From Butyrivibrio sp. AE3004 (GTDB lineage Bacteria; Bacillota; Clostridia; Lachnospirales; Lachnospiraceae), in assembly GCF_000703165.1 (NCBI RefSeq), contig NZ_JNLQ01000002.1, positions 930,001-994,000 of the forward strand: a stretch of 64,000 nucleotides of DNA, read 5' to 3'. Below the pieces are notes generated by a model, which saw only the letters and a list, made by a program, of their open reading frames with translations, ran no database searches and was not told the DNA's origin. Shown one piece after another: positions 1-64,000 of the stretch (position 1 is its first letter; the number at the start of each line of letters is the position of its first letter). Made by a program: the position numbers and the translations under genes.

Positions 1-1
1 T

Positions 2-3000
2 TCCACCTGTATAAGGGATGATGAACTGTATATCGGTACGGATAGCGGCTTACAGATAATAGACGCTAATGAGCAGATCGTGGAGAATGAACTGACAGAT
101 TACCTTAAAGGGACAAGAATCAGATGTATAGTCTGTGATGAAGATAATAATTTGTGGATATGTACTTATACCGATGATAAGGGACTTATCTATTACTCAA
201 AAGACAATATCATAAAATGCTATACAGAGGGTGTAGGCCTGTCAAGCAATGAAGTAAGATGCGCAGCGACGACAGATGACCGCTCGGTACTTGTGGGGAC
301 TAATGGGGGTGTCTCCGTAATAAAGGATGGCAGGGTAAAGAAGACCTATGGTGAAAATGAAGGACTTACAAATACTGTAATCCTTACCATTGAAGAGGGA
401 GATAATAATACTATTCTTGCCGGAACCGACGGTGGTGGCATTTTTGAAATAACAAGGAACGGAATAAACAGGATAAACCGGAAAAACGGTCTTACCAGTG
501 ATGTTGTCCTGAAAATAAAGTGGGATGAGAAACACGGTGTTTACTGGATTATTACATCAAATTCCATTCAGTATATGAAGGAAGGTAAAATTAAGAATGT
601 AGACACCTTCCCGTTTAATAATATTTGCGATGTCTATTCTGATGATAATGATATTTTGTGGGTACTTTCAGCTTATGGGGTATTTACTGTAAAAGTGCGG
701 GAAATGCTTGATAACAATGTTACCGATTACAGATTAAGTACGATAGAAAACGGTCTTACCAGTGTGCCTACGGACAATGCATACAGCACTTTGAGTGATT
801 CGGGAATACTGTATATTTCCGGAAGAAGCGGTGTATGCAGTGTTAATGTAAACAATTTTTTTGATCAGTCTTCACAAATAAAAATCGGAGTAAGATCCAT
901 AACAATAAATGGTGAAGAGATCATGCCTGATGCAAATGGGGATTATGTACTGCCTTCAAATCTGGGAAGAGTACAGATAAGTGCAGCAATACTTGATTAT
1001 TCCATGGCAAATCCCCTGGTTCACATGTATCTTGATGGTGCCGGAGACAGCGGTATTACTGCTACCCAGAACAAACTGTCTGCTCTTGAATATACAGGAC
1101 TTAAATACGGAAACTATAATCTTCACATACAGATAATCAGCCCTTCAAGCGGAGATATTTATCAGGAGAAGGTATTCAGGATAGTTAAAAAGCCTCATTT
1201 TGTGGAGCTTACGATTATCAGGATACTTTTGGCTGTTGCTCTTTCAATTATTGTCGGATTTATCGTGTGGAGAGTTATGACAGGGACTGTCATAAGAAGG
1301 CAGTATGAACAGATAAGGGCAGCCAGGGATGAGGCAGAGAGAGCTAATCTTGCAAAATCCAGATTTCTGGCCAATATTTCACATGAGATCAGAACACCTA
1401 TAAATACAATTATGGGAATGGATGAAATGATAATGAGAGAGGATCCGACTGATGTGCCAAAGCCATATTTTCTCTCAATGATAAATTATGCCACTGACAT
1501 AAGGAGTGCAACAGAATCACTTTTAAATCTGATAAACGATCTTCTTGATATATCAAAAATCGAATCCGGCAAAATGCACCTTGTGGAGACTGAATATGAT
1601 ACTATTGAATTAATAAGATCTATAGTTACGATGATACGGGTGCGTAGCGAGCAGAAGGACCTTACATTTGAGATCAATATAGATGAAAAACTGCCCAGAA
1701 AGCTTTATGGCGATTCCGGAAAGATCAAGCAGATAATACTTAATCTTTTGACAAATGCGGTTAAATATACTGATGAAGGTGGTTTTACACTAAAGGTGCT
1801 TGTGGCAGAGATGACGGAAGCCACCTGCAGTATAAAAATATCCGTTAAGGATACGGGTATAGGTGTAAAGGCTGAGGATGTAGATAAACTTTTTACAGCT
1901 TATGAAAGACTGGATGAAGAAAAGAACAAGGCTATTCAGGGAACCGGACTGGGACTTGATATATCCAGGCGTTTCGCAGAGCTTATGAATGGACAGCTTT
2001 GGTGCGAAAGCGTATATGGAAAAGGGTCTGAGTTCATTTTTACCCTGAACCAGAAGATTGTTGATCCTGAAGGAATAGGCAAGTTTATTGAACATGAGGA
2101 AAAGGCAATAAGCGGACCGTACATACCTCAGTTTATAGCTCCGGATGCGGAGATCCTTGTGGTTGACGACAATCCTATGAACCTGAATGTTATAAAAGGA
2201 CTTCTTAAGGCTACCAGGATGTTCGTAACTACTGCTTCAAGCGGAGAGGAATGCCTTGAAAAGATAAAGTACGGCAGCTTTAACCTGGTACTTCTTGATC
2301 ATATGATGCCCGGCATGGATGGTATTGAAACCCTTGAGCACATTAGGGAAACACATCCTGATCTTCCTGTATATGCTCTTACCGCGAATGCGGCAGCAGG
2401 CGGATCTGCTTTCTATAAATCCAAAGGGTTTGACGGATATCTGCCAAAGCCTGTGGACAGCGTAGAGCTTGAAAAAGCAATAATGAAGCATCTGCCTCCC
2501 GAGATAATGATGAAGCCTGAAGTTAATGAAGCCTATGTGGAAACTGAGGAATTCCCTGAAGATAAACGATGGCTTAATGATGTAGAAGGCATATCTTCTT
2601 TATTTGGAATAAAAAACTCCGGAGGAATTACTGCTTTTATTAATTCTATAACGCTATTTTATGATACGATAGATAGTAACGCAGAGGTTATTGAAAAAGC
2701 ATATAACAGTAATGATATAAGATTATTTACAGTGAAGGTACATGCGCTTAAGAGCTCCTGCAGAATTGTTGGTGCAATGGAGCTTTCCGCACTTGCGGAA
2801 AAACTTGAGAATGCAGGTAACAAAGGCGATATTGAGTTTATAAATGAAAATACATCTACGCTTCTGTCTGATTACAGAGCATATAAGGAAAAGCTTAAAG
2901 GACTTGGAGCTAATGAGACTGAAGATGATTCTTCAAAGGAGTTTATACCGGAAGATGAACTGATGGGGGCATACGAAGCGCTAAAAGAGCTTGTACCGCA

Positions 3001-3142
3001 GATGGACTATGACGGAGTTGAAATGGTACTTTATGAACTTAAGAACTATAAGCTTCCTGATGGAGATAAAGAGAAAATCGCTGAACTTGAGAAACTGCTT
3101 AAAACCTTTAGCTGGGATGAAATGGAAAAACTGCTTGGATAA
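2..3142 (+). CDS. Hybrid sensor histidine kinase with propeller sensor (5' partial)
   Basis: The reading frame is open to the window edge, so the start lies upstream; the GTG at 80 is internal, and residue numbers here count from it. Order: regulator-propeller repeats (about 1-265, recurring WI/VGT.GG elements), a Y_Y_Y-like beta domain (270-370), one membrane helix (377-398), a HisKA domain with phospho-acceptor His435 in NISHEIRTP, an HATPase domain with DTGIGV and GTGLGL boxes, a receiver with phospho-acceptor Asp740 in LLDHMMPGMDG, and an HPt domain with His888 in VHALKSS. This is a full four-step phosphorelay in one chain with an extracytoplasmic sensor; propeller kinases of this build often sense carbohydrates, but the ligand cannot be read here. 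A response regulator gene starts 9 nt after the stop and is a likely partner. Confidence 0.93.
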   Translation, partial: STCIRDDELYIGTDSGLQIIDANEQIVENELTDYLKGTRIRCIVCDEDNNLWICTYTDDKGLIYYSKDNIIKCYTEGVGLSSNEVRCAATTDDRSVLVGTNGGVSVIKDGRVKKTYGENEGLTNTVILTIEEGDNNTILAGTDGGGIFEITRNGINRINRKNGLTSDVVLKIKWDEKHGVYWIITSNSIQYMKEGKIKNVDTFPFNNICDVYSDDNDILWVLSAYGVFTVKVREMLDNNVTDYRLSTIENGLTSVPTDNAYSTLSDSGILYISGRSGVCSVNVNNFFDQSSQIKIGVRSITINGEEIMPDANGDYVLPSNLGRVQISAAILDYSMANPLVHMYLDGAGDSGITATQNKLSALEYTGLKYGNYNLHIQIISPSSGDIYQEKVFRIVKKPHFVELTIIRILLAVALSIIVGFIVWRVMTGTVIRRQYEQIRAARDEAERANLAKSRFLANISHEIRTPINTIMGMDEMIMREDPTDVPKPYFLSMINYATDIRSATESLLNLINDLLDISKIESGKMHLVETEYDTIELIRSIVTMIRVRSEQKDLTFEINIDEKLPRKLYGDSGKIKQIILNLLTNAVKYTDEGGFTLKVLVAEMTEATCSIKISVKDTGIGVKAEDVDKLFTAYERLDEEKNKAIQGTGLGLDISRRFAELMNGQLWCESVYGKGSEFIFTLNQKIVDPEGIGKFIEHEEKAISGPYIPQFIAPDAEILVVDDNPMNLNVIKGLLKATRMFVTTASSGEECLEKIKYGSFNLVLLDHMMPGMDGIETLEHIRETHPDLPVYALTANAAAGGSAFYKSKGFDGYLPKPVDSVELEKAIMKHLPPEIMMKPEVNEAYVETEEFPEDKRWLNDVEGISSLFGIKNSGGITAFINSITLFYDTIDSNAEVIEKAYNSNDIRLFTVKVHALKSSCRIVGAMELSALAEKLENAGNKGDIEFINENTSTLLSDYRAYKEKLKGLGANETEDDSSKEFIPEDELMGAYEALKELVPQMDYDGVEMVLYELKNYKLPDGDKEKIAELEKLLKTFSWDEMEKLLG

Positions 3143-3151
3143 GGAGTTATT

Positions 3152-3910
3152 ATGAAAAAAAACCGGATTATGGTTATTGGAGAGAAGGAGACTTTCCTCG
3201 TCAAAGTACTCATCCAGAAAATAAAGGATGCGGAAATGGACGGTATATTTAAAAAATGGGAAATCGACAGTATTAATGCGGGATGGGAAGGAAGCGACCT
3301 TATCGTTCCTTATATGACTGACGGAGACAGACCAAGCGAAGAAGTCCTCAGATTCCTTATTGATAAGCTGACTGATGACCATATGGAGATGATTCCCATC
3401 GGCGAGAAAAGTGATATTAAATATATCGAAGATCACGTTCCGGCAGACCTTGTTTATCGGAGCTTTACACGTCCTGTTGATAATGCGGAGTTTGTTCGGA
3501 CTGTAAACGAGCTGTTCAGTAAGGCTGCGATGGGCGAGTTTAAGAAGAGCATTCTTGTAGTGGACGATGATGCAAATTATCTCGGACTTGTCAGAGAATG
3601 GCTTCGTGAAACATATAAGGTATCAATGGCAACCTCAGGCATGCAGGCAATTAAGTGGCTTGGCAAAAACAAGGCTGATTTAATCCTGCTTGACCACGAG
3701 ATGCCTGTTACAACCGGTCCTCAGGTTCTTGAAATGCTTAGAAGTGATGAGGAAACAAAGAATATACCGGTAATGTTTCTTACAGGTAAAAGTGATAAGG
3801 AAAGCGTTATGTCGGTAGTTTCTCTTAAGCCCGAGGGTTATTTTCTTAAGACTATAGGGAGACAGGAACTTCTGGATAAGCTTCAGAATTTCTTTTTATT
3901 ACACAGATAA
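3152..3910 (+). CDS. Response regulator with C-terminal receiver domain
   Basis: 252 aa. The C-terminal half (about 132-252) is a normal receiver: acidic pair in VVDDDANY, phospho-acceptor Asp181 in LILLDHEMP, Thr/Lys switch region in FLTGKSD and the late Lys in YFLKT. The N-terminal 110 residues have a receiver-like length and end in TRPVDNAEFV, like the last helix of a receiver, but lack the acidic pocket, so they may be a degenerate receiver. There is no DNA-binding or enzymatic output domain, so it probably acts by protein contact or passes phosphate on. It follows the hybrid kinase by 9 nt with a good AAGGAG site and precedes the HD-GYP gene by 24 nt, which suggests one operon. Confidence 0.88.
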   Translation: MKKNRIMVIGEKETFLVKVLIQKIKDAEMDGIFKKWEIDSINAGWEGSDLIVPYMTDGDRPSEEVLRFLIDKLTDDHMEMIPIGEKSDIKYIEDHVPADLVYRSFTRPVDNAEFVRTVNELFSKAAMGEFKKSILVVDDDANYLGLVREWLRETYKVSMATSGMQAIKWLGKNKADLILLDHEMPVTTGPQVLEMLRSDEETKNIPVMFLTGKSDKESVMSVVSLKPEGYFLKTIGRQELLDKLQNFFLLHR

Positions 3911-3934
3911 AAGTAACTTTGGGGAGAACATCTG

Positions 3935-6322
3935 ATGTTTGAATTATTGCGTGCATGTCAATTGGATATTATGCTGGTCCTCGCGGGGATTTGCGGGGTA
4001 ACAGCTGCATACACCATATTAGCAAAAAATATGACGCCAAGGAGAAAGGCTTGCATAGCATATCTTCAGTTATCCGGGATGATTCTGATGATCGCTGACA
4101 GACTGGCGTATATTTATCGCGGTGACGAATCAACACTTGGCTTCTGGATGGTCAGGATAACCAACTTTCTTGTGTACTTTATGTCATTCGCGATTCTGCA
4201 TGCCTTCAATCTCTACCTGTCTGATGTCCTTAGGGAAAAGGATTGTCTTGGCTTTGTGCCTTTTAGTTTAAGAATCGTTGAGATTATTATTTCCGTGGGT
4301 GAGCTATTTCTTGTAGTCTCACAGTTTACCGGCTGGCTTTATACCTTTGATGAAACCAATCATTATCATAGAGCGTCGGGACTTATGTTTTTTTACCTGT
4401 TCCCATTTGCTACAATGATAATCTTTTTATGTACGATAATAAAATATCACGGTAATCTTAGAAGGAGATTGCGGATAGGATTTCTGTTTTTTGCGACAGC
4501 TCCTATCATAGCTACTGCGGCTCAGATTTTTTTATACGGGCTTTCTCTCACAAATATCACGATAGTTGTGATCTCTATAATGATCTATACGTTTTCTCTT
4601 ATTGATCTCAATGACATGGCTGAACTTGCTTATAAAAAAGAAGTTGATTATCTTCGAAAAGAACGAAAGAGCATAAAAAACCTTTTTGATCAGACTGCAA
4701 TGGCTCTTGTAAGCGCTATTGATGCAAAAGATAAATATACTCACGGACATTCTTCAAGGGTTGCGGAATATGCAAGGAGAATTGCCGTGGAGTACGGCAT
4801 GAACGATAAGGAATGTGATGAAGTATATTACGCTGCGCTATTGCATGATGTAGGCAAAATCGGGGTTTCCGATGAGATAATCGAAAAGGCAAGTGGACTT
4901 ACAGATGAGGAATATGAGGAAATTCAGCAGCATGTATATATCGGGAGCGAAATACTTTCAAGTATTACCGAGTTCCCATATCTTAGTATCGGGGCAAAAT
5001 ATCACCATGAAAGATACGACGGAAAGGGCTATCCCGATAAGCTAAGAGGCGATGACATACCTGTGATAGCCAGGATAATTGCGGTTGCCGATGCCTATGA
5101 TGTGATGACCTCAAAGAGAAAGTACAGAGATGCAAGTCCGCAGGAAAAGGTCAGGGAAGAAATAATAAAGGGAACCGGTACACAGTTTGATCCCGTATTC
5201 GCCAAGATCATGCTTCATCTTATCGATATCGATGAAGAATACGAGATGCAGGAGAAGACGAATTTAAAAGAGCTTGCGGGAAGAAATGAGCTTCATCCTG
5301 TGGAATACAGAAGTGAAGTATCAGAAGGAATACTGATAAATCAATATACTACAAAAATTCATATGAAATGTGAGACAGAGGAAGATCTTGGTAATCAATT
5401 CAGCATGCCTGCACTTCTTTTGTTCGATTCACTTGATGGACGTATTTACAATGAAGCCAAAAAGATTGAAGAACTGAATTATTTTGAATTTGGTGAAATT
5501 TGGTTCGATGGTAACAAGGTCTGCAGCGGAGCCAGGGATATTCAGACTCAGATAAAGGTCTTGGAGAAGCAGGGGCCTGTTATAGAGAAAAAGAGTGTAA
5601 CAGAGTATGATGTTGAAGCGGTAAAAATCAAGGATCATGCCAAGATCACGATAAGCAGTAAATACAAGATTGTGGAGGCGATCATTGCACTTCCTAATGC
5701 TTCAAGGTTTATGTATATTTCCCTTACAGGAGAGCATTGTCATATAACCGATGTAGTTATAAGTAAGGCAGATGAGCCTATAGATGAAAATTATATCCCT
5801 CGAATTGCTGAGGAGATAAGCTATATCAACACGATAGTCGGTGATGTTCCCAACATACAGGTTGACGGCTATCATATGGCTATCACTGACGGTGTTCCAA
5901 TCAGGGATGGAATGAGAATTGACTTCCACGCCATGAGTCTTCCTACAGCCAGGCTTGTGTGGCATTGTCCGCATATTATATTTTTCTACTCCGATGATAA
6001 AAAGGTAAACGGGCCGAATTACAAAGAGTTTGCGCTTATAAGACTTGATGGTGAGTACTGGGAGTCAAACGGATCATCGGAAAATAAGATGGTTACAAAC
6101 ATCCTTGATGATTTTGAAAATTGGGATGTATGGAAGGAATTCAACAAGAAGGGCTATGACTGTGAGCTGAAATTTACCAGGTTTGGAAACAGGATCACCC
6201 TTACGACAGTAAATGGTGGAATTTCAATACGAAATGTCACAAACGTTTACGATAATCCCGAGGAGATTTATGTTGCGCTCACAGGCGATCAGGTAGCACT
6301 TACAGAGATAAGATATCTGTAA
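3935..6322 (+). CDS. Membrane HD-GYP domain protein (putative c-di-GMP phosphodiesterase)
   Basis: 795 aa. About seven hydrophobic helices fill residues 8-225. An HD-GYP domain follows (about 250-420), with His270, the HD pair at 304-305 in LLHDVGKIG, tandem His357-His358 and DGKGYP near 362-366. These are the metal-binding and GYP signature residues, so c-di-GMP (or related dinucleotide) hydrolysis is plausible. Residues 455-795 match no family I recognise; they hold two similar segments ending in YISLTGEHCHITD and YVALTGDQVALTE, which suggests a duplicated beta-sandwich module. Start ATG has a GGGGAG site. The gene ends the first operon, with a strong terminator just after it. Confidence 0.88.
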   Translation: MFELLRACQLDIMLVLAGICGVTAAYTILAKNMTPRRKACIAYLQLSGMILMIADRLAYIYRGDESTLGFWMVRITNFLVYFMSFAILHAFNLYLSDVLREKDCLGFVPFSLRIVEIIISVGELFLVVSQFTGWLYTFDETNHYHRASGLMFFYLFPFATMIIFLCTIIKYHGNLRRRLRIGFLFFATAPIIATAAQIFLYGLSLTNITIVVISIMIYTFSLIDLNDMAELAYKKEVDYLRKERKSIKNLFDQTAMALVSAIDAKDKYTHGHSSRVAEYARRIAVEYGMNDKECDEVYYAALLHDVGKIGVSDEIIEKASGLTDEEYEEIQQHVYIGSEILSSITEFPYLSIGAKYHHERYDGKGYPDKLRGDDIPVIARIIAVADAYDVMTSKRKYRDASPQEKVREEIIKGTGTQFDPVFAKIMLHLIDIDEEYEMQEKTNLKELAGRNELHPVEYRSEVSEGILINQYTTKIHMKCETEEDLGNQFSMPALLLFDSLDGRIYNEAKKIEELNYFEFGEIWFDGNKVCSGARDIQTQIKVLEKQGPVIEKKSVTEYDVEAVKIKDHAKITISSKYKIVEAIIALPNASRFMYISLTGEHCHITDVVISKADEPIDENYIPRIAEEISYINTIVGDVPNIQVDGYHMAITDGVPIRDGMRIDFHAMSLPTARLVWHCPHIIFFYSDDKKVNGPNYKEFALIRLDGEYWESNGSSENKMVTNILDDFENWDVWKEFNKKGYDCELKFTRFGNRITLTTVNGGISIRNVTNVYDNPEEIYVALTGDQVALTEIRYL

Positions 6323-6344
6323 ATAACATGAACAGTGAAAAAAA

Positions 6345-6381
6345 GGCAAAGATGGCCTTCATGCCATCTTTGCCCTTTTTT
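6345..6381 (+). terminator. Rho-independent terminator after the HD-GYP gene
   Basis: A perfect 12-bp stem (GGCAAAGATGGC, 6345-6356, with GCCATCTTTGCC, 6363-6374) with a 6-nt loop is followed by a T run. It separates the first signalling operon from the second. Confidence 0.92.
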
Positions 6382-6548
6382 ATTCTATACAGTTTTCATA
6401 AAATCTTTATATAAATAGCGGTTTCTTCTAATAAACGGACCTGAAAGTTTACTCTTATTTAATTCTATTCATGGTAAAATTTATGTGTATGATTATGTTT
6501 TTTGGGCGGGTATGGTTTCTGACAGTTTCTTTAAATGGAGATTGAACG

Positions 6549-8609
6549 GTGGGAGATAAAAACGATCTTGTTACCAAAAAACATAATGCCGTTATCATAA
6601 TCATAACCACCGCCAGCATGGGTGTATTATTGGAAAGCATCCTGCAGGGATGGGAATTTTGGATGCCTCCGCTTATATTTTTGGGAATCATTATCTGCTG
6701 GGGTATTCATGTAAGAAACCATCTGGAAATGCGCCTTAGGGAAAAAATCTATATATCCTTTTCCATGCTGGTAGCTTTCTATCATGGCGCACATGCGACC
6801 GGGTTCTATGATGCTGTCATTTTCTCTATGCTGCTTATGGTGACTACAGCAATGCTTAAGAGGGAAGAATTTCTGATATTCATTATGGGGGAATTCTTTG
6901 CAATTATGCTTATGCAGATAATTTATGCTGTGGGTACCAATGCTATCGAGTTTAATTCTATTGTTATTTCAAGATTGGTTTTTCAGGGATTATTGGAAAT
7001 ATGCTGCTACAGAGCTCTTAAGACTATACTGAAAAGTGAACGCGTTGTTGAAGATGAGCTTGAAAGCAAATACAGCAATGAGGAGACAGACAGTATCGGA
7101 CTTGAAGACTTTCTTGTCAACATTTCTCATGAACTTAGAACACCTGTAAATGTAATAAACGGTATGACCACCCTCATCCTGAAAAAAGAAAGAAGCGATG
7201 ATGTTATCGCCATCAGGAATGCGGGAGTACGCCTTTCACAGCAGATAGAGGATATTCAGGACTACAGTGAGATACAAAGAGGAGATGCAAGGTTAGAGGA
7301 GGACAGATATGAAATTTCTTCTGTGCTGAATGATATAGTAGCAAATTATAATATTTTCGCTAAGAACGACAAGATTGAATTTGTTATCGATTTGGATCCG
7401 AATTTGCCCGCATGTCTTCGGGGAGATTCTGTAAAAATTCGTAAGATAATGGATCATCTTCTGGACAATGCCTTCAAGTTTACAAGTGAGGGCGGAGTCT
7501 ATCTGAAAATTTCAGGAATAAAAAAAGACTATGGCATAAATCTTACAATTGAAGTATCTGATACCGGCATAGGTATGACTGAAAGTGATATTGAAAGAAT
7601 AACCAGAGGACGATATCAGGTAAATAAGAGGCGAAACAGAAGCACAGGCGGCATAGGCCTTGGACTTTCCATTGTATTTGGTTTTGCACGCCTTATGAAA
7701 GGATTTGTAAGTATTGAGAGTGAGAGACGTAAGGGGACATGCGTACGTGTCAGCATAGCTCAGGAAATAATCGATCATTCACCGTGTATGAGTGTTGCTG
7801 ACAAGAGATTTATCAATATAGCATTCTATTTTATCCCGAACAAGTACAAATATTCAGCTGTTAATGAATACTACAAGGCACTTGGCTCGAACTTTGCTGC
7901 CGGACTACGTCTTAATCTTTATGGTGTTCCCAGCCTGACTGAGTTGAAACGATATATAGATAGGGGAAAGATTACTCATGTGTTTATAGGAATTGAAGAA
8001 TATGACCTTGATCCTGAGTACTTTGAGACAATAGCGCAGGGCAATATCACAGTGGCTGTATCAAGTCGCTATGATTTTCTGCGTCCAAGGAATAGCGGTA
8101 TTATCCGTATAGCAAAGCCTGCAAGTGGGTATCAGATGCTAAGAGTGTTAAACGGAGATATTTATCCAGCCAATATCCTGCCTGAAGAAGGAAGGCCGGT
8201 GCTTGACGGACTTCGTGCCCTCATCGTTGATGATGAACCTATGAACCTTGTTGTGGCCAGCGGACTTTTTAAGGAATACAAAATGAATATTGAGGTCGCA
8301 AACAGCGGAGCAGAAGCTATTGCCAAGTACTCACAGTCATTTTATGACATCATATTTATGGACCATATGATGCCTGAAATGGATGGTATTGAAGCTATGA
8401 AAGAGCTGAGGAAGATTGCTGCACAGAACAACAGGAGTGTTTGCGTTATTGCCCTTACGGCAAATGCCATAAGCGGTGCAAGGGAAATGTTCCTGAAGGA
8501 AGGCTTTGATGGCTTTATAAGTAAACCTATTAATCTAAATGCGTTTGAGAGAGTCATGAACCGCATTTTGAGAAATGGCAATATCCGTGGCAGAGGAGGT
8601 GCAATATGA
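6549..8609 (+). CDS. Hybrid histidine kinase with receiver, membrane-bound
   Basis: 686 aa, GTG start chosen because GGAG at 6537-6540 is spaced 8 nt from it. Residues 10-155 hold several membrane helices with only short loops, so sensing is probably within the membrane or from inside. HisKA has His194 in NISHELRTP; HATPase has the DNAFKFT N box, DTGIGM and GIGLGL. Residues about 425-530 look like a receiver fold without a phospho-acceptor Asp, and a normal receiver follows (Asp605 in IIFMDHMMPEMDG, TANA, late Lys in ISKPI). There is no HPt domain, so a separate HPt protein would be needed to pass phosphate on. Its stop codon overlaps the next start by 4 nt (ATGA), implying coupled translation. 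Confidence 0.91.
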   Translation: MGDKNDLVTKKHNAVIIIITTASMGVLLESILQGWEFWMPPLIFLGIIICWGIHVRNHLEMRLREKIYISFSMLVAFYHGAHATGFYDAVIFSMLLMVTTAMLKREEFLIFIMGEFFAIMLMQIIYAVGTNAIEFNSIVISRLVFQGLLEICCYRALKTILKSERVVEDELESKYSNEETDSIGLEDFLVNISHELRTPVNVINGMTTLILKKERSDDVIAIRNAGVRLSQQIEDIQDYSEIQRGDARLEEDRYEISSVLNDIVANYNIFAKNDKIEFVIDLDPNLPACLRGDSVKIRKIMDHLLDNAFKFTSEGGVYLKISGIKKDYGINLTIEVSDTGIGMTESDIERITRGRYQVNKRRNRSTGGIGLGLSIVFGFARLMKGFVSIESERRKGTCVRVSIAQEIIDHSPCMSVADKRFINIAFYFIPNKYKYSAVNEYYKALGSNFAAGLRLNLYGVPSLTELKRYIDRGKITHVFIGIEEYDLDPEYFETIAQGNITVAVSSRYDFLRPRNSGIIRIAKPASGYQMLRVLNGDIYPANILPEEGRPVLDGLRALIVDDEPMNLVVASGLFKEYKMNIEVANSGAEAIAKYSQSFYDIIFMDHMMPEMDGIEAMKELRKIAAQNNRSVCVIALTANAISGAREMFLKEGFDGFISKPINLNAFERVMNRILRNGNIRGRGGAI

Positions 8610-11600
8610 AATTTGGCTTCCTAAACCGGCTGATTCATATGATCAAGGACCCTAAGCGCAGCTTCAGAGAGCGTGTTTTTTTGCTGCTGACATCTGTAAC
8701 GGATTTCTTTATCATATTGGGACTGATAGGCGATATATTTTTTGATGAGAATATTGTTGAGACAATAACTGTAGCTATTATCGCGGCAATTGTTCCGGTA
8801 ATTACATATATTGCAGTAAAACTGAATAAAGTAAAGTATGCTATAAGGTTCATTGTGCTTGGAATTGTTTTCATACTTCTGCCTATATTGTTTTATTTTG
8901 GCGGAGGCTTAAGAGGCGGAGGTGTATTGTGGATAATCTTCGCATATCTTTATACAGGACTTGTGTTAAGTGGTAAATGGAGACCTCTGATGCTTATAGT
9001 TCTCACTATAGAGACCTGTATTTTTTACCTGAATGGTTTTTTCAGGCCTGAACTGGTAAGCAAGCATCAGGAGAGTATGTTTTACATTGATTCCCTTATT
9101 TCTATGATACTTGTGGGATTTATTTGCTGTGTCATGGCGTGGTTTGAAGAATGGCTTCTCATGGAGGAAAATAAAAGAGCCCGTGAGGAGACAAAGAAGG
9201 TAGAGGAACTTAACCTGGCACAAAACAGATTTTTCTCAAATATGAGTCATGAGATAAGGACACCGATAAACTCTATTCTTGGGTTAAATGAGATTATTCT
9301 GAGGCAGGAGGATGCCTCTGAGGAGATAATAAAGGATGCTGAGAATATTCAGGGTGCGGGCAGGATGCTTCTTGCGCTCGTAAATGACATTCTGGATTTC
9401 TCCAAAATAGAAGCAGGCAAGATGGATATAGTTTCTGTGAACTATAACCTGGAAAAGATGCTGTCTGAAATTGTAAATATGATATGGATGCGTGCTGAAG
9501 AAAAGGGACTTGAACTTAAGGTTGAGGTCGACCCGTCAATTCCGGCAGAGCTTTTTGGCGATGAGATGCGCATCAAACAGATACTAATAAATCTTTTGAA
9601 CAATGCGGTTAAATACACAAATGAGGGAACCGTAACATTATCGGTAGAGAAGGAGGACATAAGGGATAAGCAGATACTTCTTTTGTTCTCTGTGACTGAT
9701 ACGGGAATGGGTATCAAACAGGATGCTATTCCGTATCTTTTTGATGCTTTCCGGAGAATAGATGAGGAAAAAAACAGTAAGATAGAAGGCACTGGACTTG
9801 GACTTGCAATAGTTAAACAGCTTGTTGAGCTTATGGGAGGAAGAATAACAGTAAACAGCGTTTATACTCAGGGATCCACATTTATGATGGCCCTGTGGCA
9901 GCAGGTGACCAGAAAAGATGTTATTGGTGAAATCAATCTTGTAAAATCCGGAAACAAGCGTGAAACGGACAAATATGTTCCATGCTTTACGGCTTCGGAA
10001 GCAGCAATACTTATAGTTGATGATAATGAGATGAACCTTGAGGTTGAAAAAAAGCTGCTTGCTGATACAGAAATCACTATACATACAGCGAGCAGTGGAC
10101 AGGAAGCGCTGTCTATGACGCTCAATTATCGTTATGACCTTATTTTTATGGACCATCTTATGCCGGAGATGGATGGAATTGAATGCTTTCAGAATATAAG
10201 GAATCAGGAGGGTGGTCTTAATAATACAGTTCCTGTAATTGTGCTTACAGCTAACGCAGACAGCGAAAACAGAGAGCTATACGACCGCAGTGGCTTCGAT
10301 GACTATCTGGTAAAACCTGTCACCGGAAGACAGCTTGAAGACATGCTTCTAAGCCATTTGCCTGAAATCAAGATAAACAGGACGGAAGGATTTGGCGGTA
10401 CTACGGCTCAGATGAATACCGCAAACGGTTACAGCAAAAAACTTCCTATTGCTATATGCACCAGCAGTATGTGTGATCTTCCTGCCAAAGTGTTAGACGA
10501 AAAAAATATAGACATAATACCTTTTACGATCACAACGGAAGGTAAAACATATTATGACCGTCAGGAGGTTAGTACAGATGACCTTATTCACTATATGCGT
10601 GAAGGTATGGAATTTAATTCTGCACCTCCAACCGTCGAGGAATTTGAGAACTTTTTCGGTCGTATAATGAAAAAAGCTCATCAGATAATTTACCTTACGC
10701 TTGCTCCGGGATTTAGTAAAGAGTATGAGAATGCTAAAGCTGCAGCTAGGGCATATGAGAATGTGATTGTTTTTAATTCGGGATATAATTCATGCGCTTT
10801 GGGACTACTGGTCCTTTTGGCTTACAGGAGATCCATGCAGGGAAGAACTCTCGACAAGATTCTGGAAGAACTGAAGAGAGCAAGAGAAAATATCAGATGC
10901 AGTTTTATTACAACAGATGCCGGTTTTATGATGAAACGTGGAATTATCGGCAGAAATATATATGGCATCATGAGTACATTTTCCTTAAAGCCTGTTATGC
11001 GCATCATAGACAACAGGGTTACTGTCTGGCGTCTGTTTATGGGAGAAAGACAGGATTGCTACGGAAAGTATATTGACCATGCTCTGAACAGGTTTGAGAA
11101 TCCTGATACGGATTTGTTGTTTGTGGAATATATAGATATCACAGAGTCAGAGAGGAAAGCTATTGAAGAGAGAATAAGGAAACGGGTCAATTTTAAAAAT
11201 ATTATATTTAAGAAAGTCTGTGCGGCAATGACCCTCAACTGTGGTTTTGGAGCTATCGGTTTGTCTTTCATTGGTAAGGGAGACATACCCTACGACCTTA
11301 GCATGATGCTGGAAGAGAAGAAAAAGCCAGATGTAATCGAAGACTCTTTTGCCAATATGAAATTACAGGATGGCTCAGAAGAAAACGCGGACAATGCTGC
11401 TGAAGATAATGCGGAAGATAAAACTGAAGATACAATTGAAGACAAAAATGAATACAGAAGTAACAGATTATATAACGATCCCATATTAAAGCCTGATGAA
11501 AAGCAAAGCGGAATAAATTATAAGAAAGCTCTTGATTATGCAGGCTCTGAAGAGACCATGCTTGCAATGATGCAGCTTTTTTCTAAAACAATTGACCGTA

Positions 11601-11842
11601 ATGCAATGGAAATTGAAAACTGCTACAAGGATGAGGACTGGGAAAAGTATGTGACAAAAGTATCCAATCTAAAGAATTCAGCAAGAATTATTGGCGCAGA
11701 TGAATTGGCAAAGTCAGCCCTCAGGTTGGAAAATGCCGCAAAAGCCGGAGACATTGATTTTATAAGACAGAACACGGATAGGCTTATTGCCGATTACAGA
11801 TATTACCATGAAGTCATAAATAAGTTTGTGAAGGAATACTAA
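8606..11842 (+). CDS. Hybrid histidine kinase fused to a DegV domain and a His-less HPt domain
   Basis: 1078 aa. Order: about six membrane helices (25-185), a coiled-coil linker, HisKA with His215 in NMSHEIRTP, HATPase with DTGMGI and GTGLGL, a receiver with Asp516 in LIFMDHLMPEMDG, a DegV-type domain (about 613-892), an acidic linker (about 905-950, D/E/N-rich) and an HPt-like domain (about 960-1078). The DegV part keeps the family landmarks: TSSMCDLP (the DSTSDLP strand), SAPPTVEEF, LAPGFSKEYENA, FNSGYNSCALG and KRGIIGRN...LKP. DegV proteins bind fatty acids and, in some bacteria, present them to fatty-acid kinase. The HPt part matches that of the first kinase closely but has Ser1020 where His should be. 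Coupled to the genes on both sides. Confidence 0.9.
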   Translation: MKFGFLNRLIHMIKDPKRSFRERVFLLLTSVTDFFIILGLIGDIFFDENIVETITVAIIAAIVPVITYIAVKLNKVKYAIRFIVLGIVFILLPILFYFGGGLRGGGVLWIIFAYLYTGLVLSGKWRPLMLIVLTIETCIFYLNGFFRPELVSKHQESMFYIDSLISMILVGFICCVMAWFEEWLLMEENKRAREETKKVEELNLAQNRFFSNMSHEIRTPINSILGLNEIILRQEDASEEIIKDAENIQGAGRMLLALVNDILDFSKIEAGKMDIVSVNYNLEKMLSEIVNMIWMRAEEKGLELKVEVDPSIPAELFGDEMRIKQILINLLNNAVKYTNEGTVTLSVEKEDIRDKQILLLFSVTDTGMGIKQDAIPYLFDAFRRIDEEKNSKIEGTGLGLAIVKQLVELMGGRITVNSVYTQGSTFMMALWQQVTRKDVIGEINLVKSGNKRETDKYVPCFTASEAAILIVDDNEMNLEVEKKLLADTEITIHTASSGQEALSMTLNYRYDLIFMDHLMPEMDGIECFQNIRNQEGGLNNTVPVIVLTANADSENRELYDRSGFDDYLVKPVTGRQLEDMLLSHLPEIKINRTEGFGGTTAQMNTANGYSKKLPIAICTSSMCDLPAKVLDEKNIDIIPFTITTEGKTYYDRQEVSTDDLIHYMREGMEFNSAPPTVEEFENFFGRIMKKAHQIIYLTLAPGFSKEYENAKAAARAYENVIVFNSGYNSCALGLLVLLAYRRSMQGRTLDKILEELKRARENIRCSFITTDAGFMMKRGIIGRNIYGIMSTFSLKPVMRIIDNRVTVWRLFMGERQDCYGKYIDHALNRFENPDTDLLFVEYIDITESERKAIEERIRKRVNFKNIIFKKVCAAMTLNCGFGAIGLSFIGKGDIPYDLSMMLEEKKKPDVIEDSFANMKLQDGSEENADNAAEDNAEDKTEDTIEDKNEYRSNRLYNDPILKPDEKQSGINYKKALDYAGSEETMLAMMQLFSKTIDRNAMEIENCYKDEDWEKYVTKVSNLKNSARIIGADELAKSALRLENAAKAGDIDFIRQNTDRLIADYRYYHEVINKFVKEY

Positions 11843-13968
11843 TGAAAAAAAAGACGAGCGTCATAAAAGGAATATATGCTTTATTATTCGGAAATCTATT
11901 GGTAATGATTTTTTTTGTTATACCTCTTAGGACCGATTTGTTTAAATCCGGATTTACAGAGCAGCCGGACAGTTTTTCGGAAAATTGGGCTGTAGGAGAA
12001 GAAAACATTCCGAGAATTGAGGAAGTTCTTGCAGGTAATTATAACGGCCGGGTCAGACTTGAAAAAAATTTACCGAATAAGCTGACTGAAATGGATTCAC
12101 TTTGCTTTGAATCACAGAACACAAATGTTGAGGTCCTTATAAATGATAAGGAGGCATACAGCTTCAAAACCAGGCCGAATCTTACGGGTACCGGCACGGG
12201 AATCGTATTTCATGAAGTGGGAATCGGAACCTTAAATGCCGGAAAAAAGGTAACCATAGTAAGCAGCTGCTGCTATGAAGGCCAAAAGACAGGCAGAATA
12301 TTAAATGTGTATATATGTCCGTCATCAGATTATATGCGTCTGACATTTCAGAGAATGATGGTTCCCAGTTTGTATTGTGCACTAATGATACTTTTTGGAA
12401 TTATCCTGATATTGATATATTGTGCAGTTTCAAATAAGGATGCTCTGCCCTTTAATATATTGGCGCTTGGAGTAACATCCCTTATAGCCGGGACATGGCT
12501 TTTTATAGATACCAATATCATGCAGCTTTTGACGGGGGCAATATATGCGTGGCGTGACATGAACAAGGTTTTGCCTTTTCTTGTGGGGTATCCGCTCATA
12601 ACTTTCTTTAATTCACTTACGGTCAAAAAAAATGATGTATTCCAACATATCGGTTTCTGGATGTCAGCAGTTTTTGAATTTGGAATAATCGCAGCAAGAT
12701 ATATTCTTAATCTTGATATGTGCTACTCATTTTCGCTGTTTCTGATACCGTATTTGGTAATTATTATGATAATCTTGTTGATTATCGCTGTTAATAATGC
12801 CAATTATTGCAGACGTAACGGGTTGGAAGTTGAAATGAGAAATACATACCTTGTTATCGGTATTGTGTTGGTTTGCGGCCTGATAGATCTGGTAAGAGAT
12901 TTCACCAGTATGACACTGACAGATGTACAGGGAAAATATACCATGTTTGGAATGGTTATATTTGTCATATACATGATGATCAGATTTCTTAAATGGTGGA
13001 CCAAGGATCATGCGCAGATTCAGAGGGAACGCTTTATTAATCATGCTCTTCAGTATGCCCTCTCTTCCGATTCGCCGGAATATAATATCAAGGCTTTGCT
13101 GGATTTTATGGGGAAAGAGCTTGAGGCTGAAAGAATTTTCATCTTTGAGGATCAGAAAAACGGTAAATATCGTGGCTCTTATGAATGGAGTAGTGATGGT
13201 TTAACGGCTGAAGATATAGAGCTTGTATATTTACCCTATGAGGGTGTGCTGGATAAGCTCTATGAGAAGTATATAAGTAATGGTAGAAGGTTTATTATTA
13301 ATAATATAGAACAATTAAAAACATCCAATCCGTATTTTTATGATCTTATGAAAAACTACGGAGGTGAGAATATTGTAATAGGTGCTCTTGAGATAAACGG
13401 CAAGCTTACGGGAATATGCGGTGTAATGGATGCTCCCCGTGTGAAACTGATAGATATTTCAGAGATTATCAATCTGATATCATATTTCCTCTCACAGTTG
13501 ATTTTACAGCGAGAAGAGCAAAAGAGGCTGTTCTACTATAACTATAATGATGTCCTTTCCGGTGCAAGAAACCATATGGCATACAGGAAATTTATGGAAA
13601 ACGGACTGGACATGGCAGGAACCTTTGGATATATGCGGGTTGACATAAAGGGACTTGAAGAAATAAATAAGGAACAAGGCTACGATGCCGGAGATAAGAT
13701 AGTTATAGAGGTTGCCAGGAGCCTTATGGAAATTTTTGGAGAAGAAAATGTTTATCGTCTGAACGGAAATGAATTTGTGTGCTTTGGCTTTGAAACGGAA
13801 GAACCATATTTTGATAATGATGTTGAATGCGCAAGACGTATGATTGAAAAGAAAGGTGTCACTATGTTTACAGGTTCTGTTTACTGCGCTAACGGAACTT
13901 CAGATATGGAGATTGTTTTAAACCGTGTGGATGAACTTTTGGAAGAAGATATGAAAAAATCCGGCTAG
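11842..13968 (+). CDS. Membrane protein with GAF-like and degenerate GGDEF domains
   Basis: 708 aa. It has an N-terminal helix, an extracytoplasmic beta-rich part (about 30-165), about seven membrane helices (170-385), a GAF-like region (about 400-555), and a C-terminal GGDEF-type domain (about 560-700). The active-site signature GGDEF reads NGNEF in YRLNGNEFVCF, and the upstream substrate loop is also weak, so diguanylate cyclase activity is unlikely; such domains can bind GTP or partner proteins. The build resembles 7TM-DISM diguanylate cyclases. Its ATG shares one base with the previous stop (TAATG), so it is translated together with the DegV-kinase fusion. Confidence 0.84.
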   Translation: MKKKTSVIKGIYALLFGNLLVMIFFVIPLRTDLFKSGFTEQPDSFSENWAVGEENIPRIEEVLAGNYNGRVRLEKNLPNKLTEMDSLCFESQNTNVEVLINDKEAYSFKTRPNLTGTGTGIVFHEVGIGTLNAGKKVTIVSSCCYEGQKTGRILNVYICPSSDYMRLTFQRMMVPSLYCALMILFGIILILIYCAVSNKDALPFNILALGVTSLIAGTWLFIDTNIMQLLTGAIYAWRDMNKVLPFLVGYPLITFFNSLTVKKNDVFQHIGFWMSAVFEFGIIAARYILNLDMCYSFSLFLIPYLVIIMIILLIIAVNNANYCRRNGLEVEMRNTYLVIGIVLVCGLIDLVRDFTSMTLTDVQGKYTMFGMVIFVIYMMIRFLKWWTKDHAQIQRERFINHALQYALSSDSPEYNIKALLDFMGKELEAERIFIFEDQKNGKYRGSYEWSSDGLTAEDIELVYLPYEGVLDKLYEKYISNGRRFIINNIEQLKTSNPYFYDLMKNYGGENIVIGALEINGKLTGICGVMDAPRVKLIDISEIINLISYFLSQLILQREEQKRLFYYNYNDVLSGARNHMAYRKFMENGLDMAGTFGYMRVDIKGLEEINKEQGYDAGDKIVIEVARSLMEIFGEENVYRLNGNEFVCFGFETEEPYFDNDVECARRMIEKKGVTMFTGSVYCANGTSDMEIVLNRVDELLEEDMKKSG

Positions 13969-14026
13969 AATAAATGCTTTATATTCTTGTATATTGATTT
14001 ATTTTAATCTCTTTGCTAACAAAATT

Positions 14027-14048
14027 AATCAATTTCATAAAATTGATT
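14027..14048. promoter_or_regulatory. Palindrome next to the trp leader promoter
   Basis: AATCAATTT (14027-14035) and AAATTGATT (14040-14048) form a perfect 9-bp inverted repeat with a 4-nt spacer. It runs into the first two bases of the candidate -35 box TTGACA. There is no T run after it, so it is not a good terminator for the upstream gene; an operator is possible. Confidence 0.4.
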
Positions 14049-14075
14049 GACAAGGCAGTGATTTGAAAGTAAACT
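14047..14075 (+). promoter_or_regulatory. Candidate promoter of the trp operon
   Basis: TTGACA (14047-14052), a 17-nt spacer and TAAACT (14070-14075). The -35 is perfect and the -10 matches 4 of 6. It sits just upstream of the T-box leader, where the operon promoter is expected. Confidence 0.6.
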
Positions 14076-14099
14076 TTGTTACAACTTAATACTTTAAAC

Positions 14100-14378
14100 C
14101 GATGAAGCGGAGATAACGGCAGTGATGCCTTCACAGAGAGTCCGGGGTGGTGAGAGCCGGGTAAGAAACAAATTGTCAAATGGACCGCTGAGGGTGTGGG
14201 CGATAAATGGAACAGTAATTTCATTAGGTAGTCTGCAACGTAGGGCATACGTCAGTTGCCGGGGATATGTTGGTATCCTGATAAGCGCGTAGCTTTAGCT
14301 ATGAATTCAAGGTGGCACCGCGGATAGTTTAGATTATTCGTCCTTGACAGAAAAAATATTTCTGTCAGGGACTTTTTT
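14100..14378 (+). promoter_or_regulatory. T-box leader, tryptophan-specific
   Basis: The T-box sequence AAGGTGGCACCGCGG is at 14309-14323. Stem I closes with AGCGG (14106-14110) and CCGCT (14185-14189), and the specifier position directly before that helix reads TGG (14181-14183), the Trp codon, followed by A as usual. The conserved AGAGAG/CCGG/GTGAGAG parts of stem I are also present. Two exclusive helices are visible: the antiterminator pairs TCAAGG (14307-14312) with CCTTGA (14342-14347), and the terminator uses that same 3' strand. Uncharged tRNA-Trp should stabilise the antiterminator and switch on trpDCFBAEG. Confidence 0.95.
14340..14378 (+). terminator. T-box regulated terminator
   Basis: GTCCTTGACAGAAA (14340-14353) pairs with TTTCTGTCAGGGAC (14359-14372) and is followed by six T. 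Its 5' strand is shared with the antiterminator, so this is the off state of the leader. Confidence 0.93.
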
Positions 14379-14453
14379 ATTACATTCTTCCGGACAGAAC
14401 ATTAAGAGAGTAATGCAGACAATTATTATTGTACAAAAAGGGAGGTAATGACC

Positions 14454-15488
14454 ATGATCAAAGAAGCAATCGTAAAAATAGTAAACAAAGAGGACCTTAC
14501 ATATGATGAAGCATATGCAGTAATGAATGAGATTATGGGTGGCGAGACAACTCCTACTCAGAACGCAGCATTTTTGTCAGCTCTTTCAACAAAAAGCGCA
14601 AGAGCGGAAACAACCGAGGAAATTGCAGGCTGTGCAGCAGCAATGAGAGATCATGCAACAAAGGTTGACACAGGAATGGATGTATTCGAGATCGTCGGCA
14701 CAGGCGGAGACAATGCTCACAGCTTCAATATTTCAACTACCTCAGCTCTTGTTGCGGCAGCAGGAGGAATGAAGGTTGCAAAGCACGGTAACAGAGCAGC
14801 ATCTTCAAGCTGCGGAACAGCTGACTGCCTTGAGGCGCTTGGCGTAAATATTCAGCAGAGCCCTGAAAGATGTATTGAACTTCTTGAAGAGGTCGGAATG
14901 TGTTTCTTCTTTGCTCAGAAATATCACTCATCCATGAAGTATGTGGGAGCGATCAGAAAGGAGCTCGGGTTCAGAACAGTTTTCAACATTCTGGGACCCC
15001 TTACAAATCCCGGTTCACCTAAAATGCAGCTTCTCGGAGTATATGATGAATACCTTGTTGAGCCACTTGCTCAGGTTCTTATAAGTCTCGGAGTACAAAG
15101 AGGAATGGTCGTATACGGAATGGATAAGCTCGATGAGATCTCAATGAGCGCACCTACCAAGGTATGCGAGATAAAGGACGGATGGTATAAATGCTATACA
15201 ATAACTCCCGAAGATTTCGGCTTTGAGAGATGCACCAAGGATGACCTTAAGGGTGGCACACCTTCCGAGAATGCAGAGATTACAAGAAAGATCCTTAGCG
15301 GAGAAAAAGGCCATAAGAGAAATGCGGTGCTGATGAACGCAGGAGCTTCACTTTATATCGGAGGAAAGGCTGAAAGCTTTTCAGAAGGAGTTAAGCTTGC
15401 TGGCGAGATCATCGATTCCGGAAAAGCAATGGAGACACTTGAAAAGCTTATCGAAGTAAGTAACAGAGCTGAGGAAATCAGTGCCTGA
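14454..15488 (+). CDS. trpD: Anthranilate phosphoribosyltransferase
   Basis: Joins anthranilate and PRPP to give phosphoribosyl-anthranilate, the second step to tryptophan. About 344 aa, the usual length. The PRPP-binding GTGGDN motif is in [17 protein letters not shown] and KHGNRAASS follows, both family hallmarks; there is no fused TrpG domain. Two ATG codons are possible (14448 and 14454); GGAGG at 14441-14445 is 2 nt from the first and 8 nt from the second, so 14454 is preferred. It is the first gene after the T-box, and trpC starts 13 nt after its stop. Confidence 0.96.
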
Positions 15489-15501
15489 TGAGGAGTACAT
15501 A

Positions 15502-16281
15502 ATGACAATACTTGATGAACTTGCTGACTATGCCAAAGTCAGAGTGGAAAAAGCAAAACAGAACAAATCTTTGGAAGAGCTTTACTTTGAAGCTAAGGCT
15601 CTTCCAAAGGGAGACTTCTCATTCGAAAAGGCTCTGAAAAAGGAAGGGTTATCTTTTATATGCGAATGTAAAAAGGCATCCCCCTCCAAGGGACTGATCG
15701 CTGAGAATTTTCCTTATCTGGATATTGCTCTTGATTATGAGAAGGCAGGTGCCGATTGCATTTCGGCCCTGACAGAACCCAAGTGGTTTTTGGGAGATGA
15801 CAGATACCTTTCGGAGATTTCTGATGCAGTTAAGATTCCATGTCTCAGAAAAGATTTTACGGTTGATGAATACATGATATATGAAGCAAAGGTACTCGGC
15901 GCATCAGCTGTTCTTCTTATCTGTTCAATTCTTGAAAAGGAACAGATCGAGGAATACATAGGCATCTGTGATGAACTTGGATTATCTGCCCTCGTGGAAG
16001 CTCATGATGAGGCAGAAGTAGAAATAGGACTTGAGGCAGGAGCACGAATAATCGGAGTAAATAACAGAAATCTGAAGGATTTTTCCGTTGATACTTCAAA
16101 CAGTATGAGGCTCCGTCAGATGATACCGAGAGATGTTATATATGTTTCGGAGAGCGGTATAAAAACAGCCGGTGACGTAAAGGCTCTGAAGGATGGCGGA
16201 GTTGATGCTGTTCTGATAGGTGAAACACTTATGAGAGCCGATGACAGAAAAAAACTTCTGCAGGAATTCAAGTCGCTGTAA
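15502..16281 (+). CDS. trpC: Indole-3-glycerol phosphate synthase
   Basis: Closes the ring of carboxyphenylaminodeoxyribulose phosphate to indole-glycerol phosphate. About 259 aa TIM barrel. Catalytic-site segments are clear: FICECKKASPSKG (active-site Lys), LRKDF and GVNNRNL, VSESGI. A GTG at 15481 would extend it into trpD, but the ATG at 15502 has AGGAG spaced 6 nt and gives the standard N-terminus MTILDELADYAKVRV. It is a separate protein, not fused to TrpF as in enteric bacteria. Confidence 0.96.
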   Translation: MTILDELADYAKVRVEKAKQNKSLEELYFEAKALPKGDFSFEKALKKEGLSFICECKKASPSKGLIAENFPYLDIALDYEKAGADCISALTEPKWFLGDDRYLSEISDAVKIPCLRKDFTVDEYMIYEAKVLGASAVLLICSILEKEQIEEYIGICDELGLSALVEAHDEAEVEIGLEAGARIIGVNNRNLKDFSVDTSNSMRLRQMIPRDVIYVSESGIKTAGDVKALKDGGVDAVLIGETLMRADDRKKLLQEFKSL

Positions 16282-16299
16282 GGAATGAGGTTTTACCAA

Positions 16300-16932
16300 A
16301 TGACAAGGATTAAATTCTGCGGGCTTACAAGAATGCAGGACATCGAGGCAGTAAACGGGTTTCTTCCTGAGTACATAGGCTTTGTTTTTTATAAGAAAAG
16401 TAAGCGTTATGTAACCTTCGAAAAAGCAGGGGAACTTAAGAAAAAATTAAATAAAAGCATTAAAGCGGTAGGTGTCTTTGTGGATGAAGCTCCCGGTAAA
16501 GTTGCAGAGGCTGCAAATAACGGGATAATCGATATCATTCAGCTCCACGGACAGGAGGATGATGAATACGTAAAGACGCTTCGTGATCTGACTGATGCTA
16601 AGATAATAAAGGCTTTTCAGATAAAACAGGATAGCATTTCGGATGATGAAAAGAACGGACTTTTGGAAAATATCATAAAAGGTATAAATGAATTTCCTTC
16701 TGATATGGTTCTTGTAGATTCCGGACAGGGGACCGGAAAAGCCTTTAACTGGGATATACTGCGGATGATAGAGCGGGATTATTTCCTTGCAGGCGGAATT
16801 AACAGGGGCAACATTGAAGAAGCGGTACTGATTCATCCCTATGCCATAGATGTCAGCTCAGGTATTGAGACAGATGGTATAAAGGATGAGGAAAAAATGA
16901 GAAAAATGATAAGTGCCGTCAGAAATCGGTAA
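16300..16932 (+). CDS. trpF: Phosphoribosylanthranilate isomerase
   Basis: Carries out the Amadori rearrangement between the TrpD and TrpC steps. About 210 aa. The N-terminal KFCGLTR holds the catalytic Cys, and LVDSGQGTGKAFNW with its catalytic Asp and FLAGGIN near the C-terminus fit the family. ATG at 16300 is preferred over 16285 because GAGG at 16287-16290 is spaced 9 nt and the protein then begins MTRIKFCG as in homologues. Lies 18 nt after trpC. Confidence 0.95.
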   Translation: MTRIKFCGLTRMQDIEAVNGFLPEYIGFVFYKKSKRYVTFEKAGELKKKLNKSIKAVGVFVDEAPGKVAEAANNGIIDIIQLHGQEDDEYVKTLRDLTDAKIIKAFQIKQDSISDDEKNGLLENIIKGINEFPSDMVLVDSGQGTGKAFNWDILRMIERDYFLAGGINRGNIEEAVLIHPYAIDVSSGIETDGIKDEEKMRKMISAVRNR

Positions 16933-16981
16933 AAGAACAGTTTTAGTATATAAAATATTTGGTTACAGATGAGGTGAGAAA

Positions 16982-18172
16982 ATGACAGTAGCAAAAGGAA
17001 GATTCGGAGTCCATGGCGGACAGTACATACCGGAAACTCTTATGAATGCGGTAATAGAGCTTGAAAAAGCATATGAACATTACAAGAACGATCCCGATTT
17101 TAACAGGGAGCTTACAGAGCTTCTTAATGAATATGCGGGAAGACCTTCAAGACTTTATTATGCTGAGAAGATGACTAAGGATCTTGGCGGGGCAAAGATT
17201 TATCTTAAGAGAGAGGATTTAAACCATACAGGTTCGCATAAGATAAATAACGTTCTTGGACAGGCTCTTCTTGCAAAGAAGATGGGAAAAACCAGACTCA
17301 TTGCTGAAACAGGAGCAGGTCAGCACGGCGTTGCAACCGCAACCGCAGCAGCTCTTATGGGTATGGAGTGCGTGGTCTTTATGGGAAAAGAGGATACGGA
17401 AAGACAGGCACTTAATGTATACAGAATGCGCCTTCTTGGAGCTGAGGTAATACCTGTAACTACAGGAACAGCAACACTTAAGGATGCAGTTTCCGAGGCA
17501 ATGAGAGAGTGGACAACAAGAATCGATGATACGCATTACTGTCTTGGTTCGGTAATGGGACCGCACCCTTTTCCGACAATAGTACGTGATTTTCAGTCAG
17601 TTATTTCCAAGGAGATAAAAGAGCAGATCCTTGAAAAGGAAGGCAGACTTCCAAGCGCCGTGGTTGCATGTGTCGGAGGCGGTTCAAATGCCATCGGAAG
17701 CTTCTACAACTTTATAGGAGATGAGGGTGTAAGACTGATAGGGTGTGAAGCAGCAGGAAGAGGAATTGATACCTTTGAAACAGCGGCTACAGTCAATACA
17801 GGAAAGCTTGGAATTTTCCATGGTATGAAATCCTACTTCTGCCAGGACGAATATGGTCAGATAGCACCGGTTTACTCCATATCTGCTGGACTTGATTATC
17901 CCGGAGTAGGACCGGAGCATGCTTATCTTCACGATATTGGAAGAGCTGAATATGTGCCTGTTACCGATGATGAAGCGGTAAATGCATTCGAGTATTTATC
18001 AAGAACAGAGGGGATAATTCCAGCAATCGAGTCATCACATGCGGTTGCTCACGCAATAAAACTAGCGCCTACCATGAGTAAGGACGACATAATAGTAATA
18101 ACAATCTCGGGAAGAGGAGATAAGGACTGTGCAGCAATCGCACGTTACAGAGGGGAGGATATCCATGAGTAA
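16982..18172 (+). CDS. trpB: Tryptophan synthase beta chain
   Basis: PLP enzyme that condenses indole and serine. 396 aa. PLP Lys87 lies in HTGSHKINN; the phosphate-binding loop [10 protein letters not shown] and the C-terminal SGRGDKD are present. This is the TrpB1 type that works in a complex with TrpA. Strong AGGTGAG ribosome site. Its last 8 nt overlap the start of trpA, as is common for this pair. Confidence 0.97.
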
Positions 18173-18962
18173 AATAGCAGAGGCATTCAAAAACAAAAAA
18201 GCATTTATTCCGTTTATCACTTGCGGTGATCCGGATCTTGATACAACTAAGAAAATAATATCTGAGCTTGTAAAAAACGGCGCTGACCTTATAGAGCTTG
18301 GCATTCCTTTTTCAGATCCCACAGCGGAAGGACCTGTGATACAGGGAGCAAATATCAGGGCTTTGAAGAACGGCATAACAACAGACGATATCTTTGGGAT
18401 GGTTGAGGAAATAAGAGCTGAGGTAAAAATACCCATGGTGTTTATGACCTATGCAAATGTTGTTTTTTCCTATGGCATGGACAGATTTTTTGAAAACTGT
18501 AAAAAAACCGGAATGGATGGGGTGATACTTCCCGATGTTCCTTATGAAGAAAAAGAGGAATTTGAGACAGTCGCAGACGTATATGGCATAGATTTTATTT
18601 CAATGGTTGCGCCCACATCCGAGGAGAGGATAGCAACAATAGCTTCAAATGCGAAAGGCTTTATTTACATTGTTTCAAGCCTTGGAGTAACAGGAACAAG
18701 AACATCAATAAACAGAGGCGTCAAAGGAATAGTGGAAAAAATCAGAGAAGCTACTGACGTTCCCTGTGCTGTAGGCTTTGGAATTTCGACACCGGAGCAG
18801 GCATCAGATATGGCAGAGATTTCCGACGGCGCGATCGTGGGATCGGCTATTGTCCGAATTATTGAACAGTATGGAAAGAATGCTCCCTCTCATGTGGGAG
18901 AATTTGTTAAAAGCATGAAGAGCGCCTACAAAGACACGGAACTTACAGACGTGGCCTGCTGA
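18165..18962 (+). CDS. trpA: Tryptophan synthase alpha chain
   Basis: Cleaves indole-glycerol phosphate and channels indole to TrpB. About 265 aa. The catalytic Glu is in [19 protein letters not shown] and the second catalytic Asp is in [11 protein letters not shown]; the phosphate site GFGIS is near the C-terminus. An earlier in-frame ATG at 18129 exists, but GGGGAGG at 18152-18158 points to the ATG at 18165, which gives the normal N-terminus [23 protein letters not shown]. It overlaps trpB by 8 nt. Confidence 0.96.
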
Positions 18963-19003
18963 TAATTAGCTCTATAAAAAGTAGGAACTTACGGAGAATC
19001 AAT

Positions 19004-20482
19004 ATGAAAATATTACCTGAATTTACAGACATAGAAAAAATAGCTTCTTCCGGTGATTACAAAGTAATTCCTGTGAGCACGGAAATACTATCCGATTTTA
19101 TAACACCGATTGAAGCGATGCGTATTCTGAAAAAAGCATCAGATCATGTTTACATGCTTGAATCAGCGCAGGCAAACGAAAACTGGGGAAGATACACCTT
19201 CCTTGGCTTTGAGCCCAAGATGGATATCACCTGTATGGACGGTGTCATCAAAATAACGGATATAAACGGAGAAACAAAGGAAATAGAAGGTGACCCTTCT
19301 GAATGTCTACGAAGCATCCTGTCTGAGTATAAGAGCCCAAGACTGTCATATCTGCCGACCTTTACAGGCGGAATGGTGGGATATTTTTCTTACGATTATC
19401 TTGGCTACAGTGAGCCGAGCGTCAGAGGAAATGCTGAGGATACAGAAGGCTTTATGGATATGGACCTTATGCTTTTTGACAAGGTTATTGCCTTTGATAA
19501 TACCAAACAGAAAATTATCCTTATTGTGAACATGAAGCTGGATGCTGAGAACAAAACCGAGGCGCTTTTAGTTTCTTATGAAAAGGCGAAGGCAGATCTT
19601 CAGGAGCTTTCTGATCTTCTTCACAATGGTGAAAAGGATATGAATACTAAAGGCACACTCCTTGGCGCCGTTACACCGCTTTTTGAAAAAGAGCAGTATT
19701 GTGCCATGGTAGAAAAAGCAAAGCATCATATTTTTGAGGGAGATATATTCCAGATAGTTCTTTCGAATCGCTTTGCGGCACCCTTTGAGGGCAGCCTTTT
19801 TGAAACCTACAGGATGCTCAGAACAATTAATCCTTCACCCTATATGTTTTATTTTTCCGGAACAGAGATGGAGGTTGCCGGAGCATCACCGGAGACGCTT
19901 GTTAAACTTGAAAACGGAGTGCTTCATACATTCCCTCTTGCGGGTACCAGACCCAGAGGAGCTTGTGAAGAAGAGGACAAGAGGCTTGAGAAAGAACTCC
20001 TTGCTGATGAAAAAGAGCTTGCGGAACACAATATGCTCGTAGATCTTGGAAGAAACGACCTTGGAAAGATCAGCAAATTCGGAAGCGTTCAGGTGGAGAA
20101 GCTTCACTCTATAGAGCGTTATTCCCATGTTATGCACATAGGCTCAACCGTGCGCGGTGAAATTCGTGATGATAAGGATGCGCTTGATGCTATAGAAGCC
20201 GTGCTTCCGGCAGGGACTCTCTCAGGAGCACCCAAGATCCGTGCGTGTCAGATTATCGGAGAGCTTGAAAACAACAAGCGCGGAATTTACGGGGGAGCAA
20301 TAGGCTATATAGATTTTACCGGAAATATGGATACCTGTATTGCCATTAGAATAGTTTATAAGAAAAACGGAAAAGTATTTGTAAGAAGCGGTGCAGGAAT
20401 AGTAGCGGATTCAGTTCCGGAAAAGGAATTTGAGGAATGCATGAATAAAGCCCAAGCAGCCTTAAAGGCACTGGATAATTGA
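19004..20482 (+). CDS. trpE: Anthranilate synthase component I
   Basis: Turns chorismate and ammonia into anthranilate with TrpG. 492 aa. The N-terminal LLES-type allosteric Trp site appears as MLESAQ, and the chorismate-binding core has the [29 protein letters not shown] and GGAIGYIDF segments. GAPK and feedback-site features, plus the trp operon context, favour TrpE over PabB. It lies 41 nt after trpA with its own GGAG site. Unusually, the first enzyme of the pathway is encoded near the end of the operon. Confidence 0.95.
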
Positions 20483-20514
20483 CCGGAATAATAGTTACGA
20501 GAGGTTAACCTGAT

Positions 20515-21105
20515 ATGATTTTGCTTATAGATAATTATGACAGTTTTTCATACAACTTGTACCAGCTGATCGGTGAGATCGTTACGGAGAAGGAAAACGA
20601 AGGTAATGATGTGATCAAGGTAATAAGAAACGATGAGCTTACTGTCAGTGAGATTGAAAAACTTGCGCCCGATAAGATAATTCTTTCACCCGGCCCTGGA
20701 AGACCTGAGGATGCGGGAGTGTGCATGGAGGTGGTAACGAGCCTTGGAACCAAAATCCCTACCCTTGGAGTTTGCCTCGGACATCAGTCCATCTGTGCTT
20801 CCTTTGGAGCTACCGTCACTTATGCAAAGCAGCTGATGCACGGCAAGCAGTCCGATGCAAGGCTTGATCTTGAATGCCCTCTGTTTAAGGGGTGCCCCGA
20901 TATCACGAAGGTTGCAAGATATCACTCACTTGCAGCTGATGAAGCTACAATGCCGGATGAACTGCAGGTAACTGCCACAACCACAGATGGGGAAGTAATG
21001 GCTGTAATGCACAGGGATTATCCAATCTTCGGAGTTCAGTTTCATCCTGAGTCCATTATGACTCCCGAGGGAAAACGCATGTTAAGAAATTTCATAGAAC
21101 TGTAA
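20515..21105 (+). CDS. trpG: Anthranilate synthase component II (glutamine amidotransferase)
   Basis: Class I amidotransferase that supplies ammonia to TrpE. 196 aa. Catalytic triad: Cys87 in GVCLGHQ, and the His and Glu in VQFHPES. The oxyanion segment SPGPGRPEDAG is present. The product could also serve para-aminobenzoate synthesis (PabA), as in Bacillus, since no second copy is visible here. It lies 32 nt after trpE and is followed by a terminator that ends the operon. Confidence 0.94.
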   Translation: MILLIDNYDSFSYNLYQLIGEIVTEKENEGNDVIKVIRNDELTVSEIEKLAPDKIILSPGPGRPEDAGVCMEVVTSLGTKIPTLGVCLGHQSICASFGATVTYAKQLMHGKQSDARLDLECPLFKGCPDITKVARYHSLAADEATMPDELQVTATTTDGEVMAVMHRDYPIFGVQFHPESIMTPEGKRMLRNFIEL

Positions 21106-21123
21106 GATTCTTTTGCTTTACCG

Positions 21124-21158
21124 GCTGTTGCACTTAAGTAGGTGCAGCAGTCTTTTTT
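21124..21158 (+). terminator. Terminator of the trp operon
   Basis: CTGTTGCAC (21125-21133) pairs with GTGCAGCAG (21142-21150, one G-T pair) and is followed by TCTTTTTT. It begins 19 nt after the trpG stop. Confidence 0.85.
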
Positions 21159-21251
21159 GTTACTGATAGTTTTGCATGCGAAACTTTTTACTAGTATAAT
21201 AGTATTATCTGTGGGTATTATTTCCGGCGCAAGAAAGGCCAAGTTTTTTAG

Positions 21252-22295
21252 ATGTCTAAAATTGAAGAAAGCAGTTTAAAGAAGATTTTTTGGATGCTGT
21301 TCTCATTATTGCTTGCGGCATTTACTGTGTGGGCAATACTGAGGGAGAGTAAAACGCTCTCAATTTCACAGCTTTTTAAAGTTGTTATAGGTGGAAATCC
21401 GTTATATCTTGCTATCGCGGTTATCTGTGCTGCGGGTTATGTGTTTTTTGAAGCGGTTGCCATATGCTCAATATTAAAAGGAATAAACTATAAGAAAAAA
21501 ATACATGAGGGCATTATTTACAGTACAGCCGATGTTTATTTTTCTGCAATTACGCCCTCAGCAACAGGCGGTCAGCCGGCAAGCGCGTATTTTATGCATG
21601 AAGACGGGATACCTACGGGAGTGGTTTCAGCGACACTTATACTGAATCTGATGATGTATACCTGTGCGATTGGATTTCTGGGAATTATATCAATAATTAT
21701 GAATCCTGATTTTTTCAGAGAATTCGGAAGCGTGGCCAGAATATTCATATGTGTGGGATTTGTAATACTTATAGCTCTTACATATTTCTTTTATTTATTG
21801 CTTAAGAAGAGCAAAAGCGTGTTTGATTTTATCAGGAAGGTGCTGACCTTCTTGAAAAGTAAGAATATATTTAAAGTAAAAGATCAGGTGTTTTCGAAGC
21901 TGGATAAAACACAGGCAGACTATGAAAACTGCGCGAAGATGTTTGCCGGAAAAAGTAGAATTTTAAGTAAGGCGTTTATATTTAACGTTCTTCAGAGGGC
22001 ATCGCAGATAGCGGTTCCCATGTTTATGTATCTGTGCCTTGGAGGAAATAAAAGCAATATGATAACGCTTTTTTCCAAGCAAAGCCTTGTTACCATCGGC
22101 TATAACTTTATTCCGATTCCTGGAGCAATGGGAATTTCGGATTTTCTGATGATAGACGGATTTTCAAAGATAATGACGCATGAGGCTGCGATGCAGCTTG
22201 ATATGGTCAGTCGTGCTATATCATTTTATTTTTGCGTTACGATAAGCGGTCTGATAACACTTGGAGGATATTTATGGAAAAAGAAAAAAAGATGA
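21252..22295 (+). CDS. Flippase-like membrane protein (LPG synthase TM-region family, UPF0104)
   Basis: 347 aa with about eight membrane helices. Segments such as TPSATGGQPASAY and IPIPGAMGISDFLM are typical of the family that shares the flippase half of MprF. Members without the synthase half are thought to move lipids or lipid-linked molecules across the membrane; the substrate here is not known. It overlaps the next gene by 22 nt, which ties it to phospholipid synthesis and makes a phospholipid-related role likely. Confidence 0.85.
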   Translation: MSKIEESSLKKIFWMLFSLLLAAFTVWAILRESKTLSISQLFKVVIGGNPLYLAIAVICAAGYVFFEAVAICSILKGINYKKKIHEGIIYSTADVYFSAITPSATGGQPASAYFMHEDGIPTGVVSATLILNLMMYTCAIGFLGIISIIMNPDFFREFGSVARIFICVGFVILIALTYFFYLLLKKSKSVFDFIRKVLTFLKSKNIFKVKDQVFSKLDKTQADYENCAKMFAGKSRILSKAFIFNVLQRASQIAVPMFMYLCLGGNKSNMITLFSKQSLVTIGYNFIPIPGAMGISDFLMIDGFSKIMTHEAAMQLDMVSRAISFYFCVTISGLITLGGYLWKKKKR

Positions 22296-22987
22296 TAGGT
22301 GTATATGACTATACGGTTATTCTCACATATCTTTCTACTATTTCAGGTGCTATAGGCATAATTATTACGATGTCAGGTCTCGGACATCCTTACGGCGGCG
22401 CTGTTTTTCTTATGATCTCGGGGCTGCTGGATGCATTTGACGGCACGGTCGCAAGGACCAAAAAGAACAGAACGGAATTTGAAAAAGAATTCGGTGCACA
22501 GATAGATTCACTCTCCGATCTTATATGCTTCGGAGTACTTCCCGTATCCATGGGAATAGCCCAGCTTAGAGTAAACGGAGCATTCAGGGATGTGGTAAGA
22601 GGAAGCGCAAATACTGCAAATGTATGGATGGTTGTGATCCTCTTATCCATTGCGGCATTCTATATTCTTACAGCTCTGGTCAGACTTGCTTATTTTAATT
22701 CAACAGCATCTGAGAGAGCCGCTCAGAAGGAAAGGGAGGGAAGAGAATATTTCACAGGTCTTCCCGTTACCGCAGCTGCAATTATTTTTCCTTTGACACT
22801 TATTGTGCATTATTTTACAAGAGCAGATCTTACATTTTTCTATTTTTGGGTGCTGCTCATTATAGGCACACTTTTTATAGGTAATTTTAAGATACCAAAG
22901 CCCGGTATGAAATTTCTTATCTGTATTACCATAATCGGCGCTGTGGAATTTGCGACATTGATTTTTATACTTGTGACGAATATATGA
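22274..22987 (+). CDS. pssA: CDP-diacylglycerol-serine O-phosphatidyltransferase
   Basis: Membrane enzyme of the CDP-alcohol phosphatidyltransferase family, about 237 aa. The signature DG..AR(8)G...D...D is present in full: DGTVAR then FGAQIDSLSD. The family alone does not fix the alcohol, but the next gene is phosphatidylserine decarboxylase, which makes serine the likely substrate. The ATG at 22274 has GGAGG spaced 6 nt; earlier in-frame starts lie deep in the upstream gene. Its stop overlaps the psd start by 4 nt. Confidence 0.9.
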   Translation: MEKEKKMIGVYDYTVILTYLSTISGAIGIIITMSGLGHPYGGAVFLMISGLLDAFDGTVARTKKNRTEFEKEFGAQIDSLSDLICFGVLPVSMGIAQLRVNGAFRDVVRGSANTANVWMVVILLSIAAFYILTALVRLAYFNSTASERAAQKEREGREYFTGLPVTAAAIIFPLTLIVHYFTRADLTFFYFWVLLIIGTLFIGNFKIPKPGMKFLICITIIGAVEFATLIFILVTNI

Positions 22988-23799
22988 ATACACTTGAATT
23001 TTTATATAAAACGAAAATCGGAAGAGTAATCCTGAAACCCATGACACTAAAGCCTTTGTCGGATCTGTCCGGAATAATTTTGGATTCATCTTTGTCAAAG
23101 CTGCTGATAGGTCCCTTTGCCGTAAAAAACAGGATACGGACTGAGGACTACATACTTGATGATATTCACTCCTTTAATGATTTTTTCTGCAGGAGAATAA
23201 AGAAGGGGTTAAGGCCTATAAGCCCTGATGAAAAGGCGGTTATAGCCCCCTGCGACGGACTGCTTAAGGTTTACCGGATAACGGATGGTCTTATAATAAA
23301 TGCCAAGCAGAGCACCTTCACGATAAGAAGTCTTTTAAGGGATAAGAAACTGGCTGCAGGCTTTGACGGAGGCTACTGCTTTGTTTACAGATTATGTGTT
23401 GATCATTATCACAGATATATTTATTTCTCCGGAGGTCATAAGCACGCTGACAGAAAAATCAAAGGCTTTTATCACACCGTAAGACCTGTTGCGCTTTCCG
23501 AAATACCTGTATTTACGGAAAACAGCAGGCAATATTCCATAATTGACACAAATGGTCTTGGCACCTGCGTACAGATGGAAGTCGGTGCCATGCTGGTTGG
23601 AAGGATTGTAAATGATAAGCCTTTGGCAGGCAAAGTAATTAAGGGACAGGAAAAAGGACATTTTGAGTATGGTGGCTCTACAATAATCGTCTTGATTCCA
23701 AAGGACAAAATTAAGGTTAAGCCTTATCTTTTGGAAAAAACGAGAAGAGGGATGGAGACTTCCGTGAAAATGGGAGAAGCTGTAGCAGAAAGGATATAA
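22984..23799 (+). CDS. psd: Phosphatidylserine decarboxylase
   Basis: Pyruvoyl enzyme that makes phosphatidylethanolamine. 271 aa. The self-cleavage site reads GGST in FEYGGSTIIVL, where Ser becomes the pyruvoyl group; the CDGLLK, VDHYHRYIYFSGG and MEVGAMLVGRI segments are typical. The length and the N-terminus FFCRRIKKGLRPI match the PSD-B/II group found in clostridia. Coupled to pssA by an ATGA overlap, so the pair should give PE in this cell. Confidence 0.94.
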   Translation: MNTLEFLYKTKIGRVILKPMTLKPLSDLSGIILDSSLSKLLIGPFAVKNRIRTEDYILDDIHSFNDFFCRRIKKGLRPISPDEKAVIAPCDGLLKVYRITDGLIINAKQSTFTIRSLLRDKKLAAGFDGGYCFVYRLCVDHYHRYIYFSGGHKHADRKIKGFYHTVRPVALSEIPVFTENSRQYSIIDTNGLGTCVQMEVGAMLVGRIVNDKPLAGKVIKGQEKGHFEYGGSTIIVLIPKDKIKVKPYLLEKTRRGMETSVKMGEAVAERI

Positions 23800-23834
23800 A
23801 CTGACATTTTTTCTTTTATGAGGAGGTAAGTTTA

Positions 23835-25565
23835 ATGGCATGGTATGACGAAGCAGTGTTTTATCATATTTACCCTTTGGGGCTTCTTGGTGCTCCGAGA
23901 GAGAATAAGTATGACGGTGTTACGCACAGGCTAAAGGAACTTAATCCCTGGATAGATCACATTAGGGAACTAGGCTGTAATGCTCTTTATATAGGTCCTT
24001 TATTCGAGTCCGTAGGACATGGCTATGAGACTACCGATTACAGAAAACTCGATTCCCGTCTTGGCGACAACAAGGACTTAAAACAGTTTGTAAAAAAATG
24101 TCACGACAAGGGCATAAGAGTAATTCTGGATGGTGTTTTCAATCATACCGGAAGAGATTTCTTCGCATTTAAGGATATTAAGGAAAACAGAGAAAATTCC
24201 CGCTATAAGGACTGGTACTGCAACGTTAATTTCTGGGGGAATAATGAGTATAATGACGGATTTTCCTATGACAACTGGGGAGGCTACAATCTGCTTGTTA
24301 AACTCAACCAGAGAAATCCTGAAGTAAAGGATTACATATGCGACACAATACGCTTCTGGGTAAGTGAGTTTGATATTGACGGCCTTCGCCTGGATGCTGC
24401 GGATGTTCTTGATTTTGATTTTATGAAAACCCTGAGATCTGTAGCCAACGAAGTAAAGCCTGAATTCTGGCTTATGGGTGAGGTCATTCACGGTGATTAT
24501 ACGAGATGGGTAAATGAAGGAACGCTTCACTCGGTGACCAATTATGTAATGCATAAAGCGTTATATTCGGGCCACAATGATCACAACTATTTTGAGATTG
24601 CCCATACTCAGAGAAGGCTTGACGGAATGGGAGGAAGCGGAGCAGGTGGCTTTAAGCTGTACAACTTTGTTGATAACCACGATGTTGAAAGAATATATAC
24701 AAAGCTAAGTAATAAGGCACATTTTACTCCGGTGCACATTTTATTGTACACCCTTCCGGGGATACCTTCTGTTTACTATGGTTCTGAATTTGCAATAGAG
24801 GGCAGAAAGGAAAAGCATTCCGATGTATCACTTCGTCCCGCACTTGATATCAGGGACTATAAGGACGCTGTGAAAAATAATCCCGCAACAGCACTTATAG
24901 CAGCACTCGGAAAAGTGCGCAGGGAAAATCCCGAGCTCGCCTACGGTGATTACAAGGAACTCCACCTTCAAAACAAGCAATATGCTTTTTCAAGAAGCTC
25001 AAATGGCAGAAGCGTAGTAGTTACGGTAAATAATGATGACAGCGACTGCACACTCACTCTTCCCGCAGGTGATTTTGCGGAATACATGGGGGCACTATCG
25101 GGTGACAGGGTAAGTGTAGAATACGGTAATATTCAGGTTTGCGTTAAGGCAAACTCAGGTGAAATATGGATTCCCGTTAATAAGGGTGAAAAGAAGAAAG
25201 CTGCCGGAGCTCCAAAAATCGTAAAGGAAGCAGGCAAGATTTCCGGAAAGTTATCTTCAAAAGACAACATAGATGAAAAGCTTAAAGAAAGCTCTGAAGT
25301 GAAATCAGCAGCGGGAGAAACAAAAGGTACAGATAAGGTAAAATCTGCACCTGAGATTAGTGATGCAGCATCAAAGACTTCGCCCAAAGCCGGGGATACT
25401 TCTTTAGGAAAGAGCTATGAAGATGGCGTCATAGCAGGCCTTCAGGAAGCTATTCTTGCAATTATGGAAAAGAACGGAAACGTAACAGATCAGATGAGAA
25501 GAGATGTATACAACAATACTCATCATGATTCTCTCGTTAACTGGGTAAAAAGCTTTATAAGATAA
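23835..25565 (+). CDS. GH13 alpha-amylase family glycosidase, cytoplasmic
   Basis: 576 aa with no signal peptide. The (beta/alpha)8 domain has the four GH13 regions: DGVFNHTG, GLRLDAAD (nucleophile Asp187), LMGEVIHG (acid/base Glu216) and FVDNHDVE (Asp283). The family splits alpha-glucans or maltodextrins; exact specificity is not visible, but a cytosolic form suggests maltodextrin or glycogen turnover. After a C-terminal beta domain (about 370-450) comes a K/S/E-rich low-complexity linker (about 455-530) and a short helical tail (about 530-576). Strong GAGGAGG start. It may be an independent unit after psd. Confidence 0.92.
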   Translation: MAWYDEAVFYHIYPLGLLGAPRENKYDGVTHRLKELNPWIDHIRELGCNALYIGPLFESVGHGYETTDYRKLDSRLGDNKDLKQFVKKCHDKGIRVILDGVFNHTGRDFFAFKDIKENRENSRYKDWYCNVNFWGNNEYNDGFSYDNWGGYNLLVKLNQRNPEVKDYICDTIRFWVSEFDIDGLRLDAADVLDFDFMKTLRSVANEVKPEFWLMGEVIHGDYTRWVNEGTLHSVTNYVMHKALYSGHNDHNYFEIAHTQRRLDGMGGSGAGGFKLYNFVDNHDVERIYTKLSNKAHFTPVHILLYTLPGIPSVYYGSEFAIEGRKEKHSDVSLRPALDIRDYKDAVKNNPATALIAALGKVRRENPELAYGDYKELHLQNKQYAFSRSSNGRSVVVTVNNDDSDCTLTLPAGDFAEYMGALSGDRVSVEYGNIQVCVKANSGEIWIPVNKGEKKKAAGAPKIVKEAGKISGKLSSKDNIDEKLKESSEVKSAAGETKGTDKVKSAPEISDAASKTSPKAGDTSLGKSYEDGVIAGLQEAILAIMEKNGNVTDQMRRDVYNNTHHDSLVNWVKSFIR

Positions 25566-25613
25566 AATGATTGTACCTTTGTGATATTGTGCCAATAGGC
25601 ATTTTTGTATTAC

Positions 25614-25644
25614 GGAGCATGTTTCTTGCATGCTCCATTTTATT
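25614..25644 (+). terminator. Terminator after the GH13 gene
   Basis: GGAGCATG (25614-25621) pairs with CATGCTCC (25629-25636) and an ATTTTATT tail follows. The T run is imperfect. Confidence 0.65.
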
Positions 25645-25839
25645 GAGGTTATACGTTCTTTTACGTTCATGTTTTCAGTGATTTTTACTAAAAATACTTA
25701 TGTGATCACGCTTGTTATACCCGGAAGTATAATGCGGATGTTTACAGCGGAAGAGGAAGTTATACGTCAGGGAACAGGATATCTTTTGATATCTATTCCT
25801 GATTTTATTTTACATCAATGGAAAAAGATTTTCTTATAA
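25630..25839 (+). pseudogene. Possible remnant of a MATE-family transporter
   Basis: A 69-codon open stretch starts inside the GH13 terminator, lacks a ribosome site, and contains MRMFTAEEEVIRQGTGYL. That resembles the segment in MATE efflux proteins where a helix end is followed by F..D.EVI..G..YL. Nothing else of a transporter is found on either side, so this is most likely a decayed fragment. The rest of the gap to 25980 shows no gene or clear structure. Confidence 0.35.
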
Positions 25840-25980
25840 TGCGAGTAAAAGCTATCAATTTTTTATAAATGATTATAATATCGTTTAGAATTTGAAATTC
25901 CTTGTGAAGTTTAGAACAGATATGTCAAAAATCAGGTTGAGGTATTCCACGAATTCAATTTATGGGGTAGAATTGGCATT

Positions 25981-27189
25981 ATGAATTCACAAACAATAAA
26001 ACTTTATGACGAAGACGCATATGGAACGGAGTTTACAGCTACTGTTCTTAGCTGTGTCAAAGATGATAAAAAGGAAAACACATATATCGCCGTATTTGAC
26101 AAAACACTGTTCTTTCCGGAGGAGGGAGGACAGACGCCCGACAAAGGGGGAATCGTTAAGTCTGATGAGGATGATATCGCAAAAACAAAAATTAACGTTT
26201 TGGATGTGCAGATAAAGGACGATGTAATTTATCACTATCTTGATGAGGAGATAACAGCAGGGACTGAGATTTTTGGAAAAATAGACTGGAATCATCGCTT
26301 CAGTAATATGCAGCAGCATTCGGGAGAGCATATTTTTTCCGGAATTGTTAATAAGCGATTTGGCTATGATAATGTAGGTTTTCACCTTAGCGATCAGGTT
26401 GTGACCATGGACTATAGCGGTCAGCTTTCCGAGGATGATTTACGCATGATAGAGAGGGAGGTAAATCAGGCAATTTATGAAAATCGCGTCATAAGTGCCC
26501 GGTATCCTGACAGTAATGAGCTTTCGGGAATAAACTACCGCAGCAAAAAGGAACTTACGGGAGCTATAAGAATAGTAGAAGTGGACGGATACGACATCTG
26601 TGCCTGCTGTGCGCCTCATGTAAAGAGAACCGGAGAAATCGGAATACTTAAAGTTATAACCTCTCAGAACTATAAGGGCGGAACAAGAGTAAGCATTCTT
26701 TGCGGCTTCAGGGCACTTGATTATTTTTACAGGGAGCATGCCATGATCCAAAAACTGGCAGGCGAAATGTCTACTGCAATTGAAAACGTGCCGGACCAGT
26801 TTAAGAAGCAGCAGGAGGAAATCTTTGATCTTAAGAGAAAGCTGTCCGAAGTATCTGAGAAGCTTTTATTAAAGGAAGCTGTCAAACTGGCAAAGGACAC
26901 AAAAAATACCTGCCTTTTTGCGGATGGAGGAACTGATTCCAATGTGGCAAGGCGTGTTGTTAATTCGCTTGTTGCCGACAGAGGTGGCTTCTGTGGAGTT
27001 TTCTTTGGAGATGATGATACCGATTACAAATTTATAATAGGCTGCGAAGATGGTTTAAACAGCAATGATGTTCTCTGTGAACTTCGAAAAAGCTTTCAGG
27101 TCAGAGGAGGCGGAAAGCCTGCCATGGTACAGGGAAGCATTGAAGGAGCAAAGGCTGCGGATATAATGAAGGTCTTTGATTTATTATGA
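25981..27189 (+). CDS. Alanyl-tRNA editing protein (AlaX-L type, DHHA1 domain)
   Basis: 402 aa. The N-terminal half is the editing domain of alanyl-tRNA synthetase: zinc ligands in QQHSGEHIFSG and in CACCAPH. The C-terminal part (about 300-402) is a DHHA1 domain ending RGGGKPAMVQGS. Members of this family remove serine or glycine from mischarged tRNA-Ala in trans. A coiled-coil stretch (about 255-290) links the two halves. The ribosome site is weak (GGGGTAG), and the gene seems to stand alone. Confidence 0.92.
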   Translation: MNSQTIKLYDEDAYGTEFTATVLSCVKDDKKENTYIAVFDKTLFFPEEGGQTPDKGGIVKSDEDDIAKTKINVLDVQIKDDVIYHYLDEEITAGTEIFGKIDWNHRFSNMQQHSGEHIFSGIVNKRFGYDNVGFHLSDQVVTMDYSGQLSEDDLRMIEREVNQAIYENRVISARYPDSNELSGINYRSKKELTGAIRIVEVDGYDICACCAPHVKRTGEIGILKVITSQNYKGGTRVSILCGFRALDYFYREHAMIQKLAGEMSTAIENVPDQFKKQQEEIFDLKRKLSEVSEKLLLKEAVKLAKDTKNTCLFADGGTDSNVARRVVNSLVADRGGFCGVFFGDDDTDYKFIIGCEDGLNSNDVLCELRKSFQVRGGGKPAMVQGSIEGAKAADIMKVFDLL

Positions 27190-27250
27190 ATAACAGACCG
27201 GTATGAGCAGGATATGAATTTGCGTTTATCTTTATATATGAGGAGTAAGT

Positions 27251-27967
27251 ATGGAAAATAAAAAGGAATTCAGATTGGGGCTTGTTAATGCGATTCCCGT
27301 TTGTCTCGGATATCTTGCGGTTTCATTTGCGTTCGGAATTCAGGCATCAGAAGCAGGATTATCTGTTTTTCAGGCATCGCTTATGTCCCTATCGAATGTG
27401 ACAAGCGCGGGACAGTTCTCTTCGCTGGACCTTATAAGCACTAATGCGACATATGCGGAAATGGCACTTTTACAGCTTGTGGTAAATATACGATACATGC
27501 TGATGAGTACAGCACTTTCGCAAAAATTATCACCAAAGATCGGCACTCTTTCAAGATGCCTGGTAGCCTATGGCGTAACTGACGAGATATTTGCGCTCAG
27601 TGTTACAAGAAAGGGGAGATTAAATCCGGCTTATTCTTACGGACTAATCATCTGTTCTGTTTTTGGATGGGTAATGGGAACTTTTCTTGGAGCATTTGCA
27701 GGTTCCATAATGCCTCACAGACTTATAAGTGCACTTGGGCTCGCAATTTACGGAATGTTTCTTGCTATTGTGATTCCCGATGCAAGAGAAAAACGACCGA
27801 TAATGCTTGTGGTAATAGGTTCCATGGTCATGAGTACGATATTTACTTATGCACCGGGACTGAAAAATATTTCATCAGGTTTCAGAATAATTATTGTGAC
27901 AATAGTAATTGCGGGTGTGGCTGCAGTCCTTGCCCCAAAGAAAGAGGAGGAGACTGCAGATGCATAA
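27251..27967 (+). CDS. azlC: AzlC family branched-chain amino acid exporter subunit
   Basis: 238 aa integral membrane protein of the AzlC family, with the typical start PVCLGYLAVSFAFGI, the LSNVTSAGQF region and DEIFAL. AzlC and AzlD together export branched-chain amino acids and analogues such as azaleucine. GAGGAG site 6 nt before ATG. Its end overlaps the small partner gene by 8 nt. Confidence 0.9.
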   Translation: MENKKEFRLGLVNAIPVCLGYLAVSFAFGIQASEAGLSVFQASLMSLSNVTSAGQFSSLDLISTNATYAEMALLQLVVNIRYMLMSTALSQKLSPKIGTLSRCLVAYGVTDEIFALSVTRKGRLNPAYSYGLIICSVFGWVMGTFLGAFAGSIMPHRLISALGLAIYGMFLAIVIPDAREKRPIMLVVIGSMVMSTIFTYAPGLKNISSGFRIIIVTIVIAGVAAVLAPKKEEETADA

Positions 27968-28265
27968 CATATACGGCTATATTTTTGTGATGGCACTGGT
28001 AACATACCTGGTTAGAATGCTTCCGCTTACACTCATCAGAAAAGAAATAACGTCACCTTTTATAAAGGCTTTTTTACATTACGTACCTTACGCAACCCTT
28101 TCAGCCATGACTTTTCCTGCTATTCTTCATGCTTCCGATGACATGAGGGCATCTATAGCGGGCTTTGCTGTTGCTCTGATCCTGGCTTTTAGGAAAAAGA
28201 GTCTTCTCACAGTTGCTGTCTGCGCATGCGCGGTAGTATTCGCGGTGGAATTATTTCTTATCTGA
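27960..28265 (+). CDS. azlD: AzlD family small membrane partner
   Basis: About 101 aa with three to four membrane helices and the AzlD features TYLVRMLPL and FLHYVPYATLSAM. The ATG at 27960 has GAGGAGG at 27943-27949 and gives a normal AzlD N-terminus; upstream in-frame codons fall inside azlC in another frame. Acts with AzlC. Confidence 0.88.
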   Translation: MHNIYGYIFVMALVTYLVRMLPLTLIRKEITSPFIKAFLHYVPYATLSAMTFPAILHASDDMRASIAGFAVALILAFRKKSLLTVAVCACAVVFAVELFLI

Positions 28266-28284
28266 AGATAGTGCTATAATTTTC

Positions 28285-28313
28285 TTGACATTGGTGATGT
28301 TTTTTAGTATCGT
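28285..28313 (+). promoter_or_regulatory. Candidate promoter of ispF
   Basis: TTGACA (28285-28290), a 17-nt spacer and TATCGT (28308-28313). The -35 is perfect and the -10 is 4 of 6. Confidence 0.5.
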
Positions 28314-28338
28314 CCACAAATGCAAAATGTATCTTGGA

Positions 28339-28364
28339 TATAAAGGTTGCATTTATAGAGGAGG
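28339..28364 (+). promoter_or_regulatory. Hairpin/ribosome-site leader element (copy at ispF)
   Basis: TATAAA (28339-28344) and TTTATA (28352-28357) form a 6-bp hairpin directly before GAGGAGG (28358-28364). The same arrangement precedes four other unrelated genes in this window. Confidence 0.5.
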
Positions 28365-28372
28365 AATAATAA

Positions 28373-28942
28373 ATGCATATAGGAACAGGTTATGATGTAC
28401 ATAGATTAGTTGAAGGAAGAAAGCTTATTCTCGGAGGCGTGGATATTCCTTATGAGAAGGGACTCCTCGGGCATTCGGATGCTGACGTCCTCCTTCATGC
28501 TATAAGTGATGCGCTTCTTGGCGGGGCAGCACTTGGAGATATAGGTAAGCATTTTCCGGATTCCGACCCGAAATATAAAGGAGCGGATTCAATAAAGCTT
28601 CTTTCCGAAGTCGGAAGAATGCTTGAGGAAAACGGATACCTGATCGAAAATATCGATTCAACAATTCTGTGTCAGGCACCCAAGCTTAGACCTTACATTG
28701 ATACTATGCGAGAGAATATTGCCGATGCACTTGGAATCAATATTGAACAGGTAAGTGTAAAAGCAACTACAGAGGAAGGACTTGGGTTTACCGGTGCGGG
28801 AGAAGGAATTGCCGCACAGGCTGTATGCCTTCTTGCAAGTCCTATTGAGTACTATACAAAAAATGTAACCTATCAGACAGGCGAGATACCGGGAGGCTGC
28901 GAAGCATGCCCCGGCTGCGCTAAAAATGATTCTGATAAATAA
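28373..28942 (+). CDS. ispF: 2-C-methyl-D-erythritol 2,4-cyclodiphosphate synthase
   Basis: Fifth enzyme of the MEP isoprenoid pathway. The N-terminus GTGYDVHRL supplies the metal-binding Asp and His, and [13 protein letters not shown] and [10 protein letters not shown] complete the active site; [10 protein letters not shown] ends the normal fold near residue 155. The protein is 189 aa, about 30 longer than usual, with a tail that carries three Cys in CEACPGC. It begins the conserved stretch ispF-mrnC-rlmB-sigH. Confidence 0.94.
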
Positions 28943-28965
28943 GCATAATTTGATAAAAGGATAAT

Positions 28966-29427
28966 ATGGAAGATATAGAAAAAAACACTGAAGATATGCA
29001 GGTACCTGACCTTGCGGGAATGATACGTGAAAGCTTTTCTGTTCCCGGAGAGCCTATGAACAGATACAGCCCGCTTGCACTTGCATTTATGGGAGACAGT
29101 GTTTATGAGATCATTATAAGAAGTATTGTGGTTCAGGAAGCAAACAGACCTGCGGGTCAGTTAAATAAGATAAAGGTCAAATATGTTAATGCTGCAGCTC
29201 AGGCCCGGATAATTGAATACCTTGAACCAAAGCTGACCGATGAAGAAAGTGATGCCTACAAACGAGGCAGAAATGCAAAGTCATATACAAGTGCCAAAAA
29301 TCAGAGCATCAATGATTACCGTAAGGCAACTGGGCTCGAGGCTTTATGCGGATATTTATATTTAAAAGGTGATATGGCAAGACTTATCGAGTTGCTGCAG
29401 GATGGGATTTCTGTAATTGACAGATAA
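28966..29427 (+). CDS. mrnC: Mini-ribonuclease 3
   Basis: 153 aa RNase III catalytic domain without a dsRNA-binding domain. The key ALAFMGDSVYE motif with Asp44 and the GRNAKS and YRKATGLEALCGYLYL segments are those of MrnC, which matures the ends of 23S rRNA. Its place just before rlmB and sigH matches the Bacillus and clostridial order. Confidence 0.93.
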   Translation: MEDIEKNTEDMQVPDLAGMIRESFSVPGEPMNRYSPLALAFMGDSVYEIIIRSIVVQEANRPAGQLNKIKVKYVNAAAQARIIEYLEPKLTDEESDAYKRGRNAKSYTSAKNQSINDYRKATGLEALCGYLYLKGDMARLIELLQDGISVIDR

Positions 29428-29483
29428 ATAAAAATCTATGTATAAAGTTTTGCGCTAAAGGAAAGGAAGCACGGACTGTACCG

Positions 29484-30404
29484 ATGAGAGAAAAATTTAG
29501 TAAAGAAAGAAAAGATAATAATAGCGGTTATATGAAGTCAGCTAAAAACAGAAATAATGGTAAAAACGCATATAGAAATCTGCATGACGAGAAAGGCGTA
29601 GGGAAGGATTTTGACAAAGAAAGAGACTTTGAAAAAGACAAGGTCTTTGAGGAAGGTTCTACGGAGTCCCTTACAATCGAGGGGAGAAATGCTGTAATAG
29701 AGGCCCTTAGAAGCGGCAGAACCATTGATAAACTGTTTATTCTTGACGGATGCCAGGACGGACCTATTGCAACTATCAGAAAAGAAGCTAAAAAAGCCGG
29801 CATCATGATGAAGTTTGTTAACAGGGACAGACTTGATCAGATCTCACAGACCGGTGCTCATCAGGGTGTTATTGCTTATGCAGCTGCGTACAGTTATTCA
29901 GAGCTTGAGGATATCTTTAATCTTGCGGAGGAAAAAGGTGAAGCGCCGTTTGTTTTTCTGCTTGATAATATCGAAGACCCTCATAATCTCGGCGCTATTA
30001 TAAGAACTGCCAATATTGCCGGTGCACACGGTGTGATAATTCCCAAAAACCGTGCTGCCGGACTTACCGCAACCGTTGCGAAAACAAGTGCGGGCGCGCT
30101 CAATTACACTCCTGTTGTAAAGGTTACGAACATGGCCAGAACCATCGAGGAATTAAAGGATAAAGGAATGTGGTTTGTCTGTGCGGATATGAACGGAACC
30201 ACAATGTATGATCTTGATCTTAAGGGTTCAATCGGACTTGTTATAGGAAACGAAGGATCGGGAGTAAGTAAGCTTGTGCGTGAAAAATGCGATATGATAG
30301 CCGCAATTCCCATGAAGGGTGAGATAAATTCACTTAATGCCTCCGTGGCAGCAGGCGTGCTTGGTTTTGAGATAGTACGTCAGCGCGGTGGCTTCGGAAA
30401 ATAA
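29484..30404 (+). CDS. rlmB: 23S rRNA (guanosine-2'-O-)-methyltransferase, SpoU/TrmH family
   Basis: 306 aa. After a lysine- and aspartate-rich N-terminal extension (about 1-60) come the substrate-binding domain (EGRNAVIEALR, about 67-140) and the SPOUT catalytic domain with LDNIEDPHNLGAIIRTA, VIGNEGSGVS and IPMKGEINSLNASVAAG, the three motifs of the knotted SAM site. RlmB methylates G2251 (E. coli numbering). The charged extension is not part of the standard fold and may help bind RNA. The ribosome site is distant, so translation may be coupled to mrnC. Confidence 0.92.
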   Translation: MREKFSKERKDNNSGYMKSAKNRNNGKNAYRNLHDEKGVGKDFDKERDFEKDKVFEEGSTESLTIEGRNAVIEALRSGRTIDKLFILDGCQDGPIATIRKEAKKAGIMMKFVNRDRLDQISQTGAHQGVIAYAAAYSYSELEDIFNLAEEKGEAPFVFLLDNIEDPHNLGAIIRTANIAGAHGVIIPKNRAAGLTATVAKTSAGALNYTPVVKVTNMARTIEELKDKGMWFVCADMNGTTMYDLDLKGSIGLVIGNEGSGVSKLVREKCDMIAAIPMKGEINSLNASVAAGVLGFEIVRQRGGFGK

Positions 30405-30455
30405 AGAAAATAAAAGCAGTGGGGCGTTATCTTTTAGGTCGAATGGGGCATACGA

Positions 30456-31085
30456 ATGACAAAAATAACAGGGGATGAATCGGACGAAGAACTGATAATG
30501 AGAATTCGTGACGGCGAATCGGATATAACCGATCACATCATGAATAAATACAAGGATATGGTCAGAACCAAAGCCGCTTCCATGTACATTCTGGGGGCTG
30601 ACAGAGATGACCTGATCCAGGAGGGGATGATAGGGCTCTTTAAGGCGATAAGAGATTATGACGCCGGGCGGGATGCCAGCTTTAGAACCTTTGCTGATCT
30701 GTGCGTGTCCAGGCAGATGTATACAGCCATTCAGGCATCAAACAGAAAGAAGCATGCTCCTCTTAACAGCTATATTTCACTTTACGCCAAAATGGATGGG
30801 CATGAAGAGAATATGGAGTTTTCACTTGATCAGGTTCTCGAGGCTACCATCGACAGAGATCCCGAATCAATGCTTATTGATAAGGAAAATACCAGAGACA
30901 TCGAGGATTTTATTGAAAACAAATTAAGCGGTTTTGAGCAGGCGGTTCTTGAACTTCACATGACCGGTATGGGGTATGTTGAGATAGCTAAGGTCCTCGG
31001 AAAAGATGAAAAATCCACGGACAATGCACTTTGGAGATTAAAGAACAAGATACGCAAATATATAAATAAGAATTCCGATGTATGA
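30456..31085 (+). CDS. sigH: RNA polymerase sigma factor SigH family
   Basis: 209 aa. Region 2 (ADRDDLIQEGMIGLFKAIRDYD, read in parts) and region 4 (VLELHMTGMGYVEIAKVLG) follow Bacillus Spo0H closely, including LNSYISL after region 2. SigH directs early-stationary and sporulation-entry genes; in non-sporulating relatives it can serve competence. A competence locus (comEA, comEC) lies 17 kb away. The neighbourhood mrnC-rlmB-sigH-L31 supports the assignment. Confidence 0.92.
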   Translation: MTKITGDESDEELIMRIRDGESDITDHIMNKYKDMVRTKAASMYILGADRDDLIQEGMIGLFKAIRDYDAGRDASFRTFADLCVSRQMYTAIQASNRKKHAPLNSYISLYAKMDGHEENMEFSLDQVLEATIDRDPESMLIDKENTRDIEDFIENKLSGFEQAVLELHMTGMGYVEIAKVLGKDEKSTDNALWRLKNKIRKYINKNSDV

Positions 31086-31278
31086 AGTTTATAAAATCTG
31101 ATTGTATGTGTATGCTATAAATTGCTCTAAATACTATGCGATAAAAGAATAAATTAACTCTTGCGAAGAAGAGCACTATATGCTACAATGAGTAAGCTGT
31201 TGTGATTAAGCAACGCTTGCAACTATAGTATAATATTTGTAAAATATTAAGAATCATTGATATAAAAGAGGTGAGAAG

Positions 31279-31488
31279 ATGAGACAGGACATTCAGCCCG
31301 AATACTATCAGGCAACAGTTACCTGCAACTGCGGTAACACATTTACAGTAGGTTCAACAAAGAAGGAAATCCACGTAGAAATTTGTTCTAAGTGCCATCC
31401 TTTCTATACAGGAACACAGAAGGCAACCGCTGCTCGCGGACGTATTGATAAGTTCAACCGTAAGTATGGTATGACTTCTAACAACTAA
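31279..31488 (+). CDS. rpmE: 50S ribosomal protein L31 (zinc form)
   Basis: 69 aa. Cys16, Cys18, Cys36 and Cys39 form the CXC...CXXC zinc site of the C+ (type A) L31. Good GAGGTGAG site. It is followed by a terminator and then by a long perfect palindrome. Confidence 0.96.
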
Positions 31489-31503
31489 TTACTGGAAATG
31501 TTA

Positions 31504-31535
31504 AGAGGTTGAGGCTACTGCCTCAACCTCTTTTT
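31504..31535 (+). terminator. Terminator of rpmE
   Basis: AGAGGTTGAGGC (31504-31515) pairs perfectly with GCCTCAACCTCT (31520-31531), followed by a T run. Confidence 0.93.
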
Positions 31536-31577
31536 ATCTTATAAGAAATTACATAGTAATTTCTTATAAGATAAAAA
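31531..31577. repeat. Perfect 22-bp inverted repeat after rpmE
   Basis: The arms 31531-31552 and 31556-31577 are exact reverse complements around a 3-nt centre ATA. The 5' arm begins inside the T run of the rpmE terminator, and the 3' arm ends in five A. The AT-rich stem contains CTTATAAG on each arm. As a DNA cruciform or RNA hairpin it would be stable; its role is not known. Confidence 0.85.
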
Positions 31578-31640
31578 TCTGCTACGGATTCATATAAATA
31601 AAACGACCAGGCGAAATTCTTTTTATCAAGGAGAAACGAA

Positions 31641-32597
31641 ATGGGGAAGAAAAAGATAAATCATTATTCTGGAATTGGCGGACAGGCAGTTCTTGAAGGC
31701 GTCATGATGCGCAATAAGGATATGTACTCTGTTGCTGTACGCAAGGAGAACGGAGAGATAGCTGTTGAGACAGACCATTACCTGGGAAAGGCGGAGAGTC
31801 TGGGACTTTCGCATATTCCCTTTATTCGCGGAGTATTCGTATTTTGGGATTCACTTGTCCTTGGAATGAAATCGCTTAATTATTCGGCATCACTTTTTGG
31901 GCAGGAGGAGATAGCAGCTGCCAAGGATCCTATAGCAGAGGAAGGAAAAGAAAAATTTGCCATGGCGCTTACCACCGCTTTTTCTTTTATTCTTGCAATC
32001 GGTATTTTTATGGTACTTCCGTATTACCTCAGTTCGATTTTTGAGAGCCATATCAGAAATCATTCTTTGATGGTTCTTCTTGAAGGCATACTGAGAATAT
32101 TGATTTTTATCATATATATATTGCTTATTTCCTGTATGAAGGATATCAGAAGACTTTTCAGATATCATGGTGCCGAACATAAATGTATAAACTGCCTTGA
32201 AAGCGGAAAACCTCTTACTCTTGAGAATGTAAAAGCGAGTACGAGACTACATAAGAGATGCGGAAGCAGTTTTCTTCTGTTTGTCATGTTTGTAAGTATT
32301 ATTCTGTTTTTCTTTATAAGAGTTGAATCAATTCCGCTAAGAATACTTTTGAGAATTGCTTTGATTCCCGTAATTGCCGGTATTTCCTATGAGATCATCA
32401 GGCTTGCCGGAAGAAGTAACAATATTTTTATTAAAATATTATCTGCGCCGGGACTATGCCTGCAGATGCTCACCACCAAGGAACCTGATGATGAGATGAT
32501 AGAAGTAGGAATGAAGTCTGTTGAGGCAGTGTTTGACTGGAAGGAATTTTTGGCTGATTCCTTCGGATACAAATTTGAAGATAATACAGCGGAGTGA
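31641..32597 (+). CDS. DUF1385 membrane protein (YqhQ-like)
   Basis: 318 aa. It opens with GGQAVLEGVMMRN, the hallmark of DUF1385, and has four to five membrane helices (about 105-140, 150-175, 215-240, 245-265), with the conserved RYHGAEHK and HKRCGSSFLL segments that could bind metal. The biochemical role of the family is unknown. It sits between rpmE and prmC-prfA, a common order in clostridia. GGAG site 8 nt before ATG. Confidence 0.9.
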   Translation: MGKKKINHYSGIGGQAVLEGVMMRNKDMYSVAVRKENGEIAVETDHYLGKAESLGLSHIPFIRGVFVFWDSLVLGMKSLNYSASLFGQEEIAAAKDPIAEEGKEKFAMALTTAFSFILAIGIFMVLPYYLSSIFESHIRNHSLMVLLEGILRILIFIIYILLISCMKDIRRLFRYHGAEHKCINCLESGKPLTLENVKASTRLHKRCGSSFLLFVMFVSIILFFFIRVESIPLRILLRIALIPVIAGISYEIIRLAGRSNNIFIKILSAPGLCLQMLTTKEPDDEMIEVGMKSVEAVFDWKEFLADSFGYKFEDNTAE

Positions 32598-32603
32598 AAA
32601 ATA

Positions 32604-33446
32604 ATGGAGTATGCAGCGCTTTATAAAGAGGGAGTGGAAAAACTAAATAGTGTAGGAATATCTGAAGCCTCCCTTGATGCGAGGCTTCTCCTTGAGTATG
32701 TTTGTAAAACCGACCATAATACTCTGCTATCTCATGGCGATATTGAGGTTTCAGAGGAAAATATTAAGGCCTATGAAGAATTTATAGGAAAGAGAATGAG
32801 CAGAATTCCTGTTGCGTATATTATAGGTAATACGGAATTTATGGGAATTGAGTTTGATGTTACGGAGGATGTTCTGATTCCGAATCAGGATACCGAAACT
32901 CTTGCGGAGGAAGCTCTGAGATTTTTACATGACGGAATGAACATTCTGGATTTATGTACAGGATCCGGATGTATTGCTCTTAGTCTTTTAAAATACAGTA
33001 ATGAGACAAGGGCGATGGGGACAGACATGTCAGAGGCGGCGCTGGCCATAGCTTCGCAAAATGCGGTTAAGCTTGGCCTTGACGATCGCTTTTTGGCTGT
33101 AAAGGCTGACATTTTTCCTAAAGCTCCCGATACAGAGAAATTTGACATAATCGTATCAAATCCTCCTTATATTCCAACAGGAGTGATAGAAACGCTTGCC
33201 CCTGAGGTTAAGACCTTTGAGCCATACATGGCACTTGATGGAAGCGAGGATGGCCTTTTGTTTTACAGAAGGATAATACCAGGGGCAAAGGATTATCTGT
33301 ACAGAAGCGGATATCTTTTTCTTGAGATTGGCTATGATCAGGGTGATGCAGTAAGAAAACTGATGGAAGAAAACGGATACAAGGATGTTCAGGTTATAAA
33401 GGATCTCGGAGGGAATGACAGAGTGGTCAGCGGTTGCTTTTATTAG
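32604..33446 (+). CDS. prmC: Peptide chain release factor N5-glutamine methyltransferase
   Basis: Methylates the Gln of the GGQ motif in release factors. 280 aa. The SAM-binding motif is LDLCTGSGCIALSL and the substrate Gln-binding NPPY is at about 186-189 in VSNPPYIPTG. PrmC's target, PrfA, is the next gene. Begins 7 nt after the DUF1385 stop. Confidence 0.95.
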   Translation: MEYAALYKEGVEKLNSVGISEASLDARLLLEYVCKTDHNTLLSHGDIEVSEENIKAYEEFIGKRMSRIPVAYIIGNTEFMGIEFDVTEDVLIPNQDTETLAEEALRFLHDGMNILDLCTGSGCIALSLLKYSNETRAMGTDMSEAALAIASQNAVKLGLDDRFLAVKADIFPKAPDTEKFDIIVSNPPYIPTGVIETLAPEVKTFEPYMALDGSEDGLLFYRRIIPGAKDYLYRSGYLFLEIGYDQGDAVRKLMEENGYKDVQVIKDLGGNDRVVSGCFY

Positions 33447-33486
33447 CTTCGAAAAACGGACATAAGACAATATTTAGTCAGGTAGA

Positions 33487-33508
33487 AATATACGTTTTTA
33501 GATAAGGA
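33487..33508 (+). promoter_or_regulatory. Leader element copy at prfA
   Basis: ATATACGTTTTTAGATAAGG aligns with the hairpin/ribosome-site element found before four other genes, with a weaker hairpin. An upstream block, ACGGACAT..GACA then TAGTCAG (33457-33480), is shared with the leader of the DUF1653 gene. Confidence 0.4.
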
Positions 33509-33515
33509 GCAAATT

Positions 33516-34592
33516 ATGTTTGACAGATTAGAAGATACCGTCCGCAGATATGAGGACATAACCAGAGAACTGGGTGAACCGGGTGTAGCGGCAGACCAGA
33601 ACCGTTTTAGGGCGCTGATGAAGGAGCAGAGCGATCTGCTTCCGATAGTTGAAGAATATACCAATTATAAAAAATGCAAAGAAACAATCGCAGATAGTGA
33701 AGAGCTTCTTTCGGCTGAATCTGATGAGGATATGAAGGAAATGCTTAGAGAAGAGCTTTCTCTGGCAAAGGAAGAGCTTCCTCTAATTGAACAAAGACTC
33801 AGAGTTTTGATGATCCCGAAGGATCCCAATGATGACAAAAATGTAATTGTTGAAATACGAGCAGGAGCGGGCGGAGATGAAGCAGCTCTGTTTGCTGCTG
33901 ATATGTACAGAGTCTATACCAGATATGCGGATAGACATAACTGGAAAATTGAAACGATGAGTGTTGAAGATACCGGAATTGGCGGTATGAAATCCGTCAG
34001 CTTCATGCTGTCCGGTACAGGAGCGTATTCCAAGCTCAAGTTTGAAAGCGGTGTGCATCGTGTTCAGAGAATTCCCGTAACTGAGTCCGGCGGAAGAATT
34101 CATACATCCACTATCACAGTTGCCATTATGCCTGAGGTTGAGGATGTGGAAGTAAATATTGATATGAACGATTGTAAATTTGATGTTTTCAGAGCATCGG
34201 GAAACGGTGGACAGTGTGTCAATACTACCGATTCTGCGGTAAGACTTACACATATTCCCACAGGAATCGTGATTTCATGTCAGGATGAAAAGAGTCAGAT
34301 CAAGAACAAGGCAAAGGCACTTAAGGTACTTCGTGCCAAGTTATTCGACCTTGAGAGGCAAAAGGCGCACGACTCGGAGGCAGCACTCAGAAAGAGCCAG
34401 GTAGGAACAGGTGACAGATCGGAAAAGATCAGAACCTATAATTTTCATCAGGGAAGAGTTACCGACCACCGCATAAATCTTACACTCTATAAAATCGATT
34501 CAATAATGGACGGTGATCTAGAGGAGCTGATAGATGCGCTTACAACCGCAAGTCAGGCGGAAAAACTTGCAGGCATGAATAATATGATGTAA
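33516..34592 (+). CDS. prfA: Peptide chain release factor 1
   Basis: Reads UAA and UAG stop codons. 358 aa. The codon-recognition tripeptide is PVT in RIPVTESGG, within the P(A/V)T range of RF1, and the catalytic GGQ is at 231-233. Its Gln is the target of PrmC. Ribosome site AAGGAG. It follows prmC by 69 nt and carries a leader similar to that of the DUF1653 gene. Confidence 0.97.
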
Positions 34593-34679
34593 AAACCACT
34601 TAACAGTAAGACTGCTTATTGGTAAAATAATATCATGAAACTTCAGTCAGTTATAAACTTTTATTTATAGATGAGCCAG

Positions 34680-34707
34680 ATAAAAACATACGTTTATAGA
34701 TAAGGAG
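34680..34707 (+). promoter_or_regulatory. Leader element copy at the HPt gene
   Basis: ATAAAAACATACGTTTATAG followed by ATAAGGAG. GTTTAT (34692-34697) pairs with ATAAA..C upstream, with two bulged A. It matches the element before prfA almost base for base. Confidence 0.45.
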
Positions 34708-34713
34708 ACCGAC

Positions 34714-35070
34714 ATGAACCAAGAGATGAAGCAGGAGCTGTTAGATTGGGGAGTTAACTGGACTGATGTCCAAGAACGTTTCATGGGGAATGAGGATCTT
34801 GTGCAGAAATTCATGCTCAAGTTTTTAAACGATAAGAGCTTTGAGGAGCTTACATGCGGCTTAGAAAATAAAGATGTCGAAGCAGCTTTTAAAGGGTGTC
34901 ATACTTTAAAAGGTGTTACAGGTAATCTGGCACTGGACGGTATGCGCCCCGAGGTGCTGGAACTGACAGAAATCTTAAGGGCAGGGTCACTTGACGGCTC
35001 TGAGCCTCTTTATGAAAAAATTAAAAAGTCATACGACGAGCTAATTGTTATTCTGAAGAAGTATGCTTGA
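34714..35070 (+). CDS. Stand-alone HPt phosphotransfer protein
   Basis: 118 aa, all helical. CHTLKGVTGNLAL carries the phospho-accepting His in the standard HxLKG setting, so it should relay phosphate between receivers. No kinase is next to it; hybrid kinases without a usable HPt (those at 6549 and 8606) are possible donors. AAGGAG ribosome site 7 nt before ATG. A bidirectional terminator follows. Confidence 0.88.
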   Translation: MNQEMKQELLDWGVNWTDVQERFMGNEDLVQKFMLKFLNDKSFEELTCGLENKDVEAAFKGCHTLKGVTGNLALDGMRPEVLELTEILRAGSLDGSEPLYEKIKKSYDELIVILKKYA

Positions 35071-35081
35071 TTTAGTAAAAC

Positions 35082-35120
35082 AAAAACAGTTCATTTGCTT
35101 TTTGCAAGTGAACTGTTTTT
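35082..35120. terminator. Bidirectional terminator
   Basis: A 17-bp stem (35082-35098 with 35104-35120, one G-T pair) with A run before and T run after. It lies between convergent genes and can serve both strands. Confidence 0.9.
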
Positions 35121-35161
35121 TATCATATAGTATTTACTCAGTAATTTCTGTCTGTCCTTTA

Positions 35162-36337
35162 TCAGAAAATCATTTTGAACTCGTAAACATCGCCCTTTTT
35201 GAGGATGGATGATGCACCTGAAGAGGTGATCTCCAAGCTTGCACCGCCCCAGCCATATCGAATTATACCGGTTGTGGCGCCGTCTTCACTTGTGAAAATC
35301 AGGTCAGTACCTTTTCCCTCAACAGTACCGGATACATTTCCGAGTCTGAATATTGAAATAGTTGCATCATAGCCGGATTCCCAACCCTCTTTGATGATCA
35401 GTGAGCTGTAAACTTCTCCGGTACCCTGGTTATCAACATATGCGCCTCTAATACCGCGAGCAGGAAGAGTGATGGTATCATCTGTGGCATTTGCAAGAAC
35501 ACTGGCGAGGTAGTAGGACCTTGTCTTTGTCATATTGCTTAAAAGATCATTCTCAAGTGTAGGGTAGATGCTTCCGCCTTCTTCACGGGGACCGAGAGTT
35601 TCAAGAACTACTTCTTCCTTCATAGCGATCCAGTTTCTTTGTTCACTAAGCAGATTGTCTTTTTCTGCTCCTTTCAAAGTGTCACTAAGTCTACTCCAAA
35701 GACTGTTTATCTCAGCATCCCATACAGCATAGGGCCAATAAGATGTCTGGGTCATATCTGCCTGAGTTTCTGATCTCTGGGCAACTTCTGAAAAACGATT
35801 TTCCAGTGCTTCGATTCCCTGCAGTTCATCCTGAAGACTTGATGCGGAAGAAGATATTTTTTTTACGGCATCTTTTATCTCATCTTCGTAGTCATGCCAC
35901 AGATCATCTGATAAAACAAAACTGTCTGCAATAGGATTCTTAGGGATAACAGCGTTGTCTTTTGAAGTATCAGTGTTCTCTGCTGTTTCATCAGATTCTT
36001 CTGTACCTGCTATATCGGATTCGTCAGCTTCTGATGTGCTGTCAGCCTCTGATTTTTGTGCATCTTCTGAATCGGAATTATCATCGGAAGCGGTTGCCTC
36101 ATCTTCAGAGCTGCTTGTTGCTTCATCTGCTTCCCCGGCAGATATATCACTTTCATCGGAGGATACTGATTCTGTATCCCCAGCAGTATTATCCGGAGTA
36201 TCAGCCTCTCCCTGAGTATCGGGATTTTCTTCCTCAATTACGGTATTATCCTGTATTTGTTCAGAATCCTTATGCGGTGTGCATCCGCAGATTCCGACCA
36301 TGGACACGATAAGTGCCAGATAGATTCTTTTTTTCAT
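35162..36337 (-). CDS. Lipoprotein with LprI-like (DUF1311) domain
   Basis: 391 aa. The signal peptide ends in GICGC, a slightly unusual lipobox with Cys before Gly-Cys. Residues 22-130 are a low-complexity D/S/E/A-rich spacer. About 150-260 resembles the DUF1311/LprI N-terminal domain: WDAEINSLW, then LLSEQRNWI. The C-terminal 120 aa form a predicted beta-rich domain of unknown type. LprI-like domains in other bacteria are lysozyme inhibitors, but that is not shown for this group. It has the hairpin/ribosome-site leader. Confidence 0.78.
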   Translation of the reverse strand: MKKRIYLALIVSMVGICGCTPHKDSEQIQDNTVIEEENPDTQGEADTPDNTAGDTESVSSDESDISAGEADEATSSSEDEATASDDNSDSEDAQKSEADSTSEADESDIAGTEESDETAENTDTSKDNAVIPKNPIADSFVLSDDLWHDYEDEIKDAVKKISSSASSLQDELQGIEALENRFSEVAQRSETQADMTQTSYWPYAVWDAEINSLWSRLSDTLKGAEKDNLLSEQRNWIAMKEEVVLETLGPREEGGSIYPTLENDLLSNMTKTRSYYLASVLANATDDTITLPARGIRGAYVDNQGTGEVYSSLIIKEGWESGYDATISIFRLGNVSGTVEGKGTDLIFTSEDGATTGIIRYGWGGASLEITSSGASSILKKGDVYEFKMIF

Positions 36338-36348
36338 ATCAAAATGAC

Positions 36349-36372
36349 CTCCTCTATAAACGAATGTTTATA
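36349..36372 (-). promoter_or_regulatory. Leader element copy at the LprI-like lipoprotein
   Basis: On the minus strand TATAAAC, loop ATTC, GTTTATA (36355-36372) form a perfect 7-bp hairpin directly before GAGGAGG. Nearly identical to the copy before the DUF1653 gene. Confidence 0.55.
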
Positions 36373-36424
36373 TCTGATTAAATATCATCATTTTGACATT
36401 ATACACCACTTTTTTCCAAAAAAA

Positions 36425-36455
36425 AGAAAAAACCTGCTGATAATATCAGCAGGTT
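36425..36455 (-). terminator. Terminator of the DegV gene
   Basis: AACCTGCTGATA and its complement (36431-36455) form a hairpin followed on the minus strand by a T run. The stop codon of the DegV gene lies inside the hairpin. Confidence 0.88.
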
Positions 36456-37282
36456 ACAACTATTCCTCCATCACCGGCATAGGTTGTGGCAACACCGGCA
36501 CCATCAACAATCAGACAATTTTTGAAGGCAACCTTGGAAAGAATCATGTTCTTTACAACCTCTGCGCGTTCGTAGCAGTTAATATGAGTTATCATAAGTG
36601 TCTTTTCTTCAGGATTCTTGGTGCGCTTGGAAACAAGATCGCACATTTTTATCAGTGCCTTTCTCATGCCTACGCCCTGGCCCCACTGGGCAATCTCACC
36701 TTCAATAGCATAGCAGACAGGTTTGATATTAAGGGTTGTGGCAACGATTGCCTTCATTCCGGTAAGACGGCCGTTTTTTCTCAAAGTATCAAGTGAATCA
36801 AGGACGAAATAGGTATCCATCCCATCACGATATGCGGAAACCTTTTCGACTACCTCATCGAAGGGGAGACCGGCTTCGGCATATTCCATTATCTTAAAAG
36901 CAACATTGGTCTGCCCACAGCAGGCTGAAAGAGAATCAAAAACATGAATATTTTTTTCACCGATATCTTCGTGATACAAATCTCTTGCAAGAATAGCGCT
37001 GTTGTAGCTGCCGCTAAGCTTTGATGAAAGTGTTACCACATAAATATCGTCAGCATCACAATCATAGGCTTTTTTATATCTGTCGGGAGATGGACATGCT
37101 GATTTTGCACAGGTCTCACATTCCGCAACTCTTCTGATATAGTCAAGCTGGTCGAAATTCTCATCATCAAGAACGGTGTAATCGCCTATCTGTAAGATAA
37201 GAGGGATTATTTCAAAACGTTTATCTGTGTGATATTCTGCGGGTAAATCTGTACAACTGTCCACAACAATCTTATAACTCAT
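36446..37282 (-). CDS. DegV family fatty-acid-binding protein
   Basis: 278 aa. It has the full DegV set: VVDSCTDLP, SACPSPDRY, VTLSSKLSGSYNSA, VFDSLSACCGQ and LDSLDTLRKNGRLTG. DegV (FakB-like) proteins hold a fatty acid; with a FakA kinase they feed exogenous fatty acids into phospholipids. No FakA homologue is in the window. A second DegV domain is fused into the kinase at 8606-11842. GGAGG lies 12 nt before ATG. Confidence 0.92.
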   Translation of the reverse strand: MSYKIVVDSCTDLPAEYHTDKRFEIIPLILQIGDYTVLDDENFDQLDYIRRVAECETCAKSACPSPDRYKKAYDCDADDIYVVTLSSKLSGSYNSAILARDLYHEDIGEKNIHVFDSLSACCGQTNVAFKIMEYAEAGLPFDEVVEKVSAYRDGMDTYFVLDSLDTLRKNGRLTGMKAIVATTLNIKPVCYAIEGEIAQWGQGVGMRKALIKMCDLVSKRTKNPEEKTLMITHINCYERAEVVKNMILSKVAFKNCLIVDGAGVATTYAGDGGIVVTC

Positions 37283-37392
37283 AAATGATTTATTCCTCCG
37301 GAATTTGCGTAAAAAACAAATAGAAAAACAAGTAGTATTTTATACGACATATTCTAGCATGAAAAGCAATATGGGTAAACAAAATAAAAGAT

Positions 37393-37421
37393 GGCGACAT
37401 TTAAGGGGTGGAGTAATATAA
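37393..37421 (+). promoter_or_regulatory. Candidate promoter of the DUF5721 gene
   Basis: GCGACA (37393-37398), 17-nt spacer, TATAAT (37416-37421). The -10 is perfect and the -35 is 4 of 6. Confidence 0.5.
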
Positions 37422-37424
37422 TGA

Positions 37425-37456
37425 TGTAAGGGTCAAAAGTAAAGTTTTGGCCCTTA
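37425..37456 (+). promoter_or_regulatory. Leader hairpin of the DUF5721 gene
   Basis: GTAAGGGTCAAAA (37425-37437) pairs with TTTTGGCCCTTAC (37444-37456), one G-T pair, 6-nt loop. There is no T run, so it is not a terminator; it would sit at the very 5' end of the mRNA. Confidence 0.5.
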
Positions 37457-37491
37457 CTGATGATACGACATGAACAAAAGGATTATACATA

Positions 37492-37977
37492 ATGATAGCT
37501 TTAAGGATAAAGAATACAAGGCAGTTTATGTCCGTGCTGCTTGCAAGTGAAGTGTTTGACGGATTTTTACTTGAGAGTGCAGAACTTGTTACTGCTAATA
37601 CATATACAATTGACGGAAGGGTGAATAAGGAATTTTTCGGGGATGAGGATGACGGTAAGGCTTTGCATGAGCTCTCCGAATGGAAGACCTTAAGACCTGT
37701 TTGTTATGAGCTCATTAAGGGAAAGCACACCCCTCTTGGCTTTAAGTTTATTATGTGTATATCTCCTGAGGAAAAAGAGGGCATTCTTCAGGAGGAGATG
37801 AACACAAACATATCATCACTTGTTTTTATTCTGAGATTTAAGGACGGAGTCATTACACTTACAACAGGTGCAGCGCTGTCCGGATTTTTGATGGATAAGT
37901 CTTATGAGACGATATGGGATGATTATATGAAAAGATTTCTTGACAATGCCCGCATAGAATACGAGGAGGATTATTGA
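37492..37977 (+). CDS. DUF5721 family protein
   Basis: 161 aa soluble protein. The start IKNTRQFMSVLLASEVFDGFLL, followed by a short TANTYTIDGRV segment, resembles DUF5721, a small family of Lachnospiraceae with no known function. No catalytic motif or membrane segment is visible. It ends 2 nt before the next ATG, so it is cotranscribed with the S66 peptidase gene. Confidence 0.7.
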   Translation: MIALRIKNTRQFMSVLLASEVFDGFLLESAELVTANTYTIDGRVNKEFFGDEDDGKALHELSEWKTLRPVCYELIKGKHTPLGFKFIMCISPEEKEGILQEEMNTNISSLVFILRFKDGVITLTTGAALSGFLMDKSYETIWDDYMKRFLDNARIEYEEDY

Positions 37978-37979
37978 GT

Positions 37980-39053
37980 ATGATAAAAAGACCTGATTAT
38001 ATTAAACCCGGATGCAGCATAGGAATTACAGCCCCCTCCTTTGGTCCGTCCAGCGAGCCCTATTATTCAATGTACTTTTATGCAAAAAAGAACCTTGAAA
38101 CCAGAGGCTATAAAGTAATAGAAGGAGATACTCTTTTTAAAAACGACGGAGTCGGTATAAATACTGATCCGAAGGTTGCTGCCGCAGAACTTATGGATTT
38201 TTACAAAAGAAGCGATGTGGATGCAATCATTTCCGCAGGTGGCGGAGAACTGATGAATGAAACAATCACTCATGTTGATTTCGAAAGTCTAAGAGACGTA
38301 AAACCGAAGTGGTATATGGGATATTCCGATAACACTAATTTTATTTTTCCTCTTGTTACGATAGCGGAGGTTCAGGGAATCTATGGACCCTGTATTTCCG
38401 GTTTAGCTAAAAAATGGGAGCTACCGGAGACGGATGCTGTTGCACTTCTTGAAGGGACCAAAACGGAATTTGCAGGCTATGATCGTTTTGTAGACCCGGA
38501 GAAGGAAGAAAAGGGTGAAGAAATTACTGACTATTCTACGGTTAATTTTGATGTTCCCTACAACTATAATTCCGAGAAGGTTTTGACTAACCTTGTATTT
38601 GAGAACGGAACGGCTGTAAAGGCCGGTGAAAGCGAAAAAATAAGCATGCGGGGTATTTTACTTGGCGGCTGTGTGGACGTACTGGCAAATATGATAGGTA
38701 CCAGGTTTGACAATATGCGCAGCTTTAATGAGAGATATAAGGACATTATATGGGTTCTTGAGGCCTGCGACCTTACGCCTATGAGCTACAGAAGAGCTAT
38801 CTGGAATATGAGAGAAGCAGGGTGGTTTGACAATGCAAAGGGCTTCGTGATAGGAAGACCTCTTACCGCTTTTGGAAAAAATATGATGGGAGCTGACCAT
38901 TATAATGCAGTTACGGCTGTTGTCGGAGAACTTGGAGTACCTGTTATTATGGATGCGGATATCGGGCACATTGATCCGATGCTTCCCGTTGTCATGGGGG
39001 CAGAAGCAAAAGTAAGCGCAGAAGGTAATGATCTTAGGATAAAATATCTTTGA
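37980..39053 (+). CDS. S66 family peptidase (LD-carboxypeptidase / MccF-like)
   Basis: About 357 aa. The nucleophile Ser is in MGYSDNTN, after ISAGGGELMNE, and the Glu/His partners lie in the C-terminal half (LEACDLTP, DIGHIDP). Relatives trim murein tetrapeptides or inactivate microcin-like peptides; the longer insert here (about 165-205) is more like MccF, but that is not decisive. ATG at 37980 is 10 nt after GAGGAGG; a TTG at 37974 is too close. Confidence 0.88.
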   Translation: MIKRPDYIKPGCSIGITAPSFGPSSEPYYSMYFYAKKNLETRGYKVIEGDTLFKNDGVGINTDPKVAAAELMDFYKRSDVDAIISAGGGELMNETITHVDFESLRDVKPKWYMGYSDNTNFIFPLVTIAEVQGIYGPCISGLAKKWELPETDAVALLEGTKTEFAGYDRFVDPEKEEKGEEITDYSTVNFDVPYNYNSEKVLTNLVFENGTAVKAGESEKISMRGILLGGCVDVLANMIGTRFDNMRSFNERYKDIIWVLEACDLTPMSYRRAIWNMREAGWFDNAKGFVIGRPLTAFGKNMMGADHYNAVTAVVGELGVPVIMDADIGHIDPMLPVVMGAEAKVSAEGNDLRIKYL

Positions 39054-39107
39054 CAATAGAACACCACATTATTGCGAAGCGGGTTTTTATCAGTTAGAAT
39101 AATTGGC

Positions 39108-39401
39108 ATGAACTCATTGGAATTAATTTTAACTTATCTTGGAATAATCAATTTTATAAGCTTTCTTGCCATGGGGAGTGACAAGAGGAAGGCAAAGAGA
39201 AATGCCTTTAGGACACCGGAATCAATATTTTTTATTCTGGCGCTCATGGGGGGCAGTATCGGAAGTATTCTGGGAATGTATATTTTCAGACATAAGACGA
39301 AGCATTGGTATTTTGTAGTTGGAATGCCGGCAATACTTCTTGCACAGATAGCGATTGTTGTTGGCATAAATATGTCTCCGATAGAAGTTCTGTTTAGATG
39401 A
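39108..39401 (+). CDS. DUF1294 small membrane protein
   Basis: About 97 aa with three membrane helices. GSDKRKAKRNAFRTPE, ALMGGSIGSILGM and RHKTKH are the DUF1294 signatures. Function unknown. ATG at 39108 gives the family N-terminus; the in-frame TTG at 39072 would add 12 residues without a ribosome site. Confidence 0.85.
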   Translation: MNSLELILTYLGIINFISFLAMGSDKRKAKRNAFRTPESIFFILALMGGSIGSILGMYIFRHKTKHWYFVVGMPAILLAQIAIVVGINMSPIEVLFR

Positions 39402-39418
39402 AATAAGGGGTTTCGAAG

Positions 39419-40183
39419 ATGCATATAGCCGTTTTTGATGATAATATCGCTGACAGAAAACAGATGGAACGCCTTTTGAAACGTCAGTCCGATCGTTATC
39501 AGAAGGAAGGAAAAGAACATTTTTATATTGATCTGTATGGGAATATTGAAGCTCTGATGAGATTTCCGCAGCTTTATGACATTATTTTTATAGATATGGC
39601 TGAACCGGAAACGGATGACAGTCATTTCAGAAATGGAATGGATGTAGCAAAGCTGTTGTTTGAGGCCGGCGGTTTGAAAAATGTCGTAATGTGTTCGTCA
39701 AAGCACGATTACAGAGAGCTTGCCCAAAAAACGGGCCTTACGGATGAACTTTTGTTTATTGATAAGCCCATAAGAGTTAAGGACCTTGAGGATATGCTTG
39801 CTGAATGTGAAAAGCGTCTTGGAGATCCGATTCCGACTCTGGAGCTTCGCGGAGAAAAAGAAACATTCTATGCCAGGCAGGATGACATAATCTGTGCTGA
39901 GATGATAGGAGAGCATAGGCTCATCGTATATTTTACCGAGGGACGACAGCTTAACCTCATAACTGATATCTACAATTTATTTGAACAGTGCGAGATATTT
40001 GATTCCATATGTCCCGTTTCACAGAATGCACTTGTTAATGTGAACCATATTAAGAGTGAAGCCTTTGGCTCTGTTATAATGGATAATGACAGAAAAATAA
40101 AAGTTGCTTTTGCCTATAGGGGCAACATAAAAGAAATACGCAGGCGCCTTGCAGTAAAGGCACAACAAAATCAGGAAAAATAA
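39419..40183 (+). CDS. LytTR family response regulator
   Basis: 254 aa. An N-terminal receiver (about 1-130), with Asp59 in IIFIDMAEP and Lys in FIDKPIRV, is followed by a LytTR DNA-binding domain (about 140-245) with IICAEMIGEHRLIVYFTEG and VSQNALVNVNHI. AgrA/ComE-like regulators of this type control quorum-sensing, bacteriocin or cell-surface genes. No histidine kinase gene is adjacent. GGGG site 9 nt before ATG. Confidence 0.9.
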   Translation: MHIAVFDDNIADRKQMERLLKRQSDRYQKEGKEHFYIDLYGNIEALMRFPQLYDIIFIDMAEPETDDSHFRNGMDVAKLLFEAGGLKNVVMCSSKHDYRELAQKTGLTDELLFIDKPIRVKDLEDMLAECEKRLGDPIPTLELRGEKETFYARQDDIICAEMIGEHRLIVYFTEGRQLNLITDIYNLFEQCEIFDSICPVSQNALVNVNHIKSEAFGSVIMDNDRKIKVAFAYRGNIKEIRRRLAVKAQQNQEK

Positions 40184-40189
40184 AAGATC

Positions 40190-40232
40190 ATCCTTCTCTG
40201 TTAGCGATAAAGCTGAAAGAGGAGGATTTTTT
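40190..40232 (+). terminator. Terminator of the LytTR gene
   Basis: CCTTCTCTGTTAGC pairs, with two G-T pairs and one mismatch, with GCTGAAAGAGGAGG, followed by a T run. Confidence 0.65.
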
Positions 40233-40249
40233 GTGAATATTTTTATAAC

Positions 40250-40283
40250 AAAAAAATCCCCCGGCGAGGGAATTGCCGGAGGA
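40250..40283 (-). terminator. Terminator of argG
   Basis: On the minus strand TCCTCCGGC (40275-40283) pairs with GCCGGGGGA (40257-40265), followed by a T run. Confidence 0.88.
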
Positions 40284-40297
40284 TTGGAAATAGCGTA

Positions 40298-41527
40298 TTA
40301 CTTGTTCTTATTTTTTTCAACTTCCTGCATCTTCATAGCACGAACCTTTGATGAAAGACCAAAGAGATTTATGAAGCCTTCTGCATCGTGATGGTCGTAA
40401 AGATCACCTGTCTTAAAGGAAGCGATTGACTCATTGTAAAGTGAATAGGGTGATGATGTTCCTGCTTTGATGATGTTGCCCTTGTAGAGACGGAATGTAA
40501 CTTCACCTGTCACATATTTCTGAGTTGATTCGATGAATGCCTGTTCAGCCTCTCGGAGAGGAGTGAACCATTTTCCTTCGTAAACAAGATCTGCAAACTT
40601 GTTGCCCATATCCTTTTTCATGGTATAGGTGTCACGGTCAAGGATAAGCTCTTCGAGCTGCTGATGAGCCTCATAGAGGATTGTTCCGCCGGGAGTCTCA
40701 TATACACCACGTGACTTCATACCTACAACACGGTTCTCTACGATATCTACAATACCGATACCATTCTCACCGCCAAGCTTGTTAAGAGTGCGGATGATAT
40801 CTGAAACCTTCATTTCCTTGCCGTTTACGGACTTCGGAACACCTGCTTCAAAGGTCATGGTAACTGTGGTTGCCTCATCGGGAGCGTCCTCAGGTGTGCA
40901 GCCGAGAACCAGCAGGTGCTTGTAATTGGGAGCCTGTCCGGGATCTTCAAGTTCAAGACCTTCATGAGATATATGCCAGAGGTTACGGTCACGGCTATAG
41001 CTGCTGTCTGCAGAGAAAGGAAGATTGATTCCGTGCTGTTTGCAATATTCAATTTCTGATTCGCGGGAATCCATTGTCCACTTGTCATTTCTCCAGGCAG
41101 CGATGATCTTGATGTCGGGAGCGAGTGCTTTGATACCAAGCTCGAAACGAATCTGATCGTTACCCTTACCGGTAGCACCGTGGCAGATAGCAACTGCGCC
41201 TTCTTTTCTTGCGATTTCAACCAGCTTCTTAGCGATAAGCGGACGAGCCATTGAAGTTCCTAGAAGATACTTATTCTCATATACGGCATGTGCCTGAACA
41301 CAGGGAACCACATACTCATCACAGAACTCATCTATAACATCTAATATATAGAGCTTGGAAGCGCCACAGCTTGTAGCTCTCTCTTCAAGTCCGTCAAGCT
41401 CCTCTTCCTGACCGCAGTCGATGCATACACACACAACTTCATAGTCAAAATTCTCCTTGAGCCACGGAATGATCGCTGTTGTATCAAGACCACCCGAATA
41501 TGCAAGTATTACCTTTTCCTTAGCCAT
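40298..41527 (-). CDS. argG: Argininosuccinate synthase
   Basis: Joins citrulline and aspartate using ATP. 409 aa. The PP-loop is AYSGGLDT (about 9-16), and GATGKGNDQIRFELG and YSRDRNLWHISHEG match the substrate sites. AAGGAGG ribosome site. It diverges from argC across a region with two ARG boxes. argH is not next to it. Confidence 0.97.
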   Translation of the reverse strand: MAKEKVILAYSGGLDTTAIIPWLKENFDYEVVCVCIDCGQEEELDGLEERATSCGASKLYILDVIDEFCDEYVVPCVQAHAVYENKYLLGTSMARPLIAKKLVEIARKEGAVAICHGATGKGNDQIRFELGIKALAPDIKIIAAWRNDKWTMDSRESEIEYCKQHGINLPFSADSSYSRDRNLWHISHEGLELEDPGQAPNYKHLLVLGCTPEDAPDEATTVTMTFEAGVPKSVNGKEMKVSDIIRTLNKLGGENGIGIVDIVENRVVGMKSRGVYETPGGTILYEAHQQLEELILDRDTYTMKKDMGNKFADLVYEGKWFTPLREAEQAFIESTQKYVTGEVTFRLYKGNIIKAGTSSPYSLYNESIASFKTGDLYDHHDAEGFINLFGLSSKVRAMKMQEVEKNKNK

Positions 41528-41605
41528 AACTTCCTCCTTTTAATAAGCACCGTTTTTATACATTTTTTTGTTTAAAACGGATTCTGTTCTCTTAAGTACA
41601 AGCCG

Positions 41606-41634
41606 AATATACAACAATGGATGACTAATTGCAA
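41606..41634 (-). promoter_or_regulatory. Candidate argG promoter
   Basis: On the minus strand TTGCAA (41629-41634), 17-nt spacer, TATATT (41606-41611). Confidence 0.6.
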
Positions 41635-41640
41635 TACTTT

Positions 41641-41689
41641 TATGCATAAAAATTTATATATTAAACATTTTTGTGCATAAATATAAATA
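41641..41689. promoter_or_regulatory. Tandem ARG boxes (ArgR operator)
   Basis: TATGCATAAAAATTTATA (41641-41658) and TGTGCATAAATATAAATA (41672-41689) each match the 18-bp ARG box (TNTGNATWWWWATNCANA) at all fixed positions but one. Their centres are 31 bp apart, about three helical turns, as expected for a hexameric ArgR. They lie between the argG and argC promoters. Confidence 0.75.
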
Positions 41690-41711
41690 ATGCTTGCATA
41701 AAACAGATTTG

Positions 41712-41741
41712 TTGATTATACTGAAAAACAAAGTTTATAAT
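41712..41741 (+). promoter_or_regulatory. Candidate argC promoter
   Basis: TTGATT (41712-41717), 18-nt spacer, TATAAT (41736-41741). Confidence 0.6.
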
Positions 41742-41823
41742 GAATTGTGTGCGTTTAATTTCGCACGCAAATATTTTCAATATTCTATAATTATTCAGAA
41801 CAATTTATAAGGAAGGCACAGAC

Positions 41824-42879
41824 ATGATAAAGGTTGGAATAATCGGAGCAACAGGATATGCGGGAGCAGAGATAGCAAGGCTTATTTATTCACATCCGCA
41901 GGCAGAAATAGTGTGGTACGGCTCAAGGAGTTATATAGATGAGAGATTCAGTTCTGTATACGGAAACTTCTTTAAAATAATAGATGAAAAATGTCTTGAT
42001 GATAACATGGATGAGCTTGCTGATAAAGTGGATGTAATATTCACTGCAACTCCTCAGGGACTTTGCGCAGGACTTGTTAATGATGAGATTTTAAATAAAG
42101 TAAAAATAATTGATCTGTCAGCAGACTTCAGATTGAAGGATGTGGAGATCTATGAGAAATGGTACGGAATAGAACATAAATCTCCTCAATATATTAATGA
42201 AGCGGTTTACGGATTGTGTGAAATAAACAGAGCTGATATTAAAAATGCAAGAATCGTAGCTAATCCCGGCTGCTATACAACCTGTTCGATTCTTACCGCT
42301 TATCCTCTTGTAAAGGAAAAGCTGATTGATCCGGCAACACTCATTGTCGATGCTTTAAGCGGTACATCAGGAGCAGGAAGAGGAGCTAAGACAGCCAACC
42401 TTTTCTGTGAGGTTAACGAGAGTGTAAAGCCGTATGGTATTGCAAATCACAGACATACTCCCGAAATCGAGGAACAGCTTGGATATGCGGCAGGAGAGAG
42501 CTTTACGATAAACTTTACACCCCATCTTATTCCAATGAACAGAGGAATTCTTGCTACGGAATATGCTACCCTGAATAAGAAGGAAGACGGAACTCTTCCT
42601 ACAAAAGAGGATATCAGGGCTGCATATGAGAAATATTATAAGGATGAGAAGTTTATAAGACTTTTACCTGATGGTGTTTATCCTGAAACAAGATGGGTTG
42701 AGACCAGTAATTACGTGGATATAGGTTTTAAGATTGATGTGAGAACGGGTCGCATCATCATGGTTGGTGCTATTGATAATCTTGTGAAAGGTGCTGCAGG
42801 ACAGGCAGTACAGAATATGAATATTCTCTTCGGACTTGATGAGAGTATGGGACTTGATTTTGTTCCCGCTTTTCCCTGA
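41824..42879 (+). CDS. argC: N-acetyl-gamma-glutamyl-phosphate reductase
   Basis: NADPH-dependent reduction of acetylglutamyl phosphate. 351 aa. The nucleotide loop GATGYAG is at the start and the catalytic Cys is in NPGCYTT. First gene of the arg cluster. GGAAGG ribosome site. About 80 nt of leader lie between the candidate promoter and ATG. Confidence 0.97.
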   Translation: MIKVGIIGATGYAGAEIARLIYSHPQAEIVWYGSRSYIDERFSSVYGNFFKIIDEKCLDDNMDELADKVDVIFTATPQGLCAGLVNDEILNKVKIIDLSADFRLKDVEIYEKWYGIEHKSPQYINEAVYGLCEINRADIKNARIVANPGCYTTCSILTAYPLVKEKLIDPATLIVDALSGTSGAGRGAKTANLFCEVNESVKPYGIANHRHTPEIEEQLGYAAGESFTINFTPHLIPMNRGILATEYATLNKKEDGTLPTKEDIRAAYEKYYKDEKFIRLLPDGVYPETRWVETSNYVDIGFKIDVRTGRIIMVGAIDNLVKGAAGQAVQNMNILFGLDESMGLDFVPAFP

Positions 42880-42919
42880 TATCAGATTGAAATATGTAAA
42901 CGGATGAGGTGAAAAAGTC

Positions 42920-43375
42920 ATGGTACGTACAATGACTATCGATGATTATGAAGAGGTTTATGCACTGTGGAATTCAATTGAGGGCTTTGGCATAAGGACA
43001 CTCGATGATTCATATGAAGGCATTATGATGTTTTTAAAAAGAAATCCCACTACCAGTGCAGTTGATGTAGAGGATGGCAGGATAGTAGGAGCTATTCTTT
43101 GCGGACATGACGGCAGACGCGCCAGCTTTTACCATGTATGCGTAAATAAAGAATTCAGGCGACACGGCATAGGCAAGAAAATGGTTGAGTTCTGTATAGA
43201 CAGGCTTAGAGAAGAGAAAATAAACAAGGTTTGCCTCAATGCTTTTGTGACAAATAAAGTCGGAAATGCATTCTGGCAGAGAATGAACTGGACGCTAAGA
43301 TCGGATATGTACTATTACGATTTTACACTGAATGAAGACAACAAGACTGTATTCGTGCGAAACGAGGAGAAATGA
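42920..43375 (+). CDS. GNAT family acetyltransferase in the arg operon
   Basis: 151 aa single GNAT domain. The acetyl-CoA site is KEFRRHGIGKKMV (RRxGIG) with the HVCVNKEF strand before it. It lies between argC and argJ and its stop is 2 nt before the argJ start, so it is part of the operon. A role as a short N-acetylglutamate synthase that primes the acetyl cycle is an inference from position; other small-molecule or protein acetylation cannot be excluded. Confidence 0.85.
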   Translation: MVRTMTIDDYEEVYALWNSIEGFGIRTLDDSYEGIMMFLKRNPTTSAVDVEDGRIVGAILCGHDGRRASFYHVCVNKEFRRHGIGKKMVEFCIDRLREEKINKVCLNAFVTNKVGNAFWQRMNWTLRSDMYYYDFTLNEDNKTVFVRNEEK

Positions 43376-43377
43376 AA

Positions 43378-44601
43378 ATGAAACAGATTAAAGGTGGTGT
43401 AACAGCAGCTAAAGGCTTTAAAGCAGCAAGCACAGAGGCTAACATAAAGTATAAAAACCGTAAGGATATGATGCTCATATATAGTGAATCACCCTGTACA
43501 GCAGCGGGAGTTTTTACGAGTAATGTTGTAAAAGCAGCTCCTGTAATGTGGGATAAGGAGATATTGAGTGACCTTCATCCTGTTCATGCAATTGTCGCAA
43601 ACTCCGGAATTGCAAATGCATGTACCGGAGAACAGGGCAGAAAAATCTGCTCCGAAACAGCGGGAGAGGTTGAAATGCTTCTTGGACTTCCGGAGAATTC
43701 GGTCCTTGTGGCTTCAACAGGTGTCATAGGCATGCAGATGAATATGGATGCCATAAAAAACGGTATAAGTAAGATGGTTACAGAGCTTTCTGATTCAGAG
43801 GAGGCAGGGACCGGTGCGGCTGAGGCTATTATGACTACCGATACCCATTCCAAGCAGATGGCTATGGAATTTGAGGTTGGAGGAAAAGTCTGCAGAATAG
43901 GTGCACTTGCCAAAGGCTCGGGAATGATACATCCCAATATGTGCACTATGCTCTCATTCATGACAACAGACGTATCAATCTCACATGAGCTTTTACAGAA
44001 AGCACTAAGAGCAGTTGTGGTAGATACCTTTAACATGATTTCGGTTGACGGAGACATGTCAACAAACGATTCGCTGATGGTCATGGCAAACGGAGATGCG
44101 GGAAATACAATGATCATTGAAGAGAATGATGACTACAAAGTTTTCGTGGAGGCTCTGTATACAATATGTAAAGAGATGTCAAGAATGCTTGCAGGTGATG
44201 GCGAAGGTGCAACAGCGCTCTTTACGGTAAACGTTATTAACGCAGACACCAAGGAAAACGCAAGAGTGCTTGCTAAATCAGTTATCTGCTCTTCACTTAC
44301 AAAAGCAATGATTTACGGTCATGATGCCAATTTCGGCAGAATTCTTTGTGCACTTGGATATTCGGGAGTTTTATTTGATCCTGACAAGGTAGAGCTTTCC
44401 ATCGAGAGTGCTGCGGGAAGTGTTTTACTGTTTAAAAACGGAGAACCTATTGAATTTGATGAAGAATACGCAACTAAGGTCTTGTCCGAGGAAGAAGTTA
44501 TTGCCAAGGTTGACATGCATACGGGAACCGAGGAGGCTACTGCCTGGGGTTGCGATCTGACCTATGACTACGTAAAAATAAATGCCGATTACAGAAGCTG
44601 A
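43378..44601 (+). CDS. argJ: Glutamate N-acetyltransferase / ornithine acetyltransferase
   Basis: Moves acetyl from acetylornithine to glutamate, closing the cycle. About 407 aa. The self-cleavage site before Thr190 reads KGSGMIHPNMC|TML, close to the usual PNMATML. Whether it also uses acetyl-CoA cannot be told from sequence. Of two ATG codons (43372 and 43378), the second is 8 nt from GAGGAG and is preferred. Confidence 0.96.
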   Translation: MKQIKGGVTAAKGFKAASTEANIKYKNRKDMMLIYSESPCTAAGVFTSNVVKAAPVMWDKEILSDLHPVHAIVANSGIANACTGEQGRKICSETAGEVEMLLGLPENSVLVASTGVIGMQMNMDAIKNGISKMVTELSDSEEAGTGAAEAIMTTDTHSKQMAMEFEVGGKVCRIGALAKGSGMIHPNMCTMLSFMTTDVSISHELLQKALRAVVVDTFNMISVDGDMSTNDSLMVMANGDAGNTMIIEENDDYKVFVEALYTICKEMSRMLAGDGEGATALFTVNVINADTKENARVLAKSVICSSLTKAMIYGHDANFGRILCALGYSGVLFDPDKVELSIESAAGSVLLFKNGEPIEFDEEYATKVLSEEEVIAKVDMHTGTEEATAWGCDLTYDYVKINADYRS

Positions 44602-44648
44602 CACTTTGCACTTAGCGAGGTTTTCCTAAAAACAAGGAGGAGTGAATA

Positions 44649-45545
44649 ATGGACAAGGACATGCAGGAAGTATTGAAAAAGGCAGAAGTGCTTATTGAGG
44701 CACTTCCTTATATTCAGAGATATAACCGTAAGATCATCGTTGTTAAATATGGCGGAAGTGCCATGGAAAGCGAAGAATTTCAGAAAAACGTCATCAAAGA
44801 TGTGACACTTCTTAAACTTGTAGGCTTTAAACCCATAATCGTACACGGTGGCGGAAAAGCCATCAGTAAATGGGTAGGCAAGGTGGGAAAAGAGGCTGAA
44901 TTTGTAAACGGGCTTCGTGTTACTGACGCCGAAACAATGGAAATTGCCGAGATGGTACTCAACAAAGTCAATAAATGTCTGGTAAGAATGGTCCAGGAAC
45001 TCGGCGTTAAGGCTGTCGGAATAAGTGGCAAGGATTCCGGACTTCTAAAGGCAAAAAAGAAGCTTTCAGGTGGACAGGACATAGGCTTTGTCGGTGATGT
45101 TGAGAGTGTTAATCCCAAGATTTTATATGATCTTATTGATAATGATTATCTCCCGATAGTTGCACCTGTTGGAATGAACGAGGATTTTGAGACCTTTAAT
45201 ATCAATGCTGATGATGCTGCATGTGCCATTGCCAAGGCTGTAAGTGCCGAAAAGCTTGCATTTCTTACAGATATTGAGGGAGTTTATAAAGATATTAATG
45301 ATCCCTCTACATTTATTTCAAGACTTACCTGTTCTGAAGCGGATGCACTTATTGCAAGCGGAAATATCGGAGGAGGAATGCTTCCAAAGCTTGCAAACTG
45401 TACAAATGCTGTTAAAGAAGGTGTTCACAGAGTCCACATTCTTGACGGAAGAATTCCGCACTGCCTGCTTTTGGAAATCTTTACAAATAAAGGTGTCGGA
45501 ACAATGTTTATGCCCGATACGGATTTAAATCAGGATGAAGCGTGA
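44649..45545 (+). CDS. argB: Acetylglutamate kinase
   Basis: Phosphorylates N-acetylglutamate. 298 aa. [19 protein letters not shown] and the glutamate site [10 protein letters not shown] are present. The extra N-terminal helix ([18 protein letters not shown]) is the type found in hexameric, arginine-inhibited enzymes, so feedback control by arginine is likely. Confidence 0.97.
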
Positions 45546-45559
45546 AGGAGACAGACATA

Positions 45560-46747
45560 ATGAGTATAATGAATGAATATATAGAAGAAGCCGAAAAGGA
45601 TCTTCTCCATACATACAATCGTTTCCAGGTTGTTCTTGATAAGGGACAGGGAGTGCACCTCTATGATATGGAAGGCAAAAGCTATCTTGATTTTGTTTCC
45701 GGAATAGGTGTTTTTGCTCTTGGCTACGGAGATACGGAATATAATGATGCTTTGAAAGCACAGATTGATAAGATTATTCACACCTCGAACTATTATTATA
45801 ATATGCCCGCGATTAATGCAGCTCACAAGCTTAAGAAAATATCGGGCATGGACCGTGTTTTCTTTACAAACAGCGGGGCCGAGGCTGTTGAAGGAGCTAT
45901 CAAGGCTGCTAGAAAATATGCTTTTTTAAAGGACAATAGTACGGATCATGAGATAATTGCGATGAACCATTCCTTCCACGGAAGAACCTACGGAGCATTA
46001 TCCGTTACAGGAAATCCTCACTACAGAGAAGCTTTTGAGCCTATGATAGGCAATATTCGCTTTGCGGATTTTAATGATTTTGAAAGTGTAAAAAGTCAGG
46101 TTACAGACAAGACCTGCGCTATAATAATGGAGACTGTTCAGGGAGAGGGTGGTATTTATCCTGCCACTGAAGAATTCCTTAAGAATGTAAGACAGCTCTG
46201 TGACGAAAAGGATATTCTGCTTATTCTTGACGAGATTCAGTGTGGAATGGGAAGAACCGGCTACATGTATGCATGGCAGAAGTTTGGAGTTAAACCTGAT
46301 ATCATGACAACAGCTAAGGCTCTTGGCTGCGGCGTTCCTGTCGGAGCATTCCTTATGACTGAAAAAGTAGGTGCAAATTCACTTGTTGCAGGAGACCATG
46401 GAACCACCTACGGAGGTAATCCTCTGGCAGCTGCAGCAATTAACAAAGTCCTTGATTTATTCGAGACGAAACATATAATAGATAACGTGAGAGAGGTTTC
46501 GGAATATCTCGAGGAACAACTTGAAGAGTTGAAAAAACGTCATGATTGTATAACCTGTCGTCGTGGAAGCGGCCTGTTGCAGGGACTTGAATTTGACCAT
46601 CCTGTGGCAGAAACAATTAATGCTGCACTGGAGCATGGACTTATTCTTATCAATGCCGGTGCAAATGTAATACGTTTTATTCCTCCGCTCATCATTACCA
46701 AAGAGGACGTTGATGAGATGATCAGTATCCTGGAGCCTTGCATTTAG
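45560..46747 (+). CDS. argD: Acetylornithine aminotransferase
   Basis: PLP class III aminotransferase, about 395 aa. FFTNSGAEAVEGA, HSFHGRTYGALS, LDEIQCGMGRTG and the PLP Lys in TTAKALGCGVP are intact. ATG at 45560 is 9 nt from GGAG; the GTG at 45542 that overlaps argB is less likely. It ends the arg cluster; no argF is seen. Confidence 0.96.
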   Translation: MSIMNEYIEEAEKDLLHTYNRFQVVLDKGQGVHLYDMEGKSYLDFVSGIGVFALGYGDTEYNDALKAQIDKIIHTSNYYYNMPAINAAHKLKKISGMDRVFFTNSGAEAVEGAIKAARKYAFLKDNSTDHEIIAMNHSFHGRTYGALSVTGNPHYREAFEPMIGNIRFADFNDFESVKSQVTDKTCAIIMETVQGEGGIYPATEEFLKNVRQLCDEKDILLILDEIQCGMGRTGYMYAWQKFGVKPDIMTTAKALGCGVPVGAFLMTEKVGANSLVAGDHGTTYGGNPLAAAAINKVLDLFETKHIIDNVREVSEYLEEQLEELKKRHDCITCRRGSGLLQGLEFDHPVAETINAALEHGLILINAGANVIRFIPPLIITKEDVDEMISILEPCI

Positions 46748-46767
46748 ATCACCTGGCGAGGTAAACA

Positions 46768-48300
46768 ATGAAGATAAGATTCAGGCTGCTGGGAGCAGTT
46801 CTTACAATAGCGCTGCTTTTGGCAGCTTTATATTATTCTAAAGCGGGCGTAAAACTTCATGAGGAGCGCCCTATTTGGGGCTCAAACGATAAAACGACAA
46901 TAAGATTATGGTATACTGATGATGCTCTTACGGACTATCTTACTGCCAAGGTAGTTGAATACAATGAAAAAAGTAAAAAAACAAGAGTGGAGACACAGTG
47001 TGTGTCGGGCCTTGAGTATCTTGAAGCTATAAATAAGGCATCAATAGAGGGCGATAATTATCCCGATGTTTTCATAATGACTCATGATGGGCTTGAAAAG
47101 GCATATCTTGCAGGACTTGCAAAAGAAATAAAGAATCCTGAGATTTTTGATGATGAGGCACTAAGCTATAGTGCCTCTGCTAAGAATGCGATCACATATA
47201 AGGGAAAATATATAGCATATCCCTATTATTTTGAAACAAGTTCTCTTCTTTATAACAGAACATATCTTGAGGATGAGGCAAGAGCAAGAGCCCAGGCTGC
47301 CATTGATGCTGCTGAGGGAGAGGCTGCTCAGGCTGCGGCAGATGCCGGAGAGATAGTCGGTGAGGATATTAATTCAGATGCCGCAGGTGCTGATGCGGGC
47401 GGTGAAGAGACTGATGAAGCAGAGGGTGTAGCCGAAGAAAGTACATTATCTCCTGAACAGGTTGAGCAGGAAGTTCAGAATATGCTTCCTAAAACAATAG
47501 AAGACATTCTTCTTTTCGCTGATAACTATAATGCTCCTGACTCTGTTGAAGCTGTATTTCAGTGGGATGTTACCGATATCTTTTATAATTATTTCTTTGT
47601 GGGCAGTTACCTTGATCTTGGTGGTGAATCAGGTGACGATATAAGTAAAATAGACGTTTATAATGAGAATACTATTAACTGCATGAGCTTTTATCAGCAG
47701 CTCAATCAGTTCTTTGCTATTGATGAGAATGCGGTTAACTATGATAAGGTTTTACAGGACTTCATTGATGGGAAAACTGTATTTACTGTTGCTACCTCTG
47801 ATGCTGTTGCTAAGATAGAAGCTGCTAAGGCAGAAGGGAATTGTAACTTTGAGTATGGTGTTACCACTATGCCTGCTCTTAATGAAAAGTACACAACCAG
47901 AACAATGTCTGTAACAAATTGCCTTGTTGTCAACGGCTATTCGGAGCATCAGGAAAAGGCAAATGATTTTGCTGCATTTCTTTGCAGTGAGACTACCGAT
48001 GCCTGCTATTCCATGAGTGGCAAGCTCCTCTCACATGACGGCGTTCCTTATAATAATGATTCTTTGAATTCATTTGTAAGTGTTTACGCAAACTCTGTAC
48101 CTATGCCAAAACTTATGGCTACCAGTAACTTCTGGGTTCAGCTTGAGATTGCTTTTGCTAACATTTGGGATGGGGCGGGTGTTAACGATACGTTAAAAAC
48201 TTTGTCAGAGAATGTAAAGCTTCAGATAAACGGCACGGCAGTAGAGGAAGACAGGCTTCCGGATGCTACCGTAGTAATTACTGAAGGTCAGGAAGAATAA
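46768..48300 (+). CDS. Membrane-anchored extracellular solute-binding-like protein
   Basis: 510 aa. An N-terminal helix (about 7-24) has no lipobox Cys, so it is probably an uncleaved anchor. The rest follows ABC-transporter binding proteins of family 1: IRLWYTDDALTDYL, then YPDVFIMTHDGLEKAYLAGL and YPYYFETSSLLYNR. Residues about 168-235 are an A/E/D/G-rich low-complexity insert in the middle of the fold. No permease or ATPase genes are nearby, so it may act as a sensor partner or work with a distant transporter. Confidence 0.8.
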   Translation: MKIRFRLLGAVLTIALLLAALYYSKAGVKLHEERPIWGSNDKTTIRLWYTDDALTDYLTAKVVEYNEKSKKTRVETQCVSGLEYLEAINKASIEGDNYPDVFIMTHDGLEKAYLAGLAKEIKNPEIFDDEALSYSASAKNAITYKGKYIAYPYYFETSSLLYNRTYLEDEARARAQAAIDAAEGEAAQAAADAGEIVGEDINSDAAGADAGGEETDEAEGVAEESTLSPEQVEQEVQNMLPKTIEDILLFADNYNAPDSVEAVFQWDVTDIFYNYFFVGSYLDLGGESGDDISKIDVYNENTINCMSFYQQLNQFFAIDENAVNYDKVLQDFIDGKTVFTVATSDAVAKIEAAKAEGNCNFEYGVTTMPALNEKYTTRTMSVTNCLVVNGYSEHQEKANDFAAFLCSETTDACYSMSGKLLSHDGVPYNNDSLNSFVSVYANSVPMPKLMATSNFWVQLEIAFANIWDGAGVNDTLKTLSENVKLQINGTAVEEDRLPDATVVITEGQEE

Positions 48301-48433
48301 AAATTCAACAAAAGAATTATCTGTTTGGCTGAGTTTTTTGTAATTGTTACGAAAATATTACAGCCATCTTGCGTTAAAAAATCTTTTCCGTTATTATGAT
48401 ACTTGGACAGATAAAGGTCCATGCGTGGTGGGG

Positions 48434-48453
48434 CCTCCATTTTGTAATGGAGG
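48434..48453 (+). promoter_or_regulatory. Hairpin that hides the comEA ribosome site
   Basis: CCTCCATT (48434-48441) pairs perfectly with AATGGAGG (48446-48453) around a TTGT loop. The GGAGG is the ribosome site of the ATG at 48458, so the mRNA would be self-masked. Confidence 0.6.
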
Positions 48454-48457
48454 AAAC

Positions 48458-49225
48458 ATGCAGAAAAATATTACAAACAGCTTTATATTTTTAATTTTAG
48501 TCGGAAGCATAATGGTTTCCGGTTGTAACAAAAAAAGCACTGACGTTGTGCTTACCGAACCGGCCTGTGTTCTGACCGAAAGCGGCGCGGCAGATGTAAA
48601 CAGTTTTGAAACCGGAACGGAAAATGTGGATGCCGGAAGTAATGATGCTGCTACGACAGAAGAAAATACTTCGAAAACTGATTCACCGTATGAACAGAAC
48701 GAACAAAAACAGGAAGATCAACCAGTGATTCCTGAGAATATCATGGTTCATGTATGCGGTGCTGTTTTATGTGAGGGGGTATATGAGCTTCCCGCAGGGA
48801 GCAGAGTAGTTGATGCAATCAGGGCAGCAGGCGGCCTTTTAGAGGAAGCTGACAGTAATTATGTTAATCAGGCACTTGTCCTTGAGGATGGAGTAAAAGT
48901 AAAAATACCGACTCTTGAAGAAAGTGCATTATTACCTGAAGAAGAGAGTGGAATACAGGCTTCTTCGACAACCGGTGATGCCGGTATTTCCGGAATGGTT
49001 CCAAATGACAAAGCTTCTGAAGATAGTAAGAGCAGTAAAGTGAATATCAATACAGCAGGGGAGGATGAATTGTGTAGTATCCCCGGTATTGGACCCAGTC
49101 GGGCGAAGAATATAATAGCCTATCGGGAAGAAAACGGAAGATTTGGAACAATCGAAGACATTAAGAGAGTTTCGGGAATTAAGGATAAGTTTTTTTCAAA
49201 GATAAAAGATCATATAACAGTTTGA
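48458..49225 (+). CDS. comEA: ComEA-type DNA-binding competence lipoprotein
   Basis: About 255 aa. A lipoprotein signal ends in MVSGC (classic lipobox). A D/N/E/T-rich spacer (about 22-95) leads to an SLBB domain (about 97-160; VHVCGAVLCEGVYELP) and a helix-hairpin-helix DNA-binding domain (about 190-255; VNINTAGEDELCSIPGIG). This is the DNA receptor for transformation. ComEA is usually held by a transmembrane helix; a lipid anchor is uncommon. ATG at 48458 has AGGAAAC upstream and makes the lipobox fit; an open frame extends back to 48344. Confidence 0.88.
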   Translation: MQKNITNSFIFLILVGSIMVSGCNKKSTDVVLTEPACVLTESGAADVNSFETGTENVDAGSNDAATTEENTSKTDSPYEQNEQKQEDQPVIPENIMVHVCGAVLCEGVYELPAGSRVVDAIRAAGGLLEEADSNYVNQALVLEDGVKVKIPTLEESALLPEEESGIQASSTTGDAGISGMVPNDKASEDSKSSKVNINTAGEDELCSIPGIGPSRAKNIIAYREENGRFGTIEDIKRVSGIKDKFFSKIKDHITV

Positions 49226-49247
49226 TAATGAAAATGGAGTGGATGAA

Positions 49248-49928
49248 ATGGCAAAAAGGGTATTAGTTGTTGATGACGAAAAAACAATTGTAAAAGGAAT
49301 ACGATACAGCCTTGAACAGGACGGAATGAAAGTTGACAGTGCCTTTGACGGTGAAGAGGCTTTGAACTATGCACATGCTAATACCTATGACATGATTCTG
49401 CTCGATGTTATGCTTCCTAAAATGGACGGATTTGAAGTTTGTCAGCAGATAAGAGAGTTTTCAAATGTCCCGATAGTTATGCTTACGGCTAAAGGCGATG
49501 ACATGGATAAAATTCTCGGACTTGAATACGGTGCTGATGATTATATAACAAAGCCTTTCAATATTCTTGAGGTAAAGGCACGCATCAAGGCTATCATGAG
49601 GAGAACCAATAAACCTGAGATCCAGGAAAAAGTGCTCACTTTCGGTGATCTGACGATAAATGAGGAATACAGAAGAGTATACGTCGGAGAGAGAGAAGTA
49701 AATCTCACAAGCAGAGAGTTTGATGTGCTGGAGTATTTGGTTCACACTCCCGGAAAAGTATATAACAGAATCGAGCTCTTGCATGCTGTTTGGGGCGAGG
49801 ATTTCCCCGGCGATGAGAGAACTGTTGATGTACATGTAAGAAGACTTAGGGAGAAGCTTGAGAATAACCCAAGTGAACCAAGATATGTCAGAACAAAATG
49901 GGGTTCAGGTTATTACTTCCAGGCCTGA
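49248..49928 (+). CDS. OmpR/PhoB-type response regulator
   Basis: About 226 aa. Receiver with Asp53 in MILLDVMLP and TAKGDDMDK, then a winged-helix DNA-binding domain ending VRTKWGSGYYF. It resembles WalR/MtrA-class regulators. ATG at 49248 is 8 nt from GGAG; a GTG at 49239 is part of that site. The histidine kinase gene starts 14 nt after its stop, so the two form a system. Confidence 0.93.
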   Translation: MAKRVLVVDDEKTIVKGIRYSLEQDGMKVDSAFDGEEALNYAHANTYDMILLDVMLPKMDGFEVCQQIREFSNVPIVMLTAKGDDMDKILGLEYGADDYITKPFNILEVKARIKAIMRRTNKPEIQEKVLTFGDLTINEEYRRVYVGEREVNLTSREFDVLEYLVHTPGKVYNRIELLHAVWGEDFPGDERTVDVHVRRLREKLENNPSEPRYVRTKWGSGYYFQA

Positions 49929-49942
49929 TTTGCGGAGCTCTT

Positions 49943-51415
49943 ATGATTTATAATCCATTCAAAAGTCTTAGATTCAGAATATTTTTAATTGTGTTTATCA
50001 CGGGGCTTGTTTCATGCCTCGTGATTCATTTAGCAGTTCTTGAAAGCTATGAGGATCGTGCTGTTAATGTGAGAGAATCGGAAGTCTCTACACAGCTCAT
50101 GATCCTGGCAAATCATCTTATAAATTACAGTTATTTTTCAGATACAACTTCAGATGTTATTAATGCTGAGCTTGATCTTCTTGCAAATTTGTATGACGGA
50201 AGAGTTATGGTCATTGACAGTAACCTTACCATTCGTAAGGATACCTATGGAATAAGTGAAGGCAAGACTATCATTTCAGAGGAAGTGGTCAAATGCTTAA
50301 AAAGCGGAGTTTCGGGTTCTACAGCCGTTTATGATAAGAATAATCATTATATTGAAATGACGGCGCCGATCATAGAAACTCTGACTTACGAAAGCGGAGA
50401 CAGGGCTGCGGAAAGTACTACACAGGATGTTGTAAGAGGTGTCCTTTTAATAAGTGTTTCAACGGATTATATTGCAACAACCATGGATGTTCTTTCAAGA
50501 AGGGCGATAACCATCGAAGTTATAGCTATTATAATCCTGCTGGTACTGGCATGGTATATGTCGGGAAGACTTCTTAAGCCTTTCGACAGGATTACTTCCG
50601 CGATCAATGATGTAAAAGCGGGCTTTACAAATGATCCTATTCCTGCATCTGATTATTATGAGACTGAGCATATTATACAGGCGTTTAATCAGTTGCTTGT
50701 CAAGATGAATGCCCTTGATACTTCAAGGCAGGAATTTGTATCCAACGTGTCGCATGAGCTTAAAACTCCTATCACTTCAATGAAGGTACTTGCAGACTCT
50801 CTTATTATGCAGGAGGATGTACCAAATGAAGTATACAGGGATTTCATGGCGGACATTGCTGCTGAAGTAGACAGAGAGAATCAGATTATCAATGACCTTC
50901 TCGAACTTGTAAGAATGGACAAGAAGGCAACTCCGCTTAATATTACATCTGTCGATGTAGTACAGATGATGGAGATTATTTTAAAGAGAGTCAGACCTAT
51001 AGCAAGGAAGCATAACATAGAACTGACACTGGAGACTACAAGAGAAATTACGGCAGAGATAGATGAGGTAAAGCTGTCGCTGGCCCTCATGAATCTTGTT
51101 GAAAATGCTGTAAAGTACAATAAGGACGATGGCTTTGTAAAAGTAAAGCTTGATGCGGATCACCAATATTTTACTTGTGAGGTAAGTGATTCCGGAATCG
51201 GAATTCCGGAGGATAGCCTGGATAAGATTTACGAAAGATTTTACAGAGTAGATAAATCAAGATCAAGAGAGATTGGCGGTACGGGCCTTGGCCTTGCAAT
51301 TACGCATAATGCTATCCTGATGCACAGAGGAACAATTGAAGTTAAGAGTGAGGAAAATGTAGGAACCACATTCACGGTTCGCATTCCTCTTATTTATATG
51401 CAGTCATTGGAATGA
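49943..51415 (+). CDS. Sensor histidine kinase (WalK/MtrB-like)
   Basis: About 490 aa: membrane helix (about 10-30), extracytoplasmic sensor (about 32-180), second helix (about 185-205), HAMP, HisKA with His271 in NVSHELKTP, HATPase with NLVENAVKYN, DSGIGI and GTGLGL. ATG at 49943 has GGAG spaced 5 nt; the longer frame to 49898 overlaps the regulator gene. Partner of the upstream regulator; the next gene encodes a GerMN lipoprotein that may feed into it. Confidence 0.93.
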   Translation: MIYNPFKSLRFRIFLIVFITGLVSCLVIHLAVLESYEDRAVNVRESEVSTQLMILANHLINYSYFSDTTSDVINAELDLLANLYDGRVMVIDSNLTIRKDTYGISEGKTIISEEVVKCLKSGVSGSTAVYDKNNHYIEMTAPIIETLTYESGDRAAESTTQDVVRGVLLISVSTDYIATTMDVLSRRAITIEVIAIIILLVLAWYMSGRLLKPFDRITSAINDVKAGFTNDPIPASDYYETEHIIQAFNQLLVKMNALDTSRQEFVSNVSHELKTPITSMKVLADSLIMQEDVPNEVYRDFMADIAAEVDRENQIINDLLELVRMDKKATPLNITSVDVVQMMEIILKRVRPIARKHNIELTLETTREITAEIDEVKLSLALMNLVENAVKYNKDDGFVKVKLDADHQYFTCEVSDSGIGIPEDSLDKIYERFYRVDKSRSREIGGTGLGLAITHNAILMHRGTIEVKSEENVGTTFTVRIPLIYMQSLE

Positions 51416-51422
51416 TAAAGCT

Positions 51423-52361
51423 ATGAGAATTACATTCGGTAAGATCACAAATTTAATAATGTGCTTTATGCTCGTTTTTGGCTGTATGGCCGGTTGCACA
51501 AGCAAGGATGAGGCTGATGAAGCAAACAACATAAAGGTGTATTATCTGAATTCGGAAGAGACGGGAATAATTTTCCAGAACTATTCAGTTACTTCAGATT
51601 TGGAAAATACATCGCAGGTAATAGATGAGCTTCTTACTCAGATGAAAACCATGCCTGAAAAGCTTGAATATGAAGCTCCGATTTACGGACCGGTTAATCT
51701 TCTTTCTTATACTTTGAACGGAGGAATTCTTACGCTGGATTTCGCTGGTACATATACATCTGCAAACAAGACTACCGAAATACTCGACAGGGCAGCCATG
51801 GTCAGAACCCTGACCCAGATCCCGGGGGTAGAGTATGTGACTTTTACTGTTGAGGGAGCACCGCTTCTTGATGGAAATGGTAACATGATTGGTAATATGT
51901 CTGCAGACAACTTTGTTTACAATGCCGGAAATGAGATAAATGCATACGAGAAGGCTGAACTTGTTCTTTATTTTGCGGATGAGGATGGGCAGGAACTGAT
52001 TCCGGTATATAGGACTGTTGTATATAACAGTAATATCCTTATGCAAAGACTTGTTATTGAGCAGGTGTTAAACGGACCCAATACTGATCTGGCATGTCCT
52101 ACATTAAACTCACAGGCAAAGATTAACTCTGTGTCTGTACGAGACGGTGTGTGCTACGTCGACTTTGATTCTGCTATCAATACCAGAACCGGTAATGTCG
52201 ATCCTAAGATTGCACTCTATTCTCTTGTTAATACAATTTGTGAGACTGCTGATGTCAATAAGGTTCAGATGTCTGTAAACGGTTCATCTGACGTTAATTT
52301 TATGGAGAAGATTTCACTCGGTACCGTATTTGAGAGGAATCTTGATATAGTAAGACAATAA
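51423..52361 (+). CDS. Lipoprotein with two GerMN-like domains
   Basis: 312 aa. Signal peptide with lipobox MAGC. Two GerMN-type modules (about 45-150 and 180-295) share the pattern L..FAGT/DFDSAINT, with the second stronger (VEQVLNGP...VRDGVCYVDF). GerM proteins act in spore formation and peptidoglycan handling; in actinobacteria a GerMN lipoprotein, LpqB, follows MtrA-MtrB. Here it follows a regulator/kinase pair by 7 nt, so a similar accessory role is plausible. Confidence 0.85.
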   Translation: MRITFGKITNLIMCFMLVFGCMAGCTSKDEADEANNIKVYYLNSEETGIIFQNYSVTSDLENTSQVIDELLTQMKTMPEKLEYEAPIYGPVNLLSYTLNGGILTLDFAGTYTSANKTTEILDRAAMVRTLTQIPGVEYVTFTVEGAPLLDGNGNMIGNMSADNFVYNAGNEINAYEKAELVLYFADEDGQELIPVYRTVVYNSNILMQRLVIEQVLNGPNTDLACPTLNSQAKINSVSVRDGVCYVDFDSAINTRTGNVDPKIALYSLVNTICETADVNKVQMSVNGSSDVNFMEKISLGTVFERNLDIVRQ

Positions 52362-52391
52362 GCAGCTACATTATAAGGTATCTAAATATAT

Positions 52392-54605
52392 ATGAAACGA
52401 CCGCTAAGCATTATAGGGGGATTAATTGCAGCGGCTGTCTTTCTTCTTTTGCAGATTTTGCCTGCAGAAGAAGTTTCTTTGCCCAATGATCGGGCAGTGA
52501 TCACAACAATCGGAACCATAAGCGGAAAAGAAGAAAAGATAAGTTCTGTTTCAGGAGAAAAGAGGCTTATCGTTTACATAACGGGTGATGATGGCAGAAA
52601 GGTTATGCTCTACATGGATAATGCAGAGTATAAGCTTCCTTTGGGATGCACTGTAAAGGTCAGGGGGAAAGTAAGGAATTTTTCCGGGAGCAGGAATCCC
52701 GGAGAGTTTGACAGCTATAATTATTACAGAATTTTAAAAATTAAATATAGTCTGACAGATACGGAAGTTCTCGGTATTGGAGGAAAAGAGGACTATCTTT
52801 TGGAAAAACTGTTCGATGCAAAAATGTATTTTGAAGGTATTTTGGACAGTACCTTAAGCTGTGAAGATGCCGGTGTTATGAAGGCGGTCCTTCTCGGGGA
52901 CAAAAACGGATTGGATGAGGATATAAAGGATTCTTTTAAGAGAAATGGGATAATCCACATCATGGCAGTATCGGGACTTCATATATCAATTATCGGAATG
53001 ACGTTATACAAACTATTGAGAAAGGCAGGGAGCGGGATTGCTCCTGCTGCAGTACCGGCGATAATTGTTATGTATATTTACGGAGTAATGTGCGGGATGA
53101 GCACATCAGCTTTCAGAGCGATCATCATGTTTATGGTGCATCTTGGTGCGGATATTATAGGCAGGACTTATGATATGCTGTCAGCACTTGCATTATCAGG
53201 TATCATGTTACTGTGTTCGCAGCCTTTGTATATTATGCACAGTGGATTTTTGATGTCCTTTGGAGCAGTTATTGCAATAGGGTATGTTTTACCTGCGATG
53301 CCCGAAGTGGTAAGAGAGGGCAGGCTGAAAATAATATCTGCCAGTCTTTCCATAATGCTGGTTACACTTCCCATAAACATGAGTTTCTATTATACCTTTC
53401 CCATTTACTCGGTCGTACTTAACGTATTTATACTTCCGCTTATGTCTGTTTTGTTGCTTCTTGGAATTCTATGTGTCTTTATGGGCGCTTTTTTTATCCC
53501 CTTAGGTTCTGTCTTAGGCATTGGTTGTCATCTGATTATCAGATGGTTTATCGTTTGCTGTGATGCAGGGAATTTACTACCGGGAAATACATGGTATGCG
53601 GGACATGCAAAGATATGGCAGGTCCTTGTATATATGCTTTTTCTTACAGTGTTTGTTGTACTTAAAAGCAGAGAAGTGCAACTTTTCCTGAAAGCAAGAG
53701 GAGCGAAGGAAGAAAAAATAAGACAGATCATAAGAGTAAGGTATGCGTTTTTGGCTATCGGTTTATTGGTTTTGTGTGTAAGAATAAGACCAAATCTTCG
53801 GATAACTACGCTTGATGTTGGTCAGGGAGACGGGATAGTTATTGAAACTAAAACAGCTAATTACCTTATTGACGGCGGAAGTACATCAAAGAAGAAATTA
53901 GCCAAATATCAGATTATTCCATTTCTGTCTTACAACGGAATCGGCAAGCTTGATGCGGTAATAATGACCCATGAGGACGAGGATCATATAAGCGGAATAA
54001 TTGAGCTTATTGATGAAATGAAAAAAAGCAGAGGAAGTGTGCAGATTGCGAATCTTGTTTTGCCTGAAATTGATGAAAGCGCAAAGGGAAGCGGCTACCG
54101 TGAGCTTGTAAAAAAAGCGGTTGAAAACGATATTAGCGTATCCTATATAGGTAGAGATGATATGTTATGGAACAGAGATATTGAGATTTATTGTCTGGGA
54201 CCAAGGAAGAATATGCTTACAGATAAGCCCAATGCATACTCCACGGTTTTATATATTAAAAAGGGCGGATTCAGTGGGCTTTTTACGGGAGATGTGGATG
54301 GCGAAGGCCAGGAAGAGCTTAGAAACTATATCAAGGAAAACAGAAAGGAATTCGAAAATCTTACACTTTTGAAGGTGGCTCATCATGGAAGCAGATATAC
54401 AACAGATGAAGAGTTTCTTAAACTTATAAAGCCAAAGGTTGCGCTTATAAGCTGCGGAATTAATAACAGATATAATCATCCGCATAAGGAAGTCATAGAA
54501 AGACTGGAAAAGATAGGCGCAAAAATCTATATAACTGCGGAAAAAGGGGCTATAACGGCCTCTGTAGGCGAAAATGACATAAAAATAAAAACATTCATAG
54601 ATTAA
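52392..54605 (+). CDS. comEC: ComEC/Rec2 family DNA-uptake channel
   Basis: 737 aa. An N-terminal OB-like DUF4131 region (about 30-130), a competence-domain membrane core of about ten helices (about 135-445; AVSGLHISIIG) and a C-terminal metallo-beta-lactamase domain (about 470-737) with LDVGQGDG and THEDEDH. This carries single-stranded DNA through the membrane and may degrade the other strand. With comEA upstream and holA downstream, it fits the known comE region, though a signalling set is inserted. Confidence 0.95.
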   Translation: MKRPLSIIGGLIAAAVFLLLQILPAEEVSLPNDRAVITTIGTISGKEEKISSVSGEKRLIVYITGDDGRKVMLYMDNAEYKLPLGCTVKVRGKVRNFSGSRNPGEFDSYNYYRILKIKYSLTDTEVLGIGGKEDYLLEKLFDAKMYFEGILDSTLSCEDAGVMKAVLLGDKNGLDEDIKDSFKRNGIIHIMAVSGLHISIIGMTLYKLLRKAGSGIAPAAVPAIIVMYIYGVMCGMSTSAFRAIIMFMVHLGADIIGRTYDMLSALALSGIMLLCSQPLYIMHSGFLMSFGAVIAIGYVLPAMPEVVREGRLKIISASLSIMLVTLPINMSFYYTFPIYSVVLNVFILPLMSVLLLLGILCVFMGAFFIPLGSVLGIGCHLIIRWFIVCCDAGNLLPGNTWYAGHAKIWQVLVYMLFLTVFVVLKSREVQLFLKARGAKEEKIRQIIRVRYAFLAIGLLVLCVRIRPNLRITTLDVGQGDGIVIETKTANYLIDGGSTSKKKLAKYQIIPFLSYNGIGKLDAVIMTHEDEDHISGIIELIDEMKKSRGSVQIANLVLPEIDESAKGSGYRELVKKAVENDISVSYIGRDDMLWNRDIEIYCLGPRKNMLTDKPNAYSTVLYIKKGGFSGLFTGDVDGEGQEELRNYIKENRKEFENLTLLKVAHHGSRYTTDEEFLKLIKPKVALISCGINNRYNHPHKEVIERLEKIGAKIYITAEKGAITASVGENDIKIKTFID

Positions 54606-54756
54606 TTTTTGAATTGCGAAGATTAGTATAAATACATTAATTGAGAGCAATGTCAAGTACGAGTTTTGAATTATATTATGCATCTTTTGTAAACACAAAC
54701 CGCGGACCCTCCTATATAATCATTTAAGGAGAAGGGGTTAGAAACCGAGGTGAGTA

Positions 54757-55041
54757 ATGAAAAAATTTATCGCAGGAACGATATTACTCTTCGTGTTACT
54801 GCTGGGAGCTTGGGGCTCCTCCGGTTCTGTGCATGCTTCGGGGACAGAAGTACAGACAGTTTTGACCTCCGAGGGAGGGAATGCAGAGAATGCGGATGGT
54901 GGCAATGACAATGAATATTCTGATGTGCTTGGGGAGAAAAGGGCACAGTCAGATAAGTTTATCCTGGGGATTGAGATAGCAATTTCATTGACATTTGCAG
55001 TCGGACTTGTAGCTGCTAGCCACGGAGCAGAGGTTAAGTAA
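54757..55041 (+). CDS. Small secreted or membrane protein, function unknown
   Basis: 94 aa. A signal peptide (about 1-27; cleavage near VHASG), a short D/N/G/E-rich middle, and one C-terminal membrane helix (about 69-87) ending in AEVK. This is a type I topology with about 40 exposed residues. GAGGTGAG ribosome site. TATAAT at 54715-54720 may be its -10. No family recognised. Confidence 0.7.
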   Translation: MKKFIAGTILLFVLLLGAWGSSGSVHASGTEVQTVLTSEGGNAENADGGNDNEYSDVLGEKRAQSDKFILGIEIAISLTFAVGLVAASHGAEVK

Positions 55042-55066
55042 GGTATGAATTTTATAAATATTTATC

Positions 55067-55098
55067 AAAAAACGCAGACTGGGGAGTCTGCGTTTTTT
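55067..55098. terminator. Bidirectional terminator
   Basis: AAAAAACGCAGACT (55067-55080) and AGTCTGCGTTTTTT (55085-55098) are perfect complements around GGGG. Serves the small membrane protein and the convergent ACT protein. Confidence 0.92.
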
Positions 55099-55154
55099 CT
55101 ATGAATATTTAGCTATTCTAATGATATTACAAATTAAAGATATCGCATAAAGAG

Positions 55155-55559
55155 TTAAATTGATTTGTAACCCTTGTTTACGAGTATGTTCTCAACAGCA
55201 TATACATCGTCTGTATGCATAACCATGATAGGAAGTCCCGATTCACGGTTAAATGACAGATAAATATAGTTGACGTTGATATTGCTTTCATATAATGATT
55301 TGAGGATATTATCAAGCGCACCTACTGCGTCCGGACATTCAATACCAAGGACATGAGTGGTTTTGCAAATATATCCCTCGGATCTCAAAACATCAATACA
55401 CCTTTCGGGATCGGAAACAACCATTCTGATAATACCGTATTCGGCAGAATCGTTGGTTACAGATCCGAGTATATTAATATCATTTTTTCTGAGAATTCCT
55501 GTGATGTTCTGAAAACACCCCTTTTTGTTTTCAGCGTAAATAGATACCTGTTTTAACAT
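55155..55559 (-). CDS. Tandem ACT-domain protein
   Basis: About 134 aa, two ACT domains (about 1-65 and 70-134): VSIYAENKKGCFQNITGIL and VLGIECPDAVGALDNIL, each with the ligand-loop G. Small ACT-ACT proteins sense amino acids; in clostridia they often act as regulators near amino acid genes, but no such gene is adjacent. The ATG at 55559 has GGGAGGAG upstream; a longer frame to 55604 has no site. Confidence 0.86.
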   Translation of the reverse strand: MLKQVSIYAENKKGCFQNITGILRKNDINILGSVTNDSAEYGIIRMVVSDPERCIDVLRSEGYICKTTHVLGIECPDAVGALDNILKSLYESNINVNYIYLSFNRESGLPIMVMHTDDVYAVENILVNKGYKSI

Positions 55560-55622
55560 ACTGACTCCTCCCACAAAATGACTTAGGCCTGATTCAAAAA
55601 GCACATATTTCGAGCCTATTTA

Positions 55623-55631
55623 TGTTATAAT
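55623..55631 (+). promoter_or_regulatory. Extended -10 promoter of holA
   Basis: TGTTATAAT is a TGnTATAAT extended -10; no -35 match is found at 17 nt. Confidence 0.5.
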
Positions 55632-55665
55632 ACAACATATTGTGATTATGGAGCAAGGGGATAAT

Positions 55666-56682
55666 ATGGCTGCTAAAAAAACTACGGATTATCCGGCTAA
55701 GCAAAGGCAAATAAATGAAGACATACAGACAGGTAATTTCAGACCGTGTTATCTGATTTACGGAGAAGAGGTATATCTTAGAAAGCAGAACAGGGACAAA
55801 TTAAAAAAAGCTCTGCTTGGCATAGGTGATGCCATGAACATGCAGGTATATGAAGGTAATAACCTTAATCCCGGTGAGATAATTGATATGGCGGAGACGC
55901 TTCCTTTTTTTGCCGACAGGAGAGTTATTGTAATTGAGGATAGCGGTTTTTTTAAAAACGGTTGCCCTGAACTTGCTGACTATCTGAAAAATCCATCCGG
56001 GACAACAGCCTTTTTGTTCGTGGAGTCCGAAGTGGATAAGCGAAAGGATATGTATAAGGCCGTATCCAAGGTTGGACTTGATATAAATTGCGAAACACCC
56101 GATGAGCAGATGCTTTACAAATGGATTGCCGGCAGATTTAAGAACGAGGGGAAAGCAATTTCCGTAAGGGCAATAGCATATCTGATAAACAGAGTGGGTA
56201 CAGATATGTCCAACATGGTACATGAGATGGACAAGCTTGTAAGCTATTGCTACGAACGAAATGAAATAACTGAAAAAGATATAGATGCGGTATGTGCAAA
56301 CTGGCTGACCAGCAGGATTTTTGAAATGACTGATGCCATAGTTTTAAAGGACCAGGCTAAAGCCATGAAAATCTACTATGAGCTCCTGGCACTGAAAACT
56401 GCACCTGAACAGATACTTGCGCTCGTACTTAGGCAGTTTAACCAGCTTCTTCAGACAAAAGAGATGGCAGAGCTGGGCATGAATAAAAAGGATGTGGCAT
56501 CAAAAGTAGGAGTACATCCATTTGTTGCAGAAAAGCTGCTTGGCTGGTCGAGGAGCTATTCTATGAATGACTTAAAGGATGCTATCGATATGTGCCTTTC
56601 AAGTGATGAAGCTGTTAAGACGGGACGACTCGACAGGTTTATAAGTATTGAGATGATCATAGTTAAATCTACTTCGAGGTAA
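55666..56682 (+). CDS. holA: DNA polymerase III subunit delta
   Basis: Clamp-loader subunit that opens the sliding clamp. About 338 aa. The start CYLIYGEEVYLRKQ and the segments VIVIEDSGFFK, ISVRAIAYLINRVGTDMSNM, HPFVAEKLL and DRFI follow the family. AAGGGG lies 6 nt before ATG 55666. comEC-holA is a conserved neighbour pair, here separated by two small genes. Confidence 0.94.
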   Translation: MAAKKTTDYPAKQRQINEDIQTGNFRPCYLIYGEEVYLRKQNRDKLKKALLGIGDAMNMQVYEGNNLNPGEIIDMAETLPFFADRRVIVIEDSGFFKNGCPELADYLKNPSGTTAFLFVESEVDKRKDMYKAVSKVGLDINCETPDEQMLYKWIAGRFKNEGKAISVRAIAYLINRVGTDMSNMVHEMDKLVSYCYERNEITEKDIDAVCANWLTSRIFEMTDAIVLKDQAKAMKIYYELLALKTAPEQILALVLRQFNQLLQTKEMAELGMNKKDVASKVGVHPFVAEKLLGWSRSYSMNDLKDAIDMCLSSDEAVKTGRLDRFISIEMIIVKSTSR

Positions 56683-56782
56683 TGTACCATACGTAACTGA
56701 TTTATGGTAATATTAATAGACTGCATTGGCTTCTGTGTATGTAGCAGTATAAAAAACGGACATCCGACAGCATGTAGTCAGA

Positions 56783-56808
56783 TATAAACATGAGTTTATA
56801 GAGGAGGG
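56783..56808 (+). promoter_or_regulatory. Leader element copy at the DUF1653 gene
   Basis: TATAAAC (56783-56789), loop ATGA, GTTTATA (56794-56800) form a perfect 7-bp hairpin directly before GAGGAGGG. An upstream block ACGGACAT..GACA...TAGTCAG (56756-56781) is shared with prfA. Confidence 0.55.
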
Positions 56809-56816
56809 TTTTTATT

Positions 56817-57509
56817 TTGCTAAGACCAAAACCACAGGAATTATACAGACATTTTAAAGGTGGAAAATATCAGGTCATAACCATAGCAAGGGATGCTGAT
56901 ACCGGTGAGGAGCAGGTTGTGTATCAGGCTCTGTACGGAGACTATACGGTATACTGCAGACCACTTAAGGAATTTACTTCAGAGGTAGACAGGACAAAGT
57001 ATCCAAATGCCGATCAGAGAATGAGGTTTGAACCTTTTGTACCTGATGAAGGAAAGGCAGCTGATGAGGCAAAACGTCACTTTGAAATTCCGAAGGGACT
57101 GGGTATCGGTGAGAAGAGAGATAATACTCCGAAAACAGCAGATAGAGCAAAAGAGGATGAGGCTAAAAACAGCAACGTTATAAAGCCTGAACCGATAAAG
57201 AAAAACGATTCGGCAAAAACAGAGGAGAATGATTTTAATCCTAATTATATGAATCGTACAATAGAGCAGGAGGCTGAAGAATTCGGAATGAATCCTCTTG
57301 TTGTCAGATTCCTTGATGCGGGAAGTTCCTCAGAGAGGCTGGAAGTATTGAATCTTATCAGACCGATTGTAACTAATGATATGATAGATATTATGGCAAT
57401 GTCCATCGATACCGAAATTCCGGGAGATGATCCCGATTTGAGATGCGGTGAACTCAGAGAGTGTCTTTTGACAAAGCAGAGATTCGAGGTTACCAGACTT
57501 CGCAGTTAA
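56817..57509 (+). CDS. DUF1653 domain protein
   Basis: 230 aa. Residues 1-75 are a DUF1653 domain (YRHFKGGKYQVI...VVYQALYGDYTVYCRPLKEF). A K/E-rich linker (about 95-140) leads to a helical C-terminal part (about 145-230) that I do not recognise. Start is TTG at 56817, chosen because GAGGAGGG is 8 nt upstream and no ATG fits. Function unknown. Confidence 0.85.
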   Translation: MLRPKPQELYRHFKGGKYQVITIARDADTGEEQVVYQALYGDYTVYCRPLKEFTSEVDRTKYPNADQRMRFEPFVPDEGKAADEAKRHFEIPKGLGIGEKRDNTPKTADRAKEDEAKNSNVIKPEPIKKNDSAKTEENDFNPNYMNRTIEQEAEEFGMNPLVVRFLDAGSSSERLEVLNLIRPIVTNDMIDIMAMSIDTEIPGDDPDLRCGELRECLLTKQRFEVTRLRS

Positions 57510-57538
57510 TTTGATTTTTGAAGGAGATATGAAAAAAG

Positions 57539-58564
57539 ATGAAGTTACTTAGTATAGCGATACCCTGTTACAATTCGCAGGACTATATGCGAAAATGTAT
57601 AGATTCTCTTCTTGTTGGCGGAGAGGATGTGGAAATACTTATTGTTGACGATGGTTCTAAGGATAACACCGGGATGATCGCTGATGAATACGCGGAAAAA
57701 TATCCTACAATATGTAAAGCAATTCATAAAAAGAACGGTGGACATGGCTCTGCGGTAAATGCAGGTCTTGAGAATGCTACAGGACTCTACTTTAAGGTTG
57801 TAGACAGTGATGACTGGGTTAAGGAAATAGCATACAGAAAAATTCTGACAACCCTGGAGGAATTTGTTGGCGGAAGTGAGAGACTTGACCTCCTTATAAG
57901 CAACTTTGTATATAACAAAGAGGGCGAGCACCGTCATAAGGTTATGAGATACAACAGAATGTTTCCTATTGAGGAACTGTTTACATGGGATGATGTAAAG
58001 AAGATCAGTATAGGACATTACCTCCTGATGCATTCGGTTATCTTCAGAACAAAGCTTTTACGTGATTGCGGCTTAAAGCTTCCGGAGCATACATTCTACG
58101 TGGATAATATATATGTTTTCAATCCACTTCCGTTTGTTAAGACAATGTATTATCTTGATGTGAACTTCTATTACTACTACATAGGAAGACAAGACCAGTC
58201 TGTTAACCAGAATATCATGATCTCAAGACTTGATCAGCAGGTAAGGGTAAACAAGATCATGGTTGATTACTATGTTGAGAACATTGGAATGATTCGCTCA
58301 AATAAAAAGCGCTATCATTATATGTTCAACTACCTTGAGATAGTAACAGCAATTTCTACAATACTGATGATTGCTTCGGGAACAAAAGAAAACCTGGAAA
58401 GAAGAAAAGAGCTGATGAGGTACATAAAGAACAAGAGTCTTTTGTTGTACTGTAAGCTAAGATACAGAATAGAAGGCGTGTTTGTCTACCTTCCTGGTAA
58501 AGGTGGAAGAAAGATTACACTCACGGGTTATAAGATTGCCCAGAAGCTTTACAATTTTAATTAA
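57539..58564 (+). CDS. Family 2 glycosyltransferase
   Basis: 341 aa, GT-A fold. SIAIPCYNSQDYMRKCIDSL, the nucleotide-binding IVDDGSKDNT and the metal site DSDDW are present, and a C-terminal helical part (about 215-341) follows. No membrane helix. Acceptor unknown; cell-surface polysaccharide or teichoic-type decoration is usual for the family. GGAG is 12 nt upstream, with a closer ATG (57529) opening a 7-codon frame. Confidence 0.92.
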   Translation: MKLLSIAIPCYNSQDYMRKCIDSLLVGGEDVEILIVDDGSKDNTGMIADEYAEKYPTICKAIHKKNGGHGSAVNAGLENATGLYFKVVDSDDWVKEIAYRKILTTLEEFVGGSERLDLLISNFVYNKEGEHRHKVMRYNRMFPIEELFTWDDVKKISIGHYLLMHSVIFRTKLLRDCGLKLPEHTFYVDNIYVFNPLPFVKTMYYLDVNFYYYYIGRQDQSVNQNIMISRLDQQVRVNKIMVDYYVENIGMIRSNKKRYHYMFNYLEIVTAISTILMIASGTKENLERRKELMRYIKNKSLLLYCKLRYRIEGVFVYLPGKGGRKITLTGYKIAQKLYNFN

Positions 58565-58580
58565 AAAATTGCTAATAAAA

Positions 58581-58616
58581 ATGGCTATGTGCTTATAAGC
58601 ACATAGCCATATTTTT
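58581..58616. terminator. Bidirectional terminator
   Basis: ATGGCTATGTGCTTA (58581-58595) pairs perfectly with TAAGCACATAGCCAT (58596-58610), flanked by A and T runs, between convergent genes. Confidence 0.9.
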
Positions 58617-59332
58617 TATTGCATAGCTCTTTTTGCTTTTTCTTTTTCGATGTAACGATGATAAGCGTTTACAACCAATTCGCTCTTGTAAACTACAAGA
58701 TTGGTAGTTGTCGCAAAGATTATACCGCCAAGTACATCGATTACCGAGTGCTGCTTAATGAACATCGTTGAAAGGATGATCAATATGCAGAAGACAAGTG
58801 AACTGTTCTTAAGCCATTTTGAAAAACGCTTTGAATTCATCACTGCCAGATGTGTACCGATTGCATTATACACATGGATACTGGGCCAAAGGTTTGTCGG
58901 CGTATCAGTGTGATACAGATGCGTGATCATCTGGGTAAAGATGTTATCTCTTGGCATAACAGCAGGCCTCATGTACTGAATGTTAGGCCAGATGGATGAT
59001 ATTATCAAAAACAACGTCATTCCTGTAAAGAAAAATGCTGCATTCTTGAAAAAGTCTTCCAGGTCATACATAAGCAGGAACAGAAAGAAAAAGAATGCAC
59101 AATACGCAAACCAACCAAGGTAGGGTATGATAAAAATTTCAAGGAACGGAATCTTATCATCTAAAGCCGCATGTATCTCTGTATAATGTAATTGCTTTGT
59201 GTTTTCCAAATGAAAGAACCATGTGAGGTAAACAAAACCGTAAATGATAACCGGTATAAGGCATCTGATGGTGACCTCGAGTCTTTCTTTGGTCCAAGGC
59301 TTGTCAAACCATTTTGATGTTCTTTTTTCCAT
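58616..59332 (-). CDS. PAP2-superfamily membrane protein
   Basis: About 238 aa, six membrane helices. The three PAP2 phosphatase motifs are visible in loose form: YMRPAVMPR, PSIHVYN and KQHSVIDVLGG (His and Asp of the active site). Likely a lipid phosphatase or an inositol-phosphotransferase-like enzyme (Aur1/Ipt1 group). ATG at 59332 has AGGTGAG spaced 6 nt; a GTG at 59344 is inside that site. The lipid kinase gene upstream is on the same strand. Confidence 0.85.
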   Translation of the reverse strand: MEKRTSKWFDKPWTKERLEVTIRCLIPVIIYGFVYLTWFFHLENTKQLHYTEIHAALDDKIPFLEIFIIPYLGWFAYCAFFFFLFLLMYDLEDFFKNAAFFFTGMTLFLIISSIWPNIQYMRPAVMPRDNIFTQMITHLYHTDTPTNLWPSIHVYNAIGTHLAVMNSKRFSKWLKNSSLVFCILIILSTMFIKQHSVIDVLGGIIFATTTNLVVYKSELVVNAYHRYIEKEKAKRAMQ

Positions 59333-59461
59333 AAAAATTCTCACCTTATTTCGTTAAAAACGCATAACTACTACGCTTTCTACTATACAGCGGCGGAAAT
59401 CTTTTATCAAATGAAAAACTGTACAAAAATCATAAAAAAAGTATAAATTTCTAGTAATTTT

Positions 59462-60460
59462 TCACGATAAAAGACTGAGCTTTTTATGATGGCAGGTTAA
59501 AGTAATAGAATCTGATTTTAGTAAAACTTCGCCATCGGTATGAACCCACATGGGAATGGAAGTCTTTATCATGATTTTTTTTGCTCTTATATGATAGATT
59601 CCGGGAAGTCCGTAATGCTTTCCGAAATATGCAAGGGGCAGAGTTTTGAATATCTGCTTTTTGGTAAGGTCACCACCTGCTATCAGGTCGAAATAACCAT
59701 CCTGATAATCCGCATCCGGCGCAAACTTAAAGCCGCCTCCCTCGTATGCATGTATCATAGCGGCAGCGAAGATGAGGTGATCGATGTGAATATGCTTGCC
59801 GTCATCTGTCTCAATATCGCAGGAAGGCTGATCAGCGTGAAGTATCTGCCTGATAGCAATAATACCGTAAGTCAGCTTGCCGAGTCCGATCCTGTTAAGC
59901 TTGTTTTTGGTGTTTGATGAAAGTGCTTCTTCACATACTGCGGCATCAAATCCGATCCCTGCGCTGACATCGAAGCGCCTGTCCTCTGAAATACGTTCAT
60001 CATGCAATCTTGAAAAGGTTTTTGTCATATGATCGTAGTGAACATTACCTATATCCAGTTTTCTTACAACCTCATCTTTGAGGATCCGATCGATCAATAC
60101 CTCGGGATCCTTAGGTAAACCAAGATCTCTTACAAAATCATTGCCGGAACCTAGAGGAATGACCGCAAGGCGAACTTTATCAAAATTCTGGATGCCGGAA
60201 ATGACCTCATTTATCGTACCATCGCCGCCCATGACGACAATGTTTAAAGGACTATCGGCTTCCGGACTGTTTTTGGAAGAGGCATCATCCTCAGCTTTTT
60301 CTTCGGTAAGCCTTTTTGCAACATTCATGGCATGTCCGGGCCCTTTTGTAAAGATAACCTTATAAGGTTTACCCAATGCTTTGCACTTTTCTTCAAATAA
60401 ATTATAGATGTTTTTTCCATGCCCTGATCTGGCAGAGGGATTTACAATACAATAAAACAT
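59462..60460 (-). CDS. Diacylglycerol/lipid kinase family protein (YegS/DgkB-like)
   Basis: 332 aa. Nucleotide motif GGDGT at 78-82, PLGSGNDFVRDLG and GIGFDAAV are the kinase-fold hallmarks, with a C-terminal beta-sandwich (about 215-332; GGGFKFAPDADYQDG). DgkB in Gram-positives recycles diacylglycerol from teichoic acid synthesis. An acidic insert (about 54-70, EEKAEDDASSKNSPEAD) is not usual. Forms a likely unit with the PAP2 gene. Confidence 0.92.
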   Translation of the reverse strand: MFYCIVNPSARSGHGKNIYNLFEEKCKALGKPYKVIFTKGPGHAMNVAKRLTEEKAEDDASSKNSPEADSPLNIVVMGGDGTINEVISGIQNFDKVRLAVIPLGSGNDFVRDLGLPKDPEVLIDRILKDEVVRKLDIGNVHYDHMTKTFSRLHDERISEDRRFDVSAGIGFDAAVCEEALSSNTKNKLNRIGLGKLTYGIIAIRQILHADQPSCDIETDDGKHIHIDHLIFAAAMIHAYEGGGFKFAPDADYQDGYFDLIAGGDLTKKQIFKTLPLAYFGKHYGLPGIYHIRAKKIMIKTSIPMWVHTDGEVLLKSDSITLTCHHKKLSLLS

Positions 60461-60549
60461 ATGATAACTCCGGATTATTGAAAATATATCAATAAAAGTA
60501 TATCAAAAAATAATGATTGCGAAAATAAACAGTAACTTTAAACAATCTT

Positions 60550-60578
60550 TTGACACTCCAATTAATATATGCTATGAT
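60550..60578 (+). promoter_or_regulatory. glyA promoter
   Basis: TTGACA (60550-60555), 17-nt spacer, TATGAT (60573-60578): strong sigma-A type. Confidence 0.8.
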
Positions 60579-60640
60579 ACATCACAAAATTGCTTTAACA
60601 CATTAAAACGTCAAATTATCGAAGCGGAGGAAATGCAGGT

Positions 60641-61879
60641 ATGTATTCATTGGATGAAGTAAGAAATGTTGATCCGGACATTGCGTCTCTGATTGTTGAA
60701 GAAATGGAGCGTCAGAACGATCATATCGAATTGATCGCATCTGAAAACTGGACCAGTAAGGCTGTAATGGCAGCTATGGGCAGCCCACTTACCAACAAAT
60801 ATGCAGAAGGATTACCGGGAAAACGCTACTACGGTGGTTGTCAGGTTGTTGATAAGGTTGAGAACATTGCAAGAGAGAGAGCAAAAGAGCTTTTCCATTG
60901 TGACTATGCAAATGTTCAGCCTCATTCCGGAGCGCAGGCTAACCTTGCCGTTCAGTTTGCACTTCTTAAGCCCGGCGATACAATTCTTGGAATGAATCTC
61001 AGCCAGGGAGGACATCTTTCACACGGAAGCCCGGCTAATATTTCAGGAACATATTACAATGTAGTTGCTTACGGTGTTGATGAAAATGGCTTCATCGATT
61101 ACGAAGAAGTTAAGAGACTTGCCAAGGAACATCAGCCTAAGCTTATCATTGCAGGTGCATCAGCATACTGCAGAACAATTGATTTTGCAAAATTCCGTGA
61201 GGCAGCAGACATTTGCGGAGCTGTTCTTATGGTTGACATTGCACACATTGCAGGACTTGTTGCAGCAGGCGTTCATCCAAGCCCATTCCCTTATGCAGAC
61301 GTTGTTACAACAACAACACATAAGACACTTAGAGGACCCAGAGGCGGACTTATTCTCTGGAACCAGGAGGCACAGGATAAATATAAGTTTAACAAGGCAG
61401 TTTTCCCGGGAATTCAGGGAGGCCCTCTTGAACACGTAGTAGCAGCAAAGGCTGTATGCTTCAAGGAAGCACTTTCTCCTGAGTTTAAGACTTATGCTGA
61501 GCAGGTTGTAAAAAATGCAAAGGCACTGAGCGAAGGACTTATGAGCAGAGGAATTCAGATCGTATCAGGTGGTACCGACAATCACCTTATGCTGATCGAC
61601 CTCACAAATTTTGATCTTACAGGTAAGGATGTGGAAGCATGGCTTGACGATGCACACATCACAGCAAATAAGAACACAATTCCTAACGAGAAGCAGTCAC
61701 CTTTTGTAACAAGCGGAATCAGACTTGGTACACCTGCCGTTACAACACGCGGAATGGATGAAAATGATATGGACAAAATTGCTGAAGCAATTTCCATAGT
61801 TATTAAGAACAAAGGTGAGAAAAACGACGAAGCCAGAGCAATAATCAAAGAATTAACTGCAAAATATCCGCTAATTTAA
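60641..61879 (+). CDS. glyA: Serine hydroxymethyltransferase
   Basis: Interconverts serine and glycine with tetrahydrofolate; main source of one-carbon units. 412 aa. PLP Lys228 in [28 protein letters not shown] and PHSGAQAN are intact. AGCGGAGG ribosome site. Single-gene unit with its own promoter and terminator. Confidence 0.97.
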
Positions 61880-61901
61880 ACAATATATTGTAGTACGCAG
61901 C

Positions 61902-61937
61902 TGCCCTTACTCAAGTTATAGAGTAAGGGCACTTTTT
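61902..61937 (+). terminator. Terminator of glyA
   Basis: TGCCCTTACTC (61902-61912) pairs with GAGTAAGGGCA (61921-61931), then CTTTTT. Confidence 0.9.
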
Positions 61938-62079
61938 ATGCAATTTTATTCTGAATATCGAGAAGTAAAAACGGTATTTTGAATTGTATATAAATTATAC
62001 CTATTTAAAACAATTTATCAGAAAACCAAAATTAATTAACGCAATAATCTAAATACAGAAAAATAATTTAAAAAATGTA

Positions 62080-62108
62080 TTGACAATTAATAAAAACCTA
62101 TGTATACT
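62080..62108 (+). promoter_or_regulatory. Promoter of the intergenic RNA
   Basis: TTGACA (62080-62085), 17-nt spacer, TATACT (62103-62108), 5 of 6 in the -10. No open reading frame follows. Confidence 0.75.
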
Positions 62109-62114
62109 ACGTTT

Positions 62115-62490
62115 AAAGATAAGAGAAAGAGAGAACTTCTTTCAAAGTATTCAGTATCGAGGCTGAAAGAAATGGAGGTACGGTCCAAAGGGAACTTAAG
62201 TTTTAGCTCTAAATCTTAGTTTTAGTTTTTTCGGAAAGGAAGGTATAGTCCGCCGAACAATTAAAGTAACACCTCAAACAATAGTGAATATCCAACACAA
62301 CGAGCTTTAGTACATGACATAGTGGCGAATGCATAGTCGTCGAACTAGCCGTCACAGCATACGAGTGCAAAGGTTAATGGAAAGGGCAGAGTTGAGAAAT
62401 TGGAGGTAAGTCCATTGGACAACGAATCACAATTTGATTATGCGTAAGGGCGAATGTATAAACGGAAATGCATTCGCCCTTATGCTTTTC
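62115..62490 (+). ncRNA. Candidate structured noncoding RNA, family unknown
   Basis: A transcript of about 375 nt from a strong promoter to a strong terminator with no convincing frame inside. Visible helices: TTCAG/CTGAA (62150-62167), a 12-bp hairpin (62193-62221), TTCGG/CCGAA (62230-62257) and AATCA/TGATT (62425-62439). A short motif GGA-(A/G)GGTA-...-TCC recurs three times (62174-62186, 62238-62251, 62402-62413). It lacks the key sequences of tmRNA, RNase P RNA, SRP RNA and the riboswitches I know. It could be a trans-acting RNA or a long leader of the GH3-like gene. Confidence 0.6.
62442..62490 (+). terminator. Terminator of the intergenic RNA
   Basis: GCGTAAGGGCGAATG (62442-62456) pairs with CATTCGCCCTTATGC (62471-62485, one G-T pair), then TTTTC. 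Confidence 0.88.
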
Positions 62491-62548
62491 TATGTTATGT
62501 AAAAAAGTTGTAATCCTGACCTGTGTTCTTAAAAATTAAGTTGTGACA

Positions 62549-62570
62549 TTACCACAATATTTTGTGGTAA
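62549..62570. promoter_or_regulatory. Palindrome before the GH3-like gene
   Basis: TTACCACAA (62549-62557) and TTGTGGTAA (62562-62570) are perfect complements around TATT, followed by AATCTTTTTC. It may be an operator or a weak terminator. Confidence 0.45.
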
Positions 62571-62656
62571 AATCTTTTTCTTATGGTAGAACTTGTATCA
62601 TGTGTATGATATACTTTAATTAAGTTTTTAGGGGAATTTTCCATTGGGGAGGAAAT

Positions 62657-63946
62657 ATGGAAGATAAAATGAATAATAATGGCGGTTCTGAAAGAGATGT
62701 TCGCAGAGAGTTAAGAAGACAGCGCAGGATTAGAGCACAGATAACAGCATATGCTATAACAGGTATATTAGGAGTATCAGTTGCTTCCGGCGCATTTTTT
62801 TCTGTAAATAAGATTATTGGAGCTGTGAAAGCATATAATGCCGAGGTTGAGGAGACTGTTGCGGAGGCAAAGGAAGTAAATGCCCTGCCTGCAGCTGTTG
62901 AATCACCTGACGAAAGTGTAACTGACACCGAAGTATTAAACAGTGATTCCATGCTCGATAATATAGTTGATACTTGTATTTCCGAGATGCCTTTGGAGGA
63001 TAGGGTAGCGGGATTGTTCATGGTATCACCTGAACAGCTTACCGGTTCAGACGCTGTAGTCAAGGCCGGAACCGGAACTCAGGAAGCACTCAATAGCTAT
63101 GCGGTAGGTGGCCTTCTGTATGTATCCAAAAACATAAAGGATGCCGGCCAGATTAAAGATATGCTCAGTACTACCGTATCTATGAGCAAATATCCTTTGT
63201 TTATGTCTACTGTTGAGGTTGGAGGAGAAAAAAGTATTGTAGCTAATGCGCTTTCTCTTGATCCGGTCGCATCACCCTCAGAGCTTGGAGCATCCGGCAA
63301 TGCTGATGAAGCATACAATACTGCATCAAAAGTAGCTGATTATCTCAATGCCTATGGCTTTAACATGAACCTTGGTGTAAATGCCAATCTGTCGGATTCC
63401 GGTAATTCTTTCGGAACAGATCCAAAGCTTGTATCAGCAATGGTTGGAAAAACTGTTGAGGGACTTCAGACATTTGGAGTTTCTGCGTGTCTTCAGTTTT
63501 TCCCTGAAACAGTAAACAGCGGTAATTCCTTAGAGGGGATGGCTGATGCGCTTGCTCCTTTCAGAGCAGGAATTGATGCCGGTGCAAGTATGATCATGGT
63601 ATGTACCGCTCCTTCAACCGGAATTACAGGAGATGATACACCATCATGCCTTAGCTCCACCGTTATACAGGACGTTTTAAGAGGACAGCTTGGCTATGAC
63701 GGAATAATAATTACCGATTCACTTTCTGATGTTGCAGACAGATATTCTTCTGCTGATGCTGCTGTTGCAGCACTGCAGGCCGGTGCGGATATGATATTCC
63801 TACCGGAAAACTTTGCTGAAAGCTATCAGGGAGTTCTTGCAGCAGTTCAGAACGGAGTTATTTCCGAGGACAGAATAAACGAATCACTTCGGAGAATATA
63901 CAGAGTAAAATATGCTGACAAAGTTGAAGAAATAGCAGGTGAATAA
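62657..63946 (+). CDS. Membrane-anchored GH3-like protein with degraded active site
   Basis: 429 aa. A basic cytoplasmic start (about 1-28), one membrane helix (about 30-52), a spacer, and a GH3 (NagZ-like) barrel (about 105-425). The nucleophile region GIIITDSLSD keeps Asp. But the loop that normally reads KHFPGHG with the catalytic His reads LQFFPETVN, and the D/EEGG substrate segment reads VEVGG. It is probably not a normal hexosaminidase and may bind muropeptides or act structurally. GGGGAGG ribosome site. Confidence 0.8.
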   Translation: MEDKMNNNGGSERDVRRELRRQRRIRAQITAYAITGILGVSVASGAFFSVNKIIGAVKAYNAEVEETVAEAKEVNALPAAVESPDESVTDTEVLNSDSMLDNIVDTCISEMPLEDRVAGLFMVSPEQLTGSDAVVKAGTGTQEALNSYAVGGLLYVSKNIKDAGQIKDMLSTTVSMSKYPLFMSTVEVGGEKSIVANALSLDPVASPSELGASGNADEAYNTASKVADYLNAYGFNMNLGVNANLSDSGNSFGTDPKLVSAMVGKTVEGLQTFGVSACLQFFPETVNSGNSLEGMADALAPFRAGIDAGASMIMVCTAPSTGITGDDTPSCLSSTVIQDVLRGQLGYDGIIITDSLSDVADRYSSADAAVAALQAGADMIFLPENFAESYQGVLAAVQNGVISEDRINESLRRIYRVKYADKVEEIAGE

Positions 63947-63962
63947 TTTCAAAAATAAAACT

Positions 63963-63997
63963 GCCGCCGCATCAGTACAAAGACTGAGTGCGGCGGC
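63963..63997 (+). terminator. Terminator of the GH3-like gene
   Basis: GCCGCCGCATCAGT pairs with ACTGAGTGCGGCGGC (one bulged G). The expected T run lies past the window end. Confidence 0.7.
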
Positions 63998-64000
63998 TAT

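What the first reader, a model, noticed from the sequence alone, without database searches (positions are those of the whole stretch)
10442..11281. DegV fatty-acid-binding domain built into a hybrid histidine kinase
Seen: a complete DegV-type domain (residues about 613-892 of the 1078-aa kinase) lies between a normal receiver and an HPt-like domain, in one open frame with no break. Known: DegV/FakB proteins bind a fatty acid and are normally stand-alone. Inference: the kinase or its receiver could be gated by a bound fatty acid, which would be a lipid-sensing phosphorelay. A separate DegV protein is encoded at 36446-37282, and lipid genes lie at 21252-23799. I do not know of a described DegV-kinase fusion.
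Basis: partly seen in the sequence, partly recalled or inferred. Interest (0 to 1): 0.82.

Follow-up and report, generated by a model that had tools for sequence, protein, structure and literature searches.

The report
Fatty-acid-binding domain inside paired kinases
A gut or rumen bacterium carries a signalling kinase with a built-in fatty-acid-binding (DegV) domain; it belongs to a large family that comes with a second kinase and may let the cell sense fatty acids or a similar lipid.

Summary
Window 8606-11842 (+) is one open frame of 1078 aa: membrane region, HisKA, HATPase_c, receiver, full DegV domain (615-889, Pfam E 2.5e-37), Hpt-like tail. The fusion recurs in 42 of 43 named loci, and DegV lies in frames of at least 700 aa in 48 of 79 genomes of the genus and 68 of 397 of the family.

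The unit is a gene pair: hybrid kinase A (6549-8609), then DegV kinase B. An Hpt lies on exactly one partner in 43 of 43 pairs; in 8 genomes 22 A match 22 B one to one.

The 60 kinase-linked DegVs in a tree group together. Class I, the window's class, keeps the two hydroxyls that hold the fatty-acid carboxylate in FakB (91 of 92 each) but lacks FakA-docking Arg205 (2 of 92; stand-alone DegVs 41 of 42). Best reading: a lipid carrier reused as a lipid-sensing input. Binding is inferred, not shown.

Corrections: the window's Hpt has lost its histidine; the distant DegV and lipid genes are not evidence. c-di-GMP genes lie near 21 of 42 loci.

The parts
6549..8609 (+). Gene A, partner hybrid kinase (686 aa): membrane region, HisKA (186-245), HATPase_c (292-404), a conserved middle segment (about 416-550) that I read as a pseudo-receiver (no Pfam match), receiver (558-666, Asp605)
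   Evidence: pairing
8606..11842 (+). Gene B, the DegV hybrid kinase (1078 aa); overlaps gene A by 4 bases (ATGA)
8669..9163 (+). Hydrophobic membrane region of B (aa 22-186)
   Evidence: hydropathy scan; in the own genome the first 108 residues or so are matched only by the four DegV kinases
9218..9418 (+). HisKA of B (phospho-acceptor His215)
9557..9895 (+). HATPase_c of B
10007..10348 (+). Receiver of B (Asp516)
10448..11272 (+). DegV domain of B (aa 615-889)
10619..10621 (+). Ser672, at the FakB1 Thr62 position (carboxylate contact): hydroxyl kept
10715..10717 (+). Ser704, at the FakB1 Ser95 position (carboxylate contact): kept
10943..10945 (+). Ile780, at the FakB1 Arg173 position (needed for phosphorylation by FakA): lost
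11039..11041 (+). Met812, at the FakB1 Arg205 position (FakA and membrane docking): lost
11237..11239 (+). Asn878, at the FakB1 His270 position; Asn is the commonest residue there in the kinase-linked clade
11567..11764 (+). Degenerate Hpt-like domain (aa 988-1053); Ser1020 replaces the phospho-accepting His
11842..13968 (+). Membrane protein with a degenerate GGDEF domain (motif NGNEF), next gene after B; homologues near 9 of the 42 named fused loci
6345..6374 (+). Intrinsic-terminator-like hairpin upstream of gene A (12 pairs)
   Evidence: pattern match; 12 such sites found in the region, 6.9 expected from shuffles
14340..14372 (+). Intrinsic-terminator-like hairpin downstream of the GGDEF gene (14 pairs)
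   Evidence: pattern match, same caveat
3935..6322 (+). HD-GYP protein (795 aa), upstream of the hairpin at 6345-6374; context, membership doubtful

Best explanation
Gene B is a membrane-bound hybrid histidine kinase whose receiver is followed by a ligand-binding DegV domain, and it works together with hybrid kinase A, encoded just upstream. Shown by sequence: conserved kinase and receiver residues in both, consistent pairing, one Hpt per pair, one clade of kinase-linked DegVs, loss of the FakA-docking arginine with the carboxylate-site hydroxyls kept in class I and in the main class II group. Inferred: the DegV domain takes up a fatty acid or similar long-chain carboxylate; the bound state changes kinase, phosphatase or phosphotransfer activity of the A-B complex; phosphate passes through the receivers and the pair's single Hpt to a response regulator, in part of the family one that makes or breaks c-di-GMP. 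In the window copy the Hpt histidine is lost, so phosphate would have to leave through another Hpt (the kinase at 80-3142 has one with His), or the copy acts as a phosphate sink or modulator.
For: Fusion recurs. All 46 B and 43 A proteins examined keep the HK His and the receiver Asp. A-B pairing 22 of 22 in 8 genomes, no A in 3 genomes without B (the 11 genomes were picked by me). Hpt on exactly one partner in 43 of 43 pairs. One clade (SH-aLRT 99) for the 60 kinase-linked DegV rows, including four stand-alone DegV genes placed directly after an A-like kinase. Class I: T or S at 62 in 91 of 92, Ser95 in 91 of 92. The 120 listed of 884 relatives of a class II query: Ser62 119, Ser95 116, Arg173 119, Arg205 0. 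Stand-alone DegVs have Arg205 in 41 of 42. FakB1(R173A) exchanges fatty acid normally but is inactive with FakA (PMC9136124, passages), so loss of Arg173 does not exclude binding. The own genome has a FakA-like gene. c-di-GMP genes near 21 of 42 loci against 3.9 expected from the own genome's density. Hpt of the kinase at 80-3142.
Against: The window copy has lost Arg173 and has Asn for His270, so the FakB carboxylate network is altered. In the first class II set (21 rows) only 8 keep Ser95 and 11 keep T or S at 62; the losses cover the Butyrivibrio class II group (no hydroxyl at 62 in 7 of 7, Ser95 lost in 6 of 7), the L092 and L133-L135 branch (Ala or Glu at 95, Gln at 173), and L090, L098 and L128 (Gly at 95). 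Two class I rows have Arg and one Lys at 205. In the own genome only 1 of 4 cassettes has a c-di-GMP gene in view, and the window's GGDEF motif is degenerate. The Hpt histidine is lost here and in 7 of 13 class II A kinases. The DegV part varies more (median 42% identity to the window in class I) than HisKA (87%) and receiver (71%).
Confidence: 0.55

Rival explanations
1. The DegV domain is a protein-docking or dimerisation module without lipid, like the DegV-related C-terminal domain of FakA, which binds FakB and holds no fatty acid.
For: FakA_C is a precedent (PMC9136124, passages). The site hydroxyls are lost in several class II branches. Split loci show DegV encoded apart from, but next to, an A-like kinase.
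Against: The tunnel-forming segments that FakA_C lacks seem present: the domain aligns to profile positions 2-278 of 280 and to FakB1 residues 2-283 (chain 22-303). Near-invariant site serines in class I and in 120 class II proteins are not explained by docking alone.
Confidence: 0.25
2. A sub-case of the best explanation: the ligand is not a plain fatty acid but another long-chain or amphipathic carboxylate (for example a hydroxy or conjugated fatty acid, or an acyl phosphate), with Asn at position 270 recognising the altered head group.
For: His or Tyr at 270 in 42 of 42 stand-alone DegVs becomes Asn in 81 of 92 class I, 5 of 5 split, 14 of 21 class II and 116 of 120 further class II proteins.
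Against: No ligand data; the two hydroxyl contacts are unchanged in most.
Confidence: 0.2
3. DegV is an output: the receiver controls delivery of a fatty acid or acyl phosphate to lipid synthesis.
For: It lies after the receiver, where output domains often sit (general knowledge).
Against: Arg205, needed for FakA docking, is Arg in 2 of 92 class I, 0 of 21 and 0 of 120 class II and 0 of 5 split rows; Arg173 is Arg in only 10 of 92 class I. One relative carries DegV at the N-terminus (L137).
Confidence: 0.08

Closest known systems
FakB / DegV fatty-acid-binding proteins (S. aureus FakB1)
   Same: Full-length DegV match by sequence; hydroxyls at the Thr62 and Ser95 positions kept
   Different: Part of a histidine kinase; Arg205 lost, Arg173 lost in most of class I, His270 replaced by Asn, so it is not expected to serve FakA (inference)
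RpfC-RpfG (Xanthomonas DSF sensor; PMC5391125, passages with parts of the abstract)
   Same: Hybrid kinase with several membrane helices, HK, receiver and Hpt, and a c-di-GMP link through an HD-GYP regulator; class II loci L085 and L092 have a receiver-HD-GYP gene just upstream (Pfam)
   Different: RpfC binds its fatty acid with a 22-residue N-terminal periplasmic segment; here the candidate site is a separate DegV domain, and two kinases come as a pair
FakA C-terminal domain (FakA_C; PMC9136124, passages)
   Same: DegV-like domain inside a multidomain kinase protein
   Different: Lacks the tunnel-forming insertions; binds FakB, not fatty acid; FakA is not a histidine kinase
BarA / TorS type hybrid kinases (top NCBIfam matches)
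   Same: Matches cover the kinase part (and the receiver for TorS)
   Different: Scores far below the curated cut-offs (326 against 890 bits for BarA); DegV domain as extra (absence in BarA and TorS is general knowledge)

Membership tests
DegV family (PF02645, TIGR00762) | Full-length profile match over the curated cut-off | tested here: met
   Pfam 129 bits against 27; TIGR00762 151 against 99.7
FakB (fatty acid binding subunit of FakAB) | Hydroxyl residues at Thr62 and Ser95 that hold the carboxylate | tested here: met
   Ser672 and Ser704 in the window; class I 91 of 92 at each
FakB (fatty acid binding subunit of FakAB) | Arg205 for docking to FakA and membrane | tested here: not met
   Met812 in the window; Arg in 41 of 42 stand-alone DegVs, 2 of 92 class I
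FakB (fatty acid binding subunit of FakAB) | Arg173, needed for phosphorylation by FakA | tested here: not met
   Ile780 in the window; Arg in 10 of 92 class I, 13 of 21 class II, 119 of the 120 class II
FakB (fatty acid binding subunit of FakAB) | Bound fatty acid | not testable with these tools
   Needs protein; structure prediction off
Hybrid histidine kinase | HisKA with His, HATPase_c with N box, receiver with Asp | tested here: met
   46 of 46 B proteins, window included
Tripartite hybrid kinase (HK-receiver-Hpt) | Hpt with phospho-accepting His | tested here: not met
   Ser1020 in the window; His in the 32 other class I proteins
RpfC-type fatty-acid sensor kinase | Fatty acid bound by the N-terminal periplasmic segment | not tested
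   No sequence comparison with RpfC was made; the candidate site here is the DegV domain

The most novel reading that the evidence does not exclude
A whole class of two-kinase receptors in gut and rumen Lachnospiraceae in which a lipid carrier, cut off from its metabolic kinase FakA, has become the ligand-sensing part: an A kinase, a B kinase and a DegV lipid receptor sharing one Hpt and steering c-di-GMP in response to fatty acids.
Probability: 0.35. Interest if true: 0.85.

Novelty: new variant of a known kind. Interest (0 to 1): 0.7.

Why it matters
To my knowledge (not searched exhaustively) few bacterial receptors for fatty acids are known at the biochemical level, and how gut and rumen bacteria notice long-chain fatty acids is open. 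The window's genus appears to be Butyrivibrio (inferred from named relatives); B. fibrisolvens biohydrogenates unsaturated fatty acids and is harmed by them (PMC2836310, title and start of abstract only). This family offers soluble, expressible candidate receptor domains with residue-level predictions in a large set of genomes (884 protein clusters matched the DegV part of one class II query). It is also a case of a metabolic carrier turned into a signalling domain, with unfused, fused and rearranged forms side by side.

Tried and rejected
Frameshift or assembly artefact: rejected, because relatives share the order. Neighbouring lipid genes and the second DegV gene as partners: rejected; a terminator-like hairpin and trp-type genes (Pfam for two of them; the others by eye) lie between, and that DegV is a long, separate branch. 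Upstream HD-GYP as part of the unit: doubtful; hairpin at 6345-6374, and HD-GYP matches flank another large kinase of the genome, at C2:2269898-2276039, where no DegV match was listed. Nearest stand-alone DegV by protein search with the excised domain: none of 857 candidates at E 1e-20. Structure model and fold comparison: not possible. Tree: quick method, SH-aLRT only; the window's own stand-alone DegV (and its identical twin L005) has a very long branch.

Counting choices. In one search, 139 domains became 121 after removal of identical ones, and 2 were left out of the classes. In one search L005 was dropped as identical and L128 moved from stand-alone to fused because its frame begins inside a receiver at a contig end; many of the 42 stand-alone rows are orthologues of each other, so they are not independent. 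48 of 79 and 68 of 397 are hand counts of listed rows with a frame of at least 700 aa; both lists are cut, so they are lower bounds; two rows have a stop inside the match; kinase domains were checked only in loci read and in the precomputed domains. The 43 loci were found by similarity to the fused DegV, so 42 of 43 is not a frequency. FakB1 numbering was carried over by eye with the residue numbers of PMC8892158. The c-di-GMP count used seeds taken partly from the same loci (L082, L085, L092), E 1e-4, and counts EAL too, while the expectation uses the own genome's GGDEF and HD_5 density and treats loci as independent, which near-copies such as L068 and L069 are not. The A-B distance correlation (0.93) was not corrected for shared ancestry. 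On rereading, the second rival was found to overlap with the best explanation and was restated as a sub-case, its odds cut from 0.35 to 0.2 so that the odds add up; no other odds were changed. One search was made in that check; it showed that loss of the site serines reaches beyond the Butyrivibrio class II group, and the text says so.

Full report
What is there. The frame 8606-11842 (+) codes for 1078 aa with HisKA, HATPase_c, receiver, a complete DegV domain and an Hpt-like tail. The DegV match is strong in two libraries and has solved relatives among stand-alone DegV and FakB proteins. A hydropathy scan shows a multi-helix region at aa 22-186.

How common it is. A search for proteins of about 590-1890 aa that share the DegV part gave 39 proteins, 38 of 39 with HATPase_c, receiver and DegV; where an organism is named it is Butyrivibrio or Lachnospiraceae. 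With an alignment of the four DegV domains of the window's own kinases (A1), 114 of the first 119 listed matches in 79 genus genomes lie in frames of at least 700 aa, in 48 of 79 genomes; the family sample gave 68 of 397 genomes (hand counts, lower bounds). A class-wide sample of 391 genomes added three genomes of one other family (read). A class II query matched 884 protein clusters, of which 120 are listed, each with HATPase_c, receiver and DegV. Named loci are mostly Lachnospiraceae, three are Oscillospiraceae-labelled metagenome genomes.

A pair of kinases. Of 43 named loci, 42 hold a fused gene B and one (L099) a stand-alone DegV; three have no complete A in view. With the own genome's four there are 43 A-B pairs, 34 with a 4-base overlap. 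By BLAST an Hpt was found on B in 30 and on A in 13 of 43 pairs, never on both and never on neither. I call these class I and class II. In 11 genomes that I picked from the 79, eight with fused DegV hold 22 A-type kinases (matches over the middle segment and receiver) and 22 DegV kinases, one to one at about 2.6-3.0 kb; three without fused DegV have none (compared by eye). All 46 B and 43 A keep the kinase His, N-box Asn and receiver Asp. The window's Hpt has Ser for His, alone among 33 class I; among 13 class II A kinases six have His and seven, all of the Butyrivibrio group, do not.

Other arrangements. In four genomes a stand-alone DegV gene (283-302 aa) lies directly after an A-like kinase with no B in view (L122-L125; the middle segment is matched weakly in three and not in L124). 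One locus has B and DegV in separate frames (L121). One has DegV at the N-terminus of a Cache-HK-receiver-Hpt protein (L137). L138 has HATPase_c and DegV with neither HisKA nor receiver detected; L140 looks alike but is incomplete.

Origin and residues. In a tree of 103 DegV domains the 60 kinase-linked rows fall on one side of a branch with 99% SH-aLRT and 43 stand-alone rows on the other; class I is one clade (100%) (L128 is labelled stand-alone there but starts inside a receiver at a contig end). FakB1 holds the fatty-acid carboxylate through Thr62, Ser95, Ser171 and His270; Arg173 is needed for phosphorylation by FakA, Arg205 for docking to FakA and to the membrane (PMC8892158 and PMC9136124, passages). 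T or S at 62: stand-alone 42 of 42, class I 91 of 92, split 5 of 5, class II 11 of 21. Ser at 95: 42 of 42, 91 of 92, 5 of 5, 8 of 21. Arg at 173: 42 of 42, 10 of 92, 2 of 5, 13 of 21. Arg at 205: 41 of 42, 2 of 92 (and one Lys), 0 of 5, 0 of 21. Position 270: His 24 and Tyr 18 of 42 stand-alone; Asn in 81 of 92, 5 of 5 and 14 of 21. In the 120 listed class II proteins: Ser62 119, Ser95 116, Arg173 119, Arg205 0, Asn270 116. So the steady change is the loss of the FakA-docking arginine, with Asn at 270 in most; the carboxylate hydroxyls are kept in class I and in the large class II group, but lost in the Butyrivibrio class II group, and Ser95 also in L092, L133-L135, L090, L098 and L128.

Context and output. 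In the window, terminator-like hairpins at 6345-6374 and 14340-14372 enclose A, B and a membrane GGDEF protein, whose motif is degenerate; homologues of that protein lie near nine of the 42 named fused loci. Genes with GGDEF, EAL or HD-GYP domains lie within the fetched flanks of 21 of 42 loci; the own genome's density predicts 3.9. Some are receiver-linked: REC-GGDEF beside the split loci L122 and L123, REC-GGDEF-EAL (L082), REC-HD-GYP (L085, L092). In the own genome only 1 of 4 cassettes shows such a gene. A c-di-GMP output is therefore likely for part of the family and open for the rest.

Literature. Searches for DegV with histidine kinase and fatty acid (14 papers, listing only), FakB with DegV (14, listing), DegV with Butyrivibrio (1, listing), DegV with response regulator and domain architecture (0), and DegV domain with fusion and kinase (1, passages read: DegV genes as neighbours of hemolysin III genes) showed no description of such a fusion. 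Only open-licence papers are searched. A search for Butyrivibrio with cyclic di-GMP listed nothing that I used. The nearest functional parallel is RpfC.

Verdict. A real and large family for which I found no description in those searches. Lipid sensing is the best reading but rests on residues and context. Interest 0.7.

Noticed in passing
window 11842-13968: GGDEF domain with motif NGNEF, likely no diguanylate cyclase activity. Of ten homologues looked at (window included) none showed a canonical GG(D/E)EF; nearest are SGEEF (L060) and GGGEF (L068, L069).
   Followed up: partly
window 80-3910: Large kinase with two-component propeller repeats and an Hpt that keeps its His, followed by a receiver protein (3152-3910) whose homologues lie near many of the named DegV-kinase loci.
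   Followed up: partly
L012 (own genome C2:3629281-3630117, near the contig end): DegV copy with several stops in the matched stretch and no kinase recognised beside it; looks like a decayed gene.
   Followed up: no
L137:1811-6544 (-): 1578-aa protein with DegV at the N-terminus, then dCache, HisKA, HATPase_c, receiver and Hpt.
   Followed up: partly
L009, L088, L089, L091, L093, L095, L096: Butyrivibrio class II group in which the A kinase's Hpt histidine and the DegV hydroxyl at position 62 are lost in 7 of 7. In these seven loci the cassette lies beside the same conserved neighbour genes.
   Followed up: partly
window 21252-23799: Phospholipid genes: LPG-synthase-like membrane protein, CDP-alcohol phosphatidyltransferase, phosphatidylserine decarboxylase.
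   Followed up: no
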